Below, in pieces: positions 1 to 64,000 of a DNA stretch of 64,000 bases (positions within the stretch are counted from its first letter, which is position 1; every line of letters begins with the position of its first letter). Source of the stretch: a virus; IMG/VR virus record IMGVR_UViG_3300032523_001141, positions 1-64,000 of that record. One strand, written 5' to 3'. Made by a program: the position numbers and the translations under genes. The notes beneath the pieces were generated by a model. The model did no database searches and was not told where the DNA came from. It saw nothing but the letters and a program-made list of their open reading frames with translations.

Positions 1-124
1 GTAGGACTAGTCGCGCGACTATCGGCCACTCGTCCCTAGAGTTTCTCCACCAGTCTTTCATATCCGCAGGCATCTCCGACGATAGTTCCGCGTCGTACGC
101 TATCAGTCGGTCAGCGTCGGTCAT
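1..124 (-). CDS. hypothetical protein, C-terminus cut by window edge
   Basis: An ATG at 124 opens a frame that stays open for 41 codons to the window edge. It overlaps the TGA of the upstream gene as ATGA, the coupling seen throughout this phage. The peptide begins MTDADRLIAYDAEL and contains a Trp-rich DWWRNSRDEWP stretch. I recognise it only as a type of small phage protein without known function. The true length is unknown because the stop lies outside the window. Confidence 0.6.
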   Translation of the reverse strand, partial: MTDADRLIAYDAELSSEMPADMKDWWRNSRDEWPIVARLVL

Positions 125-399
125 TTTGTTCTCTCCAGCAGTCCGCGCAGCGTGGCGGCCCATGCCCACGCCCCGCGCCCGTGTTCGGCTGCAATCGCAC
201 CGGCAATCGCCTCCCGCTCCTCGTCGGTGAGCGTGGCATCCATCGTCACAATCACGTTGCCGTTGCACACCGAGAGCGTGGCGTCTTGGTCAGCGAGGCG
301 GCGGATGGCTTCCTTGAGCCGATCAATTTCGGCCCGTTGATCCTGCATAATATGATCGGCTTGCTTGAAGTCTCTTATTACTTTAATTGGATCGATCAT
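121..399 (-). CDS. small phage protein with ATLRGLLER-type C-terminus
   Basis: 92 residues. Residues 1-37 form a charged helix (QADHIMQDQRAEIDRLKEAI) likely to be a coiled coil. The middle holds a short beta stretch (NGNVIVTM), then LTDEEREAI, and the protein ends in AATLRGLLERTK. The LTDEER...TLRGLLER signature is one I associate with small proteins common in planctomycete genomes and their phages, which is one clue to the host. The function is unknown. The start overlaps the stop of the MazG-like gene (ATGA at 396-399), and its own TGA overlaps the next start, so it sits in a coupled operon. Confidence 0.7.
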   Translation of the reverse strand: MIDPIKVIRDFKQADHIMQDQRAEIDRLKEAIRRLADQDATLSVCNGNVIVTMDATLTDEEREAIAGAIAAEHGRGAWAWAATLRGLLERTK

Positions 400-707
400 G
401 CTGTCTCCTTCACAAAAATACCTTCTGGGGTTAACGTGCCTTTTCTATCTTTGATCTCGTCGTACGCGCGGGCTAAACATCTTTTTATGCTCGTGCCCTG
501 CAATTCGCAGTACAGGATTAACGTAACGAGCACGTCGCCAACGCCATCCATAATGCCGTCGTCGTCGTTTTTAAGCGTGGCGTCGGCTAACTCGCCCAAC
601 TCCGACATTGTCTTCATGAGTTGCGCTGTCGGATTGCTGTTGGGGATGATCTTCCGGTCCATCGCCCACGTCAATACTTTTTCTTCCAGTTCGTGAAACT
701 TCATCAT
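396..707 (-). CDS. MazG-like nucleotide pyrophosphohydrolase
   Basis: 103 residues, the size of a single MazG domain. The all-alpha NTP pyrophosphohydrolase signature is visible: SELGELADA with E36 and E39, followed by DGVGDVLVTL with D54 and D58. These are the acidic residues that bind Mg2+ in the MazG/dUTPase-like superfamily. Members hydrolyse (d)NTPs to (d)NMP and PPi; phage copies are thought to adjust nucleotide pools or lower host (p)ppGpp. Start chosen at MMKF with GGGAG just upstream. A leader of about 75 bases with short inverted repeats separates it from the epimerase gene. The substrate cannot be read from the sequence. Confidence 0.8.
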   Translation of the reverse strand: MMKFHELEEKVLTWAMDRKIIPNSNPTAQLMKTMSELGELADATLKNDDDGIMDGVGDVLVTLILYCELQGTSIKRCLARAYDEIKDRKGTLTPEGIFVKETA

Positions 708-782
708 CGCTCCCTGCGGTTAGTGTTACTGCTAACGACACAACCTATTGTCGTGTTGCTATTTTTGATTTTTTGCGCCACA

Positions 783-1742
783 TTATCGGCCGGCGGGGCA
801 AAAAGATTCTCGGTAGTTAGCTACGCCACGCTCAACAGAGTTAAAATTTAGCGCGTATCCGGCTCGCCGAAGTCTCGTCAGATCAGCTTGCGTGAATGGC
901 TGGTATCCTGCGCGTAATTCGTCAGGAAATTTGCGAATAATGATATCCGACTCTTTAGCGCCTGCCAGCTCAGCGATCCGCCTAAACGTCGTGGCTTGCC
1001 CGGTACCTACATTGTAGATCCCGCTCTTCGCGGCAAACTGTGCAAAATGTAAGGTTACGTCAACTACGTTATTTACGTGCACGAAATCTCTTGCTGCGGC
1101 CTCGCCATCCTCAAAAATAGTGACCGGTTCGCCATTGGCCAAGCTGCGCAGGCACTGGTACGGGAAACTCGCCATACGCCCTTTCAGCTCTTCTCCGGGG
1201 CCGTAGACGTTGAAGTAGCGCAGACCCACTACTGGCGCCATTCGCCGAGACGTGCCCTCTGAGTCGTCGTACAGGCTTATGTTGGCCGTATGGCGGACGT
1301 AGTTGTCGAACATAAGCTTTGACGCCGCGTAAGGCGACTCAGGCTTCTCGAACTCGGGAGTTTCTTGAAAGCTGCATTTTGCTTGCCGGCCGTATACGCT
1401 GGCTGAACTAGCGTAGACCATTCGGCAGCCGTGTTCAATTGATAACTCGAGCATGTCTTTTGAGAAGGTGAAATTTTGCTCGGCAAGAATCCGGCCGTTT
1501 GTAAACAACGTGTCGGAAATAGCTCCAAGATGGATTATGTTAGTGATGCTTTTTAGCGCTCGGCCCTTACGCCCAAACTCGCGAAAGTCAAAATAGTCGG
1601 CAAAACGGTATTGCGCTAATTTGGGCAATTTCCGGCCGTCTGACAGGTCATCTACAACAATGATATTATAGAAGCCTTTGTAGTTCAGCCGCGCAAGAAC
1701 CTGCGAACCAATAAACCCAACTCCGCCTGTAAGAATTAACAT
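783..1742 (-). CDS. hldD: ADP-L-glycero-D-manno-heptose 6-epimerase-like NAD(P) epimerase
   Basis: 319 residues, close to the length of bacterial HldD/RfaD. It is an extended short-chain dehydrogenase: TGGVGFIG at residues 5-12 is the NAD(P)-binding glycine motif, and Y138-x3-K142 is the catalytic pair in PYAASK. The match to HldD goes beyond the fold: VVDDLSDG, RYFNVYGPGE, RDFVHVNNVVDV and especially GYQPFTQADLTRLRRAGY near the C-terminus correspond closely to the E. coli enzyme. HldD converts ADP-D-glycero- to ADP-L-glycero-manno-heptose for LPS core or other glycans. No other heptose gene is in the window. A strong terminator lies just upstream and AGAAGGAT precedes the start. Confidence 0.85.
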   Translation of the reverse strand: MLILTGGVGFIGSQVLARLNYKGFYNIIVVDDLSDGRKLPKLAQYRFADYFDFREFGRKGRALKSITNIIHLGAISDTLFTNGRILAEQNFTFSKDMLELSIEHGCRMVYASSASVYGRQAKCSFQETPEFEKPESPYAASKLMFDNYVRHTANISLYDDSEGTSRRMAPVVGLRYFNVYGPGEELKGRMASFPYQCLRSLANGEPVTIFEDGEAAARDFVHVNNVVDVTLHFAQFAAKSGIYNVGTGQATTFRRIAELAGAKESDIIIRKFPDELRAGYQPFTQADLTRLRRAGYALNFNSVERGVANYRESFCPAGR

Positions 1743-1758
1743 TGCTATCCTTCTGTGT

Positions 1759-1801
1759 AAAAAGAAACCCGGGCGGCAGCATTATTACTACCGCCCGGGC
1801 T
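1759..1801 (-). terminator. intrinsic terminator after the ParB-like gene
   Basis: Perfect 9-bp GC stem (CCCGGGCGG 1768-1776 with CCGCCCGGG 1791-1799), 14-base loop, followed on the minus strand by TTTCTTTTT. It ends the 1819-3177 transcript and sits just before the hldD ribosome binding site. Confidence 0.85.
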
Positions 1802-1818
1802 TTTAACTGGTCAACGAA

Positions 1819-3177
1819 TTAGCGCGTGATCGGCTTAATGTGCTGCTTTTGCCACGCTGAAAAACATGGTTTCTTAGCATCAGAAAGCTTGCGCTGGCGA
1901 TCAGCAATAAAATTGTTGCGTTTAGTGGCGTCTTCAATAAGTGGCGCAGCATGCATAAGTTCGCGCAGCTGTGCTGGGCACTTTGACCAGCACCCGCCCC
2001 GTGTCTTTGGCTCGGGTACGTGAAGCTTGTATATCCGAACCATAGCTGCGGCCATTGCCATAAACCGAAAATTTTCGTCTCTGCCTAACGAACCTGCGTC
2101 GGGTATGTACAGCGGAATTGTTTCTTTGCTTATAGTTTTAACGGCGGCTTCTAACGACGACATAAAAGTAACAAGCGACAGCATATGCCGGATACCAGCA
2201 TCATGCGCAAATCCTGGCGTTTCCATACGATCTATGAAAACGCATAACCCGCCAAGTACGGCTCCTTGTATTGCTTTTTTATTTTTATACACACCAGCAA
2301 GTTCTGAATCGCCCAACAAACTAAGGGCGCGACCCACAACCTCCAAGCCTACAAATTTGTAAATCAAATTTTCAATAGTGGCGCCATTGTGGATGTCATT
2401 CCAGCTTTTAGCGTTTGGCTCGCAATTAGCGTTAAAACCGTGTTTAGCTGCTAATTTAATTACTGTCTGCGCTCGCGGATCTAGCGCGCCGGCTACTGCT
2501 CGCGGCCGCCATTGGCAGCTGGACCTAACTACTTTTCGCAATTTTGGATCATTTTGTGAACTAAACATTTGCGCAACTTCCGCCATAGTGTTTACTGCAG
2601 TGACGCCGCACTGCAGTTTAAACACGTCAAATTTAACTTGTTTTAAAAGTTCTGGCTTGTCTCTGTAGTAAAGCTCTAGCTTAGCCGTGCGGCGATGCCA
2701 CGCGTCTGCAATAAGAAACCTTACGTCCACAATGTTGCCAAATTTATCCAACACCGGCAACGCCGCAACGCGAGGAATAGCGTACATATTGTCTCTAAAG
2801 TTACCAACAATATTAGCTACATTGTTAAGACTGCATCGCGGATTATCGCGCCCTACTTCCGGACAAAAATCGAGCATGTTCCATGGAATAGCCATACTAA
2901 TTGAACTGCAATCTTCGTTCGCTTTTTTGGCGGCCTGATGCGTCCGAACAAGCTCGTTGTAAAACTTAATTTTTGCTTGCGCTGTTGCACGCAAATTGTC
3001 GGGCACTTCTTCTAATACCTCTGGGTACAGCGCGTTAAACACTACCACTCTGCCCTCAAAATTTGGCGACCGCATTATGCCGCGTAGCGTTCTTGGTTTT
3101 GCCACAACTGGCGCTGCTACTTTTTCTGCTGCGCGTTTCTTTGCGCCCTTACCTTGCGGATGCTCCGAACGAGCCAT
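1819..3177 (-). CDS. ParB/sulfiredoxin-like fold protein
   Basis: 452 residues. The first 30 residues are basic and Lys/Ala-rich. Residues about 125-170 hold a ParB-like core: a strand-turn of the type VLDKFGNIVDVRFLIADAWHRRTAK, in which ADAWHRR stands where ParB-like nucleases and DGQHR proteins have DGQHRR. The rest is alpha helical and includes YKFVGLEVVGRAL and a Cys-containing C-terminal part. The fold suggests nucleic-acid binding, nuclease or regulatory activity, but the canonical DGQHR residues are partly replaced. It is a single-gene transcription unit bounded by terminators at both ends. AAAGGACT precedes the ATG. The assignment is by motif only. Confidence 0.6.
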   Translation of the reverse strand: MARSEHPQGKGAKKRAAEKVAAPVVAKPRTLRGIMRSPNFEGRVVVFNALYPEVLEEVPDNLRATAQAKIKFYNELVRTHQAAKKANEDCSSISMAIPWNMLDFCPEVGRDNPRCSLNNVANIVGNFRDNMYAIPRVAALPVLDKFGNIVDVRFLIADAWHRRTAKLELYYRDKPELLKQVKFDVFKLQCGVTAVNTMAEVAQMFSSQNDPKLRKVVRSSCQWRPRAVAGALDPRAQTVIKLAAKHGFNANCEPNAKSWNDIHNGATIENLIYKFVGLEVVGRALSLLGDSELAGVYKNKKAIQGAVLGGLCVFIDRMETPGFAHDAGIRHMLSLVTFMSSLEAAVKTISKETIPLYIPDAGSLGRDENFRFMAMAAAMVRIYKLHVPEPKTRGGCWSKCPAQLRELMHAAPLIEDATKRNNFIADRQRKLSDAKKPCFSAWQKQHIKPITR

Positions 3178-3213
3178 AGTTCAGTCCTTTGTGAAAGAGT
3201 CAGTCAAACTAAA

Positions 3214-3243
3214 GGGGAGGGCGGCGCTGTTGCCGCCCTCCCC
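3214..3243 (-). terminator. GC-rich hairpin, probable terminator
   Basis: GGGGAGGGCGGC (3214-3225) pairs perfectly with GCCGCCCTCCCC (3232-3243) around a 6-base loop. On the minus strand it follows the 3250-3594 stop and is trailed by TTTAGTTT, a weak U-tract. Confidence 0.7.
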
Positions 3244-3249
3244 AACAAG

Positions 3250-3594
3250 TCAATTAGCTGAAAACTCAGGAATGCCGCTTTTTGTGTCTTGGGGCGACTC
3301 GCGGTCTGGGATTTCAACTTCGGGCAGTAAATCAAACATTCCCATTTCGACATCTACAAACACGTAGTCGAACGGGCCTGTTAGAGACTTTCCGACCATG
3401 ATCCGGCACCGCATATGCGGAGCAACGGGCTGGCCGGCTGCATGTTCGTGAATCATGCAAAACGTTACAGGGAATTTCATTTCGTCAGGCAGGCTGTCTA
3501 CGAAGTCTTCTTCAATTGCGCGATTGTAGTTATTACGCAACGCGCGTTTATTAATGGCCTTCAAGATAGCCTTGTCGCAGAACTTGACTTTCAT
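3250..3594 (-). CDS. hypothetical phage protein
   Basis: 114 residues, not recognised. A basic N-terminal helix (residues 1-25) precedes a mixed alpha/beta body with FPVTFCMIHEHAAGQPVAPHMRC and an acidic C-terminus (VDVEMGMFDLLPEVEIPD). There is no signal peptide or membrane segment. It is followed by a strong hairpin, so it is the last gene of its transcription unit. It starts 7 nt after the stop of the secreted-protein gene. Confidence 0.6.
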   Translation of the reverse strand: MKVKFCDKAILKAINKRALRNNYNRAIEEDFVDSLPDEMKFPVTFCMIHEHAAGQPVAPHMRCRIMVGKSLTGPFDYVFVDVEMGMFDLLPEVEIPDRESPQDTKSGIPEFSAN

Positions 3595-3601
3595 CTAAAC
3601 C

Positions 3602-3928
3602 TCAATGGTACCGGACACACGCAAACCAGCCACGCGCGCCTCGAGCCACTCCGATCTCCCGGGGCTTACGCTGACCCCAGAAGCAGCAACTCCGAATAGC
3701 GGCGGCGGCACTTGCGGTGCTGTAGCCTACGCCTTCGTATCCGGAATTCCCGCCAAAATGCCGACACGAGCCACACTGGGCCTGTGTCTCCGCGACGCCC
3801 TGTGCGGACGCCGTATCGGCGCTCGTGGGTGCGCTTGAGGTGTAAGTGTATGAACGCCGAGGCCCGCGGGCTTCAGCAAACGAACCAACCACAAGCACAA
3901 GACCCAGAGCAAAAACAAAAGAACGCAT
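3602..3928 (-). CDS. small secreted protein, planctomycete-like
   Basis: Start placed at the ATG at 3928, preceded by GGAGGATACG; an upstream in-frame codon exists but lacks a good site. The product is 108 residues. Residues 1-20 (MRSFVFALGLVLVVGSFAEA) form a signal peptide with an AEA cleavage site. The mature part has CGSCRHFGG, YEGVGYSTAS, then AIRSCCFWGQR and EIGVARGARGWFACVRY. I associate this Cys/GYEGVG/ARG-WFA pattern with small secreted proteins of Planctomycetota, which suggests a gene taken from or tuned to such a host. Its role is unknown. Confidence 0.7.
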   Translation of the reverse strand: MRSFVFALGLVLVVGSFAEARGPRRSYTYTSSAPTSADTASAQGVAETQAQCGSCRHFGGNSGYEGVGYSTASAAAAIRSCCFWGQRKPREIGVARGARGWFACVRYH

Positions 3929-3957
3929 CGTATCCTCCGTGAAAAACAAAATATCCG

Positions 3958-4266
3958 TCAATCGAACACAGCGCGTAATAGACGATCTATTACGCGCAAC
4001 ACACCGTCCCGAACGTCGTCAGTGAGCGATAAACCGGGCACGATAAACGCCAATTTACCTTCAATGCTTTCGCGGTCGTTACCGCTATTTACGCAATTAA
4101 TAATTGCTTTATTTAGGCTGTCTACGGTTTCTGCCGGCGTGTCTGCTGGCAGCCCCCAATTGTCGTGGTCGAGTTCGCACCGAAATACCCACGGGCGTTT
4201 TTGTACTTCAAATTTGCGGTCAAATCGTTGCCTGCTAGCTCCGTTGCAGTACCCGCTTTTTGGCAT
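3958..4266 (-). CDS. hypothetical protein
   Basis: 102 residues, not recognised. A basic N-terminus (PKSGYCNGASRQRFDRKF) is followed by a mixed central part (WVFRCELDHDNWGLP) and helices that end RVIDRLLRAVFD. It overlaps the upstream DUF6915-like gene by 32 nt, so translation is probably coupled. Confidence 0.55.
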   Translation of the reverse strand: MPKSGYCNGASRQRFDRKFEVQKRPWVFRCELDHDNWGLPADTPAETVDSLNKAIINCVNSGNDRESIEGKLAFIVPGLSLTDDVRDGVLRVIDRLLRAVFD

Positions 4267-4630
4267 GTTCTGCCTTTGTCTCTTTCGCTAGTTCCTTCTC
4301 GAGGTTTTTTTGACTGCCAAGCATCCAAGATTCCGGCCGAATATTCAAGAGCCAATCGGCCACTGTCGGTATTCTGCCGAGATCTTCGTTTACGTGCTGC
4401 TCGCCGACGTACCGAACCGGAACTACGCGGCCGGCCGAATTGGTTATGGTGCTGCCAAAAATCTTTTCAGCCATGAATATGCCTTCAGCGTGGTGCCGTA
4501 GCGCCCGGTGCCGAAAGTCAGCCACATGCGACTTAGACTCGTCAAACCAGTCGTGAATGGCTTGGTAGTCTTTGGGTTTGCCGCCCCATTTCTTGACGCT
4601 TGAAAGCGCGTGGTGGTAGGGGTGGGCCAT
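4235..4630 (-). CDS. DUF6915-like phage protein
   Basis: 131 residues. The N-terminal two thirds (MAHPYHHALSSVKKWGG, then IHDWFDESKSHVADFRHRALRHHAEGIF) matches my memory of the DUF6915 family, a conserved small protein of phages and bacteria rich in His with an unknown role. The C-terminal tail from about residue 105 is a charged helix (KNLEKELAKETKAEHAKKR). The closely packed His and Asp residues could bind a metal, but nothing shows this directly. It overlaps the next upstream stop by one base (TAATG). Confidence 0.7.
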   Translation of the reverse strand: MAHPYHHALSSVKKWGGKPKDYQAIHDWFDESKSHVADFRHRALRHHAEGIFMAEKIFGSTITNSAGRVVPVRYVGEQHVNEDLGRIPTVADWLLNIRPESWMLGSQKNLEKELAKETKAEHAKKRVLQRS

Positions 4631-4923
4631 TATCGTGTCTCTTGATCTGCTAACACGGGTTTATCGTTGTCAACAGTGTGCCAACAAATATTATCGACTA
4701 AAAGTCCGTGAATTTTTAAAAAATACTTTAGTTGATCTTCGACACCGTCTGCGCGCACAGGTTTTTTGGTTTCGTCACAAAAGTTGTCGGCAAAACACGT
4801 AACAGCAATATGATAATAACCGAGATGATTTTTTGACGGCGCTATTTCTATTGCAAAGTCTTCTCCATACGCTATCGCTACGCCGCGCAATATTTTTTTG
4901 CCGTCTAGTTCTGGTATTGGCAT
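4630..4923 (-). CDS. hypothetical protein
   Basis: 97 residues, unrecognised. Beta-rich sequence with IAYGEDFAIEIAPS and YYHIAVTCF, then a basic helix and an acidic C-terminus. The stop shares a base with the following start (TAATG) and it begins one base after the preceding stop, so it belongs to a tightly packed operon with 4235-4630 and 4925-5134. Confidence 0.6.
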   Translation of the reverse strand: MPIPELDGKKILRGVAIAYGEDFAIEIAPSKNHLGYYHIAVTCFADNFCDETKKPVRADGVEDQLKYFLKIHGLLVDNICWHTVDNDKPVLADQETR

Positions 4924-4924
4924 G

Positions 4925-5134
4925 TTACTCGCTCATGTAAAGGTTAAGAGTCATAGCAAGAGCTTCTTGCGTTGCCGACCAATCGTGCGCGTGCTCTACC
5001 GTGTCAGCAGCTTGCTCCCACGCTTCGTCGTCGGCACGGTCAAACATGTCGGCCTGCCACCACGCTACGATAATGCTTTTTACGCCAGCGGCTTTTTCTG
5101 CCTTCAACAGTTCGATGGCTTCGTCTACGGTCAT
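4925..5134 (-). CDS. hypothetical protein, 69 aa
   Basis: Short, helical and acidic protein (VDEAIELLKAEKAAGVKSIIVAWWQADMF, then ADDEAWEQAADTVEHAHDW). The alternation of a helix, a GVKSIIVAWW strand and a second helix suggests a small alpha/beta fold. Not recognised. Directly followed by 4630-4923. Confidence 0.6.
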   Translation of the reverse strand: MTVDEAIELLKAEKAAGVKSIIVAWWQADMFDRADDEAWEQAADTVEHAHDWSATQEALAMTLNLYMSE

Positions 5135-5212
5135 TTGTAGTCAACCTTACGAGGATGGGATTGGTAATCTGTCTTCTAGCCTGCGTAGTTCTAAACCAGC
5201 ACGCATTTGCTA

Positions 5213-5704
5213 TTAAAGCTCATACTCGTATTCAGAATGTTCAGTGTCCACAATGTTCTGCTCGTGCTCAACCGTTATTTTTTTCTTTGGAATAACTATG
5301 CGCACGACGCCGTAACCGCCTTCGTTGGTTTCAAAGCCGCCGGGAAGCAAACGCCAGACAGAATTGTGTAGTGACTTGGTTAAATCGTCTGGTACAGTCC
5401 CGTCAAATCTTTCACCAAGCGCGGTTCTATAGTCAATGTCCTCAATGTCTCCCGAGTCGCCGCTGCCGCTATATTCTATTTGCACGCTGTACACGCCTAG
5501 CAAAAATAGCTCTGGGCATATTTTTGCAATTTCTTTTTTGGCGTTATCTGCTGCAATCTCTATTCGTTTTTTGTAGTTTTTGAAAACTTCGTCAATATCT
5601 AATGACACAACAGTGTGAACCGGCGCTACAAAAGCCTTTACTTTTTTAACGGCTTTCTTTGTCTTTTTCTTAGAAGCTTTTTTAGCTGTTTTCTTTTTTG
5701 CCAT
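5213..5704 (-). CDS. DUF6878-like protein with Lys-rich tail
   Basis: 163 residues. Residues 1-25 are almost pure Lys/Ala (AKKKTAKKASKKKTKKAVKK), resembling histone-H1-like tails and likely to bind nucleic acid. The body carries YSGSGDSGDIEDI, then GGFETNEGGYGVVRI and a C-terminal EYEYEL. The order of GSGDSG, GFETNEGGYG and the terminal H/Y-E-Y motif matches my memory of the DUF6878 family, whose function is unknown. The combination with a Lys-rich extension is unusual. It is followed by 78 bases without a gene. Confidence 0.65.
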   Translation of the reverse strand: MAKKKTAKKASKKKTKKAVKKVKAFVAPVHTVVSLDIDEVFKNYKKRIEIAADNAKKEIAKICPELFLLGVYSVQIEYSGSGDSGDIEDIDYRTALGERFDGTVPDDLTKSLHNSVWRLLPGGFETNEGGYGVVRIVIPKKKITVEHEQNIVDTEHSEYEYEL

Positions 5705-5717
5705 AGTTATAGTCTTG

Positions 5718-6242
5718 TTAATAGGAAGCGTAGACAGTGCACGGTTTGCCGGTCTTAGCTTCTTTTAGTTCTGCTAACGTTACAAAATCACGAAAAGACT
5801 GAATGACAGCGTTCACATGTTCGTCGCCTCCTTCAGGATAGAGCCGTTCGCAGCGTTCTATCACAGCTTCTTCTACTGTCATTGGCGCAGTGCTGCCCGA
5901 CGCAATAAATTTTGGCGTAACTGCGTTTTGGCCTGTTTTTTCGCACATTTCTGTAAAAAGCGAGATTAACATCATTGACATGTTGTGCCCGCCGTCGCAG
6001 TTCATAGCCGGCTCTGTGACGTGTGTAAGCCGTTCTCGCATAAGGGCTGCTGGGATCTGCGCCTGACAGTCCTCAGCCTCGAACGCTTCCCGCACTAGAA
6101 TTTTGGTGGCGTAGGGCCCGCCGTGATACGCCTCGCGCAGATAGCCTGCGGCCCCGCTGGTCGTAGAAAACCCGCAGTCAGTTTGCTTCTTCTTGTCTTT
6201 TTTAGACTGTCTCTTCCACTTAAGATAGATATCAATTCCCAT
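5718..6242 (-). CDS. conserved phage protein (MGIDIYLKW family)
   Basis: Start set at ATG 6242 (MGIDIYLKWKRQ) with AAAGGGAA upstream; the frame runs further 5' but into a terminator hairpin. 174 residues. The pattern GYLREAYHGGPYATKILVREAFEAE is one I know from phage and bacterial hypothetical proteins of unknown role. The remainder is helical with CDGGHNMSMMLISLF and a C-terminal helix. It lies immediately downstream of a terminator hairpin, so it may be driven by a promoter inside or before that hairpin. Confidence 0.65.
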   Translation of the reverse strand: MGIDIYLKWKRQSKKDKKKQTDCGFSTTSGAAGYLREAYHGGPYATKILVREAFEAEDCQAQIPAALMRERLTHVTEPAMNCDGGHNMSMMLISLFTEMCEKTGQNAVTPKFIASGSTAPMTVEEAVIERCERLYPEGGDEHVNAVIQSFRDFVTLAELKEAKTGKPCTVYASY

Positions 6243-6255
6243 GATTCCCTTTCTG

Positions 6256-6297
6256 CGTAAAAAGAAAGAGGGCGCCGGGTACAAACCCAGCGCCCTC
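6256..6297 (-). terminator. intrinsic terminator after the small secreted protein gene
   Basis: GAGGGCGC..GGG (6268-6279) pairs with CCC..GCGCCCTC (6286-6297) with one mismatch. On the minus strand it is followed by TTTCTTTTT. Its 3' flank (TTTCTTTTTACGCAGAA) is nearly identical to that of the terminator at 1759-1801. Confidence 0.85.
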
Positions 6298-6331
6298 CGT
6301 GGCGTCATTTCTTGCCCGCGTTAAACGGCGC

Positions 6332-6598
6332 TTACCGACGAACCGGCTTCACGACCGTCCGCGTAGTCTTTCGCACCACCTTGCCGCCAAAAAGGCGGTT
6401 ACGGCAGCTCTCAGACGACTGCGAATTGGCACTGTACAGCCGCGAGTTGCCGCACTGATCGCCGACGCAAATCAGCTGCGGACCGCTGCACGGGGCGGCA
6501 GCTGCTTCCTTGTTGACCAGCACGCTCTGTGGCTCCGAACCACCGAACGAAACACCGGCCGTCAGAACCACGAACGCAAACGTAAAAACAGAACGCAT
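6332..6598 (-). CDS. small secreted basic protein, planctomycete-like
   Basis: Start at ATG 6598 with GAGGACTTTACT upstream; 88 residues. Residues 1-18 (MRSVFTFAFVVLTAGVSF) are a signal peptide. The mature chain has three to four Cys (PCSGPQLICVGDQC, SCRN) and ends in a basic repeat (VVRKTTRTVVKPVRR). Arg/Val-rich tails of this type are frequent in small secreted proteins of Planctomycetota. Function unknown; it might act in the cell envelope of the infected cell. It forms a unit ending at the terminator 6256-6297. Confidence 0.65.
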   Translation of the reverse strand: MRSVFTFAFVVLTAGVSFGGSEPQSVLVNKEAAAAPCSGPQLICVGDQCGNSRLYSANSQSSESCRNRLFGGKVVRKTTRTVVKPVRR

Positions 6599-6657
6599 AG
6601 TAAAGTCCTCAAAAACCAAAAGAAACGTTGCTGACATATCCGTATGCCAGCAATTTG

Positions 6658-7050
6658 CTACTTAGCAGCGCTTTGGATAAAAGCTGTGCAAAATCCAAAG
6701 ATACCTTGTAGCTCCTCAACATAGGGCGCTCGGCCCCATTCTCTTTTGTACGTGCGCTCAATCTTTTGACGCGCTTGTTCCAGTAATTGCTTGTGAATTA
6801 GGTCTATCTCATCATCTAAGACAGGTTCGCCTAGGAACGCCCTGCGGACGGCGTCTTTATAGCTGGTGTCAGTGAGTCTATCAAGCAGTGTACTCACTAC
6901 CTTGTCCAGAATATCTGCAGGCTCATCGCCATTGTAGTAATTTTCTGGAGAATCTTTACCGGGCATGTGATTCTCTAGAACTGCGCCGTCACTACCGCGC
7001 GAAGACCAATTGATTCCGCCAGTTTCACCATCGATTCGCCACCAACCCAT
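6658..7050 (-). CDS. conserved hypothetical protein (MGWWRID family)
   Basis: 130 residues starting MGWWRIDGETGGINW, with AGAGGGAATT before the ATG. The N-terminal part with GWW-ID-GGI and ENYYNGDEPADIL, and a helical C-terminus with WGRAPYVEELQGIFGFC, resemble a hypothetical family I have seen in planctomycete genomes. No catalytic motif is evident. It is preceded by a strong hairpin (7101-7131) after the VWA gene. Confidence 0.65.
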   Translation of the reverse strand: MGWWRIDGETGGINWSSRGSDGAVLENHMPGKDSPENYYNGDEPADILDKVVSTLLDRLTDTSYKDAVRRAFLGEPVLDDEIDLIHKQLLEQARQKIERTYKREWGRAPYVEELQGIFGFCTAFIQSAAK

Positions 7051-7100
7051 AATTCCCTCTGCTAGTTTGCGTGTTTAACGTAGTTTACTCCTTGTGCGCA

Positions 7101-7131
7101 GCTTGGGAGGGCCAGAGCGACCCTCCCAAGC
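7101..7131 (-). terminator. GC-rich hairpin after the CobT-like gene
   Basis: CTTGGGAGGG (7102-7111) pairs perfectly with CCCTCCCAAG (7121-7130), extended by G7101-C7131. No U-tract follows on the minus strand, so it may be a transcript-end stabiliser or processing site rather than a classic terminator. Confidence 0.6.
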
Positions 7132-7138
7132 GTTTGAA

Positions 7139-10100
7139 TTAGTCCGCTGTTACGTCAACAAGGTTCTTCTCTTTGTGTAGAGCGTTGCGCAAGAACCGCA
7201 CGATTTGCGGGAGGCACTGCTGAACTGTCGAGAGAAAAACTATGTTATCTTTGCCGTATTGTTCTTCGAATTCGTGGTAGTCGTATTCGTGAACGCCAAC
7301 AGCAAACGCATAAGTCGGTATTTTCAAACGATTGCGTACAAATGAACAAACGCTCGTTACGTGCTTTTTAGCTTCTGCACCGGCATAGCCGGTGCCATGA
7401 GGTAACCCGTCGGAAATGACAAATAGATATTTACGCTTAGCTGGATCTTTATTGAGCAACTTTGCCGTTTCTTTAATAGCGTAGCCGTCGTAATTGTTTG
7501 CGTGCGCGGAAATTGCCCCTAATCCGTCAAGATTAGCGCTAGCTGCCGGGCCGTAAGAACTGTAATGCTCGAACAATACAAGGTCTGCTTCGCCTTCCTG
7601 ATTTGCGGTATGCCCGTAAATATGCAGGTGCACGCCATCAATTTGTTTAACAGCTTCGGCTAACAGTACGCACATTTCGCGCGCTTGCTTAATCTTTGGG
7701 CCCGACATACTGCCCGACTGGTCAACGAGAATACCCACGGCCACGTCTGGCAACTTAGTGATCAGCTTCTGCGACCAGATATGCTCAGAGTCATACCTTA
7801 GTTTATGCAGACTGCCTTCGTCTAAGTCACCGGACAACATTCCGTGAACCTCGCCCGTACGCTTAGTCCCTTGAAAACGCAACGCGCTACGAATTTTCTC
7901 GATAGCTGCCTTGTTTTTGGTTTTTATTGCGTGCGTCGTCTCCCGCCATGAAGCCGTATTTTTGGGCGGTGGTTTAATCCGCAATTTTGGCTTTGTGGAT
8001 CCCGTGTCGTTCAAGTAAGCCACATATTCTTCTTCGGCAGCATTGCGCGCCTCATCGTTAACCTGCGAAAGCGCATCGCCGCTTAAGACGTTAGTTTTTC
8101 GATCAACTGTTTCCCCGAAGAGCTGGTCATCAACCGGGCTCAGCTCTGAGCTATTATCAAACTTTTCGCGCAACATTTTACCTAAATTTTTTGCGTCGGT
8201 TGCGTCAGCAGAGCTGTGCGACTTTGCTTTTTCTGCTGCGTTTAACTCATCCAACAACTCCTGCGAAGACAGCCCAAGCCCTGCTGCAATTGCGTCAAAC
8301 TGCGTTTTTACAGATTTATCTACGCGTGACGCAGACGTCGGCAGCCCGCTCGTTTCAAACATCTTTTGCAGGATTTTAAATAGTTCTGGATTTGCAGCCG
8401 CTTTTGTGGTGGCTTCAAATCCTGCATCTGACATAGATTCTTGCGCTATGAAATCTTCAATAGCGCTCTCATGCCACGCATCTATTTTTGGCTCGTCGCC
8501 TCTATTAAAACTATACTGCCCGGTTGCAGCGGACTGCATAAAATTATTAAAGTGCTTATTCGCGGAGTGCGATCGATGAGCGCGGTCTAATGTTGACCCG
8601 CACTCCCCGAGACCCTCAGCAAATTTTCGGCGCGAACCGGCACAGAAGGCCTGCAACCCAGAGGCTGTTTTGCCAATTGTCGTAGTTTTCTTTTGCAGCT
8701 CTTCTACGTTATTTTTAATTTGCTCTAAATTTGCTATTTTTGCTGTAGTAATTCCGGCAATTTGCTCTGCCGCGGCAGCTACCACGTCTGCCTGATTAAA
8801 CGCTTTAGCCATTTTTTGCAGTTTTTCGTTGCAATCTTGCGCTTGTTGTTTAATGGCTTCTAGTCGTTTTTGCGTATCCGGCAGTTCATCTGCAATTTTC
8901 TGCAACGCAGCTGCAGTACGCTCCCGAAGAGCGCGCATTTCATCTTTGAGCAGCTTGCTGGTTTCTTTGATAAAATTACGGAGATCTTTTGCCTGCTTTT
9001 CAAATCTTTCAGGAGCTGGTATTTCAGCATATTTTTGTTGAGAAATATCTTGTTCGACGCCTTGGCTGGCCAACTGTTTAATTTGCTCGTCAAAATGCGC
9101 TACGGTCTGCTCTAATGTTCTTTGCGGATAATACATATCGCGCTCTGGGGTGTTTTCTTCCGCAGCCTTCGCAAAACGTTTAGCAGCATCTCGTAAATTC
9201 TTAAGCAATTTTTCTTTGTACGTTGTGTCGTACAGTTCTTTTTCAATATTTTCTAGCTCGTTTTGCGCTGTTTTACTCGCAACAGCGCCCGCGCTATTTT
9301 TGTAAAGCTCGTCTAGCAGGTCAGCAAAATTTTCCATGTTTTCATGCATGGCTTTTTCGTCTTCTGCTGAACAGCTTTTTTCTTTTTTGTTCTTTTCAAG
9401 CATTTCTTCAAGGCCAGCAGCAAGCGCATTTTCGAACGACCCGCTTTCGGGCTCGCCCTTTGCTGCGAGATACATGCGTAAGTCAGCGATAAGCTGTTTG
9501 CACGCCGACAATATTTCATCATGTTCAAGCTTGTCGCCCAAGTGCTTATCTACGATATCGCTAATATCCGCCTCGATCGCGATTTCGTTTTCGTCAGCAA
9601 TCATGTTGTAGGAGATTCTGGCTGCGAGCGTCTCTATCGAAATTTCGTCTGCCTCCAGCTTTTCGCGATTTGTCGCAAATTGCTTGGCGTGGCGGACAAA
9701 ATACGGAGCAAAACCACCCCAGTCAGTTACTACCTCGCGGCGACAGAGTCTAGTCAGCAAGCTTTTTGCGAGCATGCCAGCCAAATAGCTGTCTACAAAT
9801 TCCGCTGAAATATTTTTTGCATCTTCGCTAGCAGGAGTTGCCGAGATAACCGCGGCACGAACTCTAGCTGCCAACGCTCCGGGCAATGTTTGGATCGACA
9901 GCTTGTTGATTTTAGTGATCACCTTCTGCTCAACAGACTGGGAAATCTGTACTCGTAAAAGTACAAACCCGGTCAACGCGTCGATTACGGCGTCTTCTTC
10001 GTCAACATTCTTAGTGTCCACTAACTTGTCAGGAGACACAAAAATTGCTCGTTTCTTACCAGCGAGCAAATCGGCTGCAACACCATTGCTGTCGGTGCCG

Positions 10101-10513
10101 CTGCTAAATTGCACGTCGTAGCTAATTTTCTTACCAGCATCTACCAGCGTATTTGCGTTGCGCGTTAGAACACGCAACGCCCGTATAGCTTTATTTTTAA
10201 CCTCGTTGTCACCGGAAGAGGCGTAACGCGCAAATCCGGTGAATGAGCTACGAAACAAACTACTCGGCGAATAATCGCTGTACTTGCTGTACTTAAAACT
10301 GCTTCGGCGGTACCAAGAATTGTCTGAGTCGTCAAAAGCGCTTTTGTAAGAAAAGCTTCCGGCGTCATACTTATCTCGATCAAAGCTTTTTTCGTCTTCG
10401 TTGTGAAACTGACCCCACCAACCAAGATTTGCACTAGACTTTTTATCGTCTTTGTCGTCATCTTGGTCTTTGATAGGCTCGTCCCACTCGGACCTAAAGG
10501 ATTCCCAGCCCAT
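7139..10513 (-). CDS. CobT-like VWA-domain protein, 1124 aa
   Basis: Residues 1-100 are acidic and Ser/Tyr/Asp-rich. A long helical and coiled-coil region rich in Lys, Glu and Gln follows (about 200-700). The C-terminal 200 residues are a von Willebrand factor A domain with a metal-binding site: D931-x-S-x-S in GILVDQSGSMSG, NNYDGYAI near 1009 and VISDGLPHG near 1034. DNSGSM, N-x-DGEA and VISDGAP are the matching elements of CobT, the cobaltochelatase subunit, and of MoxR-linked VWA proteins. The gene starts 4 nt after the ATPase gene, so the two are one operon and probably one complex, in which the ATPase remodels a target bound by the VWA domain. The target is unknown; no cobalamin gene is present. 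Confidence 0.85.
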   Translation of the reverse strand: MGWESFRSEWDEPIKDQDDDKDDKKSSANLGWWGQFHNEDEKSFDRDKYDAGSFSYKSAFDDSDNSWYRRSSFKYSKYSDYSPSSLFRSSFTGFARYASSGDNEVKNKAIRALRVLTRNANTLVDAGKKISYDVQFSSGTDSNGVAADLLAGKKRAIFVSPDKLVDTKNVDEEDAVIDALTGFVLLRVQISQSVEQKVITKINKLSIQTLPGALAARVRAAVISATPASEDAKNISAEFVDSYLAGMLAKSLLTRLCRREVVTDWGGFAPYFVRHAKQFATNREKLEADEISIETLAARISYNMIADENEIAIEADISDIVDKHLGDKLEHDEILSACKQLIADLRMYLAAKGEPESGSFENALAAGLEEMLEKNKKEKSCSAEDEKAMHENMENFADLLDELYKNSAGAVASKTAQNELENIEKELYDTTYKEKLLKNLRDAAKRFAKAAEENTPERDMYYPQRTLEQTVAHFDEQIKQLASQGVEQDISQQKYAEIPAPERFEKQAKDLRNFIKETSKLLKDEMRALRERTAAALQKIADELPDTQKRLEAIKQQAQDCNEKLQKMAKAFNQADVVAAAAEQIAGITTAKIANLEQIKNNVEELQKKTTTIGKTASGLQAFCAGSRRKFAEGLGECGSTLDRAHRSHSANKHFNNFMQSAATGQYSFNRGDEPKIDAWHESAIEDFIAQESMSDAGFEATTKAAANPELFKILQKMFETSGLPTSASRVDKSVKTQFDAIAAGLGLSSQELLDELNAAEKAKSHSSADATDAKNLGKMLREKFDNSSELSPVDDQLFGETVDRKTNVLSGDALSQVNDEARNAAEEEYVAYLNDTGSTKPKLRIKPPPKNTASWRETTHAIKTKNKAAIEKIRSALRFQGTKRTGEVHGMLSGDLDEGSLHKLRYDSEHIWSQKLITKLPDVAVGILVDQSGSMSGPKIKQAREMCVLLAEAVKQIDGVHLHIYGHTANQEGEADLVLFEHYSSYGPAASANLDGLGAISAHANNYDGYAIKETAKLLNKDPAKRKYLFVISDGLPHGTGYAGAEAKKHVTSVCSFVRNRLKIPTYAFAVGVHEYDYHEFEEQYGKDNIVFLSTVQQCLPQIVRFLRNALHKEKNLVDVTAD

Positions 10514-10517
10514 TTAT

Positions 10518-12113
10518 TTAAGCTCCCTTCTTTGTTGCCTGCGCGGCTGCCTTAGCTGCAAGCAAGTCGCCGAACTTGCCCTGAATAATGTTCTGCACGC
10601 GAACACGCTCGCTATCGTCGTCGCCGTCTGACGAGAAATGATTGCTGATTGTGAACGTCAACGTGTCTAAGCCACCGATAGCGAAGTCGTGCGCGGCAGC
10701 GATAAGCTGACGAGTTGACATGCTCTCAGTAAGCGAGGCAGCCAACCCGCAAGCGTCCTGCCGAATCTTATTAGCCATACCCACAAGCCGGCTGGCAATA
10801 TCTTCATTGACCCCAACGCGCTTAACGAGAAGATTGATCTCGTCAGCCTCGCCCAGATACGTCAGCTCGACGACGCGCGGGAAGCGGTCGCGAATAGCGC
10901 GGTCGAGAGCCGAGGTGCCCGTGTAACCAGCGCCCTCGTTCATAGACGCAAAGAACACAGTACCCGGACCGACCATAATTTTATCGCCCTTCTCCTCAAG
11001 ATACGTGAAACGCCGAGCGTCGAGCAGCGGCATTAGCGTATTGAGCAGGTGCGGATTAGCGCGATTGAGCTCGTCGAGCAGGATAACGTGGTTACCAGCC
11101 TCGACCGCCTTCACGAACTGGCTCTCGTGCCAGTACACCGTACCGTCTCGCGCTGTCTTGTAGCCGAACCAGTCCCGGGCCTCGCGGAGATTGGCGCAGT
11201 CCATGATCAGCAGCGGCAGGTTGAGTCGAGCCGCAAACTGGATGGCTAGCTCCGTCTTACCGCAGCCGTGAGGGCCGATTAAGTTAATGTTCTGGGGGCA
11301 GTTCTTCCGGGAGATCTGCAGAATCTTGAAAAGTTGAGCGACCTGCTCGTTAATGATGTAGGTTTCGTCGGGTTTAGGAAGAAATACGCCGTTTGACTCG
11401 GCCTCGTCGCGAGTATCGGCAGTAACATCTTTAACCTTTAATTCAGGCTTTTCGGCAGTGCCAGAAAGCCGGCCAAAACCAAAACTTACTGTGGCTGTTG
11501 CCATGCTCTTGTCTTCTGTTTCCTCAAGTACTTCGGTTTTAGTGACACTCTCAATCTCCGGCCGCGGACCGTCGGCGTCGCGGGCCGACCAGCCAACGCC
11601 GGCCGGGGTTGCGCTTAACACACTATTAAGCAATTTTTTGTTGTTGTTGATAATTTCAGCAATTTGTTCGATATAGCTAAACCCTTCAGGCATTGCCCGC
11701 AAAAGAGCTAACGGCTTATTAAGGCCCTCAGCAATAGCGCGCAGCTGCACGCTCATGCTTTTAGGCAGGCTGTCAAAATATTCTCCGGGCAATGTGTTTA
11801 GAACTTCGTGGATGACTGCGCCAAGATGCCGAGTCATGGCGTAATCCTCATTTGGCGCGTTTGCTACCTCTGGTTCAATTTTTCCGTCTGCAATTGCAGC
11901 TTTCATATCGCTCGGGTCGCGAAGAAGATCGCGGTCGACATTAGCGTGCGGAATTGAGGCAACGTGGAACTCAAGCGCTCCGACGCAGCACTTTGCGTGA
12001 TTTTTTGCCGGGCGACCGCGAGTAGACGGTAGCAACGCCAGCGGCTCCCAATTCGAGTAATCGTTATCACCAGTCGTGTCGGGCTTTTTGTTGCTGGCTA
12101 CGTAAAGATACAT
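10518..12113 (-). CDS. CobS/MoxR-like AAA+ ATPase
   Basis: 531 residues. Residues 1-270 are specific to this protein and hold a Cys pair (KCCVG, 41-45). The AAA+ module follows: Walker A GPHGCGKT (280-287), Walker B VILLDE (343-348), sensor-1 Asn in ASMNEG (392) and Arg fingers in SALDRAIRDRF (405-410). The DELNRA and LMPLLDARRF elements are typical of the MoxR/CobS branch. Such ATPases act as chaperones that load metal or remodel partners with a VWA protein, here the next gene. CobS homologues are known in large myoviruses such as marine cyanophages, where the role is unsettled. A 185-base leader with a possible promoter precedes the gene. Confidence 0.85.
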   Translation of the reverse strand: MYLYVASNKKPDTTGDNDYSNWEPLALLPSTRGRPAKNHAKCCVGALEFHVASIPHANVDRDLLRDPSDMKAAIADGKIEPEVANAPNEDYAMTRHLGAVIHEVLNTLPGEYFDSLPKSMSVQLRAIAEGLNKPLALLRAMPEGFSYIEQIAEIINNNKKLLNSVLSATPAGVGWSARDADGPRPEIESVTKTEVLEETEDKSMATATVSFGFGRLSGTAEKPELKVKDVTADTRDEAESNGVFLPKPDETYIINEQVAQLFKILQISRKNCPQNINLIGPHGCGKTELAIQFAARLNLPLLIMDCANLREARDWFGYKTARDGTVYWHESQFVKAVEAGNHVILLDELNRANPHLLNTLMPLLDARRFTYLEEKGDKIMVGPGTVFFASMNEGAGYTGTSALDRAIRDRFPRVVELTYLGEADEINLLVKRVGVNEDIASRLVGMANKIRQDACGLAASLTESMSTRQLIAAAHDFAIGGLDTLTFTISNHFSSDGDDDSERVRVQNIIQGKFGDLLAAKAAAQATKKGA

Positions 12114-12174
12114 GTGCAGTCTCAGATGGGTTTAATGGATAGGTTTGCGCGTATCGTCTAATTTCTTTCTCGGT

Positions 12175-12201
12175 TTTCTAACGCGGCAAAGCCGGTGTCA
12201 A
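12175..12201 (-). promoter_or_regulatory. possible sigma-70-type promoter for the ATPase/VWA operon
   Basis: On the minus strand TTGACA (12196-12201) is followed after 15 bases by TAGAAA (12175-12180), about 60 nt before the ATPase start and just after a terminator. The -35 is perfect but the -10 and spacing are poor. Confidence 0.25.
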
Positions 12202-12221
12202 GCCGAGCCATTTTTGCGGCC

Positions 12222-12273
12222 TAAAAAAAGAACCCCAGCGCAGATTGCCCGGTATTCGGGGTCTGCGCTGGGG
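12222..12273 (-). terminator. intrinsic terminator after the acidic HTH protein gene
   Basis: CCCCAGCGCAGA (12233-12244) pairs perfectly with TCTGCGCTGGGG (12262-12273); the minus strand continues TTCTTTTTTT. One of the strongest terminators in the window. Confidence 0.9.
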
Positions 12274-12298
12274 CCTAGCAAATCTGTTTAGCAAAGCC

Positions 12299-13051
12299 TT
12301 AGCTGCGCTGGATTACCCTCTTGCAGATATCAAGCAGTTCGATTGCGTGATCATAACTGCCGGCTGCGCGCATAAACTCTGCCGCTGTCGCAAGCATGTC
12401 GCCAGATAAGGTTCCAGCGGCAGGCTCTGGCTTTTCAACAACCGCGCCAACACGAAACTTTGCCGTTGGGCGGCTTTCCTTGTGCTCGCCATTCGGCTCT
12501 GCAATTGCCGCGGTCGCCTTGCCCTTTGGCTTGGCCCCGCCACCTCGCTTTGCTGCCGGCACACCCATCGCGCGTAGCGTGATAGACACCTGCGAAGCGT
12601 TTACTTCGATACCTTTCTTCTTCAACGTTTCAATAATATCACGAGGTCGCAGCTCGGCCCCTCCTGCTTTCCGCGCTTCAATTACAGCCCGGATAGAATC
12701 AGCCTTTGTCGTCTTACCAACAGCCTTTGTTTTAGGCATTTTACTACCTTTAGGGTTAGCCTCTGAAGTTGCTTCAGCTTCTTCTTCGGCGGGTGCGTCT
12801 TCGTCGTCAGCCGCGGCTTCCGAATCTTCTTCTTCAAGATCTTCGTCAGCCTCGGCTACCATATCGGCATCTTCAGAGTCATTTTCTTCAACATCGTCGA
12901 CGGTTTCGGGTTCCTCTTCGTCGACGGCTTCTACATCATTCGCGATCACGGCCGCTTTTTGACGCTGTAGATATTTTTCGCAACCATCGTCGTCGCTAAA
13001 ACCATCTTCCCAGCAACTTTCAGCGTCTGTTACGTTTACTTGCCTAACCAT
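12299..13051 (-). CDS. acidic protein with C-terminal winged-helix-like region
   Basis: 250 residues, strong GAGGAGG site upstream. Residues 35-95 are almost entirely Asp/Glu/Ala (EDLEEEDSEAAADDEDAPAEEE). Residues about 115-170 form a helix-turn-helix-like region (KADSIRAVIEARKAG, RPRDIIETLKKKGIEVNASQVSITLRAMG), followed by a basic linker with KRGGGAKPKG and a C-terminal helical segment. It probably binds DNA through the HTH while the acidic arm contacts another protein or mimics DNA. It is a single gene bounded by a terminator. A regulator or nucleoid-associated role is an inference. Confidence 0.6.
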   Translation of the reverse strand: MVRQVNVTDAESCWEDGFSDDDGCEKYLQRQKAAVIANDVEAVDEEEPETVDDVEENDSEDADMVAEADEDLEEEDSEAAADDEDAPAEEEAEATSEANPKGSKMPKTKAVGKTTKADSIRAVIEARKAGGAELRPRDIIETLKKKGIEVNASQVSITLRAMGVPAAKRGGGAKPKGKATAAIAEPNGEHKESRPTAKFRVGAVVEKPEPAAGTLSGDMLATAAEFMRAAGSYDHAIELLDICKRVIQRS

Positions 13052-13168
13052 ATTGGCCTCCTCTTGAAGTCAGTCCTACCGCGCGGCAGAAAAACTGATG
13101 GTTAATGAACCATACACCCGACGCAAGCCGGTTTCAACTGCTTGCGTAAAAAATTGCCGCGCTGCGAC

Positions 13169-13564
13169 TTATTTTTGCTTTGCGGCTTTTTTGGCTGGTT
13201 TTTGCGGCAACTTTTTTGCGCCCTTTGGCACAGTTCCGTTAGGTCCGCGCAGCCTATCCTCATTCAACTCCGGCCACATCTTCAGCGAATGAATAGCGCC
13301 AACGATGTTCCAAACCGCGTGACCCAAATCATCTTCGTCACGTTTTCCAGCAAGGAATTCAAAAATATGCCGTAAGGCGTGGTTAATTAGATCCACTGCC
13401 GGCATACCGTTTTCCCAGTTAAACTCGCCAAACTTTTGCGCGCCTTCCGCATATGCGCGAGCTAACGCCTCGAGCCCAATTGGCGAAATCAAGTCGTAGC
13501 GGACAGCGTTGCAGTCTGTGCTGCGAACGGCGCCGGTTTCATACTTTTTGTACTTGTCGCTCAC
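13169..13564 (-). CDS. dATP/dGTP diphosphohydrolase-like protein
   Basis: 131 residues from a GTG codon. The sequence RYDLISPIGLEALARAYAEGAQKFGEFNWENGMP, followed by LINHALRHIFEFLAGKRDEDDLGHAVWNIVGAIHSL, matches the dATP/dGTP diphosphohydrolase N-terminal family (formerly DUF5664), an alpha-helical MazG-like fold. Family members act on purine deoxynucleotides and have been linked in some phages to base-modified genomes; no purZ is present here. The C-terminus is a Lys/Ala/Pro-rich tail (KKLPQKPAKKAAKQK). It overlaps the next upstream gene by 26 nt. Confidence 0.75.
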   Translation of the reverse strand: MSDKYKKYETGAVRSTDCNAVRYDLISPIGLEALARAYAEGAQKFGEFNWENGMPAVDLINHALRHIFEFLAGKRDEDDLGHAVWNIVGAIHSLKMWPELNEDRLRGPNGTVPKGAKKLPQKPAKKAAKQK

Positions 13565-13841
13565 GATGCTGGTCTTCTATTAGTTCGGGAATAAAGCAGA
13601 AATACAATCGAGGATTATGCAGATACGCAACAGTTCCTCGAACGCCATCAGCCCGCCGAATAACTCGCACTATCGGATTTTCAAATAAGTGCACGCCAAA
13701 CAAGTCGTTGAACTCAGCGTCATTCCAAACTTCTCCGCTGTACTTTTCTTGCAGATCAGCCAAAATATTTGCGGCAGGCATGTCAGCATAATAGCTGCGC
13801 AGCTTTTTGGCTATTAAATTGTTTTCACCGCCCTGGGTCAC
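13539..13841 (-). CDS. hypothetical protein
   Basis: 100 residues from a GTG that overlaps the upstream TGA (GTGA at 13838-13841). Mixed alpha/beta with NDLFGVHLFENPIVRVIRRADGVRGTVAYLHNPR. Not recognised. Coupled at both ends to its neighbours, which suggests a shared operon with the diphosphohydrolase. Confidence 0.55.
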   Translation of the reverse strand: MTQGGENNLIAKKLRSYYADMPAANILADLQEKYSGEVWNDAEFNDLFGVHLFENPIVRVIRRADGVRGTVAYLHNPRLYFCFIPELIEDQHRERQVQKV

Positions 13842-14275
13842 GAATGGAATTGGTTTAACTCCTCTTTGGTTTCTTCTACCTGTTTTTTCAATTCTGCAAG
13901 CTCGCTTACAGTAGCCTGCAATTGTTGCGCCATATTGTTGGCGTCGTTGTTAAACGCTTTAATCTGTGCGACAAGATCGCGATGCACGTCTACACCAAAA
14001 GCAGCCAACTTGCTCATCATTTGAAAAAGCTGGCCAGCGTATGACGGATTCTCGTTCCGCAAACGAATTCTGCCGCTGGGTACGCCTGTCATGTTGATAG
14101 ACCACAGCGGCACAATGGCGACAGCTTGTAGTTCCGGAATTTGTCCCATCATGTATTCTGAGAACTGATCCGCCTGCATATAAAAGTGAATGTCGCAGGG
14201 CGGTTTTTCTGACTGAATTGTTGTAGCAGTTGTTTGGGCTGGTTCAACCATCGGCTCCGACGCTGTTTCGCTCAT
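13838..14275 (-). CDS. hypothetical protein with C-terminal coiled coil
   Basis: Start placed at ATG 14275 (MSETASEP); an in-frame TTG lies 30 nt upstream. 145 residues. The N-terminal 30 residues are low-complexity Thr/Pro/Ala. The core has HFYMQADQFSEYMMGQIPELQAVAIVPLWSINMTG. Residues from about 100 form a heptad coiled coil (LQATVSELAELKKQVEETKEEL). Function unknown. It overlaps the membrane protein gene by 32 nt. Confidence 0.6.
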   Translation of the reverse strand: MSETASEPMVEPAQTTATTIQSEKPPCDIHFYMQADQFSEYMMGQIPELQAVAIVPLWSINMTGVPSGRIRLRNENPSYAGQLFQMMSKLAAFGVDVHRDLVAQIKAFNNDANNMAQQLQATVSELAELKKQVEETKEELNQFHS

Positions 14276-14603
14276 ATCGCATCCGTTTGGGTAAAAGACC
14301 GTCAATTACGTTAGAGCCCCGTGTTGCCGCGAGGCCGTAAACGACCACTCGTACAAGGCCCGCCAAAATACCACCAAAGTAGTCGCCCGCCAAGAGGGCT
14401 AAGAACAAATAAATTGGGATATGATAGCTTTTGCAGAATGGGCACATAAAAAGCTCTGTCCACAGGGCCGTGACAGAGCCGTGTTCCGCAACGTCTTGCT
14501 TTGCTTGGACGATTGCCCGAGCTGTTGCAAAAACAGAACCGTTGTGCCAAACGTCGATAATCGCGCCGGTGGCAAGAATCACAGCAATTAGATCAATAAT
14601 CAC
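14244..14603 (-). CDS. membrane protein (DUF1360-like)
   Basis: 119 residues from a GTG. An N-terminal hydrophobic segment (IIDLIAVILATGAIIDVW) and a second one after the Cys motif (IPIYLFLALLAGDYFGGILAGLVRVVVYGL) give two to three membrane spans. Between them ELFMCPFCKSYHIP carries a CxxC next to His, as in small phage and bacterial inner-membrane proteins of the DUF1360 type. Possible roles include membrane remodelling or superinfection immunity; nothing in the sequence proves either. Confidence 0.65.
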   Translation of the reverse strand: MIIDLIAVILATGAIIDVWHNGSVFATARAIVQAKQDVAEHGSVTALWTELFMCPFCKSYHIPIYLFLALLAGDYFGGILAGLVRVVVYGLAATRGSNVIDGLLPKRMRYERNSVGADG

Positions 14604-14604
14604 T

Positions 14605-14787
14605 TTAACGCCTTCGCTTATTGTGGCGTTTTGATGCGGAGTCCGCGCCGTTGGTCAAAACTAGACAGAAATAGATAGTGACAACGGCGGAAAAAATACC
14701 GCCCCAGCCAAGCGCTGGTGCGCATAAAACAGATGCTAAAAGAATTACACCAGCAAAACCAATAAAGGTTCCTCCAATGTCGTTCAT
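14605..14787 (-). CDS. small membrane protein, 60 aa
   Basis: Two closely spaced hydrophobic helices (FIGFAGVILLASVLCAPAL and GIFSAVVTIYFCLVLTNG) and a basic tail KRHNKRRR. The size and topology resemble phage holins, spanins or inner-membrane peptides, but no lysis partner is visible nearby. Its stop lies one base before the next start and its start shares a base with the preceding stop. Confidence 0.55.
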   Translation of the reverse strand: MNDIGGTFIGFAGVILLASVLCAPALGWGGIFSAVVTIYFCLVLTNGADSASKRHNKRRR

Positions 14788-15020
14788 TACGTTGCGTACT
14801 CATCGCCGAATGGCCACACAACGGTGCGCCCGGCGTCAGGCGGTGGATTACCGTTGGTGGGTCTAACCGCTTCGGTCACTGGAAGCGGCGGTTGTAATTT
14901 AAGGGTGTTTGCGGGATTATCGTGTAAGTAGAGTTGCGGTCCGGGCCCGCGCATAGTTTTGCGGATTTCCGGCTGCCGACGTTCCTGATATAATTTGGCA
15001 CTTTTGCTGATGTTTGGCAT
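14787..15020 (-). CDS. hypothetical protein, Pro-rich
   Basis: 77 residues, basic N-terminus (MPNISKSAKLYQERRQPEIRKTM) then a Pro-rich unstructured part (LQPPLPVTEAVRPTNGNPPPDAG). Not recognised. It lies directly downstream of the hairpin at 15038-15076. Confidence 0.5.
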   Translation of the reverse strand: MPNISKSAKLYQERRQPEIRKTMRGPGPQLYLHDNPANTLKLQPPLPVTEAVRPTNGNPPPDAGRTVVWPFGDEYAT

Positions 15021-15037
15021 TTGACGCTCGTAAAGAT

Positions 15038-15076
15038 GGCTGGGGCGAGATACGCCTCAGTATACTCACCCCAGCC
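15038..15076 (-). terminator. hairpin after the small membrane protein gene
   Basis: GGCTGGGG..GAG (15038-15049) pairs with CTC..CCCCAGCC (15065-15076) with one mismatch. The U-tract on the minus strand is weak (ATCTTTACG). Confidence 0.55.
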
Positions 15077-15086
15077 ACGGCAACAA

Positions 15087-15269
15087 TTAACTTGCCCGGT
15101 CCGAGGTGACGAGCTTAAAAAGCCCGTAGGTCAATTGACAAATACCAACAGCAAGTGCGCAGACGCCATAAACAAACAGTTTCACGACTAGGCCAATGCC
15201 GTCCTCGAGCCACTGCAACTCTGCATCGTTTTCACCGCGGTAATAATTTCCGTTCTGGTAGTGACCCAT
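15087..15269 (-). CDS. small membrane protein divergent from terminase
   Basis: 60 residues starting MGHYQNGNYYRGEN. Residues 25-55 are one or two hydrophobic helices (GIGLVVKLFVYGVCALAVGICQLTYGLF). The ATG (15267-15269) directly abuts the terminase ATG (15270-15272) in the palindrome CATATG, so there is no intergenic space. An N-terminal extension of the frame exists but lies antisense to terminase and is rejected. Function unknown; it is followed by a hairpin. Confidence 0.6.
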   Translation of the reverse strand: MGHYQNGNYYRGENDAELQWLEDGIGLVVKLFVYGVCALAVGICQLTYGLFKLVTSDRAS

Positions 15270-17195
15270 ATGACACCCAATTTGTTGCAGGATAACGCTC
15301 TGCTGCGTGAACAAAATTTTGAAATACCGGACAAGGGTATTCGCCACCTTGTTCAAGAATTGATGAGTATGGACTGCACGGACGCGCATGCTATAAACGC
15401 GCGTGCAGGCATATTATCGGAACTCGCTAATAAACGCTTTTTCCCATCCTTGGAGCCGTTGCTTCCGTTAGTGCTTAATCTAAACGGTAAGCCGTATAAC
15501 CTATCTGGACATTACCCGTTTGCCCCACTTTTCAGGCTGCTTATGCCTAAAAATTTGGTGCTAAAAACAGGTCGGCAGGTTTCTAAAAGTACCTCACTAG
15601 CTGCGCACGGTGTCGTGCTGGCCAACTGCCTGCCGTTCTTTAAAACTCTGTACATCACGCCGCTGTACGAACAGATTCGACGTTTTAGTAACAACTACGT
15701 TCGTTCGTTTATCGATCAATCACCAATCAAAAGTCAGTGGTGCGGCACTGACACTGAAAACAACGTATTGCAACGTTCGTTCAAGAACAAAAGCATTATG
15801 TTGTTCAGCTTTGCGCTTCTTGATGCAGACCGGGTCCGCGGTATAAGTACTGACCGCGTGGTTATGGACGAGATTCAAGACATGGATCCCGACCACATTC
15901 CGATCATTCAAGAAACGATGTCGTATAGTCGATACGCGATGCTTCACATGGCTGGAACCCCAAAAAGTCTGGACAACCCGTTAGAAGGTGCCTACAAACG
16001 ATCAAGCGGCGCTGAGTGGTTTATCCCATGCGAGTCATGTCGTTATTGGAACATACCGTCTATCGATCACGACCTCGATAAAATGATCGGGCCGTACAAC
16101 ATTCACATCAGTGAAAAATATCCGGGAACTGTTTGCGCAAAATGTCAAAAACCAATTAATCCGCGTTACGGCCGTTGGGTTCACCGCAAAGAAAACCAGC
16201 GCTGGCAATTTGCGGGTTATCACGTACCGCAGCTTATTTTACCGCTGCATTTTGCTGACCCTGAGAAGTGGTCTGCGTTGCTTCTAAAGCGCGAAGGCTT
16301 TGGCAACATGACGCAGGCGCAATTCTACAACGAAGTTTTAGGCGAATCTGTTGACGCAGGTCAAAAACTTATTACAGAAACCGAGCTTAAAGCCGCTTGT
16401 TTGTTAGAGTGGCCTAACAAAAAAGAACCAGAACCAGAAATTTTCAACAATATCAAAAACTACAAGCACCGCGTCATGGCTATTGACTGGGGAGGCGGTG
16501 GCGAAGAAGGTATTTCTTTTACTGTCATTACAGTTCTTGGTTTTAGATACGACGGCTCAATTGACGTTCTTTGGGGCAAGCGCCTTTTACTCGGATCAGA
16601 GCACTTAGCCGAAGCAGCAGAGTGTATGAAGTGGGCGCAAAAATTTAAGATTGATTATGTAGCCCACGACTACACAGGCGCTGGAACTGTTCGCGAAACC
16701 GTAATGGTGCAAGCAGGCTTTAAACTTGATCGCGTCATGGCTATTCGCCTTGTCCGGGCGGCTAGTCAGGACGTCATGGTGTTTAAAGAAGCTACGCCAA
16801 TTAATCATCGGCAGCATTACTCACTCGACAAGACAAGGTCGTTGCTGTACACATGTCAGGCTATTAAGCTGAAACGTGTGCGTTTCTTTAAATACGATTG
16901 GGAATCGCAAGACGACCCTGGCCTTATTGCCGATTTTTTAGCGCTTGTAGAAAACAAAACAGAATCGCGCATGGGCGGTGACATTTACACAATTACGCGC
17001 AATACGTTGCTTAGCGACGATTTTGCACAAGCCGTTAATATAGGATGTGCCGCTATTTGGCACATTAACGATGCTTGGCCTAATTTTGCCGAAATAGCCG
17101 GTGTGGGCGCTATTAGTCAGCAACAAGCGCGGGGACAAAACCCAGAAGACTGGGCAGACGACGACATGGGCGGTCGCTTTTTTGGTCAGCCCTGA
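15270..17195 (+). CDS. terL: phage terminase large subunit (GpA-like)
   Basis: 641 residues counted from ATG 15270; an in-frame GTG lies 9 nt upstream. ATPase part: LKTGRQVSKST is the deviant Walker A of this family (residues 99-108) and RVVMDEIQD the Walker B (196-204). A zinc-binding insert has C254-x2-C257 and C289-x2-C292. The nuclease part begins with VMAIDWGGGG (D406), followed by YVAHDYTGAG. The enzyme packages genomic DNA into procapsids and cuts concatemers. It is one of only three plus-strand genes and stands alone between minus-strand genes. Its 3' end overlaps the convergent DUF4314-like gene by 10 nt. No small terminase or portal is seen. Confidence 0.9.
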   Translation: MTPNLLQDNALLREQNFEIPDKGIRHLVQELMSMDCTDAHAINARAGILSELANKRFFPSLEPLLPLVLNLNGKPYNLSGHYPFAPLFRLLMPKNLVLKTGRQVSKSTSLAAHGVVLANCLPFFKTLYITPLYEQIRRFSNNYVRSFIDQSPIKSQWCGTDTENNVLQRSFKNKSIMLFSFALLDADRVRGISTDRVVMDEIQDMDPDHIPIIQETMSYSRYAMLHMAGTPKSLDNPLEGAYKRSSGAEWFIPCESCRYWNIPSIDHDLDKMIGPYNIHISEKYPGTVCAKCQKPINPRYGRWVHRKENQRWQFAGYHVPQLILPLHFADPEKWSALLLKREGFGNMTQAQFYNEVLGESVDAGQKLITETELKAACLLEWPNKKEPEPEIFNNIKNYKHRVMAIDWGGGGEEGISFTVITVLGFRYDGSIDVLWGKRLLLGSEHLAEAAECMKWAQKFKIDYVAHDYTGAGTVRETVMVQAGFKLDRVMAIRLVRAASQDVMVFKEATPINHRQHYSLDKTRSLLYTCQAIKLKRVRFFKYDWESQDDPGLIADFLALVENKTESRMGGDIYTITRNTLLSDDFAQAVNIGCAAIWHINDAWPNFAEIAGVGAISQQQARGQNPEDWADDDMGGRFFGQP

Positions 17196-17416
17196 TTTTC
17201 TGCGGGTATCCGCTCAACGATGTCTGGCGGGCAGATGCAAGATAGCGATCGACCATTGTCCCATTTAACCAGCAATTGAGTTTGATTTTTTTCGCCGTGA
17301 AAATGTAGCAGCACAACTTTTAGTATTGTGCCCATGGTCCCAACGGGGACAGGATCAGGGTCATTTGGCATATGCACCAACTTGATCCTGTCTCCATTTT
17401 TTAAATCAAGAAGCAC
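17186..17416 (-). CDS. DUF4314-like small protein
   Basis: GTG 17416 is preceded by GAGGA at 8-base spacing, so I prefer it to the ATG at 17461, which would overlap the upstream gene by 56 nt. 76 residues. NGDRIKLVHMPNDPDPVPVGTMGTI followed by VKWDNGRSL matches the DUF4314 family, a small SH3-like beta barrel common in phages and plasmids with no known function. Convergent with terminase with a 10-nt overlap. Confidence 0.7.
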   Translation of the reverse strand: MLLDLKNGDRIKLVHMPNDPDPVPVGTMGTILKVVLLHFHGEKNQTQLLVKWDNGRSLSCICPPDIVERIPAENQG

Positions 17417-17759
17417 TTTCTGATTCCTCAGTTTCTTTTTGACCAGACTGCACCTGTTCAAGAGCAGCTTGCCCGGCAGGAGAAAGTTCGGCCTCCATTA
17501 CGCCATCGTCGGCGGCATTAGCAATTAAAAAACCACGCATGAACAATTGCAGCATTTCAAAATTTTGGCACATCATGCGTGCCCAATCGCTAATTGCTTG
17601 CATGTTCTCTTTCGTCGGCTCCCGCCCGTTTGCGGCATTAGCGCCAACTACAATTGAAACAAGCATTTGCCCAAAGGCGTCAAGCGCTGGCATTTTTCGC
17701 AGCCAGTCAAGAATCTCGCGGCCTAGTTCTGTATCGTCTTTGGTCTGGTCCATGTTCAC
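17406..17759 (-). CDS. hypothetical protein
   Basis: 117 residues from GTG 17759 (GTGA overlap with the upstream stop) or 115 from ATG 17753. Mostly helical: LGREILDWLRKMPALDAFGQMLVSIVVGANAANG, NFEMLQLFMRGFLI, and an acidic Glu/Ser C-terminus. Not recognised. The upstream genes run as a chain of short overlapping reading frames. Confidence 0.55.
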   Translation of the reverse strand: MNMDQTKDDTELGREILDWLRKMPALDAFGQMLVSIVVGANAANGREPTKENMQAISDWARMMCQNFEMLQLFMRGFLIANAADDGVMEAELSPAGQAALEQVQSGQKETEESESAS

Positions 17760-18088
17760 TCCGTAGCGGCGGTCAGCCGAGATTCCGCAATTGCCGCGTC
17801 GTACTTGCCACGAGCAAGAATGCGGCGAACGGCTGCTTCGCGCAGCTTACCTAAATAATCAGCGTAATTTACGTCTGTGTTTACAACTGCTTCCGCGCTG
17901 CTGTACGAGTGCGGCTTGCTGGTCATTAGGTTGTCGCCGGCTCTCATAATTCGCTGAATGGCGGCTATTTTAACTATTGCGCGCTCATCTTCAAGCCGCA
18001 TTTCTGCTTCCACAGTTTTTGCATAATTTTCAGCGCAATCAGTAATGTTGTTGACGAGTTTCTGCACAAAAAGTTCTGCAACTGGCAT
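17756..18088 (-). CDS. hypothetical helical protein
   Basis: Start at ATG 18088, preceded by AGGAC; the longer frame would run over the upstream gene. 110 residues, helical (FVQKLVNNITDCAENYAKTVEAEM, AIVKIAAIQRIM) with a basic C-terminal half (LREAAVRRILARGKYDAAIAESR). Not recognised. Confidence 0.55.
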   Translation of the reverse strand: MPVAELFVQKLVNNITDCAENYAKTVEAEMRLEDERAIVKIAAIQRIMRAGDNLMTSKPHSYSSAEAVVNTDVNYADYLGKLREAAVRRILARGKYDAAIAESRLTAATE

Positions 18089-18095
18089 GTTAGTC

Positions 18096-18368
18096 CTATG
18101 ATAGGCGGTGATCGATAAAGCGGATTCTGTTAATATGAGCGCCCTTTTCGCGATAACCAAGTTTTACAAACACAACCTTAATACGGCGATTCGTCTCATC
18201 ATTCGGATCGCCGACAACCAATTCAAATGTCATGTTCGGCTTATTTAATTTAAAAGCGCTTTGGTTCATGGGTACGCCCCACACATCATTATCTTTTAAA
18301 CCTTGCAACCAGCTCTCCTGCCAAGCAATATCAGCCGGAGTTGGCTCCCACGTTGTCGGCGGTATCAT
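18096..18368 (-). CDS. conserved hypothetical protein (WGVPMNQSAF family)
   Basis: Start taken at ATG 18368 (MIPPTTWEPTP) because the longer frame lies antisense-free but over the well-supported 18331-18606 gene. 90 residues. WGVPMNQSAFKLNKPNMTFELVVGDPNDETNRRIKVVFVKLGY is a pattern I know from phage and planctomycete hypothetical proteins, with no function assigned. Overlaps the upstream gene by 38 nt. Confidence 0.6.
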   Translation of the reverse strand: MIPPTTWEPTPADIAWQESWLQGLKDNDVWGVPMNQSAFKLNKPNMTFELVVGDPNDETNRRIKVVFVKLGYREKGAHINRIRFIDHRLS

Positions 18369-18606
18369 AAAACGCTTCGCGCTCGTCGCGCTTAGCTTGT
18401 AGCTCCTTTCTGGTAAGAATTCGTTTGGGATATTTTTCGGGATGACACAGCTGGCAGCTTGAGCCGCCGCAGCCAGCGACGCGCAACGATTTTCTAAATC
18501 GACCAGTATCGGGCAAGTTGTCGTCGGTATAGAAAAATAGTTCAAGTTGCCGGCGTATTTTTGCTCGGCGCTTTAAAATGTGTGTTTCTGAGTGGTAGCG
18601 TTTCAT
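18331..18606 (-). CDS. small zinc-ribbon-like protein
   Basis: 91 residues, basic. RFRKSLRVAGCGGSSCQLCHPEKYPKR carries C-x4-C-x2-C-H, likely a metal site, flanked by basic helices. I have seen this GRFRK..C..C.LCH..K.P.R arrangement in many short phage and bacterial hypothetical proteins. It may bind nucleic acid, which is an inference from charge and the Cys/His motif. Confidence 0.65.
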   Translation of the reverse strand: MKRYHSETHILKRRAKIRRQLELFFYTDDNLPDTGRFRKSLRVAGCGGSSCQLCHPEKYPKRILTRKELQAKRDEREAFYDTADNVGANSG

Positions 18607-18608
18607 AG

Positions 18609-19052
18609 TTATGAGTCACAGTAGATGACGATCTTACAACCACAACGTCGTGCAAGCTTAATAACCGAGCTGGCGTATACAGATACAGGTAGCTCCCTAT
18701 TTATAAATCCGCCGGTGATTAACGCCTGCAGCCCTAACTGGGCATATCCGCGATTTCTAAGCTCAGGGTCGGTGAAACACTCGACTGTCTGCGCCATTAT
18801 TTTTTCGCCTTTGAATCGCTCTGGCCACAATCGCGTACCGACCCACGCTACTAAAAGGCTATTGTGTCGCACAATGGCAATGGCCATTTCCGGGTGCGGA
18901 CCGGGTGTCGGGTGCAGATAGCGCTTTTCTAGCTCTTTTTGAATAGAGCTGTCGCTACCAGAGTCAGGCCAAGATAGGCGCGTGTAGAGCGCTGTCACGT
19001 CGGTAACCGCGAGTTTGTTGATATCGCGAATACGAATTTCGAATTCGTTCAT
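18609..19052 (-). CDS. GNAT-like acetyltransferase
   Basis: Start at ATG 19052 with GGAG upstream. 147 residues, a normal GNAT size. MAIAIVRHNSLLVAWVGTRLW, then FTDPELRNRGYAQLGLQALI, corresponds to GNAT strands 2-4 and the acetyl-CoA loop R/Q-x-x-G-x-G/A (RNRGYA). KLARRCGCKIVIY is the final helix-strand. Acceptor substrate unknown. A CGTATAAT box at 19079-19086 lies 27 nt upstream, between this gene and the tRNA, so it probably has its own promoter. Confidence 0.6.
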   Translation of the reverse strand: MNEFEIRIRDINKLAVTDVTALYTRLSWPDSGSDSSIQKELEKRYLHPTPGPHPEMAIAIVRHNSLLVAWVGTRLWPERFKGEKIMAQTVECFTDPELRNRGYAQLGLQALITGGFINRELPVSVYASSVIKLARRCGCKIVIYCDS

Positions 19053-19078
19053 GGTGGGCACTCCGTTGCCTACCACTG

Positions 19079-19086
19079 ATTATACG
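19079..19086 (-). promoter_or_regulatory. CGTATAAT box, candidate phage promoter (copy 1)
   Basis: Exact CGTATAAT on the minus strand, 27 nt before the GNAT-like gene start and immediately after the tRNA 3' end. No recognisable -35, as for the other three copies. If TATAAT is a -10 element, the leader would be about 20 nt. Confidence 0.5.
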
Positions 19087-19088
19087 AA

Positions 19089-19161
19089 AGCCGGCGGTCG
19101 GACTCGAACCGACGACCTGCTGATTACAAATCAGCAACTCTACCAACTGAGCTACACCGGC
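19089..19161 (-). tRNA. tRNA-Thr (anticodon UGU)
   Basis: Full cloverleaf on the minus strand: acceptor GCCGGTG with CGCCGGC (one G-U), D stem GCTC/GAGT, anticodon stem GCTGA/TCAGC around TTTGTAA giving anticodon UGU (reads ACA), and T stem GTCGG-TTCGAGT-CCGAC. CCA is not encoded. Discriminator base is U. Lies between the acidic protein gene and the GNAT-like gene and is probably processed from a longer transcript. Confidence 0.95.
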
Positions 19162-19165
19162 AGTT

Positions 19166-19477
19166 TTAATTTACGTCGTCTACGTCGTCTTCAAACTCTT
19201 CTTCGTAGATCTCGTCTTCGTCGTCGTCTTCGTCGTCGTCTTCGTCGGCGTCTGACCACTCAAGGTCATCGGCGTCATCGAGATCGTCGTCGGCATCTTC
19301 GTCGGCGTACCAGTCTACATTTACGCGCGGCGGACTAAAGTCAGAGTCGTCGTCATCGCTTTCTTCGGCGTCGTCTACAAACTGCCAATCTTCGTCAATA
19401 AAATCGTCGTCGTAGCTCTTGTCGCGTTGGGAGCTGACAGGTAAATTAACGGAAGGATCAAACCAGTTTGCAGACAT
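19166..19477 (-). CDS. extremely acidic small protein
   Basis: 103 residues, with the C-terminal 75 more than half Asp/Glu (DDAEESDDDDSDF, DADDDLDDADDLEWSDADEDDDEDDDEDE). The N-terminal 25 residues are ordinary (MSANWFDPSVNLPVSSQRDKSY). Phage proteins of this charge include DNA mimics such as Ocr that block restriction enzymes, but acid-rich proteins can also be scaffolds or transcript artefacts of GAT/GAC repeats. It ends 4 nt before the tRNA gene and starts 10 nt after the primase-like gene. Confidence 0.6.
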   Translation of the reverse strand: MSANWFDPSVNLPVSSQRDKSYDDDFIDEDWQFVDDAEESDDDDSDFSPPRVNVDWYADEDADDDLDDADDLEWSDADEDDDEDDDEDEIYEEEFEDDVDDVN

Positions 19478-19487
19478 TTAAAACTCC

Positions 19488-22118
19488 TTAGCCGGCATTT
19501 TTTTCTTCTGTAGTTTTGTAGTCGCTCCAGAACATATCGCACCACTCGCGTTTAATTAAAAAACCCGGCGATTTGTGGACAGTTTCCTCTCCGCAAAATA
19601 CGCCTTGTTTTGTAAAACAGTGTAGCAAAGCTATCCAATTTGGAACAATGCCGGTTTTAATTAAATACGTATCAATTGCTTTGCGGCTTAACCACCAGTG
19701 ATCTTTCCCGCGAACAACGTAATTTTGCGACTGCGTTTTAAAGCGGGGCCGCGGCAAAATGTCTATTTTTCCAGTGCAGATAGCTTTGTTTAGCTCTAAC
19801 ATGAGCGCTTCATGCGCTGTGTCTGGCTGCATTATAATTTGCTCTGCAGCGCTAAGATTAAATGTCGTACCGTATGTTTCGTCTAGCCATTTGTGCGCAT
19901 CTCTAAGCACCGCGGGTAAAAGTTTTGCGCCGATAGCTCCGAAGCCCATACGTTGCCGCAAGACTCTTTGAATGTACGCCGGCACGATAAAGCGCAATGG
20001 CGTGAGATCTGCCGTAAAGCTAGGACAAGCTAACGGGGCTATTCCAGTCCAGCCATAAGTTAACGCGGCGGGCATGCCAGCAGCCGTAACTTTGAGCAGC
20101 ACAGGGCAATTGGGGTATTTGATTATGCTGCTAGAGATATAGGTGTCGGTTTCATGCGGCGAATAAATTAGGCTTGGACCTGCCGCGCTTTTTATTGCTG
20201 TTCCGATAGACGTGCGGCTAGCTTGATATATGGCGCCAATCTCGCTGATAGTGCAGTTAAGCGCTTTGCCGCAGTTAATCGCGCTGGTGTATGCGTCTGA
20301 TCGTATGGCGACGCTGGTGGGCGTAATATTTAGTATGGGAGCAATCATGTCAGTCAACACGGCTGCTGTGACCGCCCAAACAAATGCGTTCTCGTGCGAC
20401 GGCGTTAGTAGGTTGTGGATAGAAAGCGGCGCGGCGATGCTCGGCTCTGGGAAATCAAATTGCCGGTTGGTTTGCAGTTGCGAGCACACGGCTGGCGTAA
20501 TGGCGCCATCGTTGGTCAGCGAATAAGCCGCAAAATGGAACTCGCGTGTGTTATCGTCCCAGCCCGGTGTGTTCGAAACCGTGACTACCGGCGGCGGGTG
20601 AAGGCGCAGCGCAATCTCGGTTGCGCGACAGTCCCAGCGCGGTGCGGTAATTACTAACTCGCCGCGTGAAGCAAACAATTGCCCGGCGTACGCTAACAAT
20701 CCTACTCGTTCTATACGCGAGGCTGGGGAGAAAAACTCTACGATTTGGTCGGTCTTTTTTACGTAACCTTCGTAATACTTGTCACCTTTTTCGGTATAGA
20801 TAACGCGAGTAATTACTGGAACACAGTTTGTTACGCACAGGCCGCTTGCCGTAAACCAGCCGCCGTCGCGCTCGATCACCTCAAAGTTTAAATTTTTGTT
20901 TGGGGCAATTCCGTGATGCGGCTGTACTTGTTCAATAATTTTTATTACAGCTAATTCTGGCAAAGCTGTTTTATCTTTTAAGAATTGTTGTAATTTTTCT
21001 CGGGGAACATGCAACTTAGACGCAAACGCCACGGCCTCGGTTTGATTTAAGCTGTTCACATGCTGCTCAAGCGTCGTCTGCCACGTTGACGCTGATCTGT
21101 ATATTTGGCTGAGCTGGCGCATTGTTTGTACCGGCATGGTTGGCTGCGGCTCTGACACGACATCGGTAACGCAGACGTAGCCTCTTGAGTTGGCTGCTTG
21201 AGAAATGAGCTCTGGCGTGATGCTGCTGCCAGCAAACATTTTTTTAGTTTGCGGGAAATTGTGCAGTGTAGTCGCGTGGCTTATAGCCTCGTGCCCGACG
21301 TAACTGGCGCATACTGGCAACCGGGTAGTGTCGTGCCGTAATTGCGTGGTGTGCGTTTTTAAAGCCCAGCGCGGGTCGTCAGATATAAATAGCGCCTCGT
21401 TAAGCGGCAAGCCGGTCGGTAGGAGCGCGTTCTGTAGCAGAAAATAGCCTGAATCTACGCGGCGCAGTCGCGTTGCCATATTCGGCACATACGCCGTTTT
21501 GGTTTCTGTTTCTGTTCCGTGCTGCATAAACAGAAAACCAGTATGGTGATTAGGCAGATCATAATATGGAAATACAACAATTGGGTGCCGGGGCCGCATG
21601 TGGCGCGGAAAAGACCGACCAATGCTGGCGCAGAACTCAACGCCGCGGGTACCCGTAACAGTGCCAATTAGGCCAAGGCAGGGTATTTCCCGCGATATGC
21701 CGTATTCACGGTATTTTTGCAGAATGATATCATTTGCATTAACCCACAGGCTTTCGGCTGCTTCTGTCCAGAACTCATGCGCTGCCCTTTGCCGGTCGTT
21801 TAGGCGCAAAATATCGGACACGTCTTCGCTATTTGCCCGACCAGCAACCAGGCCGCTGTCAACTAGCCGGTCGATCGCGGCTGTTATGTCTATCTTCCAG
21901 ATTTGCGCCGCGAATGTTATGATATTTCCGTGGGCCGAGCAGGTATTGCAGTTTAACCAAATATCTTCCCGGACCGTATTATCAAAAGCGTAAAGTGTCG
22001 TCTCCCCACAGAACGGACAGCCGAGCACGGTAGGAAAAGACGAGTTTTCCACCGAAAGGCCAATAAAGGCTAGCGCGTTAGTGTGGTTGTGGCGGCGGAT
22101 TATGGAGCTAATTAGCAT
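19488..22118 (-). CDS. CHC2 zinc-finger primase-like protein
   Basis: 876 residues from ATG 22118 (MLISSIIRRHNH); a second ATG at 22145 is possible. Residues 34-60 form a zinc ribbon (C34-x2-C37, C57-x2-C60) within LGCPFCGETT and CNTCSAHGNIITFAAQIW, followed by DITAAIDRLVDSG, the layout of the DnaG-type CHC2 domain. The remaining 800 residues match no catalytic primase or helicase motif I can find; a region near residues 590-640 (TAAVLTDMIAPILNITPTS) has the position expected of a helicase N-domain but lacks a Walker A. It may be an inactivated or highly diverged replication protein. Its start overlaps that of the plus-strand gene in a shared CATG. Confidence 0.6.
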   Translation of the reverse strand: MLISSIIRRHNHTNALAFIGLSVENSSFPTVLGCPFCGETTLYAFDNTVREDIWLNCNTCSAHGNIITFAAQIWKIDITAAIDRLVDSGLVAGRANSEDVSDILRLNDRQRAAHEFWTEAAESLWVNANDIILQKYREYGISREIPCLGLIGTVTGTRGVEFCASIGRSFPRHMRPRHPIVVFPYYDLPNHHTGFLFMQHGTETETKTAYVPNMATRLRRVDSGYFLLQNALLPTGLPLNEALFISDDPRWALKTHTTQLRHDTTRLPVCASYVGHEAISHATTLHNFPQTKKMFAGSSITPELISQAANSRGYVCVTDVVSEPQPTMPVQTMRQLSQIYRSASTWQTTLEQHVNSLNQTEAVAFASKLHVPREKLQQFLKDKTALPELAVIKIIEQVQPHHGIAPNKNLNFEVIERDGGWFTASGLCVTNCVPVITRVIYTEKGDKYYEGYVKKTDQIVEFFSPASRIERVGLLAYAGQLFASRGELVITAPRWDCRATEIALRLHPPPVVTVSNTPGWDDNTREFHFAAYSLTNDGAITPAVCSQLQTNRQFDFPEPSIAAPLSIHNLLTPSHENAFVWAVTAAVLTDMIAPILNITPTSVAIRSDAYTSAINCGKALNCTISEIGAIYQASRTSIGTAIKSAAGPSLIYSPHETDTYISSSIIKYPNCPVLLKVTAAGMPAALTYGWTGIAPLACPSFTADLTPLRFIVPAYIQRVLRQRMGFGAIGAKLLPAVLRDAHKWLDETYGTTFNLSAAEQIIMQPDTAHEALMLELNKAICTGKIDILPRPRFKTQSQNYVVRGKDHWWLSRKAIDTYLIKTGIVPNWIALLHCFTKQGVFCGEETVHKSPGFLIKREWCDMFWSDYKTTEEKNAG

Positions 22119-23298
22119 GAATATGTTAGACCACACGCAAGACATCAGCGGTCGTGAAACCCATCGTCTTCTGTCGCTCTACCCCGCGCCCGACTTTGTT
22201 AAAAACGCCAATCACGAGCGCCTGCATGGCGACCGTGAAAAACTGGCCCGGCATCTTTACGCCGAGCCCTTTAAGCAAATTTACCCGTGTCACACCGCTG
22301 CTGCAACATGGATGTCGTCTTTATGGTTTGCTGAGAAGCGGGCCGAGTTCGACGATAAGACAGCCGCAGCGGTCGCGGAGCGCCTGGACGCGTCTGCCAA
22401 GTACTTCGGTATTAGTGGGCTAGTTGCGGCCGTAACCGAGAAAGTAGCAGCTGACGCGGGCAACGAACTAACCAAGCTATCGAACGAGAATTTTGCCATT
22501 GTTTGGCGGGACGAGATTGGCGGGGTGGAACGGCACTGGCCCATGCGCAACGCGACCGAGGTCAAGTACGCCGCGGCCCACTTTAAGAAATACCGCGACG
22601 AGTTTGTCTTTGCTGACCGGCATAAAATTGCCAATAATATCTTAGACAAAGCGCTAGAATACGGCGCCGACGTTAGCCCGGCTGAAGGGACTCTTGAGAC
22701 GACGGCTGGTCGCGGGCTGTGCGCGACAAAAGTCGCCGCGCAGCTTCTACGCGGACGGGCCCAGTTGACGCGGCGGACGTACGCCAACCTTAGCGCAGAG
22801 ATGGAAAAACTGGCTACGCTTATTGAAGCCAATCCCGGTGAAACGCAAAACGAGGAATGCCGCTTAAAGTTAGCTTCCGTAGTTGACCAGTTTGACCGCG
22901 AGACGAAGCTCTATCGGCTTTACGACGACAAGGGCTTAGATCGCCCCGAAGACGTGCTGTTTGCGATCACTGAAAAGGTAGCCCGCGACTTCACGAGCGA
23001 AAACGTTGAGACAACTACCGGCAACGTATACGCGCTTGCCGATCTTGAGAAGCTGGCTGTCGAAGACATCCGGTCGTGGATGGGTGAAGATTTTGCTTCC
23101 GCTATTTCTGCGGGCGGCGTATTCACAGACCGTGACAAGCTTGCGGCTATTGTCCCCACCCTCGACCGCGGCATGGCTGCTATGCTGGATCGCCTAATGC
23201 AGGAAAAGAAGGCGTCTCCGGTAGCCACCAACGCCGCGGCCGAGTCCTTAATGCCGTTGGATCGGCTTTATGACTTAGCCGCCGAGTCCAACACTTGA
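22117..23298 (+). CDS. hypothetical protein, 393 aa, plus-strand island
   Basis: Start at ATG 22117 with GGAG nine bases before it; the frame extends further upstream from GTG codons. Helical and acidic throughout. Noticeable stretches are YPCHTAAATWMSSLWFAEKRAEFDD, GVERHWPMRNATEVKYAAAHF, FADRHKIANNILDKALEYGADVSP and LDRGMAAMLDRLMQEKK. No known motif is recognisable. It stands alone on the plus strand, its start overlaps the primase-like start, and its 3' end runs 31 nt into the convergent gene 23268-23504. Long helices suggest a structural or scaffold-like protein, but this is a guess. Confidence 0.7.
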   Translation: MNMLDHTQDISGRETHRLLSLYPAPDFVKNANHERLHGDREKLARHLYAEPFKQIYPCHTAAATWMSSLWFAEKRAEFDDKTAAAVAERLDASAKYFGISGLVAAVTEKVAADAGNELTKLSNENFAIVWRDEIGGVERHWPMRNATEVKYAAAHFKKYRDEFVFADRHKIANNILDKALEYGADVSPAEGTLETTAGRGLCATKVAAQLLRGRAQLTRRTYANLSAEMEKLATLIEANPGETQNEECRLKLASVVDQFDRETKLYRLYDDKGLDRPEDVLFAITEKVARDFTSENVETTTGNVYALADLEKLAVEDIRSWMGEDFASAISAGGVFTDRDKLAAIVPTLDRGMAAMLDRLMQEKKASPVATNAAAESLMPLDRLYDLAAESNT

Positions 23299-23504
23299 GC
23301 GCACGTTTCAATTACGCTTTTTAGCTGCTTAATCTGCTCTCGCAGCGCAGTTGCAGTTGCTGCCTTATCCTCAAGATCATCAGCTCGGGTTTGTGCGATA
23401 GCCTTCTCGTACGAAACACCGAGGCGCAATCTATCGTTTTCTTCCTGAAGCTTTTTAATTCGAGTGCGATAGCCTTCGCTAAAAAAGTTACTCAGTAAAC
23501 CCAT
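23268..23504 (-). CDS. small coiled-coil protein
   Basis: 78 residues, AGGAGAAAACACACAG before the ATG. After a short N-terminus (MGLLSNFFSEGY) it is one continuous coiled coil (RIKKLQEENDRLRLGVSYEKAIAQTRADDLEDKAATATALREQIKQLKS). Function unknown. Overlaps the convergent plus-strand gene by 31 nt at its 3' end. Confidence 0.6.
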   Translation of the reverse strand: MGLLSNFFSEGYRTRIKKLQEENDRLRLGVSYEKAIAQTRADDLEDKAATATALREQIKQLKSVIETCAQVLDSAAKS

Positions 23505-23540
23505 CTGTGTGTTTTCTCCTAGGTGTTTTTTTAGTAAACT

Positions 23541-23584
23541 GCCAAAAACAATTTTAAAGCCAGCCGTTTTAAGTTGCCGGCTTT
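23541..23584 (-). terminator. terminator overlapping the csrA 3' end
   Basis: AAAGCCAGC (23556-23564) pairs with GCCGGCTTT (23576-23584, one G-U) around an 11-base loop; minus strand continues TAAAATTGTTTTT. The stem encodes the last codons and the stop of csrA. Confidence 0.75.
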
Positions 23585-23790
23585 GACATCTTCATAGTCG
23601 GCGACAGAGCTGCGCGTTGCGCGCTGATGTCAAATTTAAATTTGTTGATTAGCTCTGTGCGCAGTATTGGCACGTCCCGTGCCGTCTCCATGCCGATCTT
23701 TACCGCGCCGTTTTTTAGCTCTACTACAGTTATCTTGACGTTATTGCCAATTTGAATCGACTCGTTTAACCGCCGCGACAAGACTAACAC
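23569..23790 (-). CDS. csrA: CsrA/RsmA-family RNA-binding regulator
   Basis: 73 residues from a GTG with AAGGA upstream. The protein aligns with E. coli CsrA over its whole core: MLVLSRRLNESIQIGNNVKITVVEL, NGAVKIGM, and PILRTELINKF. The RNA-binding residues L4, R6, R7 and R44 occupy their E. coli positions. CsrA dimers bind GGA motifs in leaders, usually over ribosome binding sites, and change translation or stability. Residues 55-73 are a non-conserved tail. In a phage genome it could rewire host carbon and motility control or regulate phage mRNAs. The gene ends in its own terminator and starts 11 nt after 23801-24481. Confidence 0.9.
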   Translation of the reverse strand: MLVLSRRLNESIQIGNNVKITVVELKNGAVKIGMETARDVPILRTELINKFKFDISAQRAALSPTMKMSKPAT

Positions 23791-23800
23791 GTTTAATTCC

Positions 23801-24481
23801 TTATTGTTTTAAAGATGCTGCAAGTGTTTTGGTGACATGTTCAGTTGTGCCGTTTACAAGCTGAACAGCTTGCAACTGCGCTATTAGCATTATCGCTTTT
23901 TGCTGCACTATTTTATTGATCTCCTCTGTCTTGCCGGCCTCTACGTCATAAATTGCAGCAAACATTTCTGGGTCGTCGGCAAACTGATTGGCGGCGTCAG
24001 AGACGTTGGCCCGACGCAGCGCTATACGTAATACATCTGGTGCGTTGATGATCCCTTCTTGATCCAGTACGGCGCCGATATATGCTCGGATCTCTTCGTT
24101 GAACGGCTCCGCATTGTCGTCGTCTGGCGGACAGATTAGCAGCCCCTCGGTCAAACCCCACGCGATTTCTGCGCTATCGGCCGGGTCAAACATGTCTGGC
24201 CGATAAGTGTCGCCGCTCAACACGTTGCACGCTATGATGAAGTCTGGCAGGCTTTGGTAGAACGTATCCGACGTCAGGATGTTGATCGCCATCATCAGTT
24301 TGTCGAATACCGCTTGCGTCAGGTCTACATCAAACTCCTCTTCGATCTCGAGCGTAATGGTTGCAGGATCCCACTGCAACCCCTCGACGCCAAACCGGTC
24401 AAGAAACACTGTCAGCAGGACAATCCCGAACGTCTGCGGGCTTTTCCACATCTCTTTCAGAATTTTGGCGTCTATCGGCAT
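23801..24481 (-). CDS. hypothetical protein upstream of csrA
   Basis: 226 residues, AGAGGAAC before the ATG. Acidic and helical (DPATITLEIEEEFDVDLTQAVFDKLMMAI, EEIRAYIGAVLDQEG, KIVQQKAIMLIAQLQAVQL). Not recognised. Preceded by a CGTATAAT box at 24537-24544, so it and csrA may share a promoter. It overlaps the 3' end of the upstream gene by 83 nt in a +1 frame. Confidence 0.6.
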   Translation of the reverse strand: MPIDAKILKEMWKSPQTFGIVLLTVFLDRFGVEGLQWDPATITLEIEEEFDVDLTQAVFDKLMMAINILTSDTFYQSLPDFIIACNVLSGDTYRPDMFDPADSAEIAWGLTEGLLICPPDDDNAEPFNEEIRAYIGAVLDQEGIINAPDVLRIALRRANVSDAANQFADDPEMFAAIYDVEAGKTEEINKIVQQKAIMLIAQLQAVQLVNGTTEHVTKTLAASLKQ

Positions 24482-24923
24482 GGTGTCCGTTCCTCTGACT
24501 AATTTTGCGTTTTCCGCGGTTGTAAAGCTCTAACAGATTATACGATATGGTCTCCAGGGGCGGCAGCACCGGCTCAACTACGATCTCGCCGGAGCTGAGG
24601 TCTAAAAACCCGTAGCAACCAGACCACACGCAATATAGACCGTCTACTAAACAGATTTGCGTAAATTGCGCGTCTGCTGCCCCGCGCCACGCCGCGGCTG
24701 ATTCAGTCAAAATTAAAGCGCGTTGCTCTGCCGTTAAATTAATACTTTCCAGCATTTCTGCCAGCAGCAGGGCCATCAATAAAACCGGCGCTGGCTCGGC
24801 GTCGTGCTCCGGAATTTGCTGGTTTACGGTCGCTAAAATATTGCGTATCTGCAGCTTGCTGAGTTTAATGACCTCAGTTACCATATGCCATGTGATCAGT
24901 TCTTCGTTACTGGAGGTTTCCAT
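24399..24923 (-). CDS. hypothetical protein
   Basis: 174 residues from ATG 24923 with AAGGA upstream; a longer frame runs antisense to the plus-strand gene and is rejected. The first 60 residues are helical (LITWHMVTEVIKLSKLQIRNILATVNQQ), followed by ALLLAEMLESINLTAEQRALIL, then a small beta part WSGCYGFLDLSSGEIVVEP. The last 35 residues overlap the next gene and are basic. Its start overlaps the plus-strand start at 24922 in CATG. Confidence 0.55.
   Translation of the reverse strand: METSSNEELITWHMVTEVIKLSKLQIRNILATVNQQIPEHDAEPAPVLLMALLLAEMLESINLTAEQRALILTESAAAWRGAADAQFTQICLVDGLYCVWSGCYGFLDLSSGEIVVEPVLPPLETISYNLLELYNRGKRKISQRNGHHADRRQNSERDVEKPADVRDCPADSVS
24537..24544 (-). promoter_or_regulatory. 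CGTATAAT box, candidate phage promoter (copy 2)
   Basis: Exact CGTATAAT on the minus strand, 56 nt before the start of 23801-24481 and inside the preceding coding region. The downstream gene is followed by csrA. Confidence 0.45.
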
Positions 24924-25197
24924 GCTTTCGATCCTTGACGATTTAACTCGGCTATCCAACAACCGCGGCGACTTTGTAGTGCAGGGAGATGATATCGAAA
25001 CGATAATGGCAGCGTCAACGTCACACATCGTCTTGCAGAAAGCCGCTGAACAGGGCCTAAACCGCCCGGGTGTCTCTAACGCTAGCGGACCGTATCCTGT
25101 TGACGCGGACGGCAAGTGCGACGACGAACTGATGCTCCGAAAGCGCGGACCTGTGGTTGGCTACCGGCGCGACTTTGTCGTGCTCGCAGGCCTTTAA
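24922..25197 (+). CDS. hypothetical protein, 91 aa, plus-strand island
   Basis: ATG 24922 is preceded by GGAGG at a good spacing (24912-24916). 91 residues: MLSILDDLTRLSNNRGDFVVQGDD, then a helix TSHIVLQKAAEQGL and RGPVVGYRRDFVVLAGL. Not recognised. It stands alone on the plus strand and is followed by a hairpin terminator at 25231-25269. Its start codon shares bases with that of the divergent gene 24399-24923. Confidence 0.6.
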   Translation: MLSILDDLTRLSNNRGDFVVQGDDIETIMAASTSHIVLQKAAEQGLNRPGVSNASGPYPVDADGKCDDELMLRKRGPVVGYRRDFVVLAGL

Positions 25198-25230
25198 TCA
25201 CTCGGCGGCGATCGTAGCTCCAGCTTTGAA

Positions 25231-25269
25231 TGCGACACACCCATGTGTTTTGGGTGTGTCGCAGCTTTT
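25231..25269 (+). terminator. terminator for the small plus-strand gene
   Basis: TGCGACACACCC (25231-25242) pairs perfectly with GGGTGTGTCGCA (25252-25263) around a 9-base loop, followed by GCTTTT. It lies 34 nt after the stop at 25197. Confidence 0.8.
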
Positions 25270-25282
25270 CGTACTTATTGCG

Positions 25283-25759
25283 CTACTCGTGCCCAAATTT
25301 CTTAATGTGCGCTAGTCGAGCAGCATAAAACTGCGCGATCATTAGCGAGACGTCTTCAAAGTTTTTTACGATGTCCGGCAAAATTTTAGAGTGAAAAATT
25401 TTATTGACAGTTTTTTGCAGCTCCTCGATTGCCGCTTGTGTGTAGCGCGCTTCGGCTGCCCGCATCGTAGCTTCTCGAATTTCTGGTGACTGATCGAGGA
25501 GTATCTGCAAATACTTTGGGCAAATAAACTGCGCATCATGCCCGTAACGCAGCATTGTTTTGGCCGTCTCCTGCGGCGCGCGAAACGCTGGCTGCCCGGC
25601 GTCTGGGTCTTTTTTGTTTTCAGACTTCGGATCTGGCGCCCGCAAACTGCGTAACTCCCAGTTATACGCTTCGGCGCTTTCATTTGGCGGCGGCATGAGA
25701 TAAGCAGCTTTCGGCGCTGCTTTTTTATCGGGGTCTTTCAATGAACGCTTTTTAGCCAT
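25283..25759 (-). CDS. hypothetical protein
   Basis: 158 residues. Basic N-terminus (AKKRSLKDPDKKAAPKAAYLM), a Pro/acidic linker, then helices (PKYLQILLDQSPEIREATMRAAEARYTQAAIEELQKTVNKIF, FYAARLAHIKKF). It probably folds as a helical bundle; not recognised. Separated from the next gene by a long inverted repeat at 25800-25873. Confidence 0.6.
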   Translation of the reverse strand: MAKKRSLKDPDKKAAPKAAYLMPPPNESAEAYNWELRSLRAPDPKSENKKDPDAGQPAFRAPQETAKTMLRYGHDAQFICPKYLQILLDQSPEIREATMRAAEARYTQAAIEELQKTVNKIFHSKILPDIVKNFEDVSLMIAQFYAARLAHIKKFGHE

Positions 25760-25799
25760 AAAACCTCAATAGCTAAGGAAAATCGAGAATAGCTAAACC

Positions 25800-25873
25800 A
25801 ATGTCAAGGTCGTACCGGCGAGCATTTGCAAAAATATATTATTTGCAAATGTCGCGGTACAGACCTTGACATT
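25800..25873 (-). repeat. 74-bp long inverted repeat between two genes
   Basis: Arms AATGTCAAGGTC (25800-25811) and GACCTTGACATT (25862-25873) are perfect. They continue with GTACCG/CGGTAC and a CATTTGCAAA/TTTGCAAATG inner stem, with small bulges and a 9-base AT loop. It lies 4 nt after the 25877-26122 stop and 40 nt before the start of 25283-25759. No U-tract, so a plain terminator is less likely than an RNase III or regulatory stem-loop. Confidence 0.8.
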
Positions 25874-25876
25874 TAG

Positions 25877-26122
25877 TTAGTAGGGCGTAATCGGCGCTTG
25901 CGAGTTGAGCCGCAAGCATAGCAAGTAGTGATCGCACTGCATGGCGACTACTGGCGCTTCAGACGGCGCGCAATCTTCAATCAACTTATTTCGCAACCAC
26001 CGATCCTGCTGGAGCGGCTCGTGCGGATATGCCTCGACGGCCTTGTCGTGAAGTTTCGCGACAAGGCTATCAATCCTTTTAATAAGCGGCCGATCAAGAG
26101 CCGCAGAGACACCAAGTTGCAT
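25877..26122 (-). CDS. hypothetical protein, 81 aa
   Basis: Start at ATG 26122, preceded by GGAGGTTCAA; the longer frame lacks a site. Helical (RPLIKRIDSLVAKLHDKAVEAY) with RWLRNKLIEDCAPSEAPVVAMQCDHYLLCLRL at the C-terminus. Not recognised. A long inverted repeat follows the stop. Confidence 0.6.
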   Translation of the reverse strand: MQLGVSAALDRPLIKRIDSLVAKLHDKAVEAYPHEPLQQDRWLRNKLIEDCAPSEAPVVAMQCDHYLLCLRLNSQAPITPY

Positions 26123-26208
26123 TTGAACCTCCGTGACAAGCAGAGCGCGCCGTTGACAACAAACAATAGCGCATCTAATATGCCACGATTTTGCTAAAAA
26201 TTTAGCTG

Positions 26209-26511
26209 TTAAAAAGTGGTTGTTAAAGTTTGACCAGTAGCCGACACTGAGACGACTTTTACTTGCGCGGCGTCTAGTAGCTCCTTTAGCTTTATGCGAT
26301 TTTCTTGGCTCATGCCAGACAGGCACGTTTTAATTGCGCGTAGGGCTGCGCGTTGTTTATCCGCGCGGGCCTTAGCGCAAGAGCCGCAGCCGGTTGAGGC
26401 TGGCATTATCGCGTCTTTCTGTCCAGATAGGCACGGTAGCGCACTGGTGAACTTTTCATCTTGCACCATGCGGGCTATCGTGCTGTCTTCAATTACAACA
26501 ATTGGTTTCAT
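26209..26511 (-). CDS. hypothetical protein, 100 aa
   Basis: Start at ATG 26511 (MKPIVVIEDSTIARM), 4 nt after the preceding stop. Residues 40-65 contain LPCLSGQKDAIMPASTGCGSCAKARADKQ, with a CGSC pair and further Cys that could bind metal. C-terminal part (LLDAAQVKVVSVSATGQTL) is basic/beta. Not recognised. Confidence 0.5.
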   Translation of the reverse strand: MKPIVVIEDSTIARMVQDEKFTSALPCLSGQKDAIMPASTGCGSCAKARADKQRAALRAIKTCLSGMSQENRIKLKELLDAAQVKVVSVSATGQTLTTTF

Positions 26512-26515
26512 AGTG

Positions 26516-27058
26516 TCACAAGCTTGAACCGCTGGATGAGCTGCTCGTGTTAGGCTCGCCCCCAAGCCAGATTTCTCCGGCGGGTTCAATACGATCCATC
26601 AATTCGAGTGTTTCTCGTAAGCTGTAAACATCAGCAGCAACATCGCGCACAAAAGCGTAAACTTCTGTCCGAGACCGCACTACGACGTCTACATAGTTTA
26701 ATCGAAACCACTCTGGCCGGTCGCCCGGAATTGGCTCGTCTTCTGGAAACTCTTCTAGGTCGGCGGGCGAGCACACATGATCGAAAGAGCCGACGCGCTC
26801 ATTCTCGCCCGGCTTTAGCGGTAACATAAGATAGGCGAATACTTTGTCCGGCATAAGCGCGGCGTCGTCTGCCTCTATGCGCACCCGGATTCCGTCAGTG
26901 CTGTGGTAGTTGTAACGGCTGACGTACCATGACAAATGTATACGCCGGCCTGACGCAGTGCTGTTTGCGACAGGCAGCTCCGGCTGCGCAAACTGCTGGC
27001 CTATAAAGCGGTCAAGCTCGACAAGATCAGCGTCTGTTAAAGGGTTGCATTGGCTCAT
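26516..27058 (-). CDS. hypothetical protein with poly-Ser C-terminus
   Basis: 180 residues. Helix LVELDRFIGQQFAQ, then beta stretches (IHLSWYVSRYNYHSTDGIRVRIEA, EWFRLNYVDVVVRSR), and a terminal NTSSSSSGSSL. The same serine ending occurs on neighbouring tail proteins, so it may belong to the adhesin block. It begins in the ATGA of the zinc protein gene. Confidence 0.55.
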   Translation of the reverse strand: MSQCNPLTDADLVELDRFIGQQFAQPELPVANSTASGRRIHLSWYVSRYNYHSTDGIRVRIEADDAALMPDKVFAYLMLPLKPGENERVGSFDHVCSPADLEEFPEDEPIPGDRPEWFRLNYVDVVVRSRTEVYAFVRDVAADVYSLRETLELMDRIEPAGEIWLGGEPNTSSSSSGSSL

Positions 27059-27552
27059 TTAGTTTCTTCTTTACTGGCTTCAACGGCTTGGGCGGCTTGA
27101 ACTCGTTTGGCCGCGGTAATAGCCCGCTGAATAAGGATTTTTGTAGGATACGCTAAGAACGGCAATTTACGTTTAGTTGCTTCTTCCTTCAACCAGCCCA
27201 CAATTTCGGTAATATTTTGTTCGCACCACTCTATGCCCATTTCGTCCATTTTCTTTGCGCGAGCGTTGCACGAGCAATTTGGCGTGGCTTTTATTCCAAC
27301 TTTAGATAGCAGCCTTTTTAATTGAGTACCGGGCCCAGCTAGATTTAACTGCGCAATAGGCGTTGGGGGCGGCACGACGGCGGTGGGCGTGGGCGCTGCT
27401 TTTTGGCCGCATTCTGGCATCTTTTCCGCAATAGCTTGAAACTGATCTTTTAAGACTTTTGGGATAGTTGTTTTTTTAGCGCAGTTCTTGCACTGAAAAC
27501 ACACAAATTTTTCAGGTACTTTTGCGGGTATCTCTACAAAGTCACAACGCAT
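27055..27552 (-). CDS. Cys-rich conserved phage protein
   Basis: 165 residues, strong GCAGGAGGACGCG site. N-terminal zinc knuckle FVCFQCKNCAKK, a Pro-rich linker, then GTQLKRLLSKVGIKATPNCSCNARAKKMDEMG and IVGWLKEEATKRKLPF, a pattern I know from hypothetical proteins found with phage tail and adhesin genes. Possibly a small DNA- or protein-binding domain. Function unknown. Confidence 0.6.
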   Translation of the reverse strand: MRCDFVEIPAKVPEKFVCFQCKNCAKKTTIPKVLKDQFQAIAEKMPECGQKAAPTPTAVVPPPTPIAQLNLAGPGTQLKRLLSKVGIKATPNCSCNARAKKMDEMGIEWCEQNITEIVGWLKEEATKRKLPFLAYPTKILIQRAITAAKRVQAAQAVEASKEETK

Positions 27553-27633
27553 CGCGTCCTCCTGCGGTTAAACAGCTTTCAAAGCATAATTTTAATTGGC
27601 AGTTTGTCAATCTAAAACGTCGCGGCTACGCTA

Positions 27634-29823
27634 CTAAGGGCAAACAATAGTCACTGGCGTATTATTGCACGGCCCGGCTACGGTGGGGTCGCAGGCGCCA
27701 GCTGTGTCGCATGTCACTGTGCCGTATATTGTGCCGCCTTGTCGTTTTGCTGCAATATTAAAGCTAGCGTTACAGCGTATAATTCCGCTAGCCAGCACGG
27801 CTGAATCGTTAAAGGAAGCGGCGCCATTAATTTCGCCGCTTTCATTAAATGAGTAGCCGTAAAAGCTCGCGGCACCATTTACAACGCCGTAATTGCCTGC
27901 AAAATTCGAAAAAATAGCGTTACCGTTTATCGTGCCTACGCGCGCCGGCGAAACAGTATTGTTTCTGTTTAATATCGCATTGCCGTTAAACCGAGCAGTG
28001 CCGAGCACGTTCACTGTAATTTCTAAAGCCAACACTGGGCCGGCTTCTTCGTGCCACAAATCTTTTACGCACGGCGTTGGGCCAGTGTTTTTGTCTATTT
28101 GATACAGCAGCTTAACGGTATCTACCGCTGTTGGTAGCGTTGTAGGCGTCGGGCCCGTCGGGGTCGATACGTGCCAGTTTGCTATTATGTTCCAGTCTGT
28201 GCTGTTGCTACCGCCGGCAGTTCCGGTGAAATACAGTGTGCGCGCTACGGGGGTGGGCGCGCCGCTGCTTTGGCTGAAGACACTACTGCTAGAACTACTA
28301 GAGCTACTTTGGCTAGAACTACTAGAGCTACTCTGGCTAGAGCTACTAGAGCTACTTTGGCTAGAGCTACTAGAGCTACTTTGGCTAGAACTACTAGAGC
28401 TACTTTGGCTAGAGCTACTAGAGCTACTTTGGCTAGAGCTACTAGAGCTACTTTGGCTAGAACTACTAGAGCTACTCTGGCTAGAACTACTAGAGCTACT
28501 CTGGTTAGCGCTAATAGAACTGCTAAAGCTATTGCTGCTAGAGCTGCTTGACCCCGTATTTTCGCCAATCGTTATCGTAACCGCACCGTTGCAGTTTGTG
28601 TCCGTTAATCCAGAGCAATTTATTGCTGTTGCGCACAGTGGAAATACGTATGTCCCGGGCGGCGCTGTTTCAAACGATATACCAAGCACAGCCAAAAATT
28701 GTTCAGCACTTACTGTAAAAGTTGCTGGATAATCGGCGGCAGTTATGACTCCAGAGTTTAACGTGTACTCTACGGGCGGGTCGAATTGCGTCGTAAAAAA
28801 TGTCCAAGAAGTTTGATTTGCTTCAGCTTCTGCGGCGTTGCTTACGATAATACTGACATTGATAAAGTCGCCGGGCCCAAAACTGTTCAGCGGCGTGCCA
28901 GTCCCGGTGCCGCCAGAAAAAGTAATCGGCGTGAACGTCGTTGTATTGCAACTGCTGCTAGAGCTCGACGAAACATCAGAGCTAGAGCTAGAGCTGGAGT
29001 TTGATGACGCGCACGGGCCGGGGCACGCCGGCGGAATAAATTCCGGAGGAAGCGGCGCCTGCTCAAAACCACAAGCTGTTTGATTAAATATGAAAAGTGC
29101 TTGTGCTTTTATTACAGGGCCGCCTGTACTGCAATCGCAGTCGTCGCACCATTCATACGTCATAAATGAGCCGGCGCAACCAACACCTGTAACGCGCATT
29201 GAATAAACTTGCTCACCACAAATTGTTTCTGTGGTATCGCTTAGCCCGTCGAATGCCGCGTCGCAGTCACAAGAAGAACTTGACGACCCCGAGGACGTTG
29301 TCCCGCCCGATGAGCTTGACCCGGGTCCGGGTCCGCCGCCACCGTCGTCGCACAATCTCCAAATTATCTCAATTGGAACGCAGTCGCAGCCTCCGGGATT
29401 AAAACCCGGCATGTACGTGATTAGGCCGTACTGCGTACCGTCAGGGCAGAATAACGGCTTGCCGGGCGGACAGGCTGGCACTGGAAAACATGGCGGCGGA
29501 GTACCGCCGCAGTTCATACCGCAATCCGCCCAATTTTGATAAGTTCCACCGTCCTCTACTGAAAAACAATTGCCAGTATTAGGATTACACGAATACCCAA
29601 TTGCTTTGCACACGCCGTTTTTTAAAGTTTTACCGACGGGGCATTTACAAATGCATTGGGGTTTTTTAATTGTTCCGCCGGTGCATTTTGTGTCTAAACA
29701 TTTACACTCGTCGCTATCTGGGTCAACGTCACTGCCCGGACAGCCGCACTGACACTTCTGCTCTGTGTCAAAGCAGGGGTAATCAGGATATTCGTCGCAA
29801 TTATCTACTTGTACGCAACCCAT
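27634..29823 (-). CDS. Cys-rich adhesin with poly-Ser linker and C-terminal repeats
   Basis: 729 residues. Residues 1-170 are Cys-rich with EGF-like spacing (TEQKCQCGCPG, CKCPVGKTLKNGVCK, GGYSC-type blocks). Residues about 420-520 are nearly pure Ser (units of SSSSSSSQ encoded by a 24-bp tandem repeat). The last 150 residues show a repeated NGNAIF/NGAASFY/NGAASFND pattern, likely a right-handed beta-helix or fibrous stalk. Composition and position indicate an external fibre or receptor-binding protein. Poly-Ser and Cys-rich modules also recur in the gene just upstream. No lytic or protease motif is visible. Confidence 0.65.
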   Translation of the reverse strand: MGCVQVDNCDEYPDYPCFDTEQKCQCGCPGSDVDPDSDECKCLDTKCTGGTIKKPQCICKCPVGKTLKNGVCKAIGYSCNPNTGNCFSVEDGGTYQNWADCGMNCGGTPPPCFPVPACPPGKPLFCPDGTQYGLITYMPGFNPGGCDCVPIEIIWRLCDDGGGGPGPGSSSSGGTTSSGSSSSSCDCDAAFDGLSDTTETICGEQVYSMRVTGVGCAGSFMTYEWCDDCDCSTGGPVIKAQALFIFNQTACGFEQAPLPPEFIPPACPGPCASSNSSSSSSSDVSSSSSSSCNTTTFTPITFSGGTGTGTPLNSFGPGDFINVSIIVSNAAEAEANQTSWTFFTTQFDPPVEYTLNSGVITAADYPATFTVSAEQFLAVLGISFETAPPGTYVFPLCATAINCSGLTDTNCNGAVTITIGENTGSSSSSSNSFSSSISANQSSSSSSSQSSSSSSSQSSSSSSSQSSSSSSSQSSSSSSSQSSSSSSSQSSSSSSSQSSSSSSSQSSSSSSSSSVFSQSSGAPTPVARTLYFTGTAGGSNSTDWNIIANWHVSTPTGPTPTTLPTAVDTVKLLYQIDKNTGPTPCVKDLWHEEAGPVLALEITVNVLGTARFNGNAILNRNNTVSPARVGTINGNAIFSNFAGNYGVVNGAASFYGYSFNESGEINGAASFNDSAVLASGIIRCNASFNIAAKRQGGTIYGTVTCDTAGACDPTVAGPCNNTPVTIVCP
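28285..28505 (+). repeat. 24-bp tandem repeat encoding poly-Ser
   Basis: About nine near-identical copies of a 24-bp unit of the kind CTACTAGAGCTACTTTGGCTAG, coding SSSSSSSQ on the minus strand. Units differ at synonymous positions. The repeat keeps the frame. Confidence 0.85.
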
Positions 29824-29826
29824 AAT

Positions 29827-30101
29827 TTAATTATCGCAAATATAGGGTAAACTATAAAAAGTATTTACCGGCATTAATTTTAACATTTCAGCGGCCGAAG
29901 TTGACGACATAAAATAGTTATTTCTTGAATGTGTCGGCGCTATGCGCATAGCTTGCGCTGGGCGTGCATGGGGGTATGCTGCGTGCGTCTCGTCAACGGT
30001 GATAGAGTCGCCATCCTCGCTGACGACGCACGGCCGCACCTCGTCGAGCGTGTAGCCACGTTCTTTGCAGCGAGCCAACAAGTGGTCTAGGCGGCACACA
30101 A

Positions 30102-30105
<4 letters not shown>
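29827..30105 (-). CDS. small protein (CRLDHLLARC family)
   Basis: Start at ATG 30105, overlapping the upstream TGA (ATGA). 92 residues; MIVCRLDHLLARCKERGYTLDEVRPCVVSEDGDSITVDETHAAYP is a motif I have met at the ends or as companions of phage tail and head proteins. C-terminal half (RIAPTHSRNNYFMSSTSAAEM) is different. Sits between two adhesin genes. Confidence 0.6.
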
Positions 30106-31226
<1,121 letters not shown>

Positions 31227-31275
31227 AACAACATATACGCTAGTTTAAAATTTAAATTTTACGGCGCCGTCAAAA

Positions 31276-33054
31276 TTAAATTGGTATTGGATTGCAATAC
31301 GTTCCAGGCGGGCAGCCCGGCGGGCATGGGTCCGCGCCGCAGTTTGCCGGAGGATCCGGATCGCTACTGGAGGACCCACCACCACCGCCGCCGCCTGTAG
31401 AGCACGCTGACGTGTTGAGCGTGATCGTAGCCGATAGTTGCGGCGAGCACGGGTCATCGTTATTAACGATAATGTGACCAGACCCGAAACTTCCCAGACT
31501 AATCGCGCCGCCGGCAACACGCGGATTTGTGGGCCAAATAATTTCTGCGTGTATTTCTTGATTTCCGTCGACGTCTTTGTCTGACACGATAAGTGTACAC
31601 TCCGGGTCGGCATCGCAAACAGTTCTTGTAATTGTGGTTTTGCCCGCAATTAATTTGCCGCCGGGCGGGGGCACTGTTACAAACAAGTAAATTTCAAATT
31701 CGCACGGGTTACGCCCGTTCGGCACAGCCGACACTGGCAATATTCGAATATCGTTTATCGCAAAATTGTTACCGACAGAGTAGACCGTGTTAGCGTATCT
31801 AAATATGGGGCACGGTATTTTTGGAATCGGTATAACTAAATCGAGTTTAATATCAAATTGGCACGTGTCAGGTGTGTCGAAATCGCCTGGCGTAATAACC
31901 GGCGTTGTGTACAGTCGTGATTGATACGGACGTGGCTCGTCTTCGTATACAACGGCTACGCTAACTGGTTGCTCTGGGAATGTCGGGCATACTGGCCGCG
32001 GTATAGGTAGATTTAGGTCTAACGTAAAATCAAACTGGCACGTGTCCGGCGTATTGCATCCATTGCCCGGAATTTCTGTCGTAGTTACGGTTAGTTTGTT
32101 TTGCCCAGTAATGAAATTTGCGTAACCAATGTTTACATTTACCGGTTGTTGATAATTAATCACCGGGCAACGAGGCGCCGGAATTGGGATGTTTAAATCA
32201 AGGTCAAAATCAAACTGGCATGTGTCAGGCGTATTGCATCCGTCGCCCGGCACGTCTGTCGTAGTTACGGTTAGTTTATTTTGGCCAGTAACGCAATTTG
32301 CATAACCAGTTTTTACAGTTACGGTTTGCTCTGTGTTGATCACCGGGCAACGAGGCGCTGGAATCGGGATGTTTAAATCGAGGTCAAAATCAAACTGGCA
32401 CGTGTCCGGCGTATTGCACCCATCGCCCAGGACTTCTACTGTAGTTACAGTCAACTTGTTTTGACCGGTAACGCAATTTGCATAACCAGTTTTTACAGTT
32501 ACGGTTTGCTCGTTGTTAATTATTGGGCAACGAGGCGCCGGAATTGGGATGTTTAAATCAAGGTCTATGTCAAAAGAACACGTGTCGTCATTTTCGCAAT
32601 CGCCCGCGGTTGCCGTGACCTCAAGTTTGTTTTTAGTAGTAAAGCAGCTTGATTTGTTGAATGCTGTCGTTACTGTTACTTTTGCCGGGTTGAACACAGG
32701 GCATGGTGGCGCTGGAATAGGAATATCCAGATCAAGCCCAATTAAAAATTCGCACCCAATTGTTTGCGTAACAACAATTCCTCCGCGAGCGCTTTCAGAG
32801 CTATTGCTACTGTCGCACCGCGTTTGTTGGCGCACAGAAACAGTTACGTTGCCGGGACTAATGTCTGGGCAAAACTCATCCGCCGGCGGTACAAATGGCG
32901 GGCAGGTTGGGAGGTCGCAGTCGTAGATCGGCGGGGGAGGCGGTGGGATCGTGCAGTCTGCAATAAATGTAAAATCAACTTTGCACGGAGAATTGATAAT
33001 GCAGCTATTATCAAACAGCGCGACCGGGCACGACGATGATGAGGAGCTGGGCAT
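31276..33054 (-). CDS. repeat-containing tail fibre protein
   Basis: 592 residues from ATG 33054 (MPSSSSSSCPV). Residues 100-430 hold five to six tandem copies of a unit of about 60 residues: CQFDFDLDLNIPIPAPRCP, an EQTVTV strand, YANCVTGQNKLTVTT, then a Cys-Asn-Thr-Pro link to the next copy. The DNA period is 180 bp. Each unit has two to three Cys and is predicted as a small beta fold, giving a stalk-like array. A Gly/Ser-rich linker (GGGGGGGSSSSDP) and a CPPGCPPGTYC tail close the protein. It is 5 nt from the stop of the preceding gene and belongs to the adhesin block. Confidence 0.65.
   Translation of the reverse strand: MPSSSSSSCPVALFDNSCIINSPCKVDFTFIADCTIPPPPPPIYDCDLPTCPPFVPPADEFCPDISPGNVTVSVRQQTRCDSSNSSESARGGIVVTQTIGCEFLIGLDLDIPIPAPPCPVFNPAKVTVTTAFNKSSCFTTKNKLEVTATAGDCENDDTCSFDIDLDLNIPIPAPRCPIINNEQTVTVKTGYANCVTGQNKLTVTTVEVLGDGCNTPDTCQFDFDLDLNIPIPAPRCPVINTEQTVTVKTGYANCVTGQNKLTVTTTDVPGDGCNTPDTCQFDFDLDLNIPIPAPRCPVINYQQPVNVNIGYANFITGQNKLTVTTTEIPGNGCNTPDTCQFDFTLDLNLPIPRPVCPTFPEQPVSVAVVYEDEPRPYQSRLYTTPVITPGDFDTPDTCQFDIKLDLVIPIPKIPCPIFRYANTVYSVGNNFAINDIRILPVSAVPNGRNPCEFEIYLFVTVPPPGGKLIAGKTTITRTVCDADPECTLIVSDKDVDGNQEIHAEIIWPTNPRVAGGAISLGSFGSGHIIVNNDDPCSPQLSATITLNTSACSTGGGGGGGSSSSDPDPPANCGADPCPPGCPPGTYCNPIPI
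31850..32720 (-). repeat. 180-bp direct tandem repeats inside the fibre gene
   Basis: CAAACTGGCA and its flanks recur at 32031, 32211 and 32391, exactly 180 bp apart, with diverged copies at both ends. The central three copies are very similar over nearly the whole unit. Confidence 0.85.
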
Positions 33055-33059
33055 GACGA

Positions 33060-34001
33060 TTAGCAATTCTTCGAAATGACATTGTCTGATACGGTTATGT
33101 TTAGTGTGCTTAGTTCAGGGTCTGTCACTATTTGAATACCAGTACCGGGGATCAGGTTTACGTTAGGCCCCGGTAGCCCGTTAATCGATGTAATAACCTC
33201 ATTGCAGGCCGGGCCGCCGCTTAAAAACTGACTGCGCGGGTCGCCGTTGTCGTCAACAGGCGGCAGCTCGTCGGCAAAAAATTTAAGCTCGCCATTATTT
33301 GCGCATAACTCGGCGGCGGCAGTGCCTGTCGTGTCAGCTCCAAGTAGCGGCGCTATTGTAATTGTGCGCAAATTGTCGTTTTGCATAATCTCACAGTTAA
33401 GTCCGGGAATAAATTTTATGTTGTCTTTTAGGCATTCTTGGTAACTAATGACTTCGCGGGGAGTAGAAGAAGAGCTGGAACTAGTCGCGCACGGCGGTAT
33501 TACCTCGCGCGCGTAATTACCAATATTTATTGACCGTAAATATCCGTTAACCAACGACTGCACTCGGCGCGGTTCGACAACGCGCTCTGTATTGAATACA
33601 AGTGTAGTTCCGTTAATTATTTCAGCGTTGCGAATGTCGCCTGAAACTACGAAACCCTCCCACGCTGGTTCCGTAGCGCAGAACGTGGTGTCGAGTACCG
33701 GGTCGCTATCTACGTGCTCTGTTGTCCACTCTTCTGCGGTATTTGCGCGTGTGAACGTAAGCGGCTTGTCGGAGGCGCCGGGCGCGTTAGTCCGAAACTC
33801 AAATCGATAAACGTCAGCTATTTTTGTAACGCTGTGCAGGTATACAAAGTGCAAAGCGGTGTCAAACCCGCTGTCTATGCCCATGATAAAACCACAGTCC
33901 ACGATAAGCCCTGTAGGCAATACCGCAGCGGCGTACGTCTTTTTATGGACGAACGGAAATTGGCGGTATTCGTTATCGTTATAGAATCCGTCGCGCGGCA
34001 T
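33060..34001 (-). CDS. tail appendage paralogue 1 (YPF/ING type)
   Basis: 313 residues. N-terminus MPRDGFYNDNEYRQFPFVHK carries the FPF form of the motif shared by the next four proteins. A Ser tract lies near residue 175 and the C-terminal part has EVITSINGLPGPNVNLIPGTG, the ING element. The overall plan, an N-terminal baseplate anchor and a variable beta-rich tail, fits a receptor-binding or neck/whisker protein. It shares one base with the stop of the following gene (TAATG). Function not known from sequence. Confidence 0.6.
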   Translation of the reverse strand: MPRDGFYNDNEYRQFPFVHKKTYAAAVLPTGLIVDCGFIMGIDSGFDTALHFVYLHSVTKIADVYRFEFRTNAPGASDKPLTFTRANTAEEWTTEHVDSDPVLDTTFCATEPAWEGFVVSGDIRNAEIINGTTLVFNTERVVEPRRVQSLVNGYLRSINIGNYAREVIPPCATSSSSSSTPREVISYQECLKDNIKFIPGLNCEIMQNDNLRTITIAPLLGADTTGTAAAELCANNGELKFFADELPPVDDNGDPRSQFLSGGPACNEVITSINGLPGPNVNLIPGTGIQIVTDPELSTLNITVSDNVISKNC

Positions 34002-34804
34002 TAAAACACCTTAGAGCCGACAGCAGCTATCTTTAACGTGTTATTTTCAGGATAAACTCTGAGTATAGCGGCTGTCTTAGCCGTACTTATGCCCGGAGCG
34101 TTAGTTGCAACAGTTATTGTAAAATTGCCATATTTATCAGGCTCGCAGCCGTTAATGGTCTTTAAAAAGGTTTTTGGCGTAAAGTCTCCGACGGGGTTTC
34201 CGGCGTCGTCTAGGCATTGAATTCGTTTAAAAAGCGGCTCGCCTACGATATCTACCCGAACCGTATTGTCGGCCTCTGCTCTTAAAACCACGCCCTTTTC
34301 ACCCACCAGCCACGCATCCCCCGTTAAAAGCTCGCCAGACGGCCCTAGAAGGCCGCGAACGCCCGGTTCTTGCGCGGGGATGACTGCGGACGCCACCAGC
34401 TCTGTGGCGGCCTGCGTGAAGGTGTGCACGCCTAGAGGCCACCCGCTCAGCAGGTTCAGGCCTTCCGTCAGGCCGATTATTACCCCGGCGGGCCGTCCGT
34501 ATTTGTCTATTAGCGGTAAGGTCGTGAAATCGCCGCTGGCGAGCTCTAGCGGGGCATACGTCGCCAAGCAGGTGTTTTGCCGGGCGCTGTCGGTGAACCT
34601 AATTGTCACTAAGTTATTATTCATCTCTATACTGGAGATAAATACACCGACCGCGCCGTTAATTGTGTACACACTGACGTCCACAAAACAGTCTTTTGGG
34701 ATATAAAAGCCATCTCGTGACTTTAACGTGGCGCTGTCGTTAAACGGGTACCGCGAGTCGCTCTGCTCATTGCGAAACTCCGGGAATACAATTCTGGCGC
34801 TCAT
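34001..34804 (-). CDS. tail appendage paralogue 2 (YPF/ING type)
   Basis: 267 residues. N-terminus RNEQSDSRYPFNDSATLKSRDGFYI carries the YPF motif; TFLKTINGCEPDKYGNFTITV the ING..GN motif; the C-terminal part is a short beta stretch. Directly adjoins its neighbours (34804/34805), so translation is coupled. Probably an adhesin subunit. This is the smallest of the five members. Confidence 0.6.
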   Translation of the reverse strand: MSARIVFPEFRNEQSDSRYPFNDSATLKSRDGFYIPKDCFVDVSVYTINGAVGVFISSIEMNNNLVTIRFTDSARQNTCLATYAPLELASGDFTTLPLIDKYGRPAGVIIGLTEGLNLLSGWPLGVHTFTQAATELVASAVIPAQEPGVRGLLGPSGELLTGDAWLVGEKGVVLRAEADNTVRVDIVGEPLFKRIQCLDDAGNPVGDFTPKTFLKTINGCEPDKYGNFTITVATNAPGISTAKTAAILRVYPENNTLKIAAVGSKVF

Positions 34805-35689
34805 TTAAGCCCCTGCACTTGAACTGGATGTTTCGCACTGATCCACGCCCTCCCGCGGCGTCTCGTACGGGCGTTTGCCGCAAATCTCAGGCAGGTCAAT
34901 ATCGAGATACAGGCCAAAACCGCCGCAGTCAGCAAACGGAACAACCGTTAAATCTGCGGTGCCCGACAGAATATTTATGTTACCGTCGCAATCTGGGGTT
35001 ATGCCGTTTATGGATTCAATAGGGGTCTGCGGGCAGGTGCCGCTTTCCGGGCGCTGTGAGCATGGCCCTAAAAAGAATTTAAGGGGGTTGTAACCTATAA
35101 GGCCGACAGTGGCGTCTAAACCAAAAACTAGCGCTTGTGTTGTTTTGCCGTTTACTTGAATTTCGCGCAATTCTGTTACGAGTGGGGCGGCAGTCACAAT
35201 GTTTACTAATCCGGCAAGACTAGTGCCTACCCCGTATTTTCCGATAGACGTTACAGGAAGCGCCGAATAAGCGCGGGCGTTATTTTCAAGCAATAATGTC
35301 TGACGCGGCGAAGAATAGCGCGCGGTAAAATTCTCACTCACTCCGTCTCCAAATACGCACCAACCAGCAACGCCCGGTACTAGTGCTTGTACAGCGTAAT
35401 TTTTATTAAGCTGCAACGGCTTGGGCGCGCTAATTGCGGCGATAGGTGTGCTCGTTGTTGCGTTTTCATCGTCAGCGGCGCCAATCACGACCGTGACGAT
35501 TCCAGCAGAGACCGTAACGGCCTGCACAAAAGCTACTGGTCCGTATGTTTTTGGATAACGAATGTTGCAATCAACAAGGATGCTGTCGCGTATGCTGTTT
35601 CCGGCGTCGTCAATGCCCGTACTTCGATCGTTAAGCGGATAGCGCCGCCCGGCCTGCAAGTCATACCAGTTTTGATTACGGACAGGCAT
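34805..35689 (-). CDS. tail appendage paralogue 3 (YPF/ING type)
   Basis: 294 residues. N-terminus NWYDLQAGRRYPLNDRSTGIDDAGN, a middle beta part, then IESINGITPDCDGNINILSG (ING..GN motif). The C-terminus is PYETPREGVDQCETSSSSAGA, a Cys/poly-Ser ending like those of neighbours. Likely a tail fibre or adhesin. Confidence 0.6.
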   Translation of the reverse strand: MPVRNQNWYDLQAGRRYPLNDRSTGIDDAGNSIRDSILVDCNIRYPKTYGPVAFVQAVTVSAGIVTVVIGAADDENATTSTPIAAISAPKPLQLNKNYAVQALVPGVAGWCVFGDGVSENFTARYSSPRQTLLLENNARAYSALPVTSIGKYGVGTSLAGLVNIVTAAPLVTELREIQVNGKTTQALVFGLDATVGLIGYNPLKFFLGPCSQRPESGTCPQTPIESINGITPDCDGNINILSGTADLTVVPFADCGGFGLYLDIDLPEICGKRPYETPREGVDQCETSSSSAGA

Positions 35690-37318
35690 TTAAATACTGC
35701 TGCTTGAGGAAGCGGTGGTAGGGCCGCAAGTTATTGACGGTATTACCGTTGAGCCGTCGTCGCCGCAGTACAGAGATTTTACTATAATGAACTCTGCTGT
35801 GTCAGTTCCATCGCAACCGGCAATTATGTTTTCTACGGCGCCGTTCTCTTGTGTTATTTGTCCCGTTACAACTAGTTGCAAATCTGTAGGCGCAGATTGA
35901 TTAAAACGTAAACGGAACTGAACTTCAGCGGAATTGCCGATGTCTACTTTACCGATAGCGGCCTGAAATACAGGCCAAGAACCGCCAAGTGTTGCAAGGC
36001 CGCGGCGAGCATTTGATGTCGTTATAGACGTAAAGCCGCACACTGTTTCTGCCGTGTTGCCGTTACTCGTCGCAAACGACATAGACAACGTTACTGCTGG
36101 CGCGCATGCCGAGCATTTATTGCAGTACTGCACAAGCACGTCGATATACGGGCATCGTTGCGGTGTCATGCACGCGTGCAGCGGTTTTTGAAGTCGGCAT
36201 TCTTGTTGCCGTATCCAGCGATCTATGTTATCGCTGTGCTTTTCCACAACGCTGGACTCTTCACCGCGGACGATGCGACCAATAACGCGATACCTGTCGG
36301 CTTCGCTATTCATGTACAGCCCAAGGTTGACGTAGTCGTCACATGTGCAGCATGCCGGGCAGTTGCTGTTAATTTGCCACACTGGAGTGTTTGCGCCGGT
36401 CGGGCATACGCATCCAGCACGGGCTGTTGACGAAGATGCGCCATTAACAGTCAAAGCCGTACCCACGAGCGTCGTGGGACGATTAAGCCACAAGCAGTCT
36501 GAGGAGCCTAGTAAGATATTCGGCCCGGTTAAGCCATTTATTTCGTAGATGGGCGGTGTCGTTGTGTCACAGTCTGTGTATTTTCCTTTTCCGGACCCAG
36601 CGGCGGCGTTTAACGTAACTTGTCGTGTAGCGCGCACACCGCGAGTTTGTTGCTCGGAAACTGTGAGTGTCGTGTTATAGCCGTATTCAAAATCAATTTC
36701 GCCGGCTAATTTTATGGCTGCCGCGGAACCTAGTGCCGCTGTTTTGCCGTTTGACACATAAATAGCGTTCACGCGCTTTGGCATTTTGTAGATAGCGCGC
36801 TCGTCAATGGTGCCGTTGTTTGGTGTTATGTGTGTGGTGTAATTGCGCGCAACATCCTCGTCGTTGCCCAGCTCTGCCGCCACGGGCCATGTTTTGTAGG
36901 CGACGAGGCGGCAAACAGACGAGCCGGAAATCCATTCGTAGATGCGATAGTCGTAAGTGTTCGACGGAGACGCGCCGGCGTGACGAGCGCCCCAGTCCCA
37001 CGCATCAAATGAAACGTCGGCTGACGCAATAGACGAAAAGACAACGTTATTGTTTGCGTCGGTCACGACAATGTCGGCAGCGTGGGTAGGCGCGTACGCC
37101 CCGGCTGATGGCACGCACCCTAACCCATATAGCCAAGAAATTTTTAGTGGGTGACTTATTGCCTCGGCTAAATCTTCGTAGGCCAGATAAAAGTCAGCGA
37201 TAAGATAACGAATATCTTCAGACGGATTTACAAACGGATAATGCAATCCGCTCTGCGGTTGGTTAACACCAATGCCGCGACGCCCGGCCGAAGAATACTC
37301 GAATGCGGAGCACGTCAT
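35690..37318 (-). CDS. tail appendage paralogue 4 (YPF/ING type)
   Basis: 542 residues, the longest of the five. The N-terminus has QSGLHYPFVNPSEDIRYLIADF. The ING motif (YEINGLTGPNILLGSSD) lies near residue 275 and is followed by CDDYVNLGLYMNS and a Cys-rich beta-rich part with CNKCSACAPAVTLS. C-terminus is TTASSSSSI. The extra 200 residues after the ING element are specific to this copy. Surface-exposed adhesin is the most likely role. Confidence 0.6.
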   Translation of the reverse strand: MTCSAFEYSSAGRRGIGVNQPQSGLHYPFVNPSEDIRYLIADFYLAYEDLAEAISHPLKISWLYGLGCVPSAGAYAPTHAADIVVTDANNNVVFSSIASADVSFDAWDWGARHAGASPSNTYDYRIYEWISGSSVCRLVAYKTWPVAAELGNDEDVARNYTTHITPNNGTIDERAIYKMPKRVNAIYVSNGKTAALGSAAAIKLAGEIDFEYGYNTTLTVSEQQTRGVRATRQVTLNAAAGSGKGKYTDCDTTTPPIYEINGLTGPNILLGSSDCLWLNRPTTLVGTALTVNGASSSTARAGCVCPTGANTPVWQINSNCPACCTCDDYVNLGLYMNSEADRYRVIGRIVRGEESSVVEKHSDNIDRWIRQQECRLQKPLHACMTPQRCPYIDVLVQYCNKCSACAPAVTLSMSFATSNGNTAETVCGFTSITTSNARRGLATLGGSWPVFQAAIGKVDIGNSAEVQFRLRFNQSAPTDLQLVVTGQITQENGAVENIIAGCDGTDTAEFIIVKSLYCGDDGSTVIPSITCGPTTASSSSSI

Positions 37319-37321
37319 TTT

Positions 37322-38284
37322 TTACCCCGCGGGATCGGGGCATGTTTCGCAACCGGCGTCGCCCAACCGACTGCCAATCACTACCAAGCTCATTTGCGTA
37401 ACTTCAGAACTGAGCTTGGTTACAAAATTCTCGAGCGTGGCTACGCCGTCACTAAAGCGATCTATTTGCGTTTTTAGCGCGTCCAACTCTGCGCATCCAC
37501 AGCATGGCGATGCGCACGTGTCTATTAAGTTAATACCGTTATCACTTGCGTTAACAGAAATACAATCTGAACCAGCAATATTAAAATTGCCGTCATCTGA
37601 GCAAACACCATTAATGCAGCGGATGCATTCGCCGGTATTGTTTACTGAGCATTCGCACTCTGTGTTTAAATTTTCGCCAGAGATAGCGTTGAAAACTATT
37701 TTGGCTGTTGTGGTGCTTGTAGCCGGCTTGACTATGATCTGCATATTTGTGCCGGCAACAAACTCGACGTCCCCGTACAGCGTGGGGCTAATTTCATTAA
37801 GGCTCACGACACGAATACCGGACACGCCGCGAATCATTGGGCGTATAACGTCTGTCTCGAGCTCTCCGTCCGCGATTGCAAACTCGTACAAGCCCTGCGG
37901 CAATGCGGTTACGTCGTCAAGGCGCCCGATAACGACATGCCCGATAGAGTCAGCAAAATCAGCTATCCCGCCAACAGCGTACGTTGTATTTGGCGTATGC
38001 GTAACAATCGGTATATTAGCGCTTCCAGCTAAAACAGCCGTGCCGTTGTCGTTGTATGCAATGCTGATCGTGTACCCGACCGGCGACAGTAGAATGTTTT
38101 TGATGTAAAACTGATCTACTTGAACAGCTAACCCGGCGTGCACAGGAAAATACAGCGCTAAAATAAAGCCGTCCGGTACCCGAATTGTTCCGGTGACGTC
38201 CGTCTTAGTGGCGCGCTCTGTGAACGGGTACGAGCGCTGCGAGTTGTGGTTAAGCCACTGTAAATTCCAATTTCCGATAGGCAT
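37322..38284 (-). CDS. tail appendage paralogue 5 (YPF/ING type)
   Basis: 320 residues. The N-terminus has NLQWLNHNSQRSYPFTERATK. The C-terminal half has CECSVNNTGECIRCINGVCSDDGNFNIAGSDC (ING..GN motif with Cys) and a C-terminal coiled coil (LDALKTQIDRFSDGVATLENFVTKL). The coiled coil suggests trimerisation, common for receptor-binding tips. Ends 3 nt before the next gene. Confidence 0.6.
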   Translation of the reverse strand: MPIGNWNLQWLNHNSQRSYPFTERATKTDVTGTIRVPDGFILALYFPVHAGLAVQVDQFYIKNILLSPVGYTISIAYNDNGTAVLAGSANIPIVTHTPNTTYAVGGIADFADSIGHVVIGRLDDVTALPQGLYEFAIADGELETDVIRPMIRGVSGIRVVSLNEISPTLYGDVEFVAGTNMQIIVKPATSTTTAKIVFNAISGENLNTECECSVNNTGECIRCINGVCSDDGNFNIAGSDCISVNASDNGINLIDTCASPCCGCAELDALKTQIDRFSDGVATLENFVTKLSSEVTQMSLVVIGSRLGDAGCETCPDPAG

Positions 38285-38299
38285 AGCAATTCACCATTT

Positions 38300-40159
38300 C
38301 TACGAGCCGGATATGGTGATAATACCTGCCAGCCGCAGTAGCCCGACCTCAGACGTGTAAGTGTCCGTTGCTGTTCGTCGGAGCGTTACGAGTACTGTAT
38401 CGCCCTGCGCAACATTAAACTCTGCCGTCTGCACTTCAATTGCGTTATCTGCGTTCACCGCAACTGCAGACGCAAAAGTTAGCGGAGTAGTGTTGTCCGT
38501 AAGTATTAGCGGCTCTTGAGTAGTGCCGGCAGGTCGCGGCAGGATGCGATATTTAACTTCTAAGGCAGGCAACGTTCCTGCGCCGCGCCCAAAAAGCTGC
38601 GCCGAAATTTTCATTACTGGCGCGTTACTTAGCCCTGTGTTCGGTACGTTAAACCGCACACGCACAGACGACTCCTGCGATTCAGGAAAACCAAGATAGG
38701 GGATATCGCGGTACAGTCGTTCAACAACGTCGCTAAGGCGGATAATTTGAGGAGATATCTCGCGGTCAATTGCCGAGTCGTTAAACGACAAGCGCACGAT
38801 ACCTTGCTGCACGGTGACTGGTGTCGCCGGCAGCAAACCAAATGATGCTTTTTCAGCTGTTGTAAGTTCGCGCGTGTTTGTGCCATTTAATACAACTACG
38901 TCATTATCGCTAAATACGCCTTCTGTTAACCAACCAGTTCGAAACGTATTGCCGTTGTCAATTTGTTTGAGCGCTTTGCCGCCGTTTACGTCAGGCGTGC
39001 CGACAAGGAAGTCTAGATCAAGCGACAATTCAAGGTCACCGGTGCGGGCTGTTGCGCCGTCACAATTTGTGATCTTTATTGGGCTAGTGTCTGCGGCATG
39101 CAAGCTGGTAACAACACTACGGTCGTTACCAAACGTCATGCGTAAGAAAGCCACGATTACGCGCATACGTTCTTCGCGGGGGCACTCCGGGCCAGCAAGT
39201 GACGAGCTTGAGCTTGCCGGCGTAGCTGTCCACGGCACGTCTCCGGGGCAGTCGCTCATCCACCAAATACCGTTAGCGTCGCAGACTGCGAGCCCTGATG
39301 CGCCAAGCGGAATCTCAAAAGCGCCAGTTAGATCTTCGCCTTTATCCCAAAGAACGGCTACGGCAGATATAGGCGTCGGTGGCCAGACGCGTGAAATGGC
39401 CGGATGCCCCTTCAGGTTGTACCCGAACACCGCGCCCGCAGGCGCCTTACCGTTAAAGCTTGCGTGACTGGCAGGCAACCAACCCGGCGTAATTGTTAAA
39501 TCTGTTGCCGGATTAACTGTGATAGCGTAATGGCCGTTAGTAAGCGCGGCGACGCCAATAACTGCTGGCGTCAGCTCGAACCGATAGTGAATGTGGTCCT
39601 CGAGAAAGTCGCGAACCTGCGGCATCACCACGACCCACGGGTCAGCAGCGCAGTTCTCTTTAGCGCCTTGCACGTAGCAGACCGACACCGTGGCAGGTGG
39701 CCGTTGTTTTGTTAATTTACCCGGTTGCTCAGAAGACAAATAATATCTTCCAGCTTCTACTGTGCCGGTAATCGCGTTTGTGATGTTTGGCATCTTTACG
39801 ATGCCGCGCAAAACTACGTCGCCCAGTGTGTTGGCTTTCTTTTTGTGCAACAATCCAAGGCAGTCAGATGAAGCTTGCACAACTAACGTCTGCGTCACCT
39901 CGTCGTTTTCAACCGCGGCGAGGGCGCGCTCATATCGCTGTGTCTGGTAATTCCAGAATACCGGCTGCCCTTCAAGTACGTCGGGGGCGATTGTGGCGTC
40001 AGCATCAAACAACGCCTGCCCAAGGGCGGCGGCGTCGAGCCGATCCTTCAAATAATTTGTTCTTGACTCAAGCGCTGTGTCGGGCCTGCCGGCAATATTT
40101 GCTTGTACCGGCTCGCCTGCGACAATGTGCCGAATGTTGTAAAGCCACTTATTGGACAT
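38300..40159 (-). CDS. tail fibre or baseplate-associated protein
   Basis: 619 residues. N-terminus MSNKWLYNIRHIVAGEPVQANIAGRPDTALESRTNYLKDRL resembles an N-terminal motif I know from phage fibre or wedge proteins (AGEPV..RPT..LE.RTNYLK), which anchors the protein to the baseplate. A short Ser linker at about residue 310 separates two beta-rich halves. No enzymatic motif found. Located between the five paralogues and a small tail protein, in the adhesin operon. Confidence 0.6.
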   Translation of the reverse strand: MSNKWLYNIRHIVAGEPVQANIAGRPDTALESRTNYLKDRLDAAALGQALFDADATIAPDVLEGQPVFWNYQTQRYERALAAVENDEVTQTLVVQASSDCLGLLHKKKANTLGDVVLRGIVKMPNITNAITGTVEAGRYYLSSEQPGKLTKQRPPATVSVCYVQGAKENCAADPWVVVMPQVRDFLEDHIHYRFELTPAVIGVAALTNGHYAITVNPATDLTITPGWLPASHASFNGKAPAGAVFGYNLKGHPAISRVWPPTPISAVAVLWDKGEDLTGAFEIPLGASGLAVCDANGIWWMSDCPGDVPWTATPASSSSSLAGPECPREERMRVIVAFLRMTFGNDRSVVTSLHAADTSPIKITNCDGATARTGDLELSLDLDFLVGTPDVNGGKALKQIDNGNTFRTGWLTEGVFSDNDVVVLNGTNTRELTTAEKASFGLLPATPVTVQQGIVRLSFNDSAIDREISPQIIRLSDVVERLYRDIPYLGFPESQESSVRVRFNVPNTGLSNAPVMKISAQLFGRGAGTLPALEVKYRILPRPAGTTQEPLILTDNTTPLTFASAVAVNADNAIEVQTAEFNVAQGDTVLVTLRRTATDTYTSEVGLLRLAGIITISGS

Positions 40160-40184
40160 CCTTGTCCTCCGGGGCGCTTAAAAG

Positions 40185-40811
40185 TTATTCAAAAGAGATG
40201 TCCCAAGTAATGCCGATCTGCGAAGAGGCTTCTTTGCTTGTCTGATCGCCGATATCAAAGTTTGTACGCGCAAAAATAACGTCGTGTGCTTTATCGTCAA
40301 AGCGCGGCATAGCCACTAGCGCGGCCGAGTAAACCTTGCTATTGGTTGTGTGGCTAAATGGGCACTCCTCGCCGTTGTTAACGCCAACTGCGCCGGATGT
40401 TTGCGCAAAAAACGTTAACTGATTTCCCTGCAGTGCGGACGTAAGTGCCGACGCTCCCTCGCTTCCAGCGGCGACACCAAGGGCCGGCTCTAGGCGCAGC
40501 GGGACGCGTAGGTAGTCTTTTGGCGCCGTTAGCTCTGAGTAGTAGTCAATGCCGAGTACGCGGCTAAAAGACGGGACGGCGATCGGGGCAGCTGGGTTTT
40601 CAAGGTTCTCATACTCGAAGTACATGCCCGATATGAAGTACTGATCTCGATCGGGCTGGTAACGATACCCCAGCTGTTTTGCGGCAATGTAACCCCAGCT
40701 AACTTGAATTTGATTAGGCTTAGAGATAATTGGCGTCCGGATGCCGGTTTTTTCGTCAATCCGCCAAAGCGTGACTTTACCGCGAACGTTAAATACGGAT
40801 TCTGCTGGCAT
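40185..40811 (-). CDS. tail protein, 208 aa
   Basis: 208 residues, beta-rich: MPAESVFNVRGKVTLWRIDEKTGIR, WGYIAAKQLGYRY, SRVLGIDYYSEL, GITWDISFE at the end. It resembles the type of compact beta-sandwich found in small fibre or plug proteins of tails. Its start follows AGAGAGG and a CGTATAAT box, so it may open a new transcription unit for the adhesin genes that follow. Confidence 0.55.
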   Translation of the reverse strand: MPAESVFNVRGKVTLWRIDEKTGIRTPIISKPNQIQVSWGYIAAKQLGYRYQPDRDQYFISGMYFEYENLENPAAPIAVPSFSRVLGIDYYSELTAPKDYLRVPLRLEPALGVAAGSEGASALTSALQGNQLTFFAQTSGAVGVNNGEECPFSHTTNSKVYSAALVAMPRFDDKAHDVIFARTNFDIGDQTSKEASSQIGITWDISFE

Positions 40812-40832
40812 GTTTTTACCTCTCTGCCGCTT

Positions 40833-40840
40833 ATTATACG
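40833..40840 (-). promoter_or_regulatory. CGTATAAT box, candidate phage promoter (copy 3)
   Basis: Exact CGTATAAT on the minus strand, 22 nt before the start of 40185-40811. It lies in the 145-base gap after the giant fibre gene. A -10 here implies a leader of about 15 nt with AGAGAGG as ribosome binding site. No good -35. Confidence 0.55.
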
Positions 40841-40956
40841 CAATTTGGCCCGCCTGCCCGAATTTCTGAAGCTGTTTTATGCGGGCGCGTGACTAGGCCG
40901 CTAATAGCTTATCAAAGCGGTGTTTTAACGGGTAGTGCTGCAATGGCGGTTGTTTT

Positions 40957-43900
40957 TCATGCGCTGCTACTGCTACTGCCGAATCCTGGCAGGGTAATAA
41001 TATTTGGCGTATGCACGGTATGTCCGCAAAATCCGGGAGAGTCGCCGGCAGCCATAAACTGCGCACCAGTAACGGGCGCAGGATCTGCCTCTGGTGTGCC
41101 GATTAACTCAAAGCCGATATCTACCAACGCTTGAAGTGTTAAACGCGATAAAACCATGCTTCCCGGGTTCTGCAGAATGGCGCCGACCATGAGCTCGTTT
41201 TGTACGCCATAAAAACTTACAGCTAAGTTCGGATCTGTTTCACCCGGAGCGGCCGGCCGGTAACTATTTTCCCAGTGGCCGGAGGCTGTGCCGCTACCGC
41301 CGGTGTTCTCGAGCGGTGTGTAATATCGCGTAAGCGTTGTGATGCCGTTGTACGCTGTTTGTGTGTTTGTGTAGACGCTGCCGTTTAACGCAAAATTTGC
41401 TGCAGACCACAGGGAGCCAATACCCAGCGCGTGGCCGAGCTCGTGTGCAATCACTGTTTGCCAGAATGTTGCGGACTCAACAAATGCTTCGTTAATCGTC
41501 AGGTCAAAATATGTCGGAACGTATGTGTCTGGCCCGCCGGTTGAAAAATCAAGCACATCAGTAAGCGAGCACGACGCAATTGTGTCACTTGCCGGGTTGT
41601 TAAAGTATGTAATGCTATTTAACGCAATGCCAGCCCATACGGTATTTGCTGAATAGTAGTTTACGATAGTCGCGTATTTTTGAGCGTTTATCTGCAGCTT
41701 ACTGGACCAACGCGCGTTCGCAACGTTTAAATACGCCTTATACGGCTCCGCGACCGCGGCCCACGAGGTAGCATCAAATAGATTTTGCGCGGTTTGGCTG
41801 CTGTTTAACGAGCTTGACGATATACCGCTACTACTAGAGCTGCTGCTACTAATACTGCTGCTACTAGAAATGCAATCTGGATAAAAGTAAAAATCGATAA
41901 CTGTGTTGTTGTTACCGGTATCTGAGTAAATAATTGTTGAATTATCGGGCGCAAGTAACGTTACCGTTATAACAATATTATCGCAATTTAATGACTCAGG
42001 CCCTTCGCTGCTAATTCCAAATACGTACGCCACACTCGGCGGCCGCGTGCCGGGGGCGGAGAAAGGCGATAATCCTGCCGGTAATACAATATTTGCGCTG
42101 CCCGTTAATTTTGGATTAGACGGCGTGCTGTCGCTTGCCTCGCTCAGTGTCATCGTTCCGACAAGCGTGTCTTGCGCAGATATCGTAATTGGCCATGTTG
42201 AATTTGTACATGTGCCCTCCGTATTTACACTTACATTAAGCACATACGACTCCAGATCCGCTAATACCGCGCAACTGCTGGAGCTGCTGGAGCTGCTAGA
42301 GCTAGAGCTTGAGCTGTCGCTGCTGCTACTGCTGGAGCATATTTGCGCCGCGATAACTTGGTCGTTTGGTACGCATGTGTCAATGATTGGCGTGCCGCCG
42401 CGGCCAAGCGGGTCGCTGGCGCTCCAAACACGTAGCCACGCAATACCGACGTGGCAGCGATAGTTGCCTTCGGCGTCTTGCGACGCGCACCGAAGTTCTA
42501 AATCGTATTCGTTGTTGGCGTTTGGAGGAATGGTAGTCAAATTTAAGGCCATGTCAGCCGAGCGATCGCCGCCGCCGTGCTGGCCGCCGTTGTTTAAATC
42601 AGCAGTTCCAATAAATACGTTATTTACGTAAAAATCGAAAATAGCGGCGTTGCAGGAGTGGTTGCCGGGGCATGGACCTTCTGTGCCGCTGTACTTGATC
42701 GTGACTAGGTAATCCTCGTTTACTACACACGGCAACACCGGCAGGTCGATCGTGGGACAGGTAATCGGCACGCAGACTGGATCAGACTCGCAATCTGTTG
42801 TTGCGAATGCTTTAAAACAAATGTCACTGCCGACACTTGTTGCAATAATATCAACAACTGCATTGCTGCAATCAACGCAATCGCAATTAAAACGAAGCGG
42901 GTTAAACGTGTTATTATCCATGCAGCGTATTACGCTTATTTGATCGTCGGCCGTTAAAGAGCAGGCGTCAACTATAAGTTTATTTTGTAGTTGATCTGCC
43001 GCGGTAGGCCCGTCAGCGCTGTAAGCGTAATCCCAGTAACCCGCGTTTGTGTTCCCGCCTTTGTAAAAAGCTGCTTTAAACCATTCGTCGGCATTTGGAA
43101 TAAAGTAATGCGCGCCAGCCTTACGAGTAATTAACGGAATGCGATCGCCGTCGCCGTTTAATACAAAACCATTTTTAGGTTCGCCCGGCGCGTATACGGG
43201 CAATAGCGTCAGGTCGTATGCGCCGTCATCTGTATATGTGCTGTTTAGATTTGTTACGCGATTGTGTAGCCAGTTGCAAAATCGTAGCGACATTTCTAAA
43301 GACATTATGGCGGGTAGTTCTTCGTAATCGGCCGAATTACCGCTTTGGCCGCCGCCCTGATGGCCAACCGCCGCTAGCGTATACGTGTAATTTCCGTTTA
43401 CACCATTGCGCAGGATACCGGCGCATGCCCACGGATCTACACTATTCGGACACGACGCCGTGTACGCTAAATTATTCGCATCAGACGTAAAACATGTGTT
43501 TAAAAACTCTACATACTGACGCCGGGTAAGTTCAAATTTGTGCAGCTTGTATGTGTAGTTTACTTGACCGATAGTTCTTCCGACTGCGTACGGATAGGTA
43601 CTACCCATTAAGTCCGTTGCGTCTCGCGTAGCTACCGTATGCGCTGAGTTTCCGCTATCCGCAACAGTCACGAAGCAGCCGTAAGCTAGCGGATCCGTTA
43701 TAGACGCTAATCTAATTCCGCCAAAAGGGCCGTCTAGCTTAATATTTGTATCTGTCGGCGTTAGCAGCTCTGTCGCCGTGGCGTCTTTAACTGGCGGGTA
43801 CGGCATAAATGTCGCCAGTGAGCCAAAACCTTGTCGCCCCTCAGACGGGTTTAGCGACAAAGCCGGCCCGTGTCCTAGTATGCAACTTTCTGTTAATTCT

Positions 43901-46332
43901 CTAGCATTATCTGCCATGTTGTAACAGCCGTAATATGTTTTAATGCCGGTTAATCCGACATTTGTATAGCCGGCATACGAGTAACTCCAATTGCCGTCTG
44001 CCGTCAACCAGTCGTACCGGTCTGATAGCGTTATATTTTTTGAGTACGTTCGGGTCATCACGGCGTTGAACCACGTGCCGCCGTCCACGCTATAGCGAAT
44101 ATTTTCATAGCAATTTTTATTTGCGCCAAACGTCACGCGGTAACTTGCGGTATTGTTGGTGTAGCACTCTAAAAGCGCCACAGACGCAATAACAGCTCTG
44201 GGCTCGCATTCATCAACAACGCATGATAAAGCTGGTAAGCCAGACGTGTTAGATACGCTTGACGCGCTACTTAATGAGCTAGAGCTGTTTACTGCGCTAG
44301 CGCTAGAGCTTGATACAAGGCTAGAGCTAGAGCTTGATACATCGCTGGAGCTTGATACAAGGCTAGAGCTAGAGCTTGATACGTCGCTGGAGCTTGATAC
44401 AAGGCTAGAGCTAGAGCTTGATACGTCGCTGGAGCTTGATACAAGGCTAGAGCTTGATACAAGGCTAGAGCTTGATACAAGGCTAGAGCTGGAGCTTGAT
44501 ACAAGGCTAGAGTTTGATACGTCGCTGGAGCTTGATACAAGGCTAGAGCTTGATACAAGGCTAGAGGTGGAGCTTGATACAAGGCTGGAGCTTGATACAA
44601 GGCTAGAGCTAGACACCAAGCTAGAGCTGGAGCTTGATACAAGGCTGGAGCTGGATACCAGACTAGAGCTTGAAACCAAGCTGGAGCTTGAGCTTGATAC
44701 AGCGCTGGAACCGCCGCTATGCCCAACGCATGTTTCATCGCCGTTGGGCGTCTGGCAAGTGCCGTTGATTACCCGAACGGTGACACCGCGGTCGTGCACC
44801 ATAGAAACCAAAATGCTGTCACTTAAAGGTTCAACAGCCTTAAATTTTGTGGGCCATTCTGTGATGCTGTCAGGGCCTGCGATTTTGTCGCCCCGTGCGT
44901 CAAGACTGTATATGAAAAACAGCGCTGAATACGGCGGTACAAGTTGCCGCAGGTGTCGAATGTTGTACAAGCCGAGATTATTTTCACCCAACTCGGATAC
45001 GCGAATAAGCACAATTGCAGCATTATTGCGTAACACATTTTCAACAAGGAACTGCAGCGGGTTGATAGTAGCTGGCAGGTTCGCTGCGGCGGGCTCATCA
45101 GGCGCGTTTGGCCGCTTATCCAGCAAGTGCGCAAGCGTACCTTTGCGGATGTTTGTCGGGTCGCAGGGATTCGATACCGCGTCCAGCCGCGACTCAATCC
45201 CGCGGGCATGCATCTCGTCAAAGAAGCGTTTTAAATCATGCTGAAAACCGCCGAGCCTAAACGATACGTATGTGTAGCCGCTTTCGTGATTAGCGTCCAC
45301 AACCAGTGGCACGTCGATGTTTTCAAATATTAGGTCGCTGTAGTAGCAGTACGCAGTAAAACCGCGATCAAGCGCAAGCGCCTTAATCTCGTGCGGCACT
45401 TCAGCGCGATTTAACTCTACAAAACTAAAAGCGTTTGTTAAGCGGGCGCCGGCATGTACTGTGTCGCCAACGGAGACTATTGGCGTTGCGTCTGTCGCAA
45501 AACGATAAGCGTTTTTATCGGTAACAATGAGCAGGCCGCGGTTATCGCGCGTTATTAGCTCAACCACCTCAGTCGTTACCGCGAGCGGCACGTCAAGGAT
45601 CGCGGATAGCGCGTCTTCTATAACCGCCGCAGTTGCACCGCCGCCGATGAGGCCGTTTGTTATAGCGTTAACTAATTTTTTAGCGTTTTCTGAACTTGGA
45701 AGGTTAATGTTTACCGCGTACGCAAATTGATTGAACAAATATTTGTAGTCGAACTTTGCTTTGAACACCCACAGCGTAATTTCTTCGTCTACAAGCGTGT
45801 CGCCGTCGTATATGGGTTTGCGCAGTACGGTTTCAATCTCAAACGGATTTACGTTGAAAAGTATTACCGCTTTAATGCCGTCAACAATAAAATCCATGCC
45901 GGCTGTCAGCGCTACACTAGGGAACAGTAACCGGTCGTAGATCTGTCCGCCCGTCACAAGTTCGCTATTTATTGAAAACGCAAAGAAATCGCGACTGGCG
46001 GCGCTGTTAAAGTTTATAGGTACTCCCGCGCCGTAATAAATTTCTGGCTCGTCGAACGTGTAGTAGTTTGCCGCGGCTGCGTTCATTTGGCTTTTACGCA
46101 AAATGAGCGGGTACCAGTTTTCTGTGTGAAACAGCGGCATGCTGTAACGGCTAAGCGCGGCCACAGTCTCGAGTAGATTTAACTGAGTCTGGGCAACAGT
46201 GCGCGCTACTGCTTGTCCGTATGACTTTAACTGGTCTTTAGCTTCGTACGTGCGCGACCAGAAACTGCCCAAAGAGCTGAGTAGTTTGTCTGTATCGTCT
46301 AAGTCAGATGTTGGATATTTAAAATTTTGCAT
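40957..46332 (-). CDS. giant tail protein with FGE-like and leishmanolysin-like domains
   Basis: 1791 residues. Residues 1-500 are a baseplate/tail-type N-terminus (KYPTSDLDDTDKLLSSLGSFWSR, helices and beta). Residues about 545-690 are Ser/Leu/Val repeats (SSSLVSSS units). Residues about 890-1110 resemble the formylglycine-generating-enzyme (FGE-sulfatase, C-type lectin fold) domain: LTRRQYVEFLNTCFTS, MSLEMSLRFCNWLHNRVTNLN, YFIPNADEWFKAAFYKGGNTNAGYW. A poly-Ser stretch and beta-rich domains follow. Residues 1627-1720 match leishmanolysin-type metalloprotease: HELGHALGIG (H1630, H1634), a third His in SGHWENS (H1686) and NELM (M1715). Ends in SSSSSA. It lies directly after the J-like wedge gene, a usual place for a fibre. 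Receptor binding plus host-surface proteolysis is inferred. Confidence 0.75.
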   Translation of the reverse strand: MQNFKYPTSDLDDTDKLLSSLGSFWSRTYEAKDQLKSYGQAVARTVAQTQLNLLETVAALSRYSMPLFHTENWYPLILRKSQMNAAAANYYTFDEPEIYYGAGVPINFNSAASRDFFAFSINSELVTGGQIYDRLLFPSVALTAGMDFIVDGIKAVILFNVNPFEIETVLRKPIYDGDTLVDEEITLWVFKAKFDYKYLFNQFAYAVNINLPSSENAKKLVNAITNGLIGGGATAAVIEDALSAILDVPLAVTTEVVELITRDNRGLLIVTDKNAYRFATDATPIVSVGDTVHAGARLTNAFSFVELNRAEVPHEIKALALDRGFTAYCYYSDLIFENIDVPLVVDANHESGYTYVSFRLGGFQHDLKRFFDEMHARGIESRLDAVSNPCDPTNIRKGTLAHLLDKRPNAPDEPAAANLPATINPLQFLVENVLRNNAAIVLIRVSELGENNLGLYNIRHLRQLVPPYSALFFIYSLDARGDKIAGPDSITEWPTKFKAVEPLSDSILVSMVHDRGVTVRVINGTCQTPNGDETCVGHSGGSSAVSSSSSSLVSSSSLVSSSSLVSSSSSSLVSSSSLVSSSSLVSSSTSSLVSSSSLVSSSSDVSNSSLVSSSSSSLVSSSSLVSSSSLVSSSSDVSSSSSSLVSSSSDVSSSSSSLVSSSSDVSSSSSSLVSSSSASAVNSSSSLSSASSVSNTSGLPALSCVVDECEPRAVIASVALLECYTNNTASYRVTFGANKNCYENIRYSVDGGTWFNAVMTRTYSKNITLSDRYDWLTADGNWSYSYAGYTNVGLTGIKTYYGCYNMADNARELTESCILGHGPALSLNPSEGRQGFGSLATFMPYPPVKDATATELLTPTDTNIKLDGPFGGIRLASITDPLAYGCFVTVADSGNSAHTVATRDATDLMGSTYPYAVGRTIGQVNYTYKLHKFELTRRQYVEFLNTCFTSDANNLAYTASCPNSVDPWACAGILRNGVNGNYTYTLAAVGHQGGGQSGNSADYEELPAIMSLEMSLRFCNWLHNRVTNLNSTYTDDGAYDLTLLPVYAPGEPKNGFVLNGDGDRIPLITRKAGAHYFIPNADEWFKAAFYKGGNTNAGYWDYAYSADGPTAADQLQNKLIVDACSLTADDQISVIRCMDNNTFNPLRFNCDCVDCSNAVVDIIATSVGSDICFKAFATTDCESDPVCVPITCPTIDLPVLPCVVNEDYLVTIKYSGTEGPCPGNHSCNAAIFDFYVNNVFIGTADLNNGGQHGGGDRSADMALNLTTIPPNANNEYDLELRCASQDAEGNYRCHVGIAWLRVWSASDPLGRGGTPIIDTCVPNDQVIAAQICSSSSSSDSSSSSSSSSSSSSSCAVLADLESYVLNVSVNTEGTCTNSTWPITISAQDTLVGTMTLSEASDSTPSNPKLTGSANIVLPAGLSPFSAPGTRPPSVAYVFGISSEGPESLNCDNIVITVTLLAPDNSTIIYSDTGNNNTVIDFYFYPDCISSSSSISSSSSSSSGISSSSLNSSQTAQNLFDATSWAAVAEPYKAYLNVANARWSSKLQINAQKYATIVNYYSANTVWAGIALNSITYFNNPASDTIASCSLTDVLDFSTGGPDTYVPTYFDLTINEAFVESATFWQTVIAHELGHALGIGSLWSAANFALNGSVYTNTQTAYNGITTLTRYYTPLENTGGSGTASGHWENSYRPAAPGETDPNLAVSFYGVQNELMVGAILQNPGSMVLSRLTLQALVDIGFELIGTPEADPAPVTGAQFMAAGDSPGFCGHTVHTPNIITLPGFGSSSSSA
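44276..44700 (+). repeat. imperfect tandem repeats encoding SSSLV units
   Basis: Roughly 25 copies of short units such as GCTAGAGCTTGATACAAG, reading Ser/Leu/Val on the minus strand (15- to 30-bp periods). They form the linker of the giant tail protein. Confidence 0.8.
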
Positions 46333-46337
46333 TTGGT

Positions 46338-47996
46338 TTAGTCGCTAAAACCCGATGTTATATCCACCGCTATTTCGATATCCTCTTCAGCAGCGTAAAA
46401 CACAGTGGTTCTGGAGCTAATCATATTTTCTGGGTCGTTCGGGATATCTATACGGGCGGGGTCGCGCAGGAATATGACCCGCCCGTCGGGACGAACTAAA
46501 CGCCCAAAAATATCAATGTCTGTAACGGATTGCTGCCCGCTTAAATACTGATGCGCGGCGCTGCTGATCACAGACGCCGACAACTGGCCTGCAAACCCTA
46601 CTTTGGCCACGGCCGCGGCGACCGCTTTTTTAATTGCGGCAAAATCCGGCAACGTGTCATTTGCGGCGCGCCTAATCTTGAACGCTATCGTTGTGAAGCA
46701 GGGAATAGCGGCCCGAACCAGCACGTCCGCAGCACGGCACCGTACGTCGCGACCAGATAGAAAATCTTGCAGCTCGCCGATAAGCGGTAAACCGGTTGTA
46801 GTCACCGCGTATACCTCGGTTTGGCCGGTGGTTACTGTGTTCGGCTGCACCATCGTGTCAATAAAATCTATTGTGAGCGTTTTGAATCGCGTGTATGCGC
46901 TTTCGCTAACCGAGGCAATATCCGGCTTGTAGTTCATGTCACGAAAGCTATAGCCGGGAACTGTGTTAACAATCTCGTAGCCGGTGCTGCTTTTGTCATT
47001 GATGCGCGCAACTCGTGTTATGGCGTAAAAGCCCGGCGCTGTTTTGTGGTTAACAAAAATACGCCAAACAGTCCCGGCCGTGTTGTCGCCAACAGTGACG
47101 GGCCGGACGTAATTGGCTGTAAGCAGGTGATCTACACGTTGAGAGGTGTCATTTGTTTGTACGTAGATATCTACGCGACCGCCGCCAGAAATAGGAAATA
47201 AGCCGCGCTGATCTCGTTTTTGCTCAGAGTCCCCGAACCCGACTACAGATACGTGCCTGATATTTTGAAATTCAGGTTGCGATTTTATTAGCGCTAAGAA
47301 CGACTTCCTGCCGCCAATTGTTTTTGCGGCTAATCCTTCTGGCAGCCTAGCGATATATTCTGCGTTCGTGGGCGGGTCTGTGCCATCAGTAAAGTCAGAC
47401 GCCGCGTAAATTGCTTTAACGTTACTGGGCGCAATGCTAGGAACAAACGCTGTACCGGTTGTAATGTTTCCCGAAATGCCGAGCGTTGTCGCGTAAACTG
47501 CAATTTTAAACGCGTAGGAGCCGTCGCCTACCGGCACCATTGATCGCGTTCCTTCTGCCGCGGTACTCTCGCCGGGCGGAACACCGATATATGTGCGCGC
47601 TGGTAAGAATGTTAAACCGTTGGCGGTGAACTGGATTAAACTACTGATCTGCGTATTTACGGCTTGGTTCACTACAACAACGGCCTCACCGACAGCTGCG
47701 GCCCCGGCCCCGCGCGATAAGTTGTAGTTGGACAGCACCTGATCTACTATCGTGTCGTCCGCCAGCGCTGGATTTTGTGTAATAGCTAGCAGGCTATTGC
47801 TTTGACGTACGCGCTCAATGTTTTCGCGCACGGCGGCGTTTAGCACGCTATTAAAGTACAGCACTAAGTCGTGAAATGCGCCGCGAGACAGCTCCACTTC
47901 TGGATGCCGCTCTTGCATAAGTTGCTTAAAAAATTCAAGCGTTTCAGTTACGCGCGCTGTGTCAAGCTCGTCAATGCTGGTTACTGTAAGTGCCAT
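46338..47996 (-). CDS. baseplate J-like / gp6-type wedge protein
   Basis: 552 residues from ATG 47996; a TTG lies 12 nt upstream. The N-terminus (TSIDELDTARVTETLEFFKQLMQERHPEVELSRGAFHDLVLYF) and the region with EYIARLPEGLAAKTIGGRKSFLALIKSQPEFQNIRHVSVVG and DVRCRAADVLVRAAIPCFTTIAF are typical of baseplate J-like proteins (gp6 family). These form the wedge ring around the hub in contractile tails. It follows the gp25-like gene and precedes the giant fibre, the usual order in myoviruses. Confidence 0.8.
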   Translation of the reverse strand: MALTVTSIDELDTARVTETLEFFKQLMQERHPEVELSRGAFHDLVLYFNSVLNAAVRENIERVRQSNSLLAITQNPALADDTIVDQVLSNYNLSRGAGAAAVGEAVVVVNQAVNTQISSLIQFTANGLTFLPARTYIGVPPGESTAAEGTRSMVPVGDGSYAFKIAVYATTLGISGNITTGTAFVPSIAPSNVKAIYAASDFTDGTDPPTNAEYIARLPEGLAAKTIGGRKSFLALIKSQPEFQNIRHVSVVGFGDSEQKRDQRGLFPISGGGRVDIYVQTNDTSQRVDHLLTANYVRPVTVGDNTAGTVWRIFVNHKTAPGFYAITRVARINDKSSTGYEIVNTVPGYSFRDMNYKPDIASVSESAYTRFKTLTIDFIDTMVQPNTVTTGQTEVYAVTTTGLPLIGELQDFLSGRDVRCRAADVLVRAAIPCFTTIAFKIRRAANDTLPDFAAIKKAVAAAVAKVGFAGQLSASVISSAAHQYLSGQQSVTDIDIFGRLVRPDGRVIFLRDPARIDIPNDPENMISSRTTVFYAAEEDIEIAVDITSGFSD

Positions 47997-48000
47997 AATG

Positions 48001-48480
48001 TTAGCCAATGCTTTGGGGTAATGTTGATATAGGCAAAATTATATCGCGGGCTGTGCCTGCACGGCTTAATATTACCACACGGATATTTGCATATCCGGGC
48101 AAAAAAGCCACCGAAGATAACAATGCCACGCCAATACGCTCGTCGTCGGGCCATGTATCGTCTTCTTCCCGGCTTAAATTCGTGCGGGCTGTGAAGGAGG
48201 CAAAGCTAAATGCCGCTTGCACGTCCACCGACGATCGCAACCGCCCGGAGCGTACGTCGGCCATAAAATCAGTGCCTCGGGCGGGCAGCGCGGGCATTGA
48301 GCCCCGCTCTGTTAAAAACTCCAGCAACCAGCGCTGGGTCAGTTTTTGCACGCCAACCGCTATTTGCCCCGCCGCTTCTGCGGAAAACAAGGCAAATCCC
48401 AACTGACTGTCGCCAGTGGGTTTTACGTCGCGCAGCGCCAGGAAATCGTATTTGCGATTTGCGTAGTCGGCAATACTCAT
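48001..48480 (-). CDS. gp25-like baseplate wedge protein
   Basis: 159 residues, GGAG before the ATG. LTQRWLLEFLTERGSMPALPARGTDF corresponds to the lysozyme-like gp25/GpW motif (L-T..GE.P..PEFG). The C-terminal beta part (NIRVVILSRAGTARDIILPI) fits the sandwich seen in this family. It links wedge to sheath in contractile baseplates. Its stop lies 4 nt before the ATG of the J-like gene. Confidence 0.7.
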   Translation of the reverse strand: MSIADYANRKYDFLALRDVKPTGDSQLGFALFSAEAAGQIAVGVQKLTQRWLLEFLTERGSMPALPARGTDFMADVRSGRLRSSVDVQAAFSFASFTARTNLSREEDDTWPDDERIGVALLSSVAFLPGYANIRVVILSRAGTARDIILPISTLPQSIG

Positions 48481-48503
48481 TTTATTACTCCGGAAGCTCA
48501 GCT

Positions 48504-48971
48504 TTATTCGCCTGAGACGGCTCCCTCGTTTAGCCGATTCTCAATATCGTTTTTTATCATTGAAAACACGCCTTCATTTGTTTTCCCGTGCCCGTCTAGC
48601 CGGCCGTGGGCCATAGCCGCACATCGTGTGCTAGACGCGTGCCGCAGCCTCCACGCGCGCTCCTCCACAGCCATAAAATCAATTTGTCGCTTGCACGCAA
48701 TAAGGTCGCCTACTACGCCACTATTTTTTTGCTCTACCGCTACAACCTCGTCGGAGTACAGCCTGTTAAGCGCGTCCCGATTCCACACGGGCTCGTGCAG
48801 ATTGGGCACATCGAGCAGATCTTTGGTTTTCATGTCTTCTGGCGTATGCCACGGCCGCAAGCCGCTCTGCGACTTAAACTGATCGCTTTGCTGCTGCGCT
48901 TTTTTTTCTAGCTCGGCAATGCGGGCTTTGAATTTATCTTCCAGCCTGCCTTTTGGTTTTCCGTGCGCCAT
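48504..48971 (-). CDS. hypothetical protein in the tail operon
   Basis: 155 residues, charged and helical: a Lys-rich N-terminus with coiled coil (KFKARIAELEKKAQQQSDQFK), then VWNRDALNRLYSDEVVAVEQK, ACKRQIDFMAVEERAWRLRHAS and an acidic C-terminus. Not recognised. It lies between the sigma-like gene and the gp25-like gene, and could be a tail-assembly or regulatory factor. Confidence 0.6.
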   Translation of the reverse strand: MAHGKPKGRLEDKFKARIAELEKKAQQQSDQFKSQSGLRPWHTPEDMKTKDLLDVPNLHEPVWNRDALNRLYSDEVVAVEQKNSGVVGDLIACKRQIDFMAVEERAWRLRHASSTRCAAMAHGRLDGHGKTNEGVFSMIKNDIENRLNEGAVSGE

Positions 48972-49778
48972 TTAAAATCCTCGCTTATCTAGCATTTCTT
49001 GAATCTTTGCTGCGCGCTGACTTACCGCGCCGGGAGTAATATTTAACTTTTGCGCAATCTCTTGCACGCTGGCGCGGCTGCGTCCATTGCGCCCAAGTGC
49101 CATGTCCATGATCAGTTTATTAGGCGGGCTTAAGTCGCCGTATACAAAATCGGCCCACGCGTCCTGCTCTTTATTCTGCCCGGGTATTTTGCTGGCAACT
49201 CCGCCGCTATCTGCGTAATCGTCTGCTGTCTCAATCACAGTCGAGCCCTCGGCGATCGGTTTGTGGAACTGCCGAATTTTCTTTATCCTCCGCACCGATA
49301 AGCCGATATCGTCTGCGATTTCGTCGTCGCTGGGGTCACGACTAAGCCGATCACGCAGCGAGTTTTCTGCCTCTGTTAACTTTTGAAAATCTAGGCCGAC
49401 TTGTTCTGGTATTCCTATAATGTTTTGTTCTTGCGCTGCTAGCCGGCGCAGACTTTGCATTTGCGATAACAAATGCGTTTTTACGTTTCCGCGAACCGGA
49501 TCAAATGTTTGCAGCGCTTTAAGCGCCATCAACCGCGCCCGGCTGCGCATTGCTGGTGACGGGTTAGCTCCGGCATAGCTAGACACAGCCGTATCCACAA
49601 TCGGTTGAATTTCAGCTAATATGTTTGTGTTTTGCTCAGGTGTTTGATTTTTAAACCAGTTAGCGTGCATGCTGCCAAAATCCACGCCAGCAGCAGGTGG
49701 CTTTTGCTCAGAGAACGGTTTGGGGATATCGCCTAGTATGGACGGCATTCCGGCGTTTTGCGGTGATTGAATATTCAT
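48972..49778 (-). CDS. sigma-70-like RNA polymerase factor
   Basis: 268 residues from ATG 49778 (MNIQSPQNAG); a longer frame overlaps the hub gene. Region 2-like part near residues 85-130: SRARLMALKALQTFDPVRG, then KTHLLSQMQSLRRLAAQEQNI, where the usual YATWWIRQA -10-recognition helix is replaced. Region 3-like: LTEAENSLRDRLSRDPSDDEIADDIGLSVRRI. Region 4-like HTH: RASVQEIAQKLNITPGAVSQRAAKIQEML at the end. So it probably directs host RNA polymerase to phage late promoters. The CGTATAAT boxes without -35 fit a factor of this kind. Placement inside the tail operon is unusual. Confidence 0.75.
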   Translation of the reverse strand: MNIQSPQNAGMPSILGDIPKPFSEQKPPAAGVDFGSMHANWFKNQTPEQNTNILAEIQPIVDTAVSSYAGANPSPAMRSRARLMALKALQTFDPVRGNVKTHLLSQMQSLRRLAAQEQNIIGIPEQVGLDFQKLTEAENSLRDRLSRDPSDDEIADDIGLSVRRIKKIRQFHKPIAEGSTVIETADDYADSGGVASKIPGQNKEQDAWADFVYGDLSPPNKLIMDMALGRNGRSRASVQEIAQKLNITPGAVSQRAAKIQEMLDKRGF

Positions 49779-49783
49779 TGTTG

Positions 49784-51457
49784 TTATTCCGGAATTGCTA
49801 ACGGGCCGTCGTGCCATGGGTCGCCGTCTGCGTATAGCGGGGGCTTTTCCACGGAGTACACTTCCGACGTACTTTCTGTTTCTGTTTTTGTGTGGGCAAT
49901 AGCAAACGATGTGCCGGCTGTGCTGCGCTCTGCGTTTATCACGTAAGACGCCGACATAACGGACGCGATTACAAACTCCTCCGGGTTTTCAGCAGCTTTT
50001 TCTCTGTTTTCGTCGCGTTTGGGTAAAACAATTTTAACGATACTGCCGGGCGCTATATCAAAACGAAGCGGACCAGATAACTCACCATAGCGCTGCTGTA
50101 GCACCTCACTCACAAACCAGTGCTGTGCAAACGCGTCTAACGTCGATATATTTGATTCGTAAGCCTCGCCCGCGGGCGCTGGTACGTCCGGCCCGGTGCC
50201 AGCTTTTGTGCCAGCAGCAGGGGCAGCCGCAGTTCGAGAGCCGACGACGGCTTGAGACGCAGAAACGGCCGCAGCGCCAAGGTTAGCAAACCACGCTGGC
50301 GGAGCTTTAAAAAGTTTTAAGCCGCGTTTAGTTTCCGGCGTTGTGCTTGTTGGGTATGTCGCAAAAGCGCGGTAATAGCCGATTGGTTTTGGCGCGGAGG
50401 CTGGCGAGTCCACACGACCACCGCCAACTTTTGAATCTAGCGGATAGCAGATAACAACTGACTCTAAAATTTGCGACATATTTGCGTTGAAGTTACCGTA
50501 ACTGTATTCAGCTGCGGTTATTTTCTTGCCGCCATCTTTCCACCGCAGGCCCGCGCAAAAAGGAATTGGCAGCGCCCAATCAACCGCCGGAGACACAGCA
50601 AACAAAAATTGCGCTGCATATTCTGTAATCAGTTTTGACCAAAAACTATTTTGCGCGTACGAGTCGCCGATTGTTTTTGTGAAATACTCAGACAGCGAAA
50701 TTGTCAGTCCTGTGTTAGAGCCAGCTGCGCTCACATAAAACTGCAGCGGTTTATAGTACGCCGCGCCAGTTCCGGGCATCCGCTCTAACGCTTTTTTCGC
50801 TGCGTTATTTAATTCTAATTCCTTACCGCTGTCGGGAACTACACCCGGTTGTTGCACTGTAGACGCAAACCCCGCAATTTTTTCAAACAGCGGCTTAATA
50901 GCTTTTTGCCATAAATCACCGCGTATGTTTGCAACACTAAAGAAACCGCTAGCAAAACCTGGGGTACCGCCAGCAGACGGCGTTTGAGCATATCGCTCCT
51001 GCACGGCCGCCTGCGCGTAATCCATCGGCGCCCCGGGGAACCAGTTGCCGTTAATAGCCGAAGAGTTGTTTAAGTCGTCGAGCCAGTGAACCAGATTGAT
51101 CACGTAGTTGGCTTGATTAATCGAGCGCTGATAGCCTATCCCGGCCAAAAACCCGTCAAATATTTTAAACGTGCCTTCTTGTACTTTTGTGGTGTCTCCT
51201 CCGCCCGTTGTTATTTTTAACCTAACCTCAACCTTCTGCCGCGGTTTTAATTTGCTTTTTAGGTCGTGAATTGAGGCGGCTTTGCCGGTTATCGGGTTGT
51301 AGCCGGTTGCAAGTATTAACGAGGCCGTCGGTATCGTATTAAGCGCGAATGACGCAGACGCCGACACGATATCCGGAATTTCCGCGACGAGGCTGCCGTC
51401 ATCTTCATAGACGGTAGCCCACACCTTAAATTTTGCGGAGACGTACTTGTCAGCCAT
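49784..51457 (-). CDS. baseplate hub protein (gp27/gpD-like)
   Basis: 557 residues. The N-terminus is beta-rich (KFKVWATVYEDDGSLVAEIPDIVSASASFALNTIPTASLIL). The region RQKVEVRLKITTGGGDTTKVQEGTFKIFDGFLAGIGYQRS resembles hub/D-type proteins, with the gp27-like tube-extension fold. C-terminal beta part PGSIVKIVLPKRDENREKA, then VIASVMSASYVI. Located after the tape measure and two tail proteins, as expected for a hub. Enzymatic residues not seen. Confidence 0.65.
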   Translation of the reverse strand: MADKYVSAKFKVWATVYEDDGSLVAEIPDIVSASASFALNTIPTASLILATGYNPITGKAASIHDLKSKLKPRQKVEVRLKITTGGGDTTKVQEGTFKIFDGFLAGIGYQRSINQANYVINLVHWLDDLNNSSAINGNWFPGAPMDYAQAAVQERYAQTPSAGGTPGFASGFFSVANIRGDLWQKAIKPLFEKIAGFASTVQQPGVVPDSGKELELNNAAKKALERMPGTGAAYYKPLQFYVSAAGSNTGLTISLSEYFTKTIGDSYAQNSFWSKLITEYAAQFLFAVSPAVDWALPIPFCAGLRWKDGGKKITAAEYSYGNFNANMSQILESVVICYPLDSKVGGGRVDSPASAPKPIGYYRAFATYPTSTTPETKRGLKLFKAPPAWFANLGAAAVSASQAVVGSRTAAAPAAGTKAGTGPDVPAPAGEAYESNISTLDAFAQHWFVSEVLQQRYGELSGPLRFDIAPGSIVKIVLPKRDENREKAAENPEEFVIASVMSASYVINAERSTAGTSFAIAHTKTETESTSEVYSVEKPPLYADGDPWHDGPLAIPE

Positions 51458-52454
51458 TTTTTAACTCGTTTGTGCGGTAAATCATGGCTAGGGTAAACGC
51501 GGCTAGGCGGTATCCCGGGTCAGAGTTATCAAACCAGATATTTTTAAACGTGGCGTATGGCTCTATGTTATTTTGCACGCCAAACAGCTCGAGATATGTC
51601 GGCTCGCCCAAAAACTCTAGCTGTGGCAGGCATGTCGTAACTGCGCTACCGGGACGCGAGTAAACACGCACCGTCCAGCTCGACAGCAGTACGGGCGCCA
51701 ACACTATTTCCATTCTGCGCCGCATAGCGAGCACTTCTGGCGTTGTGTCTGTTTCAAGAATAACGCGGTCATCTGTTTCTTGCAGTAAAAACCAAAAAGG
51801 CGGTAGGTCGTCTGCGTCAAAATCTTCTAGCAACATCTGCGGAACGTCGCCGTATATGTCCGCCACGCGAAACTCAAGATCACTATCAAACAAAGGAATA
51901 GGCGCCGACAAGTCGCTAATTGGGATATCTCCGGCAGTAAGCGCGAGCGTGTTTTCGCCGTTACTCATCCACGGAACCAGCTCGTTTGTGGATTTTTTAG
52001 ACGCTTCGGCGGTTACTTTGATTTTCTGCTCAGTACCTTCACTGATAAGTTGGATGTAGTATTCGCGAAATGCGCGGCCTTGCATATTGTCAGGATTTAT
52101 TTGCCCGTTGAAGTAAATACGGGCGTTGTGCGCGCCGGCAGTGCGGTTGTACGTGAGTTGCTTTTGCGCCGTGTAAAACGGGCTAATGTTTTGCGGCCAG
52201 TATGTTACGCGGGGATCTAACGCGTAAATAAACTCAGCCAGCTCTGTCTGGTGAATTAGACTGAGTAGTTCGTGCGCCCGAAAGTTCATAAAAACTTTGT
52301 CCGGATTTGCGCCAAATAATATCTTGTGCGGTAAGGCCAAGTATGACGGCAAAACGACCGGTGCGTATGTCGGGATGTACTCTTCTCCTAGCATGCCGGG
52401 CAGATAAGCCGTGCTTGGAATATTGAGCAGTAACGTTCGTGCGTGATTGATCAT
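51450..52454 (-). CDS. baseplate-associated protein
   Basis: 334 residues from ATG 52454 (MINHARTLLLNIPSTAYLPG); an in-frame ATG 117 nt upstream would overlap the preceding gene by 97 nt. Mixed beta/alpha: YIPTYAPVVLPSYLALPHKILFG, LDPRVTYWPQNISPFYT, a beta part with VRVYSRPGSAVTTCLPQL. Not recognised. Overlaps the hub gene by 8 nt. By position between tape measure and hub it is probably a baseplate or tail-completion protein. Confidence 0.6.
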   Translation of the reverse strand: MINHARTLLLNIPSTAYLPGMLGEEYIPTYAPVVLPSYLALPHKILFGANPDKVFMNFRAHELLSLIHQTELAEFIYALDPRVTYWPQNISPFYTAQKQLTYNRTAGAHNARIYFNGQINPDNMQGRAFREYYIQLISEGTEQKIKVTAEASKKSTNELVPWMSNGENTLALTAGDIPISDLSAPIPLFDSDLEFRVADIYGDVPQMLLEDFDADDLPPFWFLLQETDDRVILETDTTPEVLAMRRRMEIVLAPVLLSSWTVRVYSRPGSAVTTCLPQLEFLGEPTYLELFGVQNNIEPYATFKNIWFDNSDPGYRLAAFTLAMIYRTNELKNG

Positions 52455-52474
52455 ATAGTTGCTGCGTCGTGAAA

Positions 52475-52993
52475 TTAGACTACTCCCCCGCCGGCGTCGC
52501 CAAGGTAAGTGTCTGTTAGCGGGGCCGTAAGTGGCGGAGCGTCGAGGATCACACTGTACTGCAGCGTCCACTGCATAATCGGAAACGCCGGATTTGGTAT
52601 GTCCATTCGAATACCAGTTAAAAATCCGAGTAACACGCCATAACCGGCGGCAGTAATAGTAGTTGGCGTTAACGTGCGCGCTAGCCGGTTATTCATGTAA
52701 TAACCGTATACGCCACTTGGGTTTCCGCCTGCTTGTGTCATGCATTCAGTAAAACCGATCCCAGATAACGTAAGCTGGCCAAGCCTGTCACCAAACGAGT
52801 ACACATAAATAAACTCATCTAGGGTGTGTAGGAACTGATGGTTTGTGCCAAGATCTAATGAAAACCCTGTGATCGGCACCGTGGCGCTGAAGTTTTCAAC
52901 TTTAATGGCGACAATTCGGTCTGTGCTTGTGCAATTATTGTTTTCGGCTTTAACGCGCAACACGCCGCCTTCACATGGTACAAATACTGACAT
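52475..52993 (-). CDS. small tail protein
   Basis: 172 residues. Beta-rich: VFVPCEGGVLRVKAENNNC, ATVPITGFSLDLGTN, FIYVYSFGDRLGQLTLSGIGFTEC, and a C-terminal QWTLQYSVIL. Not recognised; two to three Cys. It lies just after the tape measure gene. Could be a hub-cap or tape-measure-associated tail protein. Confidence 0.55.
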   Translation of the reverse strand: MSVFVPCEGGVLRVKAENNNCTSTDRIVAIKVENFSATVPITGFSLDLGTNHQFLHTLDEFIYVYSFGDRLGQLTLSGIGFTECMTQAGGNPSGVYGYYMNNRLARTLTPTTITAAGYGVLLGFLTGIRMDIPNPAFPIMQWTLQYSVILDAPPLTAPLTDTYLGDAGGGVV

Positions 52994-53015
52994 AATTTAA
53001 CTCGTTGTGCGGTGT

Positions 53016-56000
53016 TTATGCTGGCACTGCAACAGGCGGCGACCCGGGCGTAGTCGGCTCATGCGTCGTGTCGCTCATAAAATCAACCAATGCTGTGTCC
53101 ATGTCTTTAATTCTAATTGACCCTGTGATGGTTATCGGCTCTCTGCTTGGTTTTGTTCCGGCGCTCGCGGTGGTCGTGGCTACATCTTTTGTTCCACCCA
53201 ACCCGCCAGTTAGCAATTCGCTAATCGCGCTTACAGCGCCACTTGCCAGTTCTTTTCCAAAACCATCTGGTAATTTAAAGTTAGTGACCGTGATGTTTTC
53301 TATCTTTACGTCTTTAAATAAATTACCAACAGCGGCGGTGAGCCCAGCCGTTAGCTCGCCAAGAGCCCCGCTTGCGCCAGATAAACTGCCAGCTGCGCTA
53401 TTTATTTTTTGTTCTTCAGTAGCAGCATTTTTGGCAATGTCGGCGGCTGTATTTTCTCTACTTGTTACTCCCTTTTCTTCGTTTAAAACAACGTCTTTGG
53501 TGACATTTTCGGTAAACGCTTCAGGACTAGCTGTTGTTTCGTCTAATAATTGTTGTTGCTCTTTAGTTAACGTCTTGCCTTCTTTTTGCGCTGTTACTGC
53601 GGCGGCGAGATCGCCGCCAACTTTTCCCTCGTCAACAGCTCTGGTTAACGCAGTTAAACGTCCGGAGGAAGCGGCTTGAGAGGCAAAGCTGCCCGCGCCC
53701 ATTCGGCTAAATCCGCCCATGCTATTTACGTTGTGAGAAAATTGCGCCATAACTGCAATTTTCTCGGCTTGCGCTGCGTCAACGTTGTCGTCAGTAAGTG
53801 CGGCTTTAACTTCGTCAATATTACCGGAGTTGGTAATAAAGTTAGTTAAAGCTTCGGTAGACTTTGTTTTTCCAGCAAGATCAACGCCGTAACTCTCAAG
53901 TAATGTACTTGCGTTAATATTACCTTCGTCCATTTGGCGCCCGAGCTTGCCAATTGCGCCTATACGTTTTTTATCTTGATCGTCAATGCCGGCGTGCCAC
54001 GCGTCTGACCTATTAATCGCTTCGATAGCATTTGCGTTCGTAAGCTCGCCGGCTTGCACAATGCCCAAACCGCGCCTGTCGCTTTCACCTTGCAGGTCTT
54101 TGTGCGCAGCAAGCCGTTTAAATGCGGCTTGCGCTTCTTCGCTGTTTACATCTTGGAATACAGCAGCTGCCCCTGCCGCGCTGACGCCAGTTATGGTGCT
54201 ATACATCTGTTTGAACGCGTCGGTTGTTGTCCCATCTTTAGCAATAGTTGCCATACGCGTAACAAGCGCATCATCAGATACAAATTTATCTTTGCCTTCA
54301 AAGTTTTCCCCGGTGCCAGCAAAACGTTTTTTAAACTCGTCCATCCCGATTTTGCCTTCAGTCACTTCAGCTGCAAAATCAGCCTTTTCTTCTTCTGTGT
54401 TTATCGTGGCGCCGGCGTACTGTCCGCGGAGATCTGCAAACGCCGTTTCTAACCTCGGGTCATTTTCAGCTAAGCCGGTCATCACTTCTTTAGTTTGCTT
54501 TACAGAATCTATAGAACCCAAAACTTGCTCAAGCGCAGACGCCGAGCTGTCGCTGCCGAGCATGTCTGAAAAGCGCTGCAGCATATTGCTGCCGTCGTCG
54601 AGGTTGAACTCCAGCCCGGCGCGCGTTATGTTTCTGCGCCGTCGGCCCGAGCTAGCGGCCGCCGTGCGCGCATTAAGCCGCTGTTGCATTTCTGGCAGGC
54701 TTATATTGAACTCACCTTGCACAAAAGTGCCGGTCTCGGCGTATTGCTGCGCGGCATAATTTCGCGCTTCGGCCTCGTTTGCAAACATGCCCTCCCGCCC
54801 GATCAGCAATCTATTAGCCTCGGTCACGATGTCGGCCGGATCTGTAAGATCTTTGCGGTTTTCTTTTACGTAATCCATCATCGACGACCGCATAGCTGTG
54901 TACAGCGTATCTACACGTTCTTCGCCGGTCATGGTTGTATTTACGTCGTCAATAACGGCGCGAGAAAATCCGCTGCCCATAGTTTGCATTAAATTCAGCC
55001 GCTGCTCTTCGCTCATGTTCGGATCTTTTATCCGCTGCAGCAAATCAGCATTACCAGCAAAATTGTTCTCAATGTATTTCTTGTACTCAGCGCCTTGCGC
55101 GCCAGCTACAGCGCCCGCAAGAGGAATTAAATACTCTTGTGAATTTGGGTCACGCACCAGCGAGTCAAAATGCGAGGCTGATAACCCAGCTTGCTCGCGG
55201 AGCCTTCCAAAAAATTCACCCGGGCGGCGGGCGAACTCCTCCATAATGTTTACGGTGTCTGTGCCGTTGTTATACGTAGTTTCTCCGCGCTCTAACGCAG
55301 CTACCATTTCGGCAGCTTCGCTGTTTTTTAAATTTGGGTCTTCGGCGACGGCGCGGGCCATTGCGCCAAGATATTTTCCAGTCATAGACGCATCGCCGCG
55401 CATACCAGAATCCAGCGCTGCAAGAACGGCTTTATCAGCGTCGATGCGCCCGAAGCCCGGCGTAAACGCGCCGGTGTCTCGCATAGCCCGGCCCTGCTCC
55501 ATAGCGCTTATCGAGTTTTGGGCCGCCATTTCAGGCGTTAACCCGTATTGCTGCGCAAGCGCGCCGCCACGAGCAGACAGCCCCATGAGCGCCTCTAAAC
55601 TAACGCCGGAGTCGCGCGAAGCTAATTGTGTCCGGCGCATTAAATTTTCAATCTTGCCGGGGCTCATCGTCGTCATTGAGTTTTGCGTAAGCGCTTCCAT
55701 AGCCGCCATAAGCTGGCCCATCGGCGCGTTGCTAATACCGTTGTCGCCGAAGATTTGCCTAACGGAAGCGACAGCCTCGGTGTAACCCTTTAACGAGCTT
55801 GCCACCCGAGTAGCGTCTATTTTTCGGATGGCCTGTGAGCCGCCTGTTAATTTCTCTATGTCTTCAAGCGGCGAGTTATTTGCAATTGCATCTTGGATCT
55901 CTTTTGAAAACCCGCCAATAGTTTTACCGACGTCTGAGTCCGCCGCAGCGCCTGCCAGTTCTTTTTGGCGCGCGCTATCGCCCATCTTGCTAACACTTTG

Positions 56001-56678
56001 CGGTAGAAGCCCGCGGCGCGATAAGTCCGTCATCATGCCGCCAACGCGGCCAGCAGAAAAACCAGACACATCATTCAGGTCAGCGTCGGGGCCGTATAGA
56101 TTGCCATACAGCGCGTCTGAAAACTCAGTTAGCGACTCCCCGCTCATTGAGTCTGTCCCGTTAACACTGTCTGAACGGGAAAAGCCTACCTGATTTACAG
56201 CGCGCTGGAGTTGAACCGGATCTCCACGCCGCCCAAAAAATAAATCTTCGGAGGCCTGCGGCCCGATCAGCATTTCAGACATCATCATGCCGAACTGACT
56301 ATTTACAGTCCCAGCAAGATTGTTTAACTGCGCTGCGCCCATCTGACTTAACGGGCTGTTGTCAAACTTGTTACGGATGCCCTTAAACTGCTGGAACATG
56401 ATTCCGGTGCCGCGATCCCGCGCAGACTGCTCTGCCGTCCGGGACGCCTGCATGTACTTCGAGGACGCCATTTGGTCCATTACGCTTTGAGCCGGAAACT
56501 GCTCCGGAATAAAAGCGCCGCCCATAAACTGCTGCAGCATCGGCATGCCGAACTGCGCAAAAGCAAGATCTATTTGCGGGTTTCCGGTCCCGAGCGAGTT
56601 AAACATGGGCCGCGGAGTGCCCATTATCGGCTGCTGATTGCCGTAGCCTTGCATCGCTGGGTTAAACGGCTCAGCCAT
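53016..56678 (-). CDS. tape measure protein
   Basis: 1220 residues, helical and Ala/Gln/Met-rich in the N-terminus (MAEPFNPAMQGYGNQQPIMG, QLNNLAGTVNSQFGMMMSEM). Its position after the frameshifted chaperone and before the hub genes fits a tape measure, which sets tail length and is ejected with DNA. At roughly 0.15 nm per residue it would correspond to a tail near 180 nm (rule of thumb, not measured). C-terminal 120 residues are more beta/hydrophobic with GAVSAISELLTGGLGG, typical of the tip that binds hub proteins. No lysozyme or peptidase motif is visible. Confidence 0.75.
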   Translation of the reverse strand: MAEPFNPAMQGYGNQQPIMGTPRPMFNSLGTGNPQIDLAFAQFGMPMLQQFMGGAFIPEQFPAQSVMDQMASSKYMQASRTAEQSARDRGTGIMFQQFKGIRNKFDNSPLSQMGAAQLNNLAGTVNSQFGMMMSEMLIGPQASEDLFFGRRGDPVQLQRAVNQVGFSRSDSVNGTDSMSGESLTEFSDALYGNLYGPDADLNDVSGFSAGRVGGMMTDLSRRGLLPQSVSKMGDSARQKELAGAAADSDVGKTIGGFSKEIQDAIANNSPLEDIEKLTGGSQAIRKIDATRVASSLKGYTEAVASVRQIFGDNGISNAPMGQLMAAMEALTQNSMTTMSPGKIENLMRRTQLASRDSGVSLEALMGLSARGGALAQQYGLTPEMAAQNSISAMEQGRAMRDTGAFTPGFGRIDADKAVLAALDSGMRGDASMTGKYLGAMARAVAEDPNLKNSEAAEMVAALERGETTYNNGTDTVNIMEEFARRPGEFFGRLREQAGLSASHFDSLVRDPNSQEYLIPLAGAVAGAQGAEYKKYIENNFAGNADLLQRIKDPNMSEEQRLNLMQTMGSGFSRAVIDDVNTTMTGEERVDTLYTAMRSSMMDYVKENRKDLTDPADIVTEANRLLIGREGMFANEAEARNYAAQQYAETGTFVQGEFNISLPEMQQRLNARTAAASSGRRRRNITRAGLEFNLDDGSNMLQRFSDMLGSDSSASALEQVLGSIDSVKQTKEVMTGLAENDPRLETAFADLRGQYAGATINTEEEKADFAAEVTEGKIGMDEFKKRFAGTGENFEGKDKFVSDDALVTRMATIAKDGTTTDAFKQMYSTITGVSAAGAAAVFQDVNSEEAQAAFKRLAAHKDLQGESDRRGLGIVQAGELTNANAIEAINRSDAWHAGIDDQDKKRIGAIGKLGRQMDEGNINASTLLESYGVDLAGKTKSTEALTNFITNSGNIDEVKAALTDDNVDAAQAEKIAVMAQFSHNVNSMGGFSRMGAGSFASQAASSGRLTALTRAVDEGKVGGDLAAAVTAQKEGKTLTKEQQQLLDETTASPEAFTENVTKDVVLNEEKGVTSRENTAADIAKNAATEEQKINSAAGSLSGASGALGELTAGLTAAVGNLFKDVKIENITVTNFKLPDGFGKELASGAVSAISELLTGGLGGTKDVATTTASAGTKPSREPITITGSIRIKDMDTALVDFMSDTTHEPTTPGSPPVAVPA

Positions 56679-56680
56679 AG

Positions 56681-57094
56681 TTAACTTCCCGCGTCTTTAA
56701 TTTCTTCTTCGGCCGGCGGTTGTTGGCTAGCGACCAGAGCCCGATATTGCGCTATTAAATGCCCGTATTTTCCGTCTATTGTATCGTTTTTACTCGACTT
56801 TTCCTCGACCTCAATCCACGGGAATATATTAGCCTGGATTTTCTCTAAGGCGGCTGCTGCCCGCGCTTTCATATTTTGCCAGCTATCCGCCTCCAAATTG
56901 CTGTGGCTAACGTAAGCTAGCCAGTGATTATGCGCCGCAGCAATTAACTTGCTGTCCTCTTGCCGCGCCATTTCACGAATAATTAAAACGTGCTTTACGC
57001 GCCACTTGCTGTCATAGGGATCGCATTTCGCGTAATCTATAGCGCCCGATGCAGCGGCCCGCACCATTAGCGCAGCGATTCGATCCCTCACCAA
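56681..57094 (-). CDS. tail assembly chaperone, C-terminal frameshift extension
   Basis: Reached by a -1 slip at AAATTTT (57094-57100) from the preceding gene; a standalone start at 57163 is unlikely because it would overlap the first product by 76 nt. The extension of 137 residues begins LVRDRIAALMVRAAASG and includes HVLIIREMARQEDSKLIAAAHNHWLAY and a Lys/Glu-rich tail. The fusion would be 467 residues. In lambda G/GT and P2 E/E' the same arrangement gives two chaperones with the longer one binding the tape measure. The tape measure gene begins 3 nt after this stop. Confidence 0.8.
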   Translation of the reverse strand: MVRDRIAALMVRAAASGAIDYAKCDPYDSKWRVKHVLIIREMARQEDSKLIAAAHNHWLAYVSHSNLEADSWQNMKARAAAALEKIQANIFPWIEVEEKSSKNDTIDGKYGHLIAQYRALVASQQPPAEEEIKDAGS

Positions 57095-58083
57095 AAATTT
57101 GGCTCTAGCGCCATGGCCTCCAGTGCTTCGTATAGCCGCTGAAACTGCCGAAACTGATTGCAAACTAATCTTCGTGTAACCTCTATTTTTAACACGTCCA
57201 AAACTACGTAATTCCGCAAACGGGTCAAAGGATCTAACTCTTTATTGTCGGTTTTGTTTGGAAGCTCCACGCTAGCAACGTTTTCCAGTTCAGGCACGAG
57301 CGCGATTACTTTGTCGTCAACTACCACCGCTTCTATTGAACAAGCGAGCCTATACTCGAAAAAGCGCAGGAACCATTCTGTGTCGCTGCCGAATCCGTCG
57401 CGTTTCTGATCCAACAGCATTTGATGGTGGATTTGTCTGTTCTCTTCTGCTAGCATTCCGCGAAACTTAACGTTGTAACGCCCGCCCATAATTGAGTAAT
57501 TTTTATGCATTCGTGCGCCGCCAAGAATGCTGGCCACAAATATCTCTTTATCGACCTCAGTTGGATTACTTTCATATTTTTGCCGCATATCCCAGCTGCA
57601 ACGCGGGCAGAACGGCTCAATAACAGGCGCCAGTAAATTTACGGGCGGCTCGGGTGGTTCAGTCACAATTGGCGGGACGGGCTCCTCTGTTGCGCTCGCT
57701 TTGGTTTCTGCGGCCGCTTCTTGCGTGTCGGCGGATGCTGTCGCGCGGTCGTCAACTATTGCCGGCCCCGCATCCATTTCCGATACTTTCTCGTATAACT
57801 CGCGCATATTCGGCGACATGCCCGCTGTCTTCTTCGCTTTCTCCGCGCGTTCTTGTTCTGCTATAGCTTGTACTTTTGCAGCCGCGAGTTTCTGCTTTAT
57901 TAGCTCTACGTCTTTTTCGCTCATGGCGCTGGCGTCTACGTATAGCCCGGGGACTTTACTAGCCGGCGTACGTTCGTGAATACTGGCAAGCAACTCGCCC
58001 ATGTTCTCTGGAACTGGATCGCCTAGCTGCCACCCAAATTGCTGCAGCGTCTTTTTCGTCAGTTCCGACATATACTCGGCCAT
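57088..58083 (-). CDS. tail assembly chaperone (unshifted product)
   Basis: 331 residues in the unshifted frame, ending in EPNFW. N-terminus MAEYMSELTKKTLQQFGW; a coiled coil and an acidic, low-complexity linker (residues 80-150); then one CxxC (EPFCPRCSWD) and helices with NYSIMGGRYNVKFRGML and HHQMLLDQK. The gene lies between the spike and the tape measure and carries a -1 slippery site two codons before its stop, the hallmark of the G/GT-type chaperone. The protein is longer than lambda gpG (140 residues), so it has extra domains. Confidence 0.75.
   Translation of the reverse strand: MAEYMSELTKKTLQQFGWQLGDPVPENMGELLASIHERTPASKVPGLYVDASAMSEKDVELIKQKLAAAKVQAIAEQERAEKAKKTAGMSPNMRELYEKVSEMDAGPAIVDDRATASADTQEAAAETKASATEEPVPPIVTEPPEPPVNLLAPVIEPFCPRCSWDMRQKYESNPTEVDKEIFVASILGGARMHKNYSIMGGRYNVKFRGMLAEENRQIHHQMLLDQKRDGFGSDTEWFLRFFEYRLACSIEAVVVDDKVIALVPELENVASVELPNKTDNKELDPLTRLRNYVVLDVLKIEVTRRLVCNQFRQFQRLYEALEAMALEPNFW
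57094..57100 (-). other. -1 ribosomal frameshift site A AAT TTT
   Basis: On the minus strand the codons CCA AAT TTT TGG TGA contain the heptamer A_AAT_TTT in the zero frame, followed directly by TGG and the stop. Slipping back by one base reads AAA TTT TTG GTG and enters the 56681-57094 frame. Confidence 0.8.
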
Positions 58084-58094
58084 CTTGGCTCCTT

Positions 58095-60932
58095 TTATTC
58101 AATGATCATGTATCCGTCATTAATCGTCTTTGTTTCAGAGTTTTTAAATTTGGGTGTTTTGTAAACGTCTGCCAGGTCGCCGGAGCCTGAGTTCCTGTCT
58201 TTGTCTCTAAATCCAGCGCCAGTTGCCTCGACGATTGTGAACTCTTGTTGCCTAAAAATTGGCTCGTCAAATTTCTTTTTGCCTGGGAATGGCCACGACT
58301 CCACGCCGTTACCGTCCAGCACAGACTTTTCTTTCCACGTCCCTGTGTTCTGGCCGGCAATGCGCGCATACTGCTGCCAGCGATCCTCGAATAACTCAAA
58401 GTCAGAATCAACGCGATAATCTTTATCAGACCGAAACGAGAAGCCGGCAATATCGAGTACTGTGTCATTGCCGGCTTGTTTTTCGCCGTACCACCTGTTT
58501 TCAAGCTTGGACTCGTATTCTTTTCTCGCGTAGTCCGGCAGCTTATTGCGTACGTAATCTGTAATCTTATTTGCCGCTTCCTGCAGCGCTTGGTGGCACT
58601 CGTCCTTACACGGCGCGACGAACATATCGCGACCTGTTACGGTGCCGTACGAATACAAGAACTCAGGCGCCATTAGGCCGCCAGTAGCGTAAATATCGCC
58701 TTCCACATATGTCGTGCCGGCCAGAACGTTTTCCTTGCCCGTAAACAGATTTCCGATTTGCGGCTCGTCAATATCTGCGCGGCTAAAGAAGTGCGAAATT
58801 TGGCCGTCCTTACCAACGTAATGCCGAATGTTATTTGAAACTGTTATTATGTCCGTTTCGCCCTTACCGGCGTCGAGCGTAATTGTTCCGGGTTTAATCC
58901 GACTCTCACCGCCGCCAGACCGTAGGTACACGTTCTGCGATTGCGCTACGACGTTGGAGTCTGGCGCCCGCAATACGATACCGCCAAAAGAAACCTCGTC
59001 TCCAGTTTTCGGACTTGCGAAATCCATAGATTCCGTACTAGCGCGGCTTTCAATAAGCACACCGCCGTTTTTTGTCTGGTCATTACCGGCCAGAATCATC
59101 ACGTCTTTTTCGGCTTTTATACGTACGCTCTTCTCGGTGGTGGAGATATCAATTGCGCCGTGGGCTCGGTGTATGATGTCGCGACCGGCCCACACTTGCG
59201 CGTTTTTGCCGGGCTTAAGCCAGACATCGCCCGGGGCTGAGATAATAATGCTGCCGGCACACATGCGAATCTCGGCGCCATAGCCGTCGCCGATAACAAT
59301 AGCGCCGTCTTCCAGTAAAGAAATAAACGACTCAGATTGATAAAACTTTTGATTTTTGTACCGGTGATCAATGTCAATGTTTTGGTGCCCGGGCTCAATT
59401 AAATACATTGAGCCCTTAAGCTTTGTGTAATCTGGCACTTGGTGGTTGTACTGTGCGTGCTGAAGCTCGCTTTGCTCCCACGTTTTGTAGTCTTTGTAGT
59501 GCCAATGAAACGGATGCAACCCGACGTAGTTAAATAAGTAACCGTGCAAGTCTAAAATGCCTGCGGCGCGCTGCATGTTCGGTAGGGCGTCAGTGGCTTC
59601 AATATCGCCTGTGATTTTGTGTTCTGGCCCGTCGCCTTCTTTTCCGGCAAATTTATAGTTGTCCTTTGAGTCGCCGACGCCGTTTTCTGGGCGCCGCATA
59701 CGCGCGGGTACCGGCAGCAATAAACGCTTGGCCAACGTAATGCCCTTAGCCGACGCAATAAAACGCCGGCCGTCCATTGCCGTATTGTCTTCAGATAGCC
59801 CGATCGGCGGGGAGTCTTCTTGGAAGTCTTGTGTGGGCTTAGGACTTCCCGGATTAGCTGTAACTTTTTCCGTGATTTGCGCGTTAACTATTGTTGACTC
59901 GTACGGCGCCGGCGGCTCTCCGCCTTTTTCAAGCTTGTAGACCCACCACTCAAGATCTTTTGGCGGGGCTGAAACGACAGTTCGGCCGCCCTGTCCGTAA
60001 TAGCCGTAAAACTGCTGTGTTCTGTGAAAAGGCTGGAGATTTTCGTATTTGTTTTCCCAATGCGCGTAATACGGCCGGCCGCCTGAGACCGCAAACGTAT
60101 TGTGCTCATATTCCTGAATAATATCTTGTCCGGGATTCAGCGCGCCCATCGCCTCCCACGGATACGGCGAATAACCTTGCGTATCGTTATATTCTGCCTC
60201 GTCCATGAACGCGTCACGTTCGTGACCGGCAGTCCACGTTTGCATGTTGTAGCCGCTGACACGTAATAACTGATCGTGATAAAAACCAAACACCCCTGTA
60301 AACTCATTTACGGCCATCTGGACCATAAAATCGTCAAGTGTGACTTTCAGCCCGGTAGTCGTAATTGCGCCCCACTCGCCGGCCTGTGTACCGTCGAAAG
60401 GTTTCCAGCAGCTGTAATTAGCAAGCCCGCCGCTATCTACCATGTTAAGATAGCGTTTTTGAGCTTCGTCTACGCGGTTTCTGGAAGCTTGCGTAATCCA
60501 GTCGTGAACAGATTCTCGGCCGACTGTCGCTGGCTCGGGCACTACACCAAAAATAAGCCCGTGCGGTTGCGTATTGTGCCTGTAAGCCAGCACTAAGGTG
60601 CCGGGAACATAGGCTTTAATTTCTACAGCGCCGATAGACGTCTGACTGGTGCCGCCTATTTCAGTGCAGATAATCGGCATTGTCCCGCGCTCAAACTGCA
60701 CGCGGTAGCAATTAGCTAACGGTGTGCCGTCTACGATCTCGCCAATGAGCAGCTGGCCGTTGTTGCCAAAGCTTGTGGCGTACGAAGTGTAACGACTGCG
60801 CGGGTCGGCAGTTGGCGTTAAATTACTTTCGTGAGCTGTCGAGCCGCCTTTGCTGCCTGCTACAGTCTCTAAGCGGTGCTCGCGCTCACCAGAGCCCGGC
60901 AAAGGCTCTGCGCGATTTCGTCTATCGAGCAT
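58095..60932 (-). CDS. tail spike / needle protein (gp5-gpV-like)
   Basis: 945 residues. An N-terminal OB-fold (LLIGEIVDGTPLANCYRVQFERG) is followed by a large middle domain, and then at about residues 560-640 a beta-helix-like run (IVIGDGYGAEIRMCAGSIIISAPGDVWLKPG, QVWAGRDII, SVRIKAEKDVMILAG). This order is that of the gpV/gp5 spike that punctures the outer membrane. The C-terminus is long with a mixed part and a terminal region. No lysozyme catalytic motif was found. Located after tube and sheath genes and before the chaperone. Confidence 0.75.
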   Translation of the reverse strand: MLDRRNRAEPLPGSGEREHRLETVAGSKGGSTAHESNLTPTADPRSRYTSYATSFGNNGQLLIGEIVDGTPLANCYRVQFERGTMPIICTEIGGTSQTSIGAVEIKAYVPGTLVLAYRHNTQPHGLIFGVVPEPATVGRESVHDWITQASRNRVDEAQKRYLNMVDSGGLANYSCWKPFDGTQAGEWGAITTTGLKVTLDDFMVQMAVNEFTGVFGFYHDQLLRVSGYNMQTWTAGHERDAFMDEAEYNDTQGYSPYPWEAMGALNPGQDIIQEYEHNTFAVSGGRPYYAHWENKYENLQPFHRTQQFYGYYGQGGRTVVSAPPKDLEWWVYKLEKGGEPPAPYESTIVNAQITEKVTANPGSPKPTQDFQEDSPPIGLSEDNTAMDGRRFIASAKGITLAKRLLLPVPARMRRPENGVGDSKDNYKFAGKEGDGPEHKITGDIEATDALPNMQRAAGILDLHGYLFNYVGLHPFHWHYKDYKTWEQSELQHAQYNHQVPDYTKLKGSMYLIEPGHQNIDIDHRYKNQKFYQSESFISLLEDGAIVIGDGYGAEIRMCAGSIIISAPGDVWLKPGKNAQVWAGRDIIHRAHGAIDISTTEKSVRIKAEKDVMILAGNDQTKNGGVLIESRASTESMDFASPKTGDEVSFGGIVLRAPDSNVVAQSQNVYLRSGGGESRIKPGTITLDAGKGETDIITVSNNIRHYVGKDGQISHFFSRADIDEPQIGNLFTGKENVLAGTTYVEGDIYATGGLMAPEFLYSYGTVTGRDMFVAPCKDECHQALQEAANKITDYVRNKLPDYARKEYESKLENRWYGEKQAGNDTVLDIAGFSFRSDKDYRVDSDFELFEDRWQQYARIAGQNTGTWKEKSVLDGNGVESWPFPGKKKFDEPIFRQQEFTIVEATGAGFRDKDRNSGSGDLADVYKTPKFKNSETKTINDGYMIIE

Positions 60933-60986
60933 TTTACAACCACTAGGGTCAGGTTATGGGCCGAAGCCCCGGGCATTACTGCCCAA

Positions 60987-61025
60987 TACCATAAGCGGCG
61001 GCTGCGTTTTAAGCAACCGCCGCTC
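60987..61025 (-). terminator. GC hairpin between tube and spike genes
   Basis: AGCGGCGGCTGC pairs with GCAACCGCCGCT (about 60990-61022) on the minus strand, with a 7-base AT loop and no U-tract. A second small stem (TGGGCAGTAATGCCC) follows. Likely separates or attenuates tube and spike expression. Confidence 0.55.
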
Positions 61026-61061
61026 TTGGTTTTATTAATTAACGCGTAATTGCTTTTGTAA

Positions 61062-61613
61062 TTAAATCGTCGCCCCGCCGCCGCCTCCAGCTGCAGTACC
61101 GGGGGTCATGCCTGCGGCTGTTTCTTCGTACTTCAGCTCAAGGAAGACCATCTGCACCGTCTCCATGATTATGATATCTTGTGCCGATACGCTACCGCCT
61201 AGCGCTGTGATCTTCGGGTATTTGAGGGTGTAGGTAATCGTTTTGCTGCCGGCGATCGCACCGCCACCGATAGCGCACCCGCCCTTAGCCTTAAGTATAA
61301 TATCTGCACCCGTCGCTGCGCACAAAGGCCCATAGTTATCGATAAACGCTTTAAACGTACCTGAGCCGCCTACGACGCGCTCAAACGTGGCCGTACCGCG
61401 GCGGCGGCCACCGATGTAATAGACGTTTTGTCCAGGGGAGTTCTCCGGGCTGATCTCATAAACAAAGTTGATCGGCCGCTCAATGTTAAATTGCACACGC
61501 TGTACAATGGCGCCGACAGTGCCGTTAAGGTCCAGCGTGCAATTTTCAGCGGTAAATGCGCCGCCAATTGTCTGGTCTTTGGTTTCAAAAATATTTGCTC
61601 TATGTGCTGGCAT
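61062..61613 (-). CDS. tail tube protein
   Basis: 183 residues. Beta-rich, with ENCTLDLNGTVGAIVQRVQFNIERPINFVYEISPENSPGQNVYYIGGRRRGTATFERVVGG, the layout of a gp19/XkdM-type tube protein. C-terminus is Gly/Ala-rich. It lies immediately after the sheath gene, the order usual in myoviruses. Tube subunits stack as hexamers inside the sheath. A CGTATAAT box is 40 nt upstream. Confidence 0.75.
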   Translation of the reverse strand: MPAHRANIFETKDQTIGGAFTAENCTLDLNGTVGAIVQRVQFNIERPINFVYEISPENSPGQNVYYIGGRRRGTATFERVVGGSGTFKAFIDNYGPLCAATGADIILKAKGGCAIGGGAIAGSKTITYTLKYPKITALGGSVSAQDIIIMETVQMVFLELKYEETAAGMTPGTAAGGGGGATI

Positions 61614-61652
61614 GTTCTAGCTCCGTTGCTTTGTTGTTTGATTCGCCGTTAA

Positions 61653-61660
61653 ATTATACG
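61653..61660 (-). promoter_or_regulatory. CGTATAAT box, candidate phage promoter (copy 4)
   Basis: Exact CGTATAAT on the minus strand, overlapping the sheath stop and 40 nt before the tail tube start. Would allow the abundant tube protein to be made independently of the sheath. Confidence 0.55.
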
Positions 61661-63990
61661 ACCAAGTGAAGTTCAATATTGTTCAACGGCGCGGGCACGA
61701 CCAAATCAAGCACGACTTCGATCCGGTCTTTGAGCAGTGGGTGAATACGCAGCACGCGGATTTCGCCGCTTATTAGCTGCGCGCCAAGCTCTGCTGTGTA
61801 ACCGCTTGTCGCGAGAAAATCGAGGATTTCGTTAACACGATTCAGGATGTAGTCAACCATTCCTGGCGTGGCGTTTGTGCGGCCGATGTACGGGCGCAGA
61901 CGACGCAGGAACAAGTACGCCAGCGAATCGACGTTACGCCGAATCATCTCTTCTCGGCGGTTGAGGTCAAGGTTATCGGTCGTGAGGCCGTGCCGCGTGA
62001 ACGGCGTGCCGTCTCGATCCTCCGTTACGATCCACACGCCAGCTTCGGCCATACGGTTAAGCTGCGTCTCGTTAAACATCTTGTACGAGCGCGTGTAGTC
62101 GTCAAAACCCGCAACTTCAACGTTTGTCATGCCTTGATGCGGTACAACACCGGACACAAGACCCCCGAGCGCGGCCGCCAGATAATATCCGGGCTGCAGG
62201 CGACCGGCGGAACCAACCTGATCAGGCCATATCGCGCAGATACGCCGACTGCCCCAAGCACCAGCTTGCGAGGCAATGTCGTCAGCCATCTCTGTGCGAC
62301 TCAGGTTGTGCCAAACTTCAACGCGCTCAGCTTCAGTCACCGGGGCTCCGGTACCTGTGTAAAGCAGCAGCGAGTTTTCAGAGAGCACCTCGTCAACAAC
62401 GTATTCGCTGTACGTTGTCTCGCCAAAACCGTTAACAGCAAAACCGTATCGCACGATGTCGCCCGGAACCACGCCGTTTGTAATAAAGTAGCTGTTGTTC
62501 TCTTCTACGAGGAGCAGCGTGAACTGGTCGCCGCTAGCACTGTCGTTATCGCTGACAGTTGCAAGCACTACGTCAGACACATTGCCGGAAACGCCGTCGA
62601 TGGCCGCGCCCTCGCCGACTACGAGCCTTGTCGAATTTGACTGAATGCCGAAGAACCCGGCCTTCCAGTTATTTGCAATCTCGTTCGACTCGTTATTGAT
62701 GTGCGCTGCGTATAACGACTGTACCTGCTTGTTGAACGTCATCGGCACGAGGTTATACAGATCGTCGCGACCCTTGAGCCGCTCAAGTACCTCGCCCCAG
62801 CTGTCCAGATCGTCAGGCTCGCATACGCCCGTGTACTTAACGGCTGTTCCGTTTGAGTTTGAGAGCGCCTTGAAAACGCCCCACTTTAGCGGGTTATCAG
62901 GGTCAAGCTGGCCGGGGATGACGTTAAGGTCGCCGACACTTGAAATAGACTCTACTGTGTCGCACAGATCAGCGACCCATTCGCGGTACTCAAGGTATAG
63001 CTGCCCGCGCGAAACAGGCAACGGCAGCGCTGTGCCGGCGTCCGTCCACTCGGGGTGGAACGCGGTCACGCCAGACTTAACAACAATCTGAGTAGCTTCC
63101 AGCTCGTAATTAACGCCCGAAGTCGTATTTAGCCGGTTCTCGGAAATTTGAATATCGTCTTTGATGAATAGGCTCATGTCCAGACTGGAAAGCTCCAGCA
63201 TATCGGCCGGGAGATTGTCGCGAAGGATAAGTTTGTTTACAGCGCCGGCCGTGCTGGCCACGACCGAAACGTACCACTTATCTCCCTTGACCATAGTCGT
63301 AACCGGCGATGTTCCGTCGATGTCGGCTACGAAAGCAACGCTTACGCCGTACTGACCTACCGGGAAGTAATTACCGGCAGCTGTGCCGGAGCTCGTTACC
63401 TCAAACGGGGCCGCGTAGTCGAGGCCCTTGGTCGTGCGGACGCTCACCTGCGGCGGCGTGTCGCCTTCGCCTGCGCCGGAGATGTAGCCGCCCTTTACGC
63501 ACTCTAAAATATACGTGTCGTTGTAATTGCCGGTGTAGTTACCACTGATGTTCGACTTTGCACGAACTTTCGTGAAGTCCTGCCGAATAGTGATGCTCCA
63601 CTTCTGCCCGATTACAAAGTTACTAGCAATGATGTCAGCGGCTGCGGCCGAGGCTATGCAACCAGGGCTCGATAGGGCGCTAAATGTAACTTTTAACCCA
63701 CGCGCGCCGATTACAATTTCGTCCCCGATGTTACCGGGGTTTAACTCGGCCACATCGTCAAGGCTGCTAGTCGAGCGCACGCGCATACGCGTACCTGTGC
63801 AACCAGCAACAGACGAATTAATTACTTCAATTGTGTACGTCTCGGTAAGAGCGCCGTCAACAAGGCCGTCATACTCGCTAACATCGATATCTAAAATGGC
63901 AACGCAATTAACTGGACCAGAGATTTGAGCGCTGTCCAGCACTTCGTTACCGCTCTCCGAATTAAAATCACTCTCGTTGCCGCTGTCCAT
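61654..63990 (-). CDS. tail sheath protein (5' end at window edge)
   Basis: 778 residues from ATG 63990; the frame is open to the window edge, so the true start could lie further upstream. The C-terminal 110 residues (YLFLRRLRPYIGRTNATPGMVDYILNRVNEILDFLATSGYTAELGAQLISGEIRVLRIHPLLKDRIEVVLDLVV) are typical of contractile-tail sheath proteins. Central part has WGSRRICAIWPDQVG and DDYTRSYKMFNETQLNRMAEAGVW. Long for a sheath (T4 gp18 is 659), with extra N-terminal beta domains. Confirms a contractile tail. Confidence 0.85.
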   Translation of the reverse strand: MDSGNESDFNSESGNEVLDSAQISGPVNCVAILDIDVSEYDGLVDGALTETYTIEVINSSVAGCTGTRMRVRSTSSLDDVAELNPGNIGDEIVIGARGLKVTFSALSSPGCIASAAAADIIASNFVIGQKWSITIRQDFTKVRAKSNISGNYTGNYNDTYILECVKGGYISGAGEGDTPPQVSVRTTKGLDYAAPFEVTSSGTAAGNYFPVGQYGVSVAFVADIDGTSPVTTMVKGDKWYVSVVASTAGAVNKLILRDNLPADMLELSSLDMSLFIKDDIQISENRLNTTSGVNYELEATQIVVKSGVTAFHPEWTDAGTALPLPVSRGQLYLEYREWVADLCDTVESISSVGDLNVIPGQLDPDNPLKWGVFKALSNSNGTAVKYTGVCEPDDLDSWGEVLERLKGRDDLYNLVPMTFNKQVQSLYAAHINNESNEIANNWKAGFFGIQSNSTRLVVGEGAAIDGVSGNVSDVVLATVSDNDSASGDQFTLLLVEENNSYFITNGVVPGDIVRYGFAVNGFGETTYSEYVVDEVLSENSLLLYTGTGAPVTEAERVEVWHNLSRTEMADDIASQAGAWGSRRICAIWPDQVGSAGRLQPGYYLAAALGGLVSGVVPHQGMTNVEVAGFDDYTRSYKMFNETQLNRMAEAGVWIVTEDRDGTPFTRHGLTTDNLDLNRREEMIRRNVDSLAYLFLRRLRPYIGRTNATPGMVDYILNRVNEILDFLATSGYTAELGAQLISGEIRVLRIHPLLKDRIEVVLDLVVPAPLNNIELHLVV

Positions 63991-64000
63991 TACTGCGGCG

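Follow-up and report, generated by a model that had tools for sequence, protein, structure and literature searches.

Organization of the locus

The window, the 64,000-nt stretch of viral DNA analyzed here, derives from a 119,990-bp IMG/VR record. Positions 40957 to 46332 hold an uninterrupted open reading frame with an ATG start that encodes 1791 amino acids, bearing out an earlier note, made from the letters and reading frames of the window, that had proposed a single giant chain; the gene is on the minus strand. The chain, whole or in part, is also encoded in two related assemblies, and in IMGVR_UViG_3300033064_003914 it is 1765 amino acids long, with 99.4 to 99.6% nucleotide identity to the window. 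Between related lineages, dN/dS ranged from 0.06 to 0.20 across the N-terminal, FGE, and protease modules. These assemblies, the low dN/dS values, and the excess of HExxHxxG over shuffled sequences described below show that the reading frame is real and beyond chance. Promoter and terminator scans gave matches at chance level. The features of the locus are collected in Table 1.

Table 1. Features of the adhesin-protease locus, with positions in the window and the evidence for each
Feature	Position	Strand	Evidence
Upstream baseplate J/wedge gene	46338..48008	-	PF04865, E = 8.5e-6; phrog_6, E = 2e-10
Whole 1791-aa chain	40957..46332	-	Open frame with ATG; matching chain in IMGVR_UViG_3300033064_003914
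N-terminal module (residues 1-540), presumed to attach the chain to the virion	44713..46332	-	Gene order; dN/dS 0.08 versus L004
SSSLV serine-rich linker array	44302..44709	-	DNA tandem repeats; copy number strain-variable (1791 versus 1765 aa)
Small domain before the FGE region, residues 709-780	43993..44208	-	Aligns with the segment preceding the second FGE copy of L020 (alignment A3)
C-terminal half of permuted FGE, residues 786-882 (YYGCYNMADNARELTE...GIRLAS)	43687..43977	-	Alignment A3; collinear tblastn match to L016; dN/dS 0.06
N-terminal half of permuted FGE, residues 883-1112 (FELTRRQYVEFLN...RFCNWLHN...IPNADEWFKAAFYKGG)	42997..43686	-	Alignment A3; N-half HMM; rotation test
Carbohydrate-binding-like beta domain, residues 1202-1332	42337..42729	-	phmmer matches in FGE-carrying viral loci L033, L057, L093, L020
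Beta-rich domain, residues 1354-1497	41842..42273	-	dN/dS 0.82 versus L002
Serine tract with fusion junction (41860/41861)	41827..41873	-	Collinearity with L002; tract read directly
M8-like metzincin protease domain, residues 1514-1750	41083..41793	-	Profile, alignment, and fold matches
HELGHALGIG zinc and catalytic motif, residues 1630-1639	41416..41445	-	Single occurrence; HExxHxxG in listed homologues except the L104 HALGH paralogue
GHW (residue 1685), putative third zinc ligand His1686	41272..41280	-	Single occurrence; HW invariant in alignments A2, A4, A6
NELM (residue 1712), putative Met-turn Met1715	41188..41199	-	Single occurrence; Met invariant in A2, A4, A6

The gene directly upstream of the chain matched the Pfam Baseplate_J model and a PHROG baseplate wedge family. 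Residues 1 to 540 of the chain itself had no match in Pfam, NCBIfam, the PDB, or phage records, a PHROG match was weak and at chance level, and homology to any known baseplate protein was not found. The “baseplate-type N-terminus” proposed earlier therefore rests on gene order: a baseplate gene does adjoin, but the module matches no known family. Nor does a baseplate location generalize, since other contigs with the FGE domain lacked a Baseplate_J match; the sheath and Baseplate_J models each matched 1 of 26. Terminase matches, in reading frames of about 680 amino acids, confirmed about 10 of these 26 contigs as tailed phages. A search for T4-type Gp23 matched nothing anywhere, controls included, and was hence uninformative.

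Two beta domains lie between the FGE region and the protease, with dN/dS of 0.36 and 0.82 between lineages; the second, residues 1354 to 1497, is the least constrained module of the chain. The first is named carbohydrate-binding-like from its appearance.

Elsewhere on the minus strand of the window, consecutive putative tail-module genes (33060-38284) have in common a (Y/F)-P-(F/L) motif at the N terminus, with the instances RSYPFTERAT, HYPF, RRYPLNDRST, SRYPFNDSAT, and RQFPF, which is perhaps a common virion-attachment signal. Cysteine-rich proteins (6 to 8% Cys) with serine runs are encoded at 27634-33066, and a sigma-70-like factor, with regions 3 and 4, is encoded within the tail gene cluster at 48972-49817.

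A leishmanolysin-like protease

By its profile, alignment, and fold matches, the C-terminal domain resembles leishmanolysin (M8), and we call it an M8-like protease, with cleavage activity predicted. The motifs HELGHALGIG, GHW, and NELM, from which an M8-type metalloprotease had first been proposed, each occur once, at residues 1630, 1685, and 1712, and the family assignment is supported by the homologue profile, the match of a partial model to leishmanolysin (1LML), and the ligand pattern. The window domain scored E = 0.013 against Pfam M8 (14.7 bits against a gathering cutoff of 21) and E = 2e-4 against NCBIfam NF038122; the Pfam model matched 4 of 6 homologues, the best at 4.1e-8. HExxHxxG, HW, and the Met of the Met-turn are conserved in homologues of about 30% identity, which come from the marine phage AP013547 (Autographiviridae), other viral contigs, and a Pseudonocardia genome. 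The zinc ligands were thus retained, one degenerate paralogue (in L104) aside.

A profile of six homologues reached 1LML (E = 8.7e-6) in an alignment that matched the third His and the ELM Met-turn. This match depends on the actinobacterial homologue from Pseudonocardia (L010), which by itself reached 1LML at E = 0.005; the phage-only profile, built without it, missed that structure. The Pseudonocardia homologue carries no information on the phage host. An AF2 model of the domain was partial (mean pLDDT 53, with model residues 7 to 132 mostly at 70 to 90), and a Foldseek search from it returned 1LML as the top PDB match (prob 0.84, E = 0.02). Between lineages the protease has a dN/dS of 0.20. 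Single-sequence PDB searches with the protease and FGE domains of the window found nothing useful.

In AP013547 (L008:3488-6780), a segment resembling YVPN(W/F)TRL...GLxPSV is present at the N terminus of both the protease and the Ig-like repeat protein before it, and may serve as an attachment peptide.

A circularly permuted FGE domain

In the window chain, the closing blocks of a normal FGE domain (YGxYDMxGNxxEW ... GFRLAS) stand first, at residues ~786 to 882, and the opening blocks (VTVxDxGN ... FELTxxQYxEFLN ... FCNWLHN ... IPxxDEWxKAAxYKGG) stand second, at residues 883 to 1112. By this order and the rotation tests below, the domain is a circular permutation in which the C-terminal half comes ahead of the N-terminal half. 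The FGE relationship that the earlier note had claimed, together with a C-type lectin assignment, is supported by the rotated match and the homologues; that reading had missed that the halves are swapped. From FGE homology we infer a C-type lectin fold.

In native order, the window chain gave no Pfam match to FGE-sulfatase, and the separate halves likewise gave none. The rotated domain gave one PF03781 match across both halves, at E = 0.046, below the cutoff. The FGE domain of L002 (contig IMGVR_UViG_3300036981_000377, a relative ~92% identical to the window) behaved similarly, with no match natively and, once rotated, a single stretch over both halves at E = 0.0034. Because a profile search breaks the permuted domain in two, native-order scans score poorly, and the window's own copy was missed entirely by such a search.

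Residues ~790 to 1109 are collinear with L016 at 34% identity (tblastn, viral search), and an HMM of the N-half matched the same chain in L001/L003. The C-half of the window is very divergent, the C-half HMM missing it at E ≤ 1e-3, and its assignment rests on the rotation test, the collinearity with L016, and alignment A3. Between lineages, dN/dS was 0.06 for the C-half and 0.20 for the N-half. The AF2 model of the region, from an alignment of 9 sequences, had a pLDDT of 36, and Foldseek from this model was uninformative.

The permuted domain in uncultured viruses

The rotation test gave a consistent picture in phage homologues. Natively, each of the four tested showed two separate Pfam stretches, the N-half being the best (profile ~35-130); after rotation, three showed a single stretch (profile ~35-254), and the score rose in all four. 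The effect was weak for copy 1 of L016, which still gave two stretches and a slight gain in score. A canonical, secreted-type FGE control (L021) behaved conversely, with one stretch natively and two after an artificial swap. Eight of nine aligned copies matched PF03781, the best at E = 3.8e-22.

Searching IMG/VR with seven permuted copies returned 212 relatives, the best 80 of which resolved into 74 loci on contigs of up to 230 kb. In the sequences retrieved, half-domain HMMs identified at least 89 distinct copies in the C-then-N order, forming 73 clusters at 70% identity. The N-then-C order was counted seven times; four of the copies are truly canonical (L021, L023, L024, and L056), with a fifth in L104. 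The permuted domain thus occurs in more than 70 uncultured viral records besides the window's. Searches of 50,697 deposited phage genomes, with a copy from L019 and the window region as queries, found no permuted copy, and a survey of 224 jumbo-phage genomes reported no FGS domains (PMC7824862).

Two copies, at L088:8579+ and L090:9896+, show a second permutation point, running from the last part of the N-half through the C-half to the first part of the N-half. A quick tree places these two together in a single clade and the canonical L056 and L104 copies with those of L021 and L023, both with modest support; only the positions of these two copies (L088_P2 and L090_P2) and of the canonical rows were used from this tree.

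Two known functions of related domains were considered and rejected. The catalytic CxxxxC pair between RGGSW and GFR was present in 0 of 44 resolvable permuted copies, 41 of which had no Cys there at all, as is also the case for the corresponding segment of the window; and reverse transcriptase (PF00078) was found neither in the window's record nor among 20 related records, which include fragments. Neither FGE catalysis nor DGR diversification is therefore indicated. With its catalytic cysteines absent, the domain is probably a binding module, by analogy with Mtd.

Serine tracts and a probable recent fusion

The long SSSLV linker noticed earlier was confirmed as a tandem array in the DNA, with periods of 18, 42, and 60 bp. 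A second serine tract holds the junction between the adhesin and protease portions. In L002, the FGE chain stops and the protease is encoded by the next gene, with its own N terminus and serine linker. The window follows L002 as far as L002:3448 and picks it up again at 6290; the absent piece (L002:3449-6289) is exactly 2,841 bp, or 947 codons, in frame, and the ends are joined within the serine tract. The difference between the two loci is directly observed, and its direction, an in-frame loss in the window's lineage, is what we infer. Since so close a relative has the protease as a separate gene, the single-chain adhesin-protease appears, from comparison of these sequences, to be a recent fusion. 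The fused form is common to two non-identical assemblies. L002 also has ~540 bp extra relative to the window at another serine tract; with both differences falling at such tracts, the tracts look like joints where modules are swapped.

Recurrence of the pairing

In about 83 distinct FGE chains, HExxHxxG was observed 3 times against 0.0 expected from shuffles, and most of the chains had no recognized protease. The pairing, which had been called unusual for a tail fiber, is unusual but not unique, with further examples in L025, L064, L079, and L104. A single chain in L025 carries three permuted FGE copies, RCC1 repeats, and an intact M8-like protease. Permuted FGE occurred somewhere on 7 of 16 protease-bearing contigs, a rate that has no random-contig baseline.

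The other chains vary in their proteases. At L064:7553-16993, a phage chain of more than 3100 amino acids has a subtilase at its N terminus (Peptidase_S8, E = 1.6e-41), two permuted FGE copies, and beta-propeller-like repeats. The 2161-aa chain at L079:3835+ has an N-terminal M43/pappalysin-like motif, HEIGHWLGLSHSW, recognized by eye, and two permuted FGE copies. The 3063-aa chain at L104:10972-20160 has several permuted copies and one canonical copy; here HALGH replaces HELGH, so the M8-like domain is probably inactive, and the chain adjoins a gene with an intact protease.

Proposed role

We consider it fairly probable that the chain is a baseplate- or tail-attached adhesin-protease of an uncultured tailed phage, built from an N-terminal anchor, a permuted FGE binder, and an M8-like protease, with module exchange at serine tracts. 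Residues 1 to 540 would anchor the chain in the virion, as gene order suggests, and the long serine-rich spacers would hold the globular modules outward. The permuted FGE/SUMF1-type domain, its catalytic cysteines absent, would bind as a C-type-lectin-like module, as Mtd does, and the leishmanolysin-like zinc protease at the C terminus would cut a host-surface protein, both activity and substrate being predictions. Modules would be traded via recombination in serine-codon tracts, and the in-frame 2,841-bp loss relative to the sister lineage would have fused the adhesin gene with what had been a protease gene of its own. The chain would thus combine receptor binding with host-surface proteolysis, and a permuted lectin-like domain paired with a protease would be a likely way for viruses to grip and cut host proteins. 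The substrate of a phage-borne M8-like protease could reveal a host surface protein. An earlier suggestion, that the protease would suit a planctomycete host, took as its premise a proteinaceous cell wall in Planctomycetes, and this premise is contradicted by the peptidoglycan that these bacteria possess (PMC4432640).

The protease might instead act in virion maturation or self-processing, cutting the fiber or neighboring virion proteins rather than the host. Large phages commonly mature by proteolysis (PMC7824862), long unstructured serine linkers would be easy cleavage sites, and L002 has its protease on a separate neighboring gene. The position of the protease at the end of linkers, however, is typical for display modules, and the replacement of the M8-like domain by unrelated proteases (S8 and M43-like) in other FGE chains accords more readily with a variety of host substrates than with a single step of assembly; we regard a maturation role as unlikely. 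An assembly artifact, in which collapse of a serine repeat joined two genes, is improbable. The junction does fall in a low-complexity serine tract and L002 does have two genes, but the same junction appears in two assemblies that differ in SSSLV copy number and are only 99.4 to 99.6% identical, the missing piece is a whole 947 codons in frame, and the unrelated phage chain of L025 carries the same pairing. That the protease domain serves for binding, its catalysis unimportant, is a reading suggested by the HALGH paralogue of L104 and appears quite improbable given that other homologues with a complete site keep HExxH, His, and Met and that dN/dS is 0.20. Permutations usually arise by duplication and truncation of the ends, and tandem FGE arrays exist, but in single-copy chains the C-half comes first and the N-half last, the halves abut directly, and rotation restores one domain (profile 35-254) in 3 of 4 tested homologues, leaving hardly any likelihood that the region is made of fragments of two tandem canonical domains with no permutation.

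Beyond the adhesin-protease of the window, we judge it slightly better than an even chance that these domains constitute a large family of binding modules in phages that has apparently gone undescribed. Such a family would have arisen via permutation of the FGE/C-type-lectin domain, with two cut loops according to lineage, and its members would sit singly or several to a chain on low-complexity linkers, alongside exchangeable proteases (M8-like, S8, and M43-like), as a non-DGR receptor-binding toolkit of uncultured, often very large phages. A search of open-access literature, with few subscription papers and preprints, gave no description of a circularly permuted FGE domain or of a leishmanolysin-type tail protein, so the novelty is provisional. 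The permuted domain is a candidate adhesin fold reached through a new connectivity and is widespread in uncultured phages.

Comparison with known systems

Like leishmanolysin (M8; PF01457, 1LML), the phage protease has HExxHxxG, a distant third His, and then the ELM Met-turn, but the remainder of the 529-position model is absent from the phage chain, no pro-domain was recognized, and the window domain by itself falls below the Pfam cutoff. The window domain also matches positions 35 to 199 of the 274 in the NF038122 metalloprotease model (metallo_LGF), with 21.5 bits against a cutoff of 80. BAQ94410, from the uncultured phage MedDCM-OCT-S31-C1, has a homologous protease domain with conserved ligands; unlike the window chain, it is a separate 371-aa protein with a D/P linker, encoded in a 43.5-kb Autographiviridae genome in whose record no FGE domain was found.

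With FGE-sulfatase/SUMF1-like domains (PF03781), the phage domain shares the blocks EVTN.QY.EFLN, FCNWLHN, IPTENEWYKAAYY, YGTYD..GN.EW, RGG, and GFR. It differs in being circularly permuted, in having no catalytic CxxxxC pair, and in occurring in chains with low-complexity linkers. Mtd has a CLec fold of the FGE subclass and serves in phage receptor binding (PMC5006420), and the phage domain would have this FGE-type C-type lectin fold in common with Mtd and the other DGR variable proteins. In contrast to those proteins, the phage domain is permuted, has no accompanying reverse transcriptase in the window's record or the 20 relatives, and has a C-half on which purifying selection is strong when close strains are compared.
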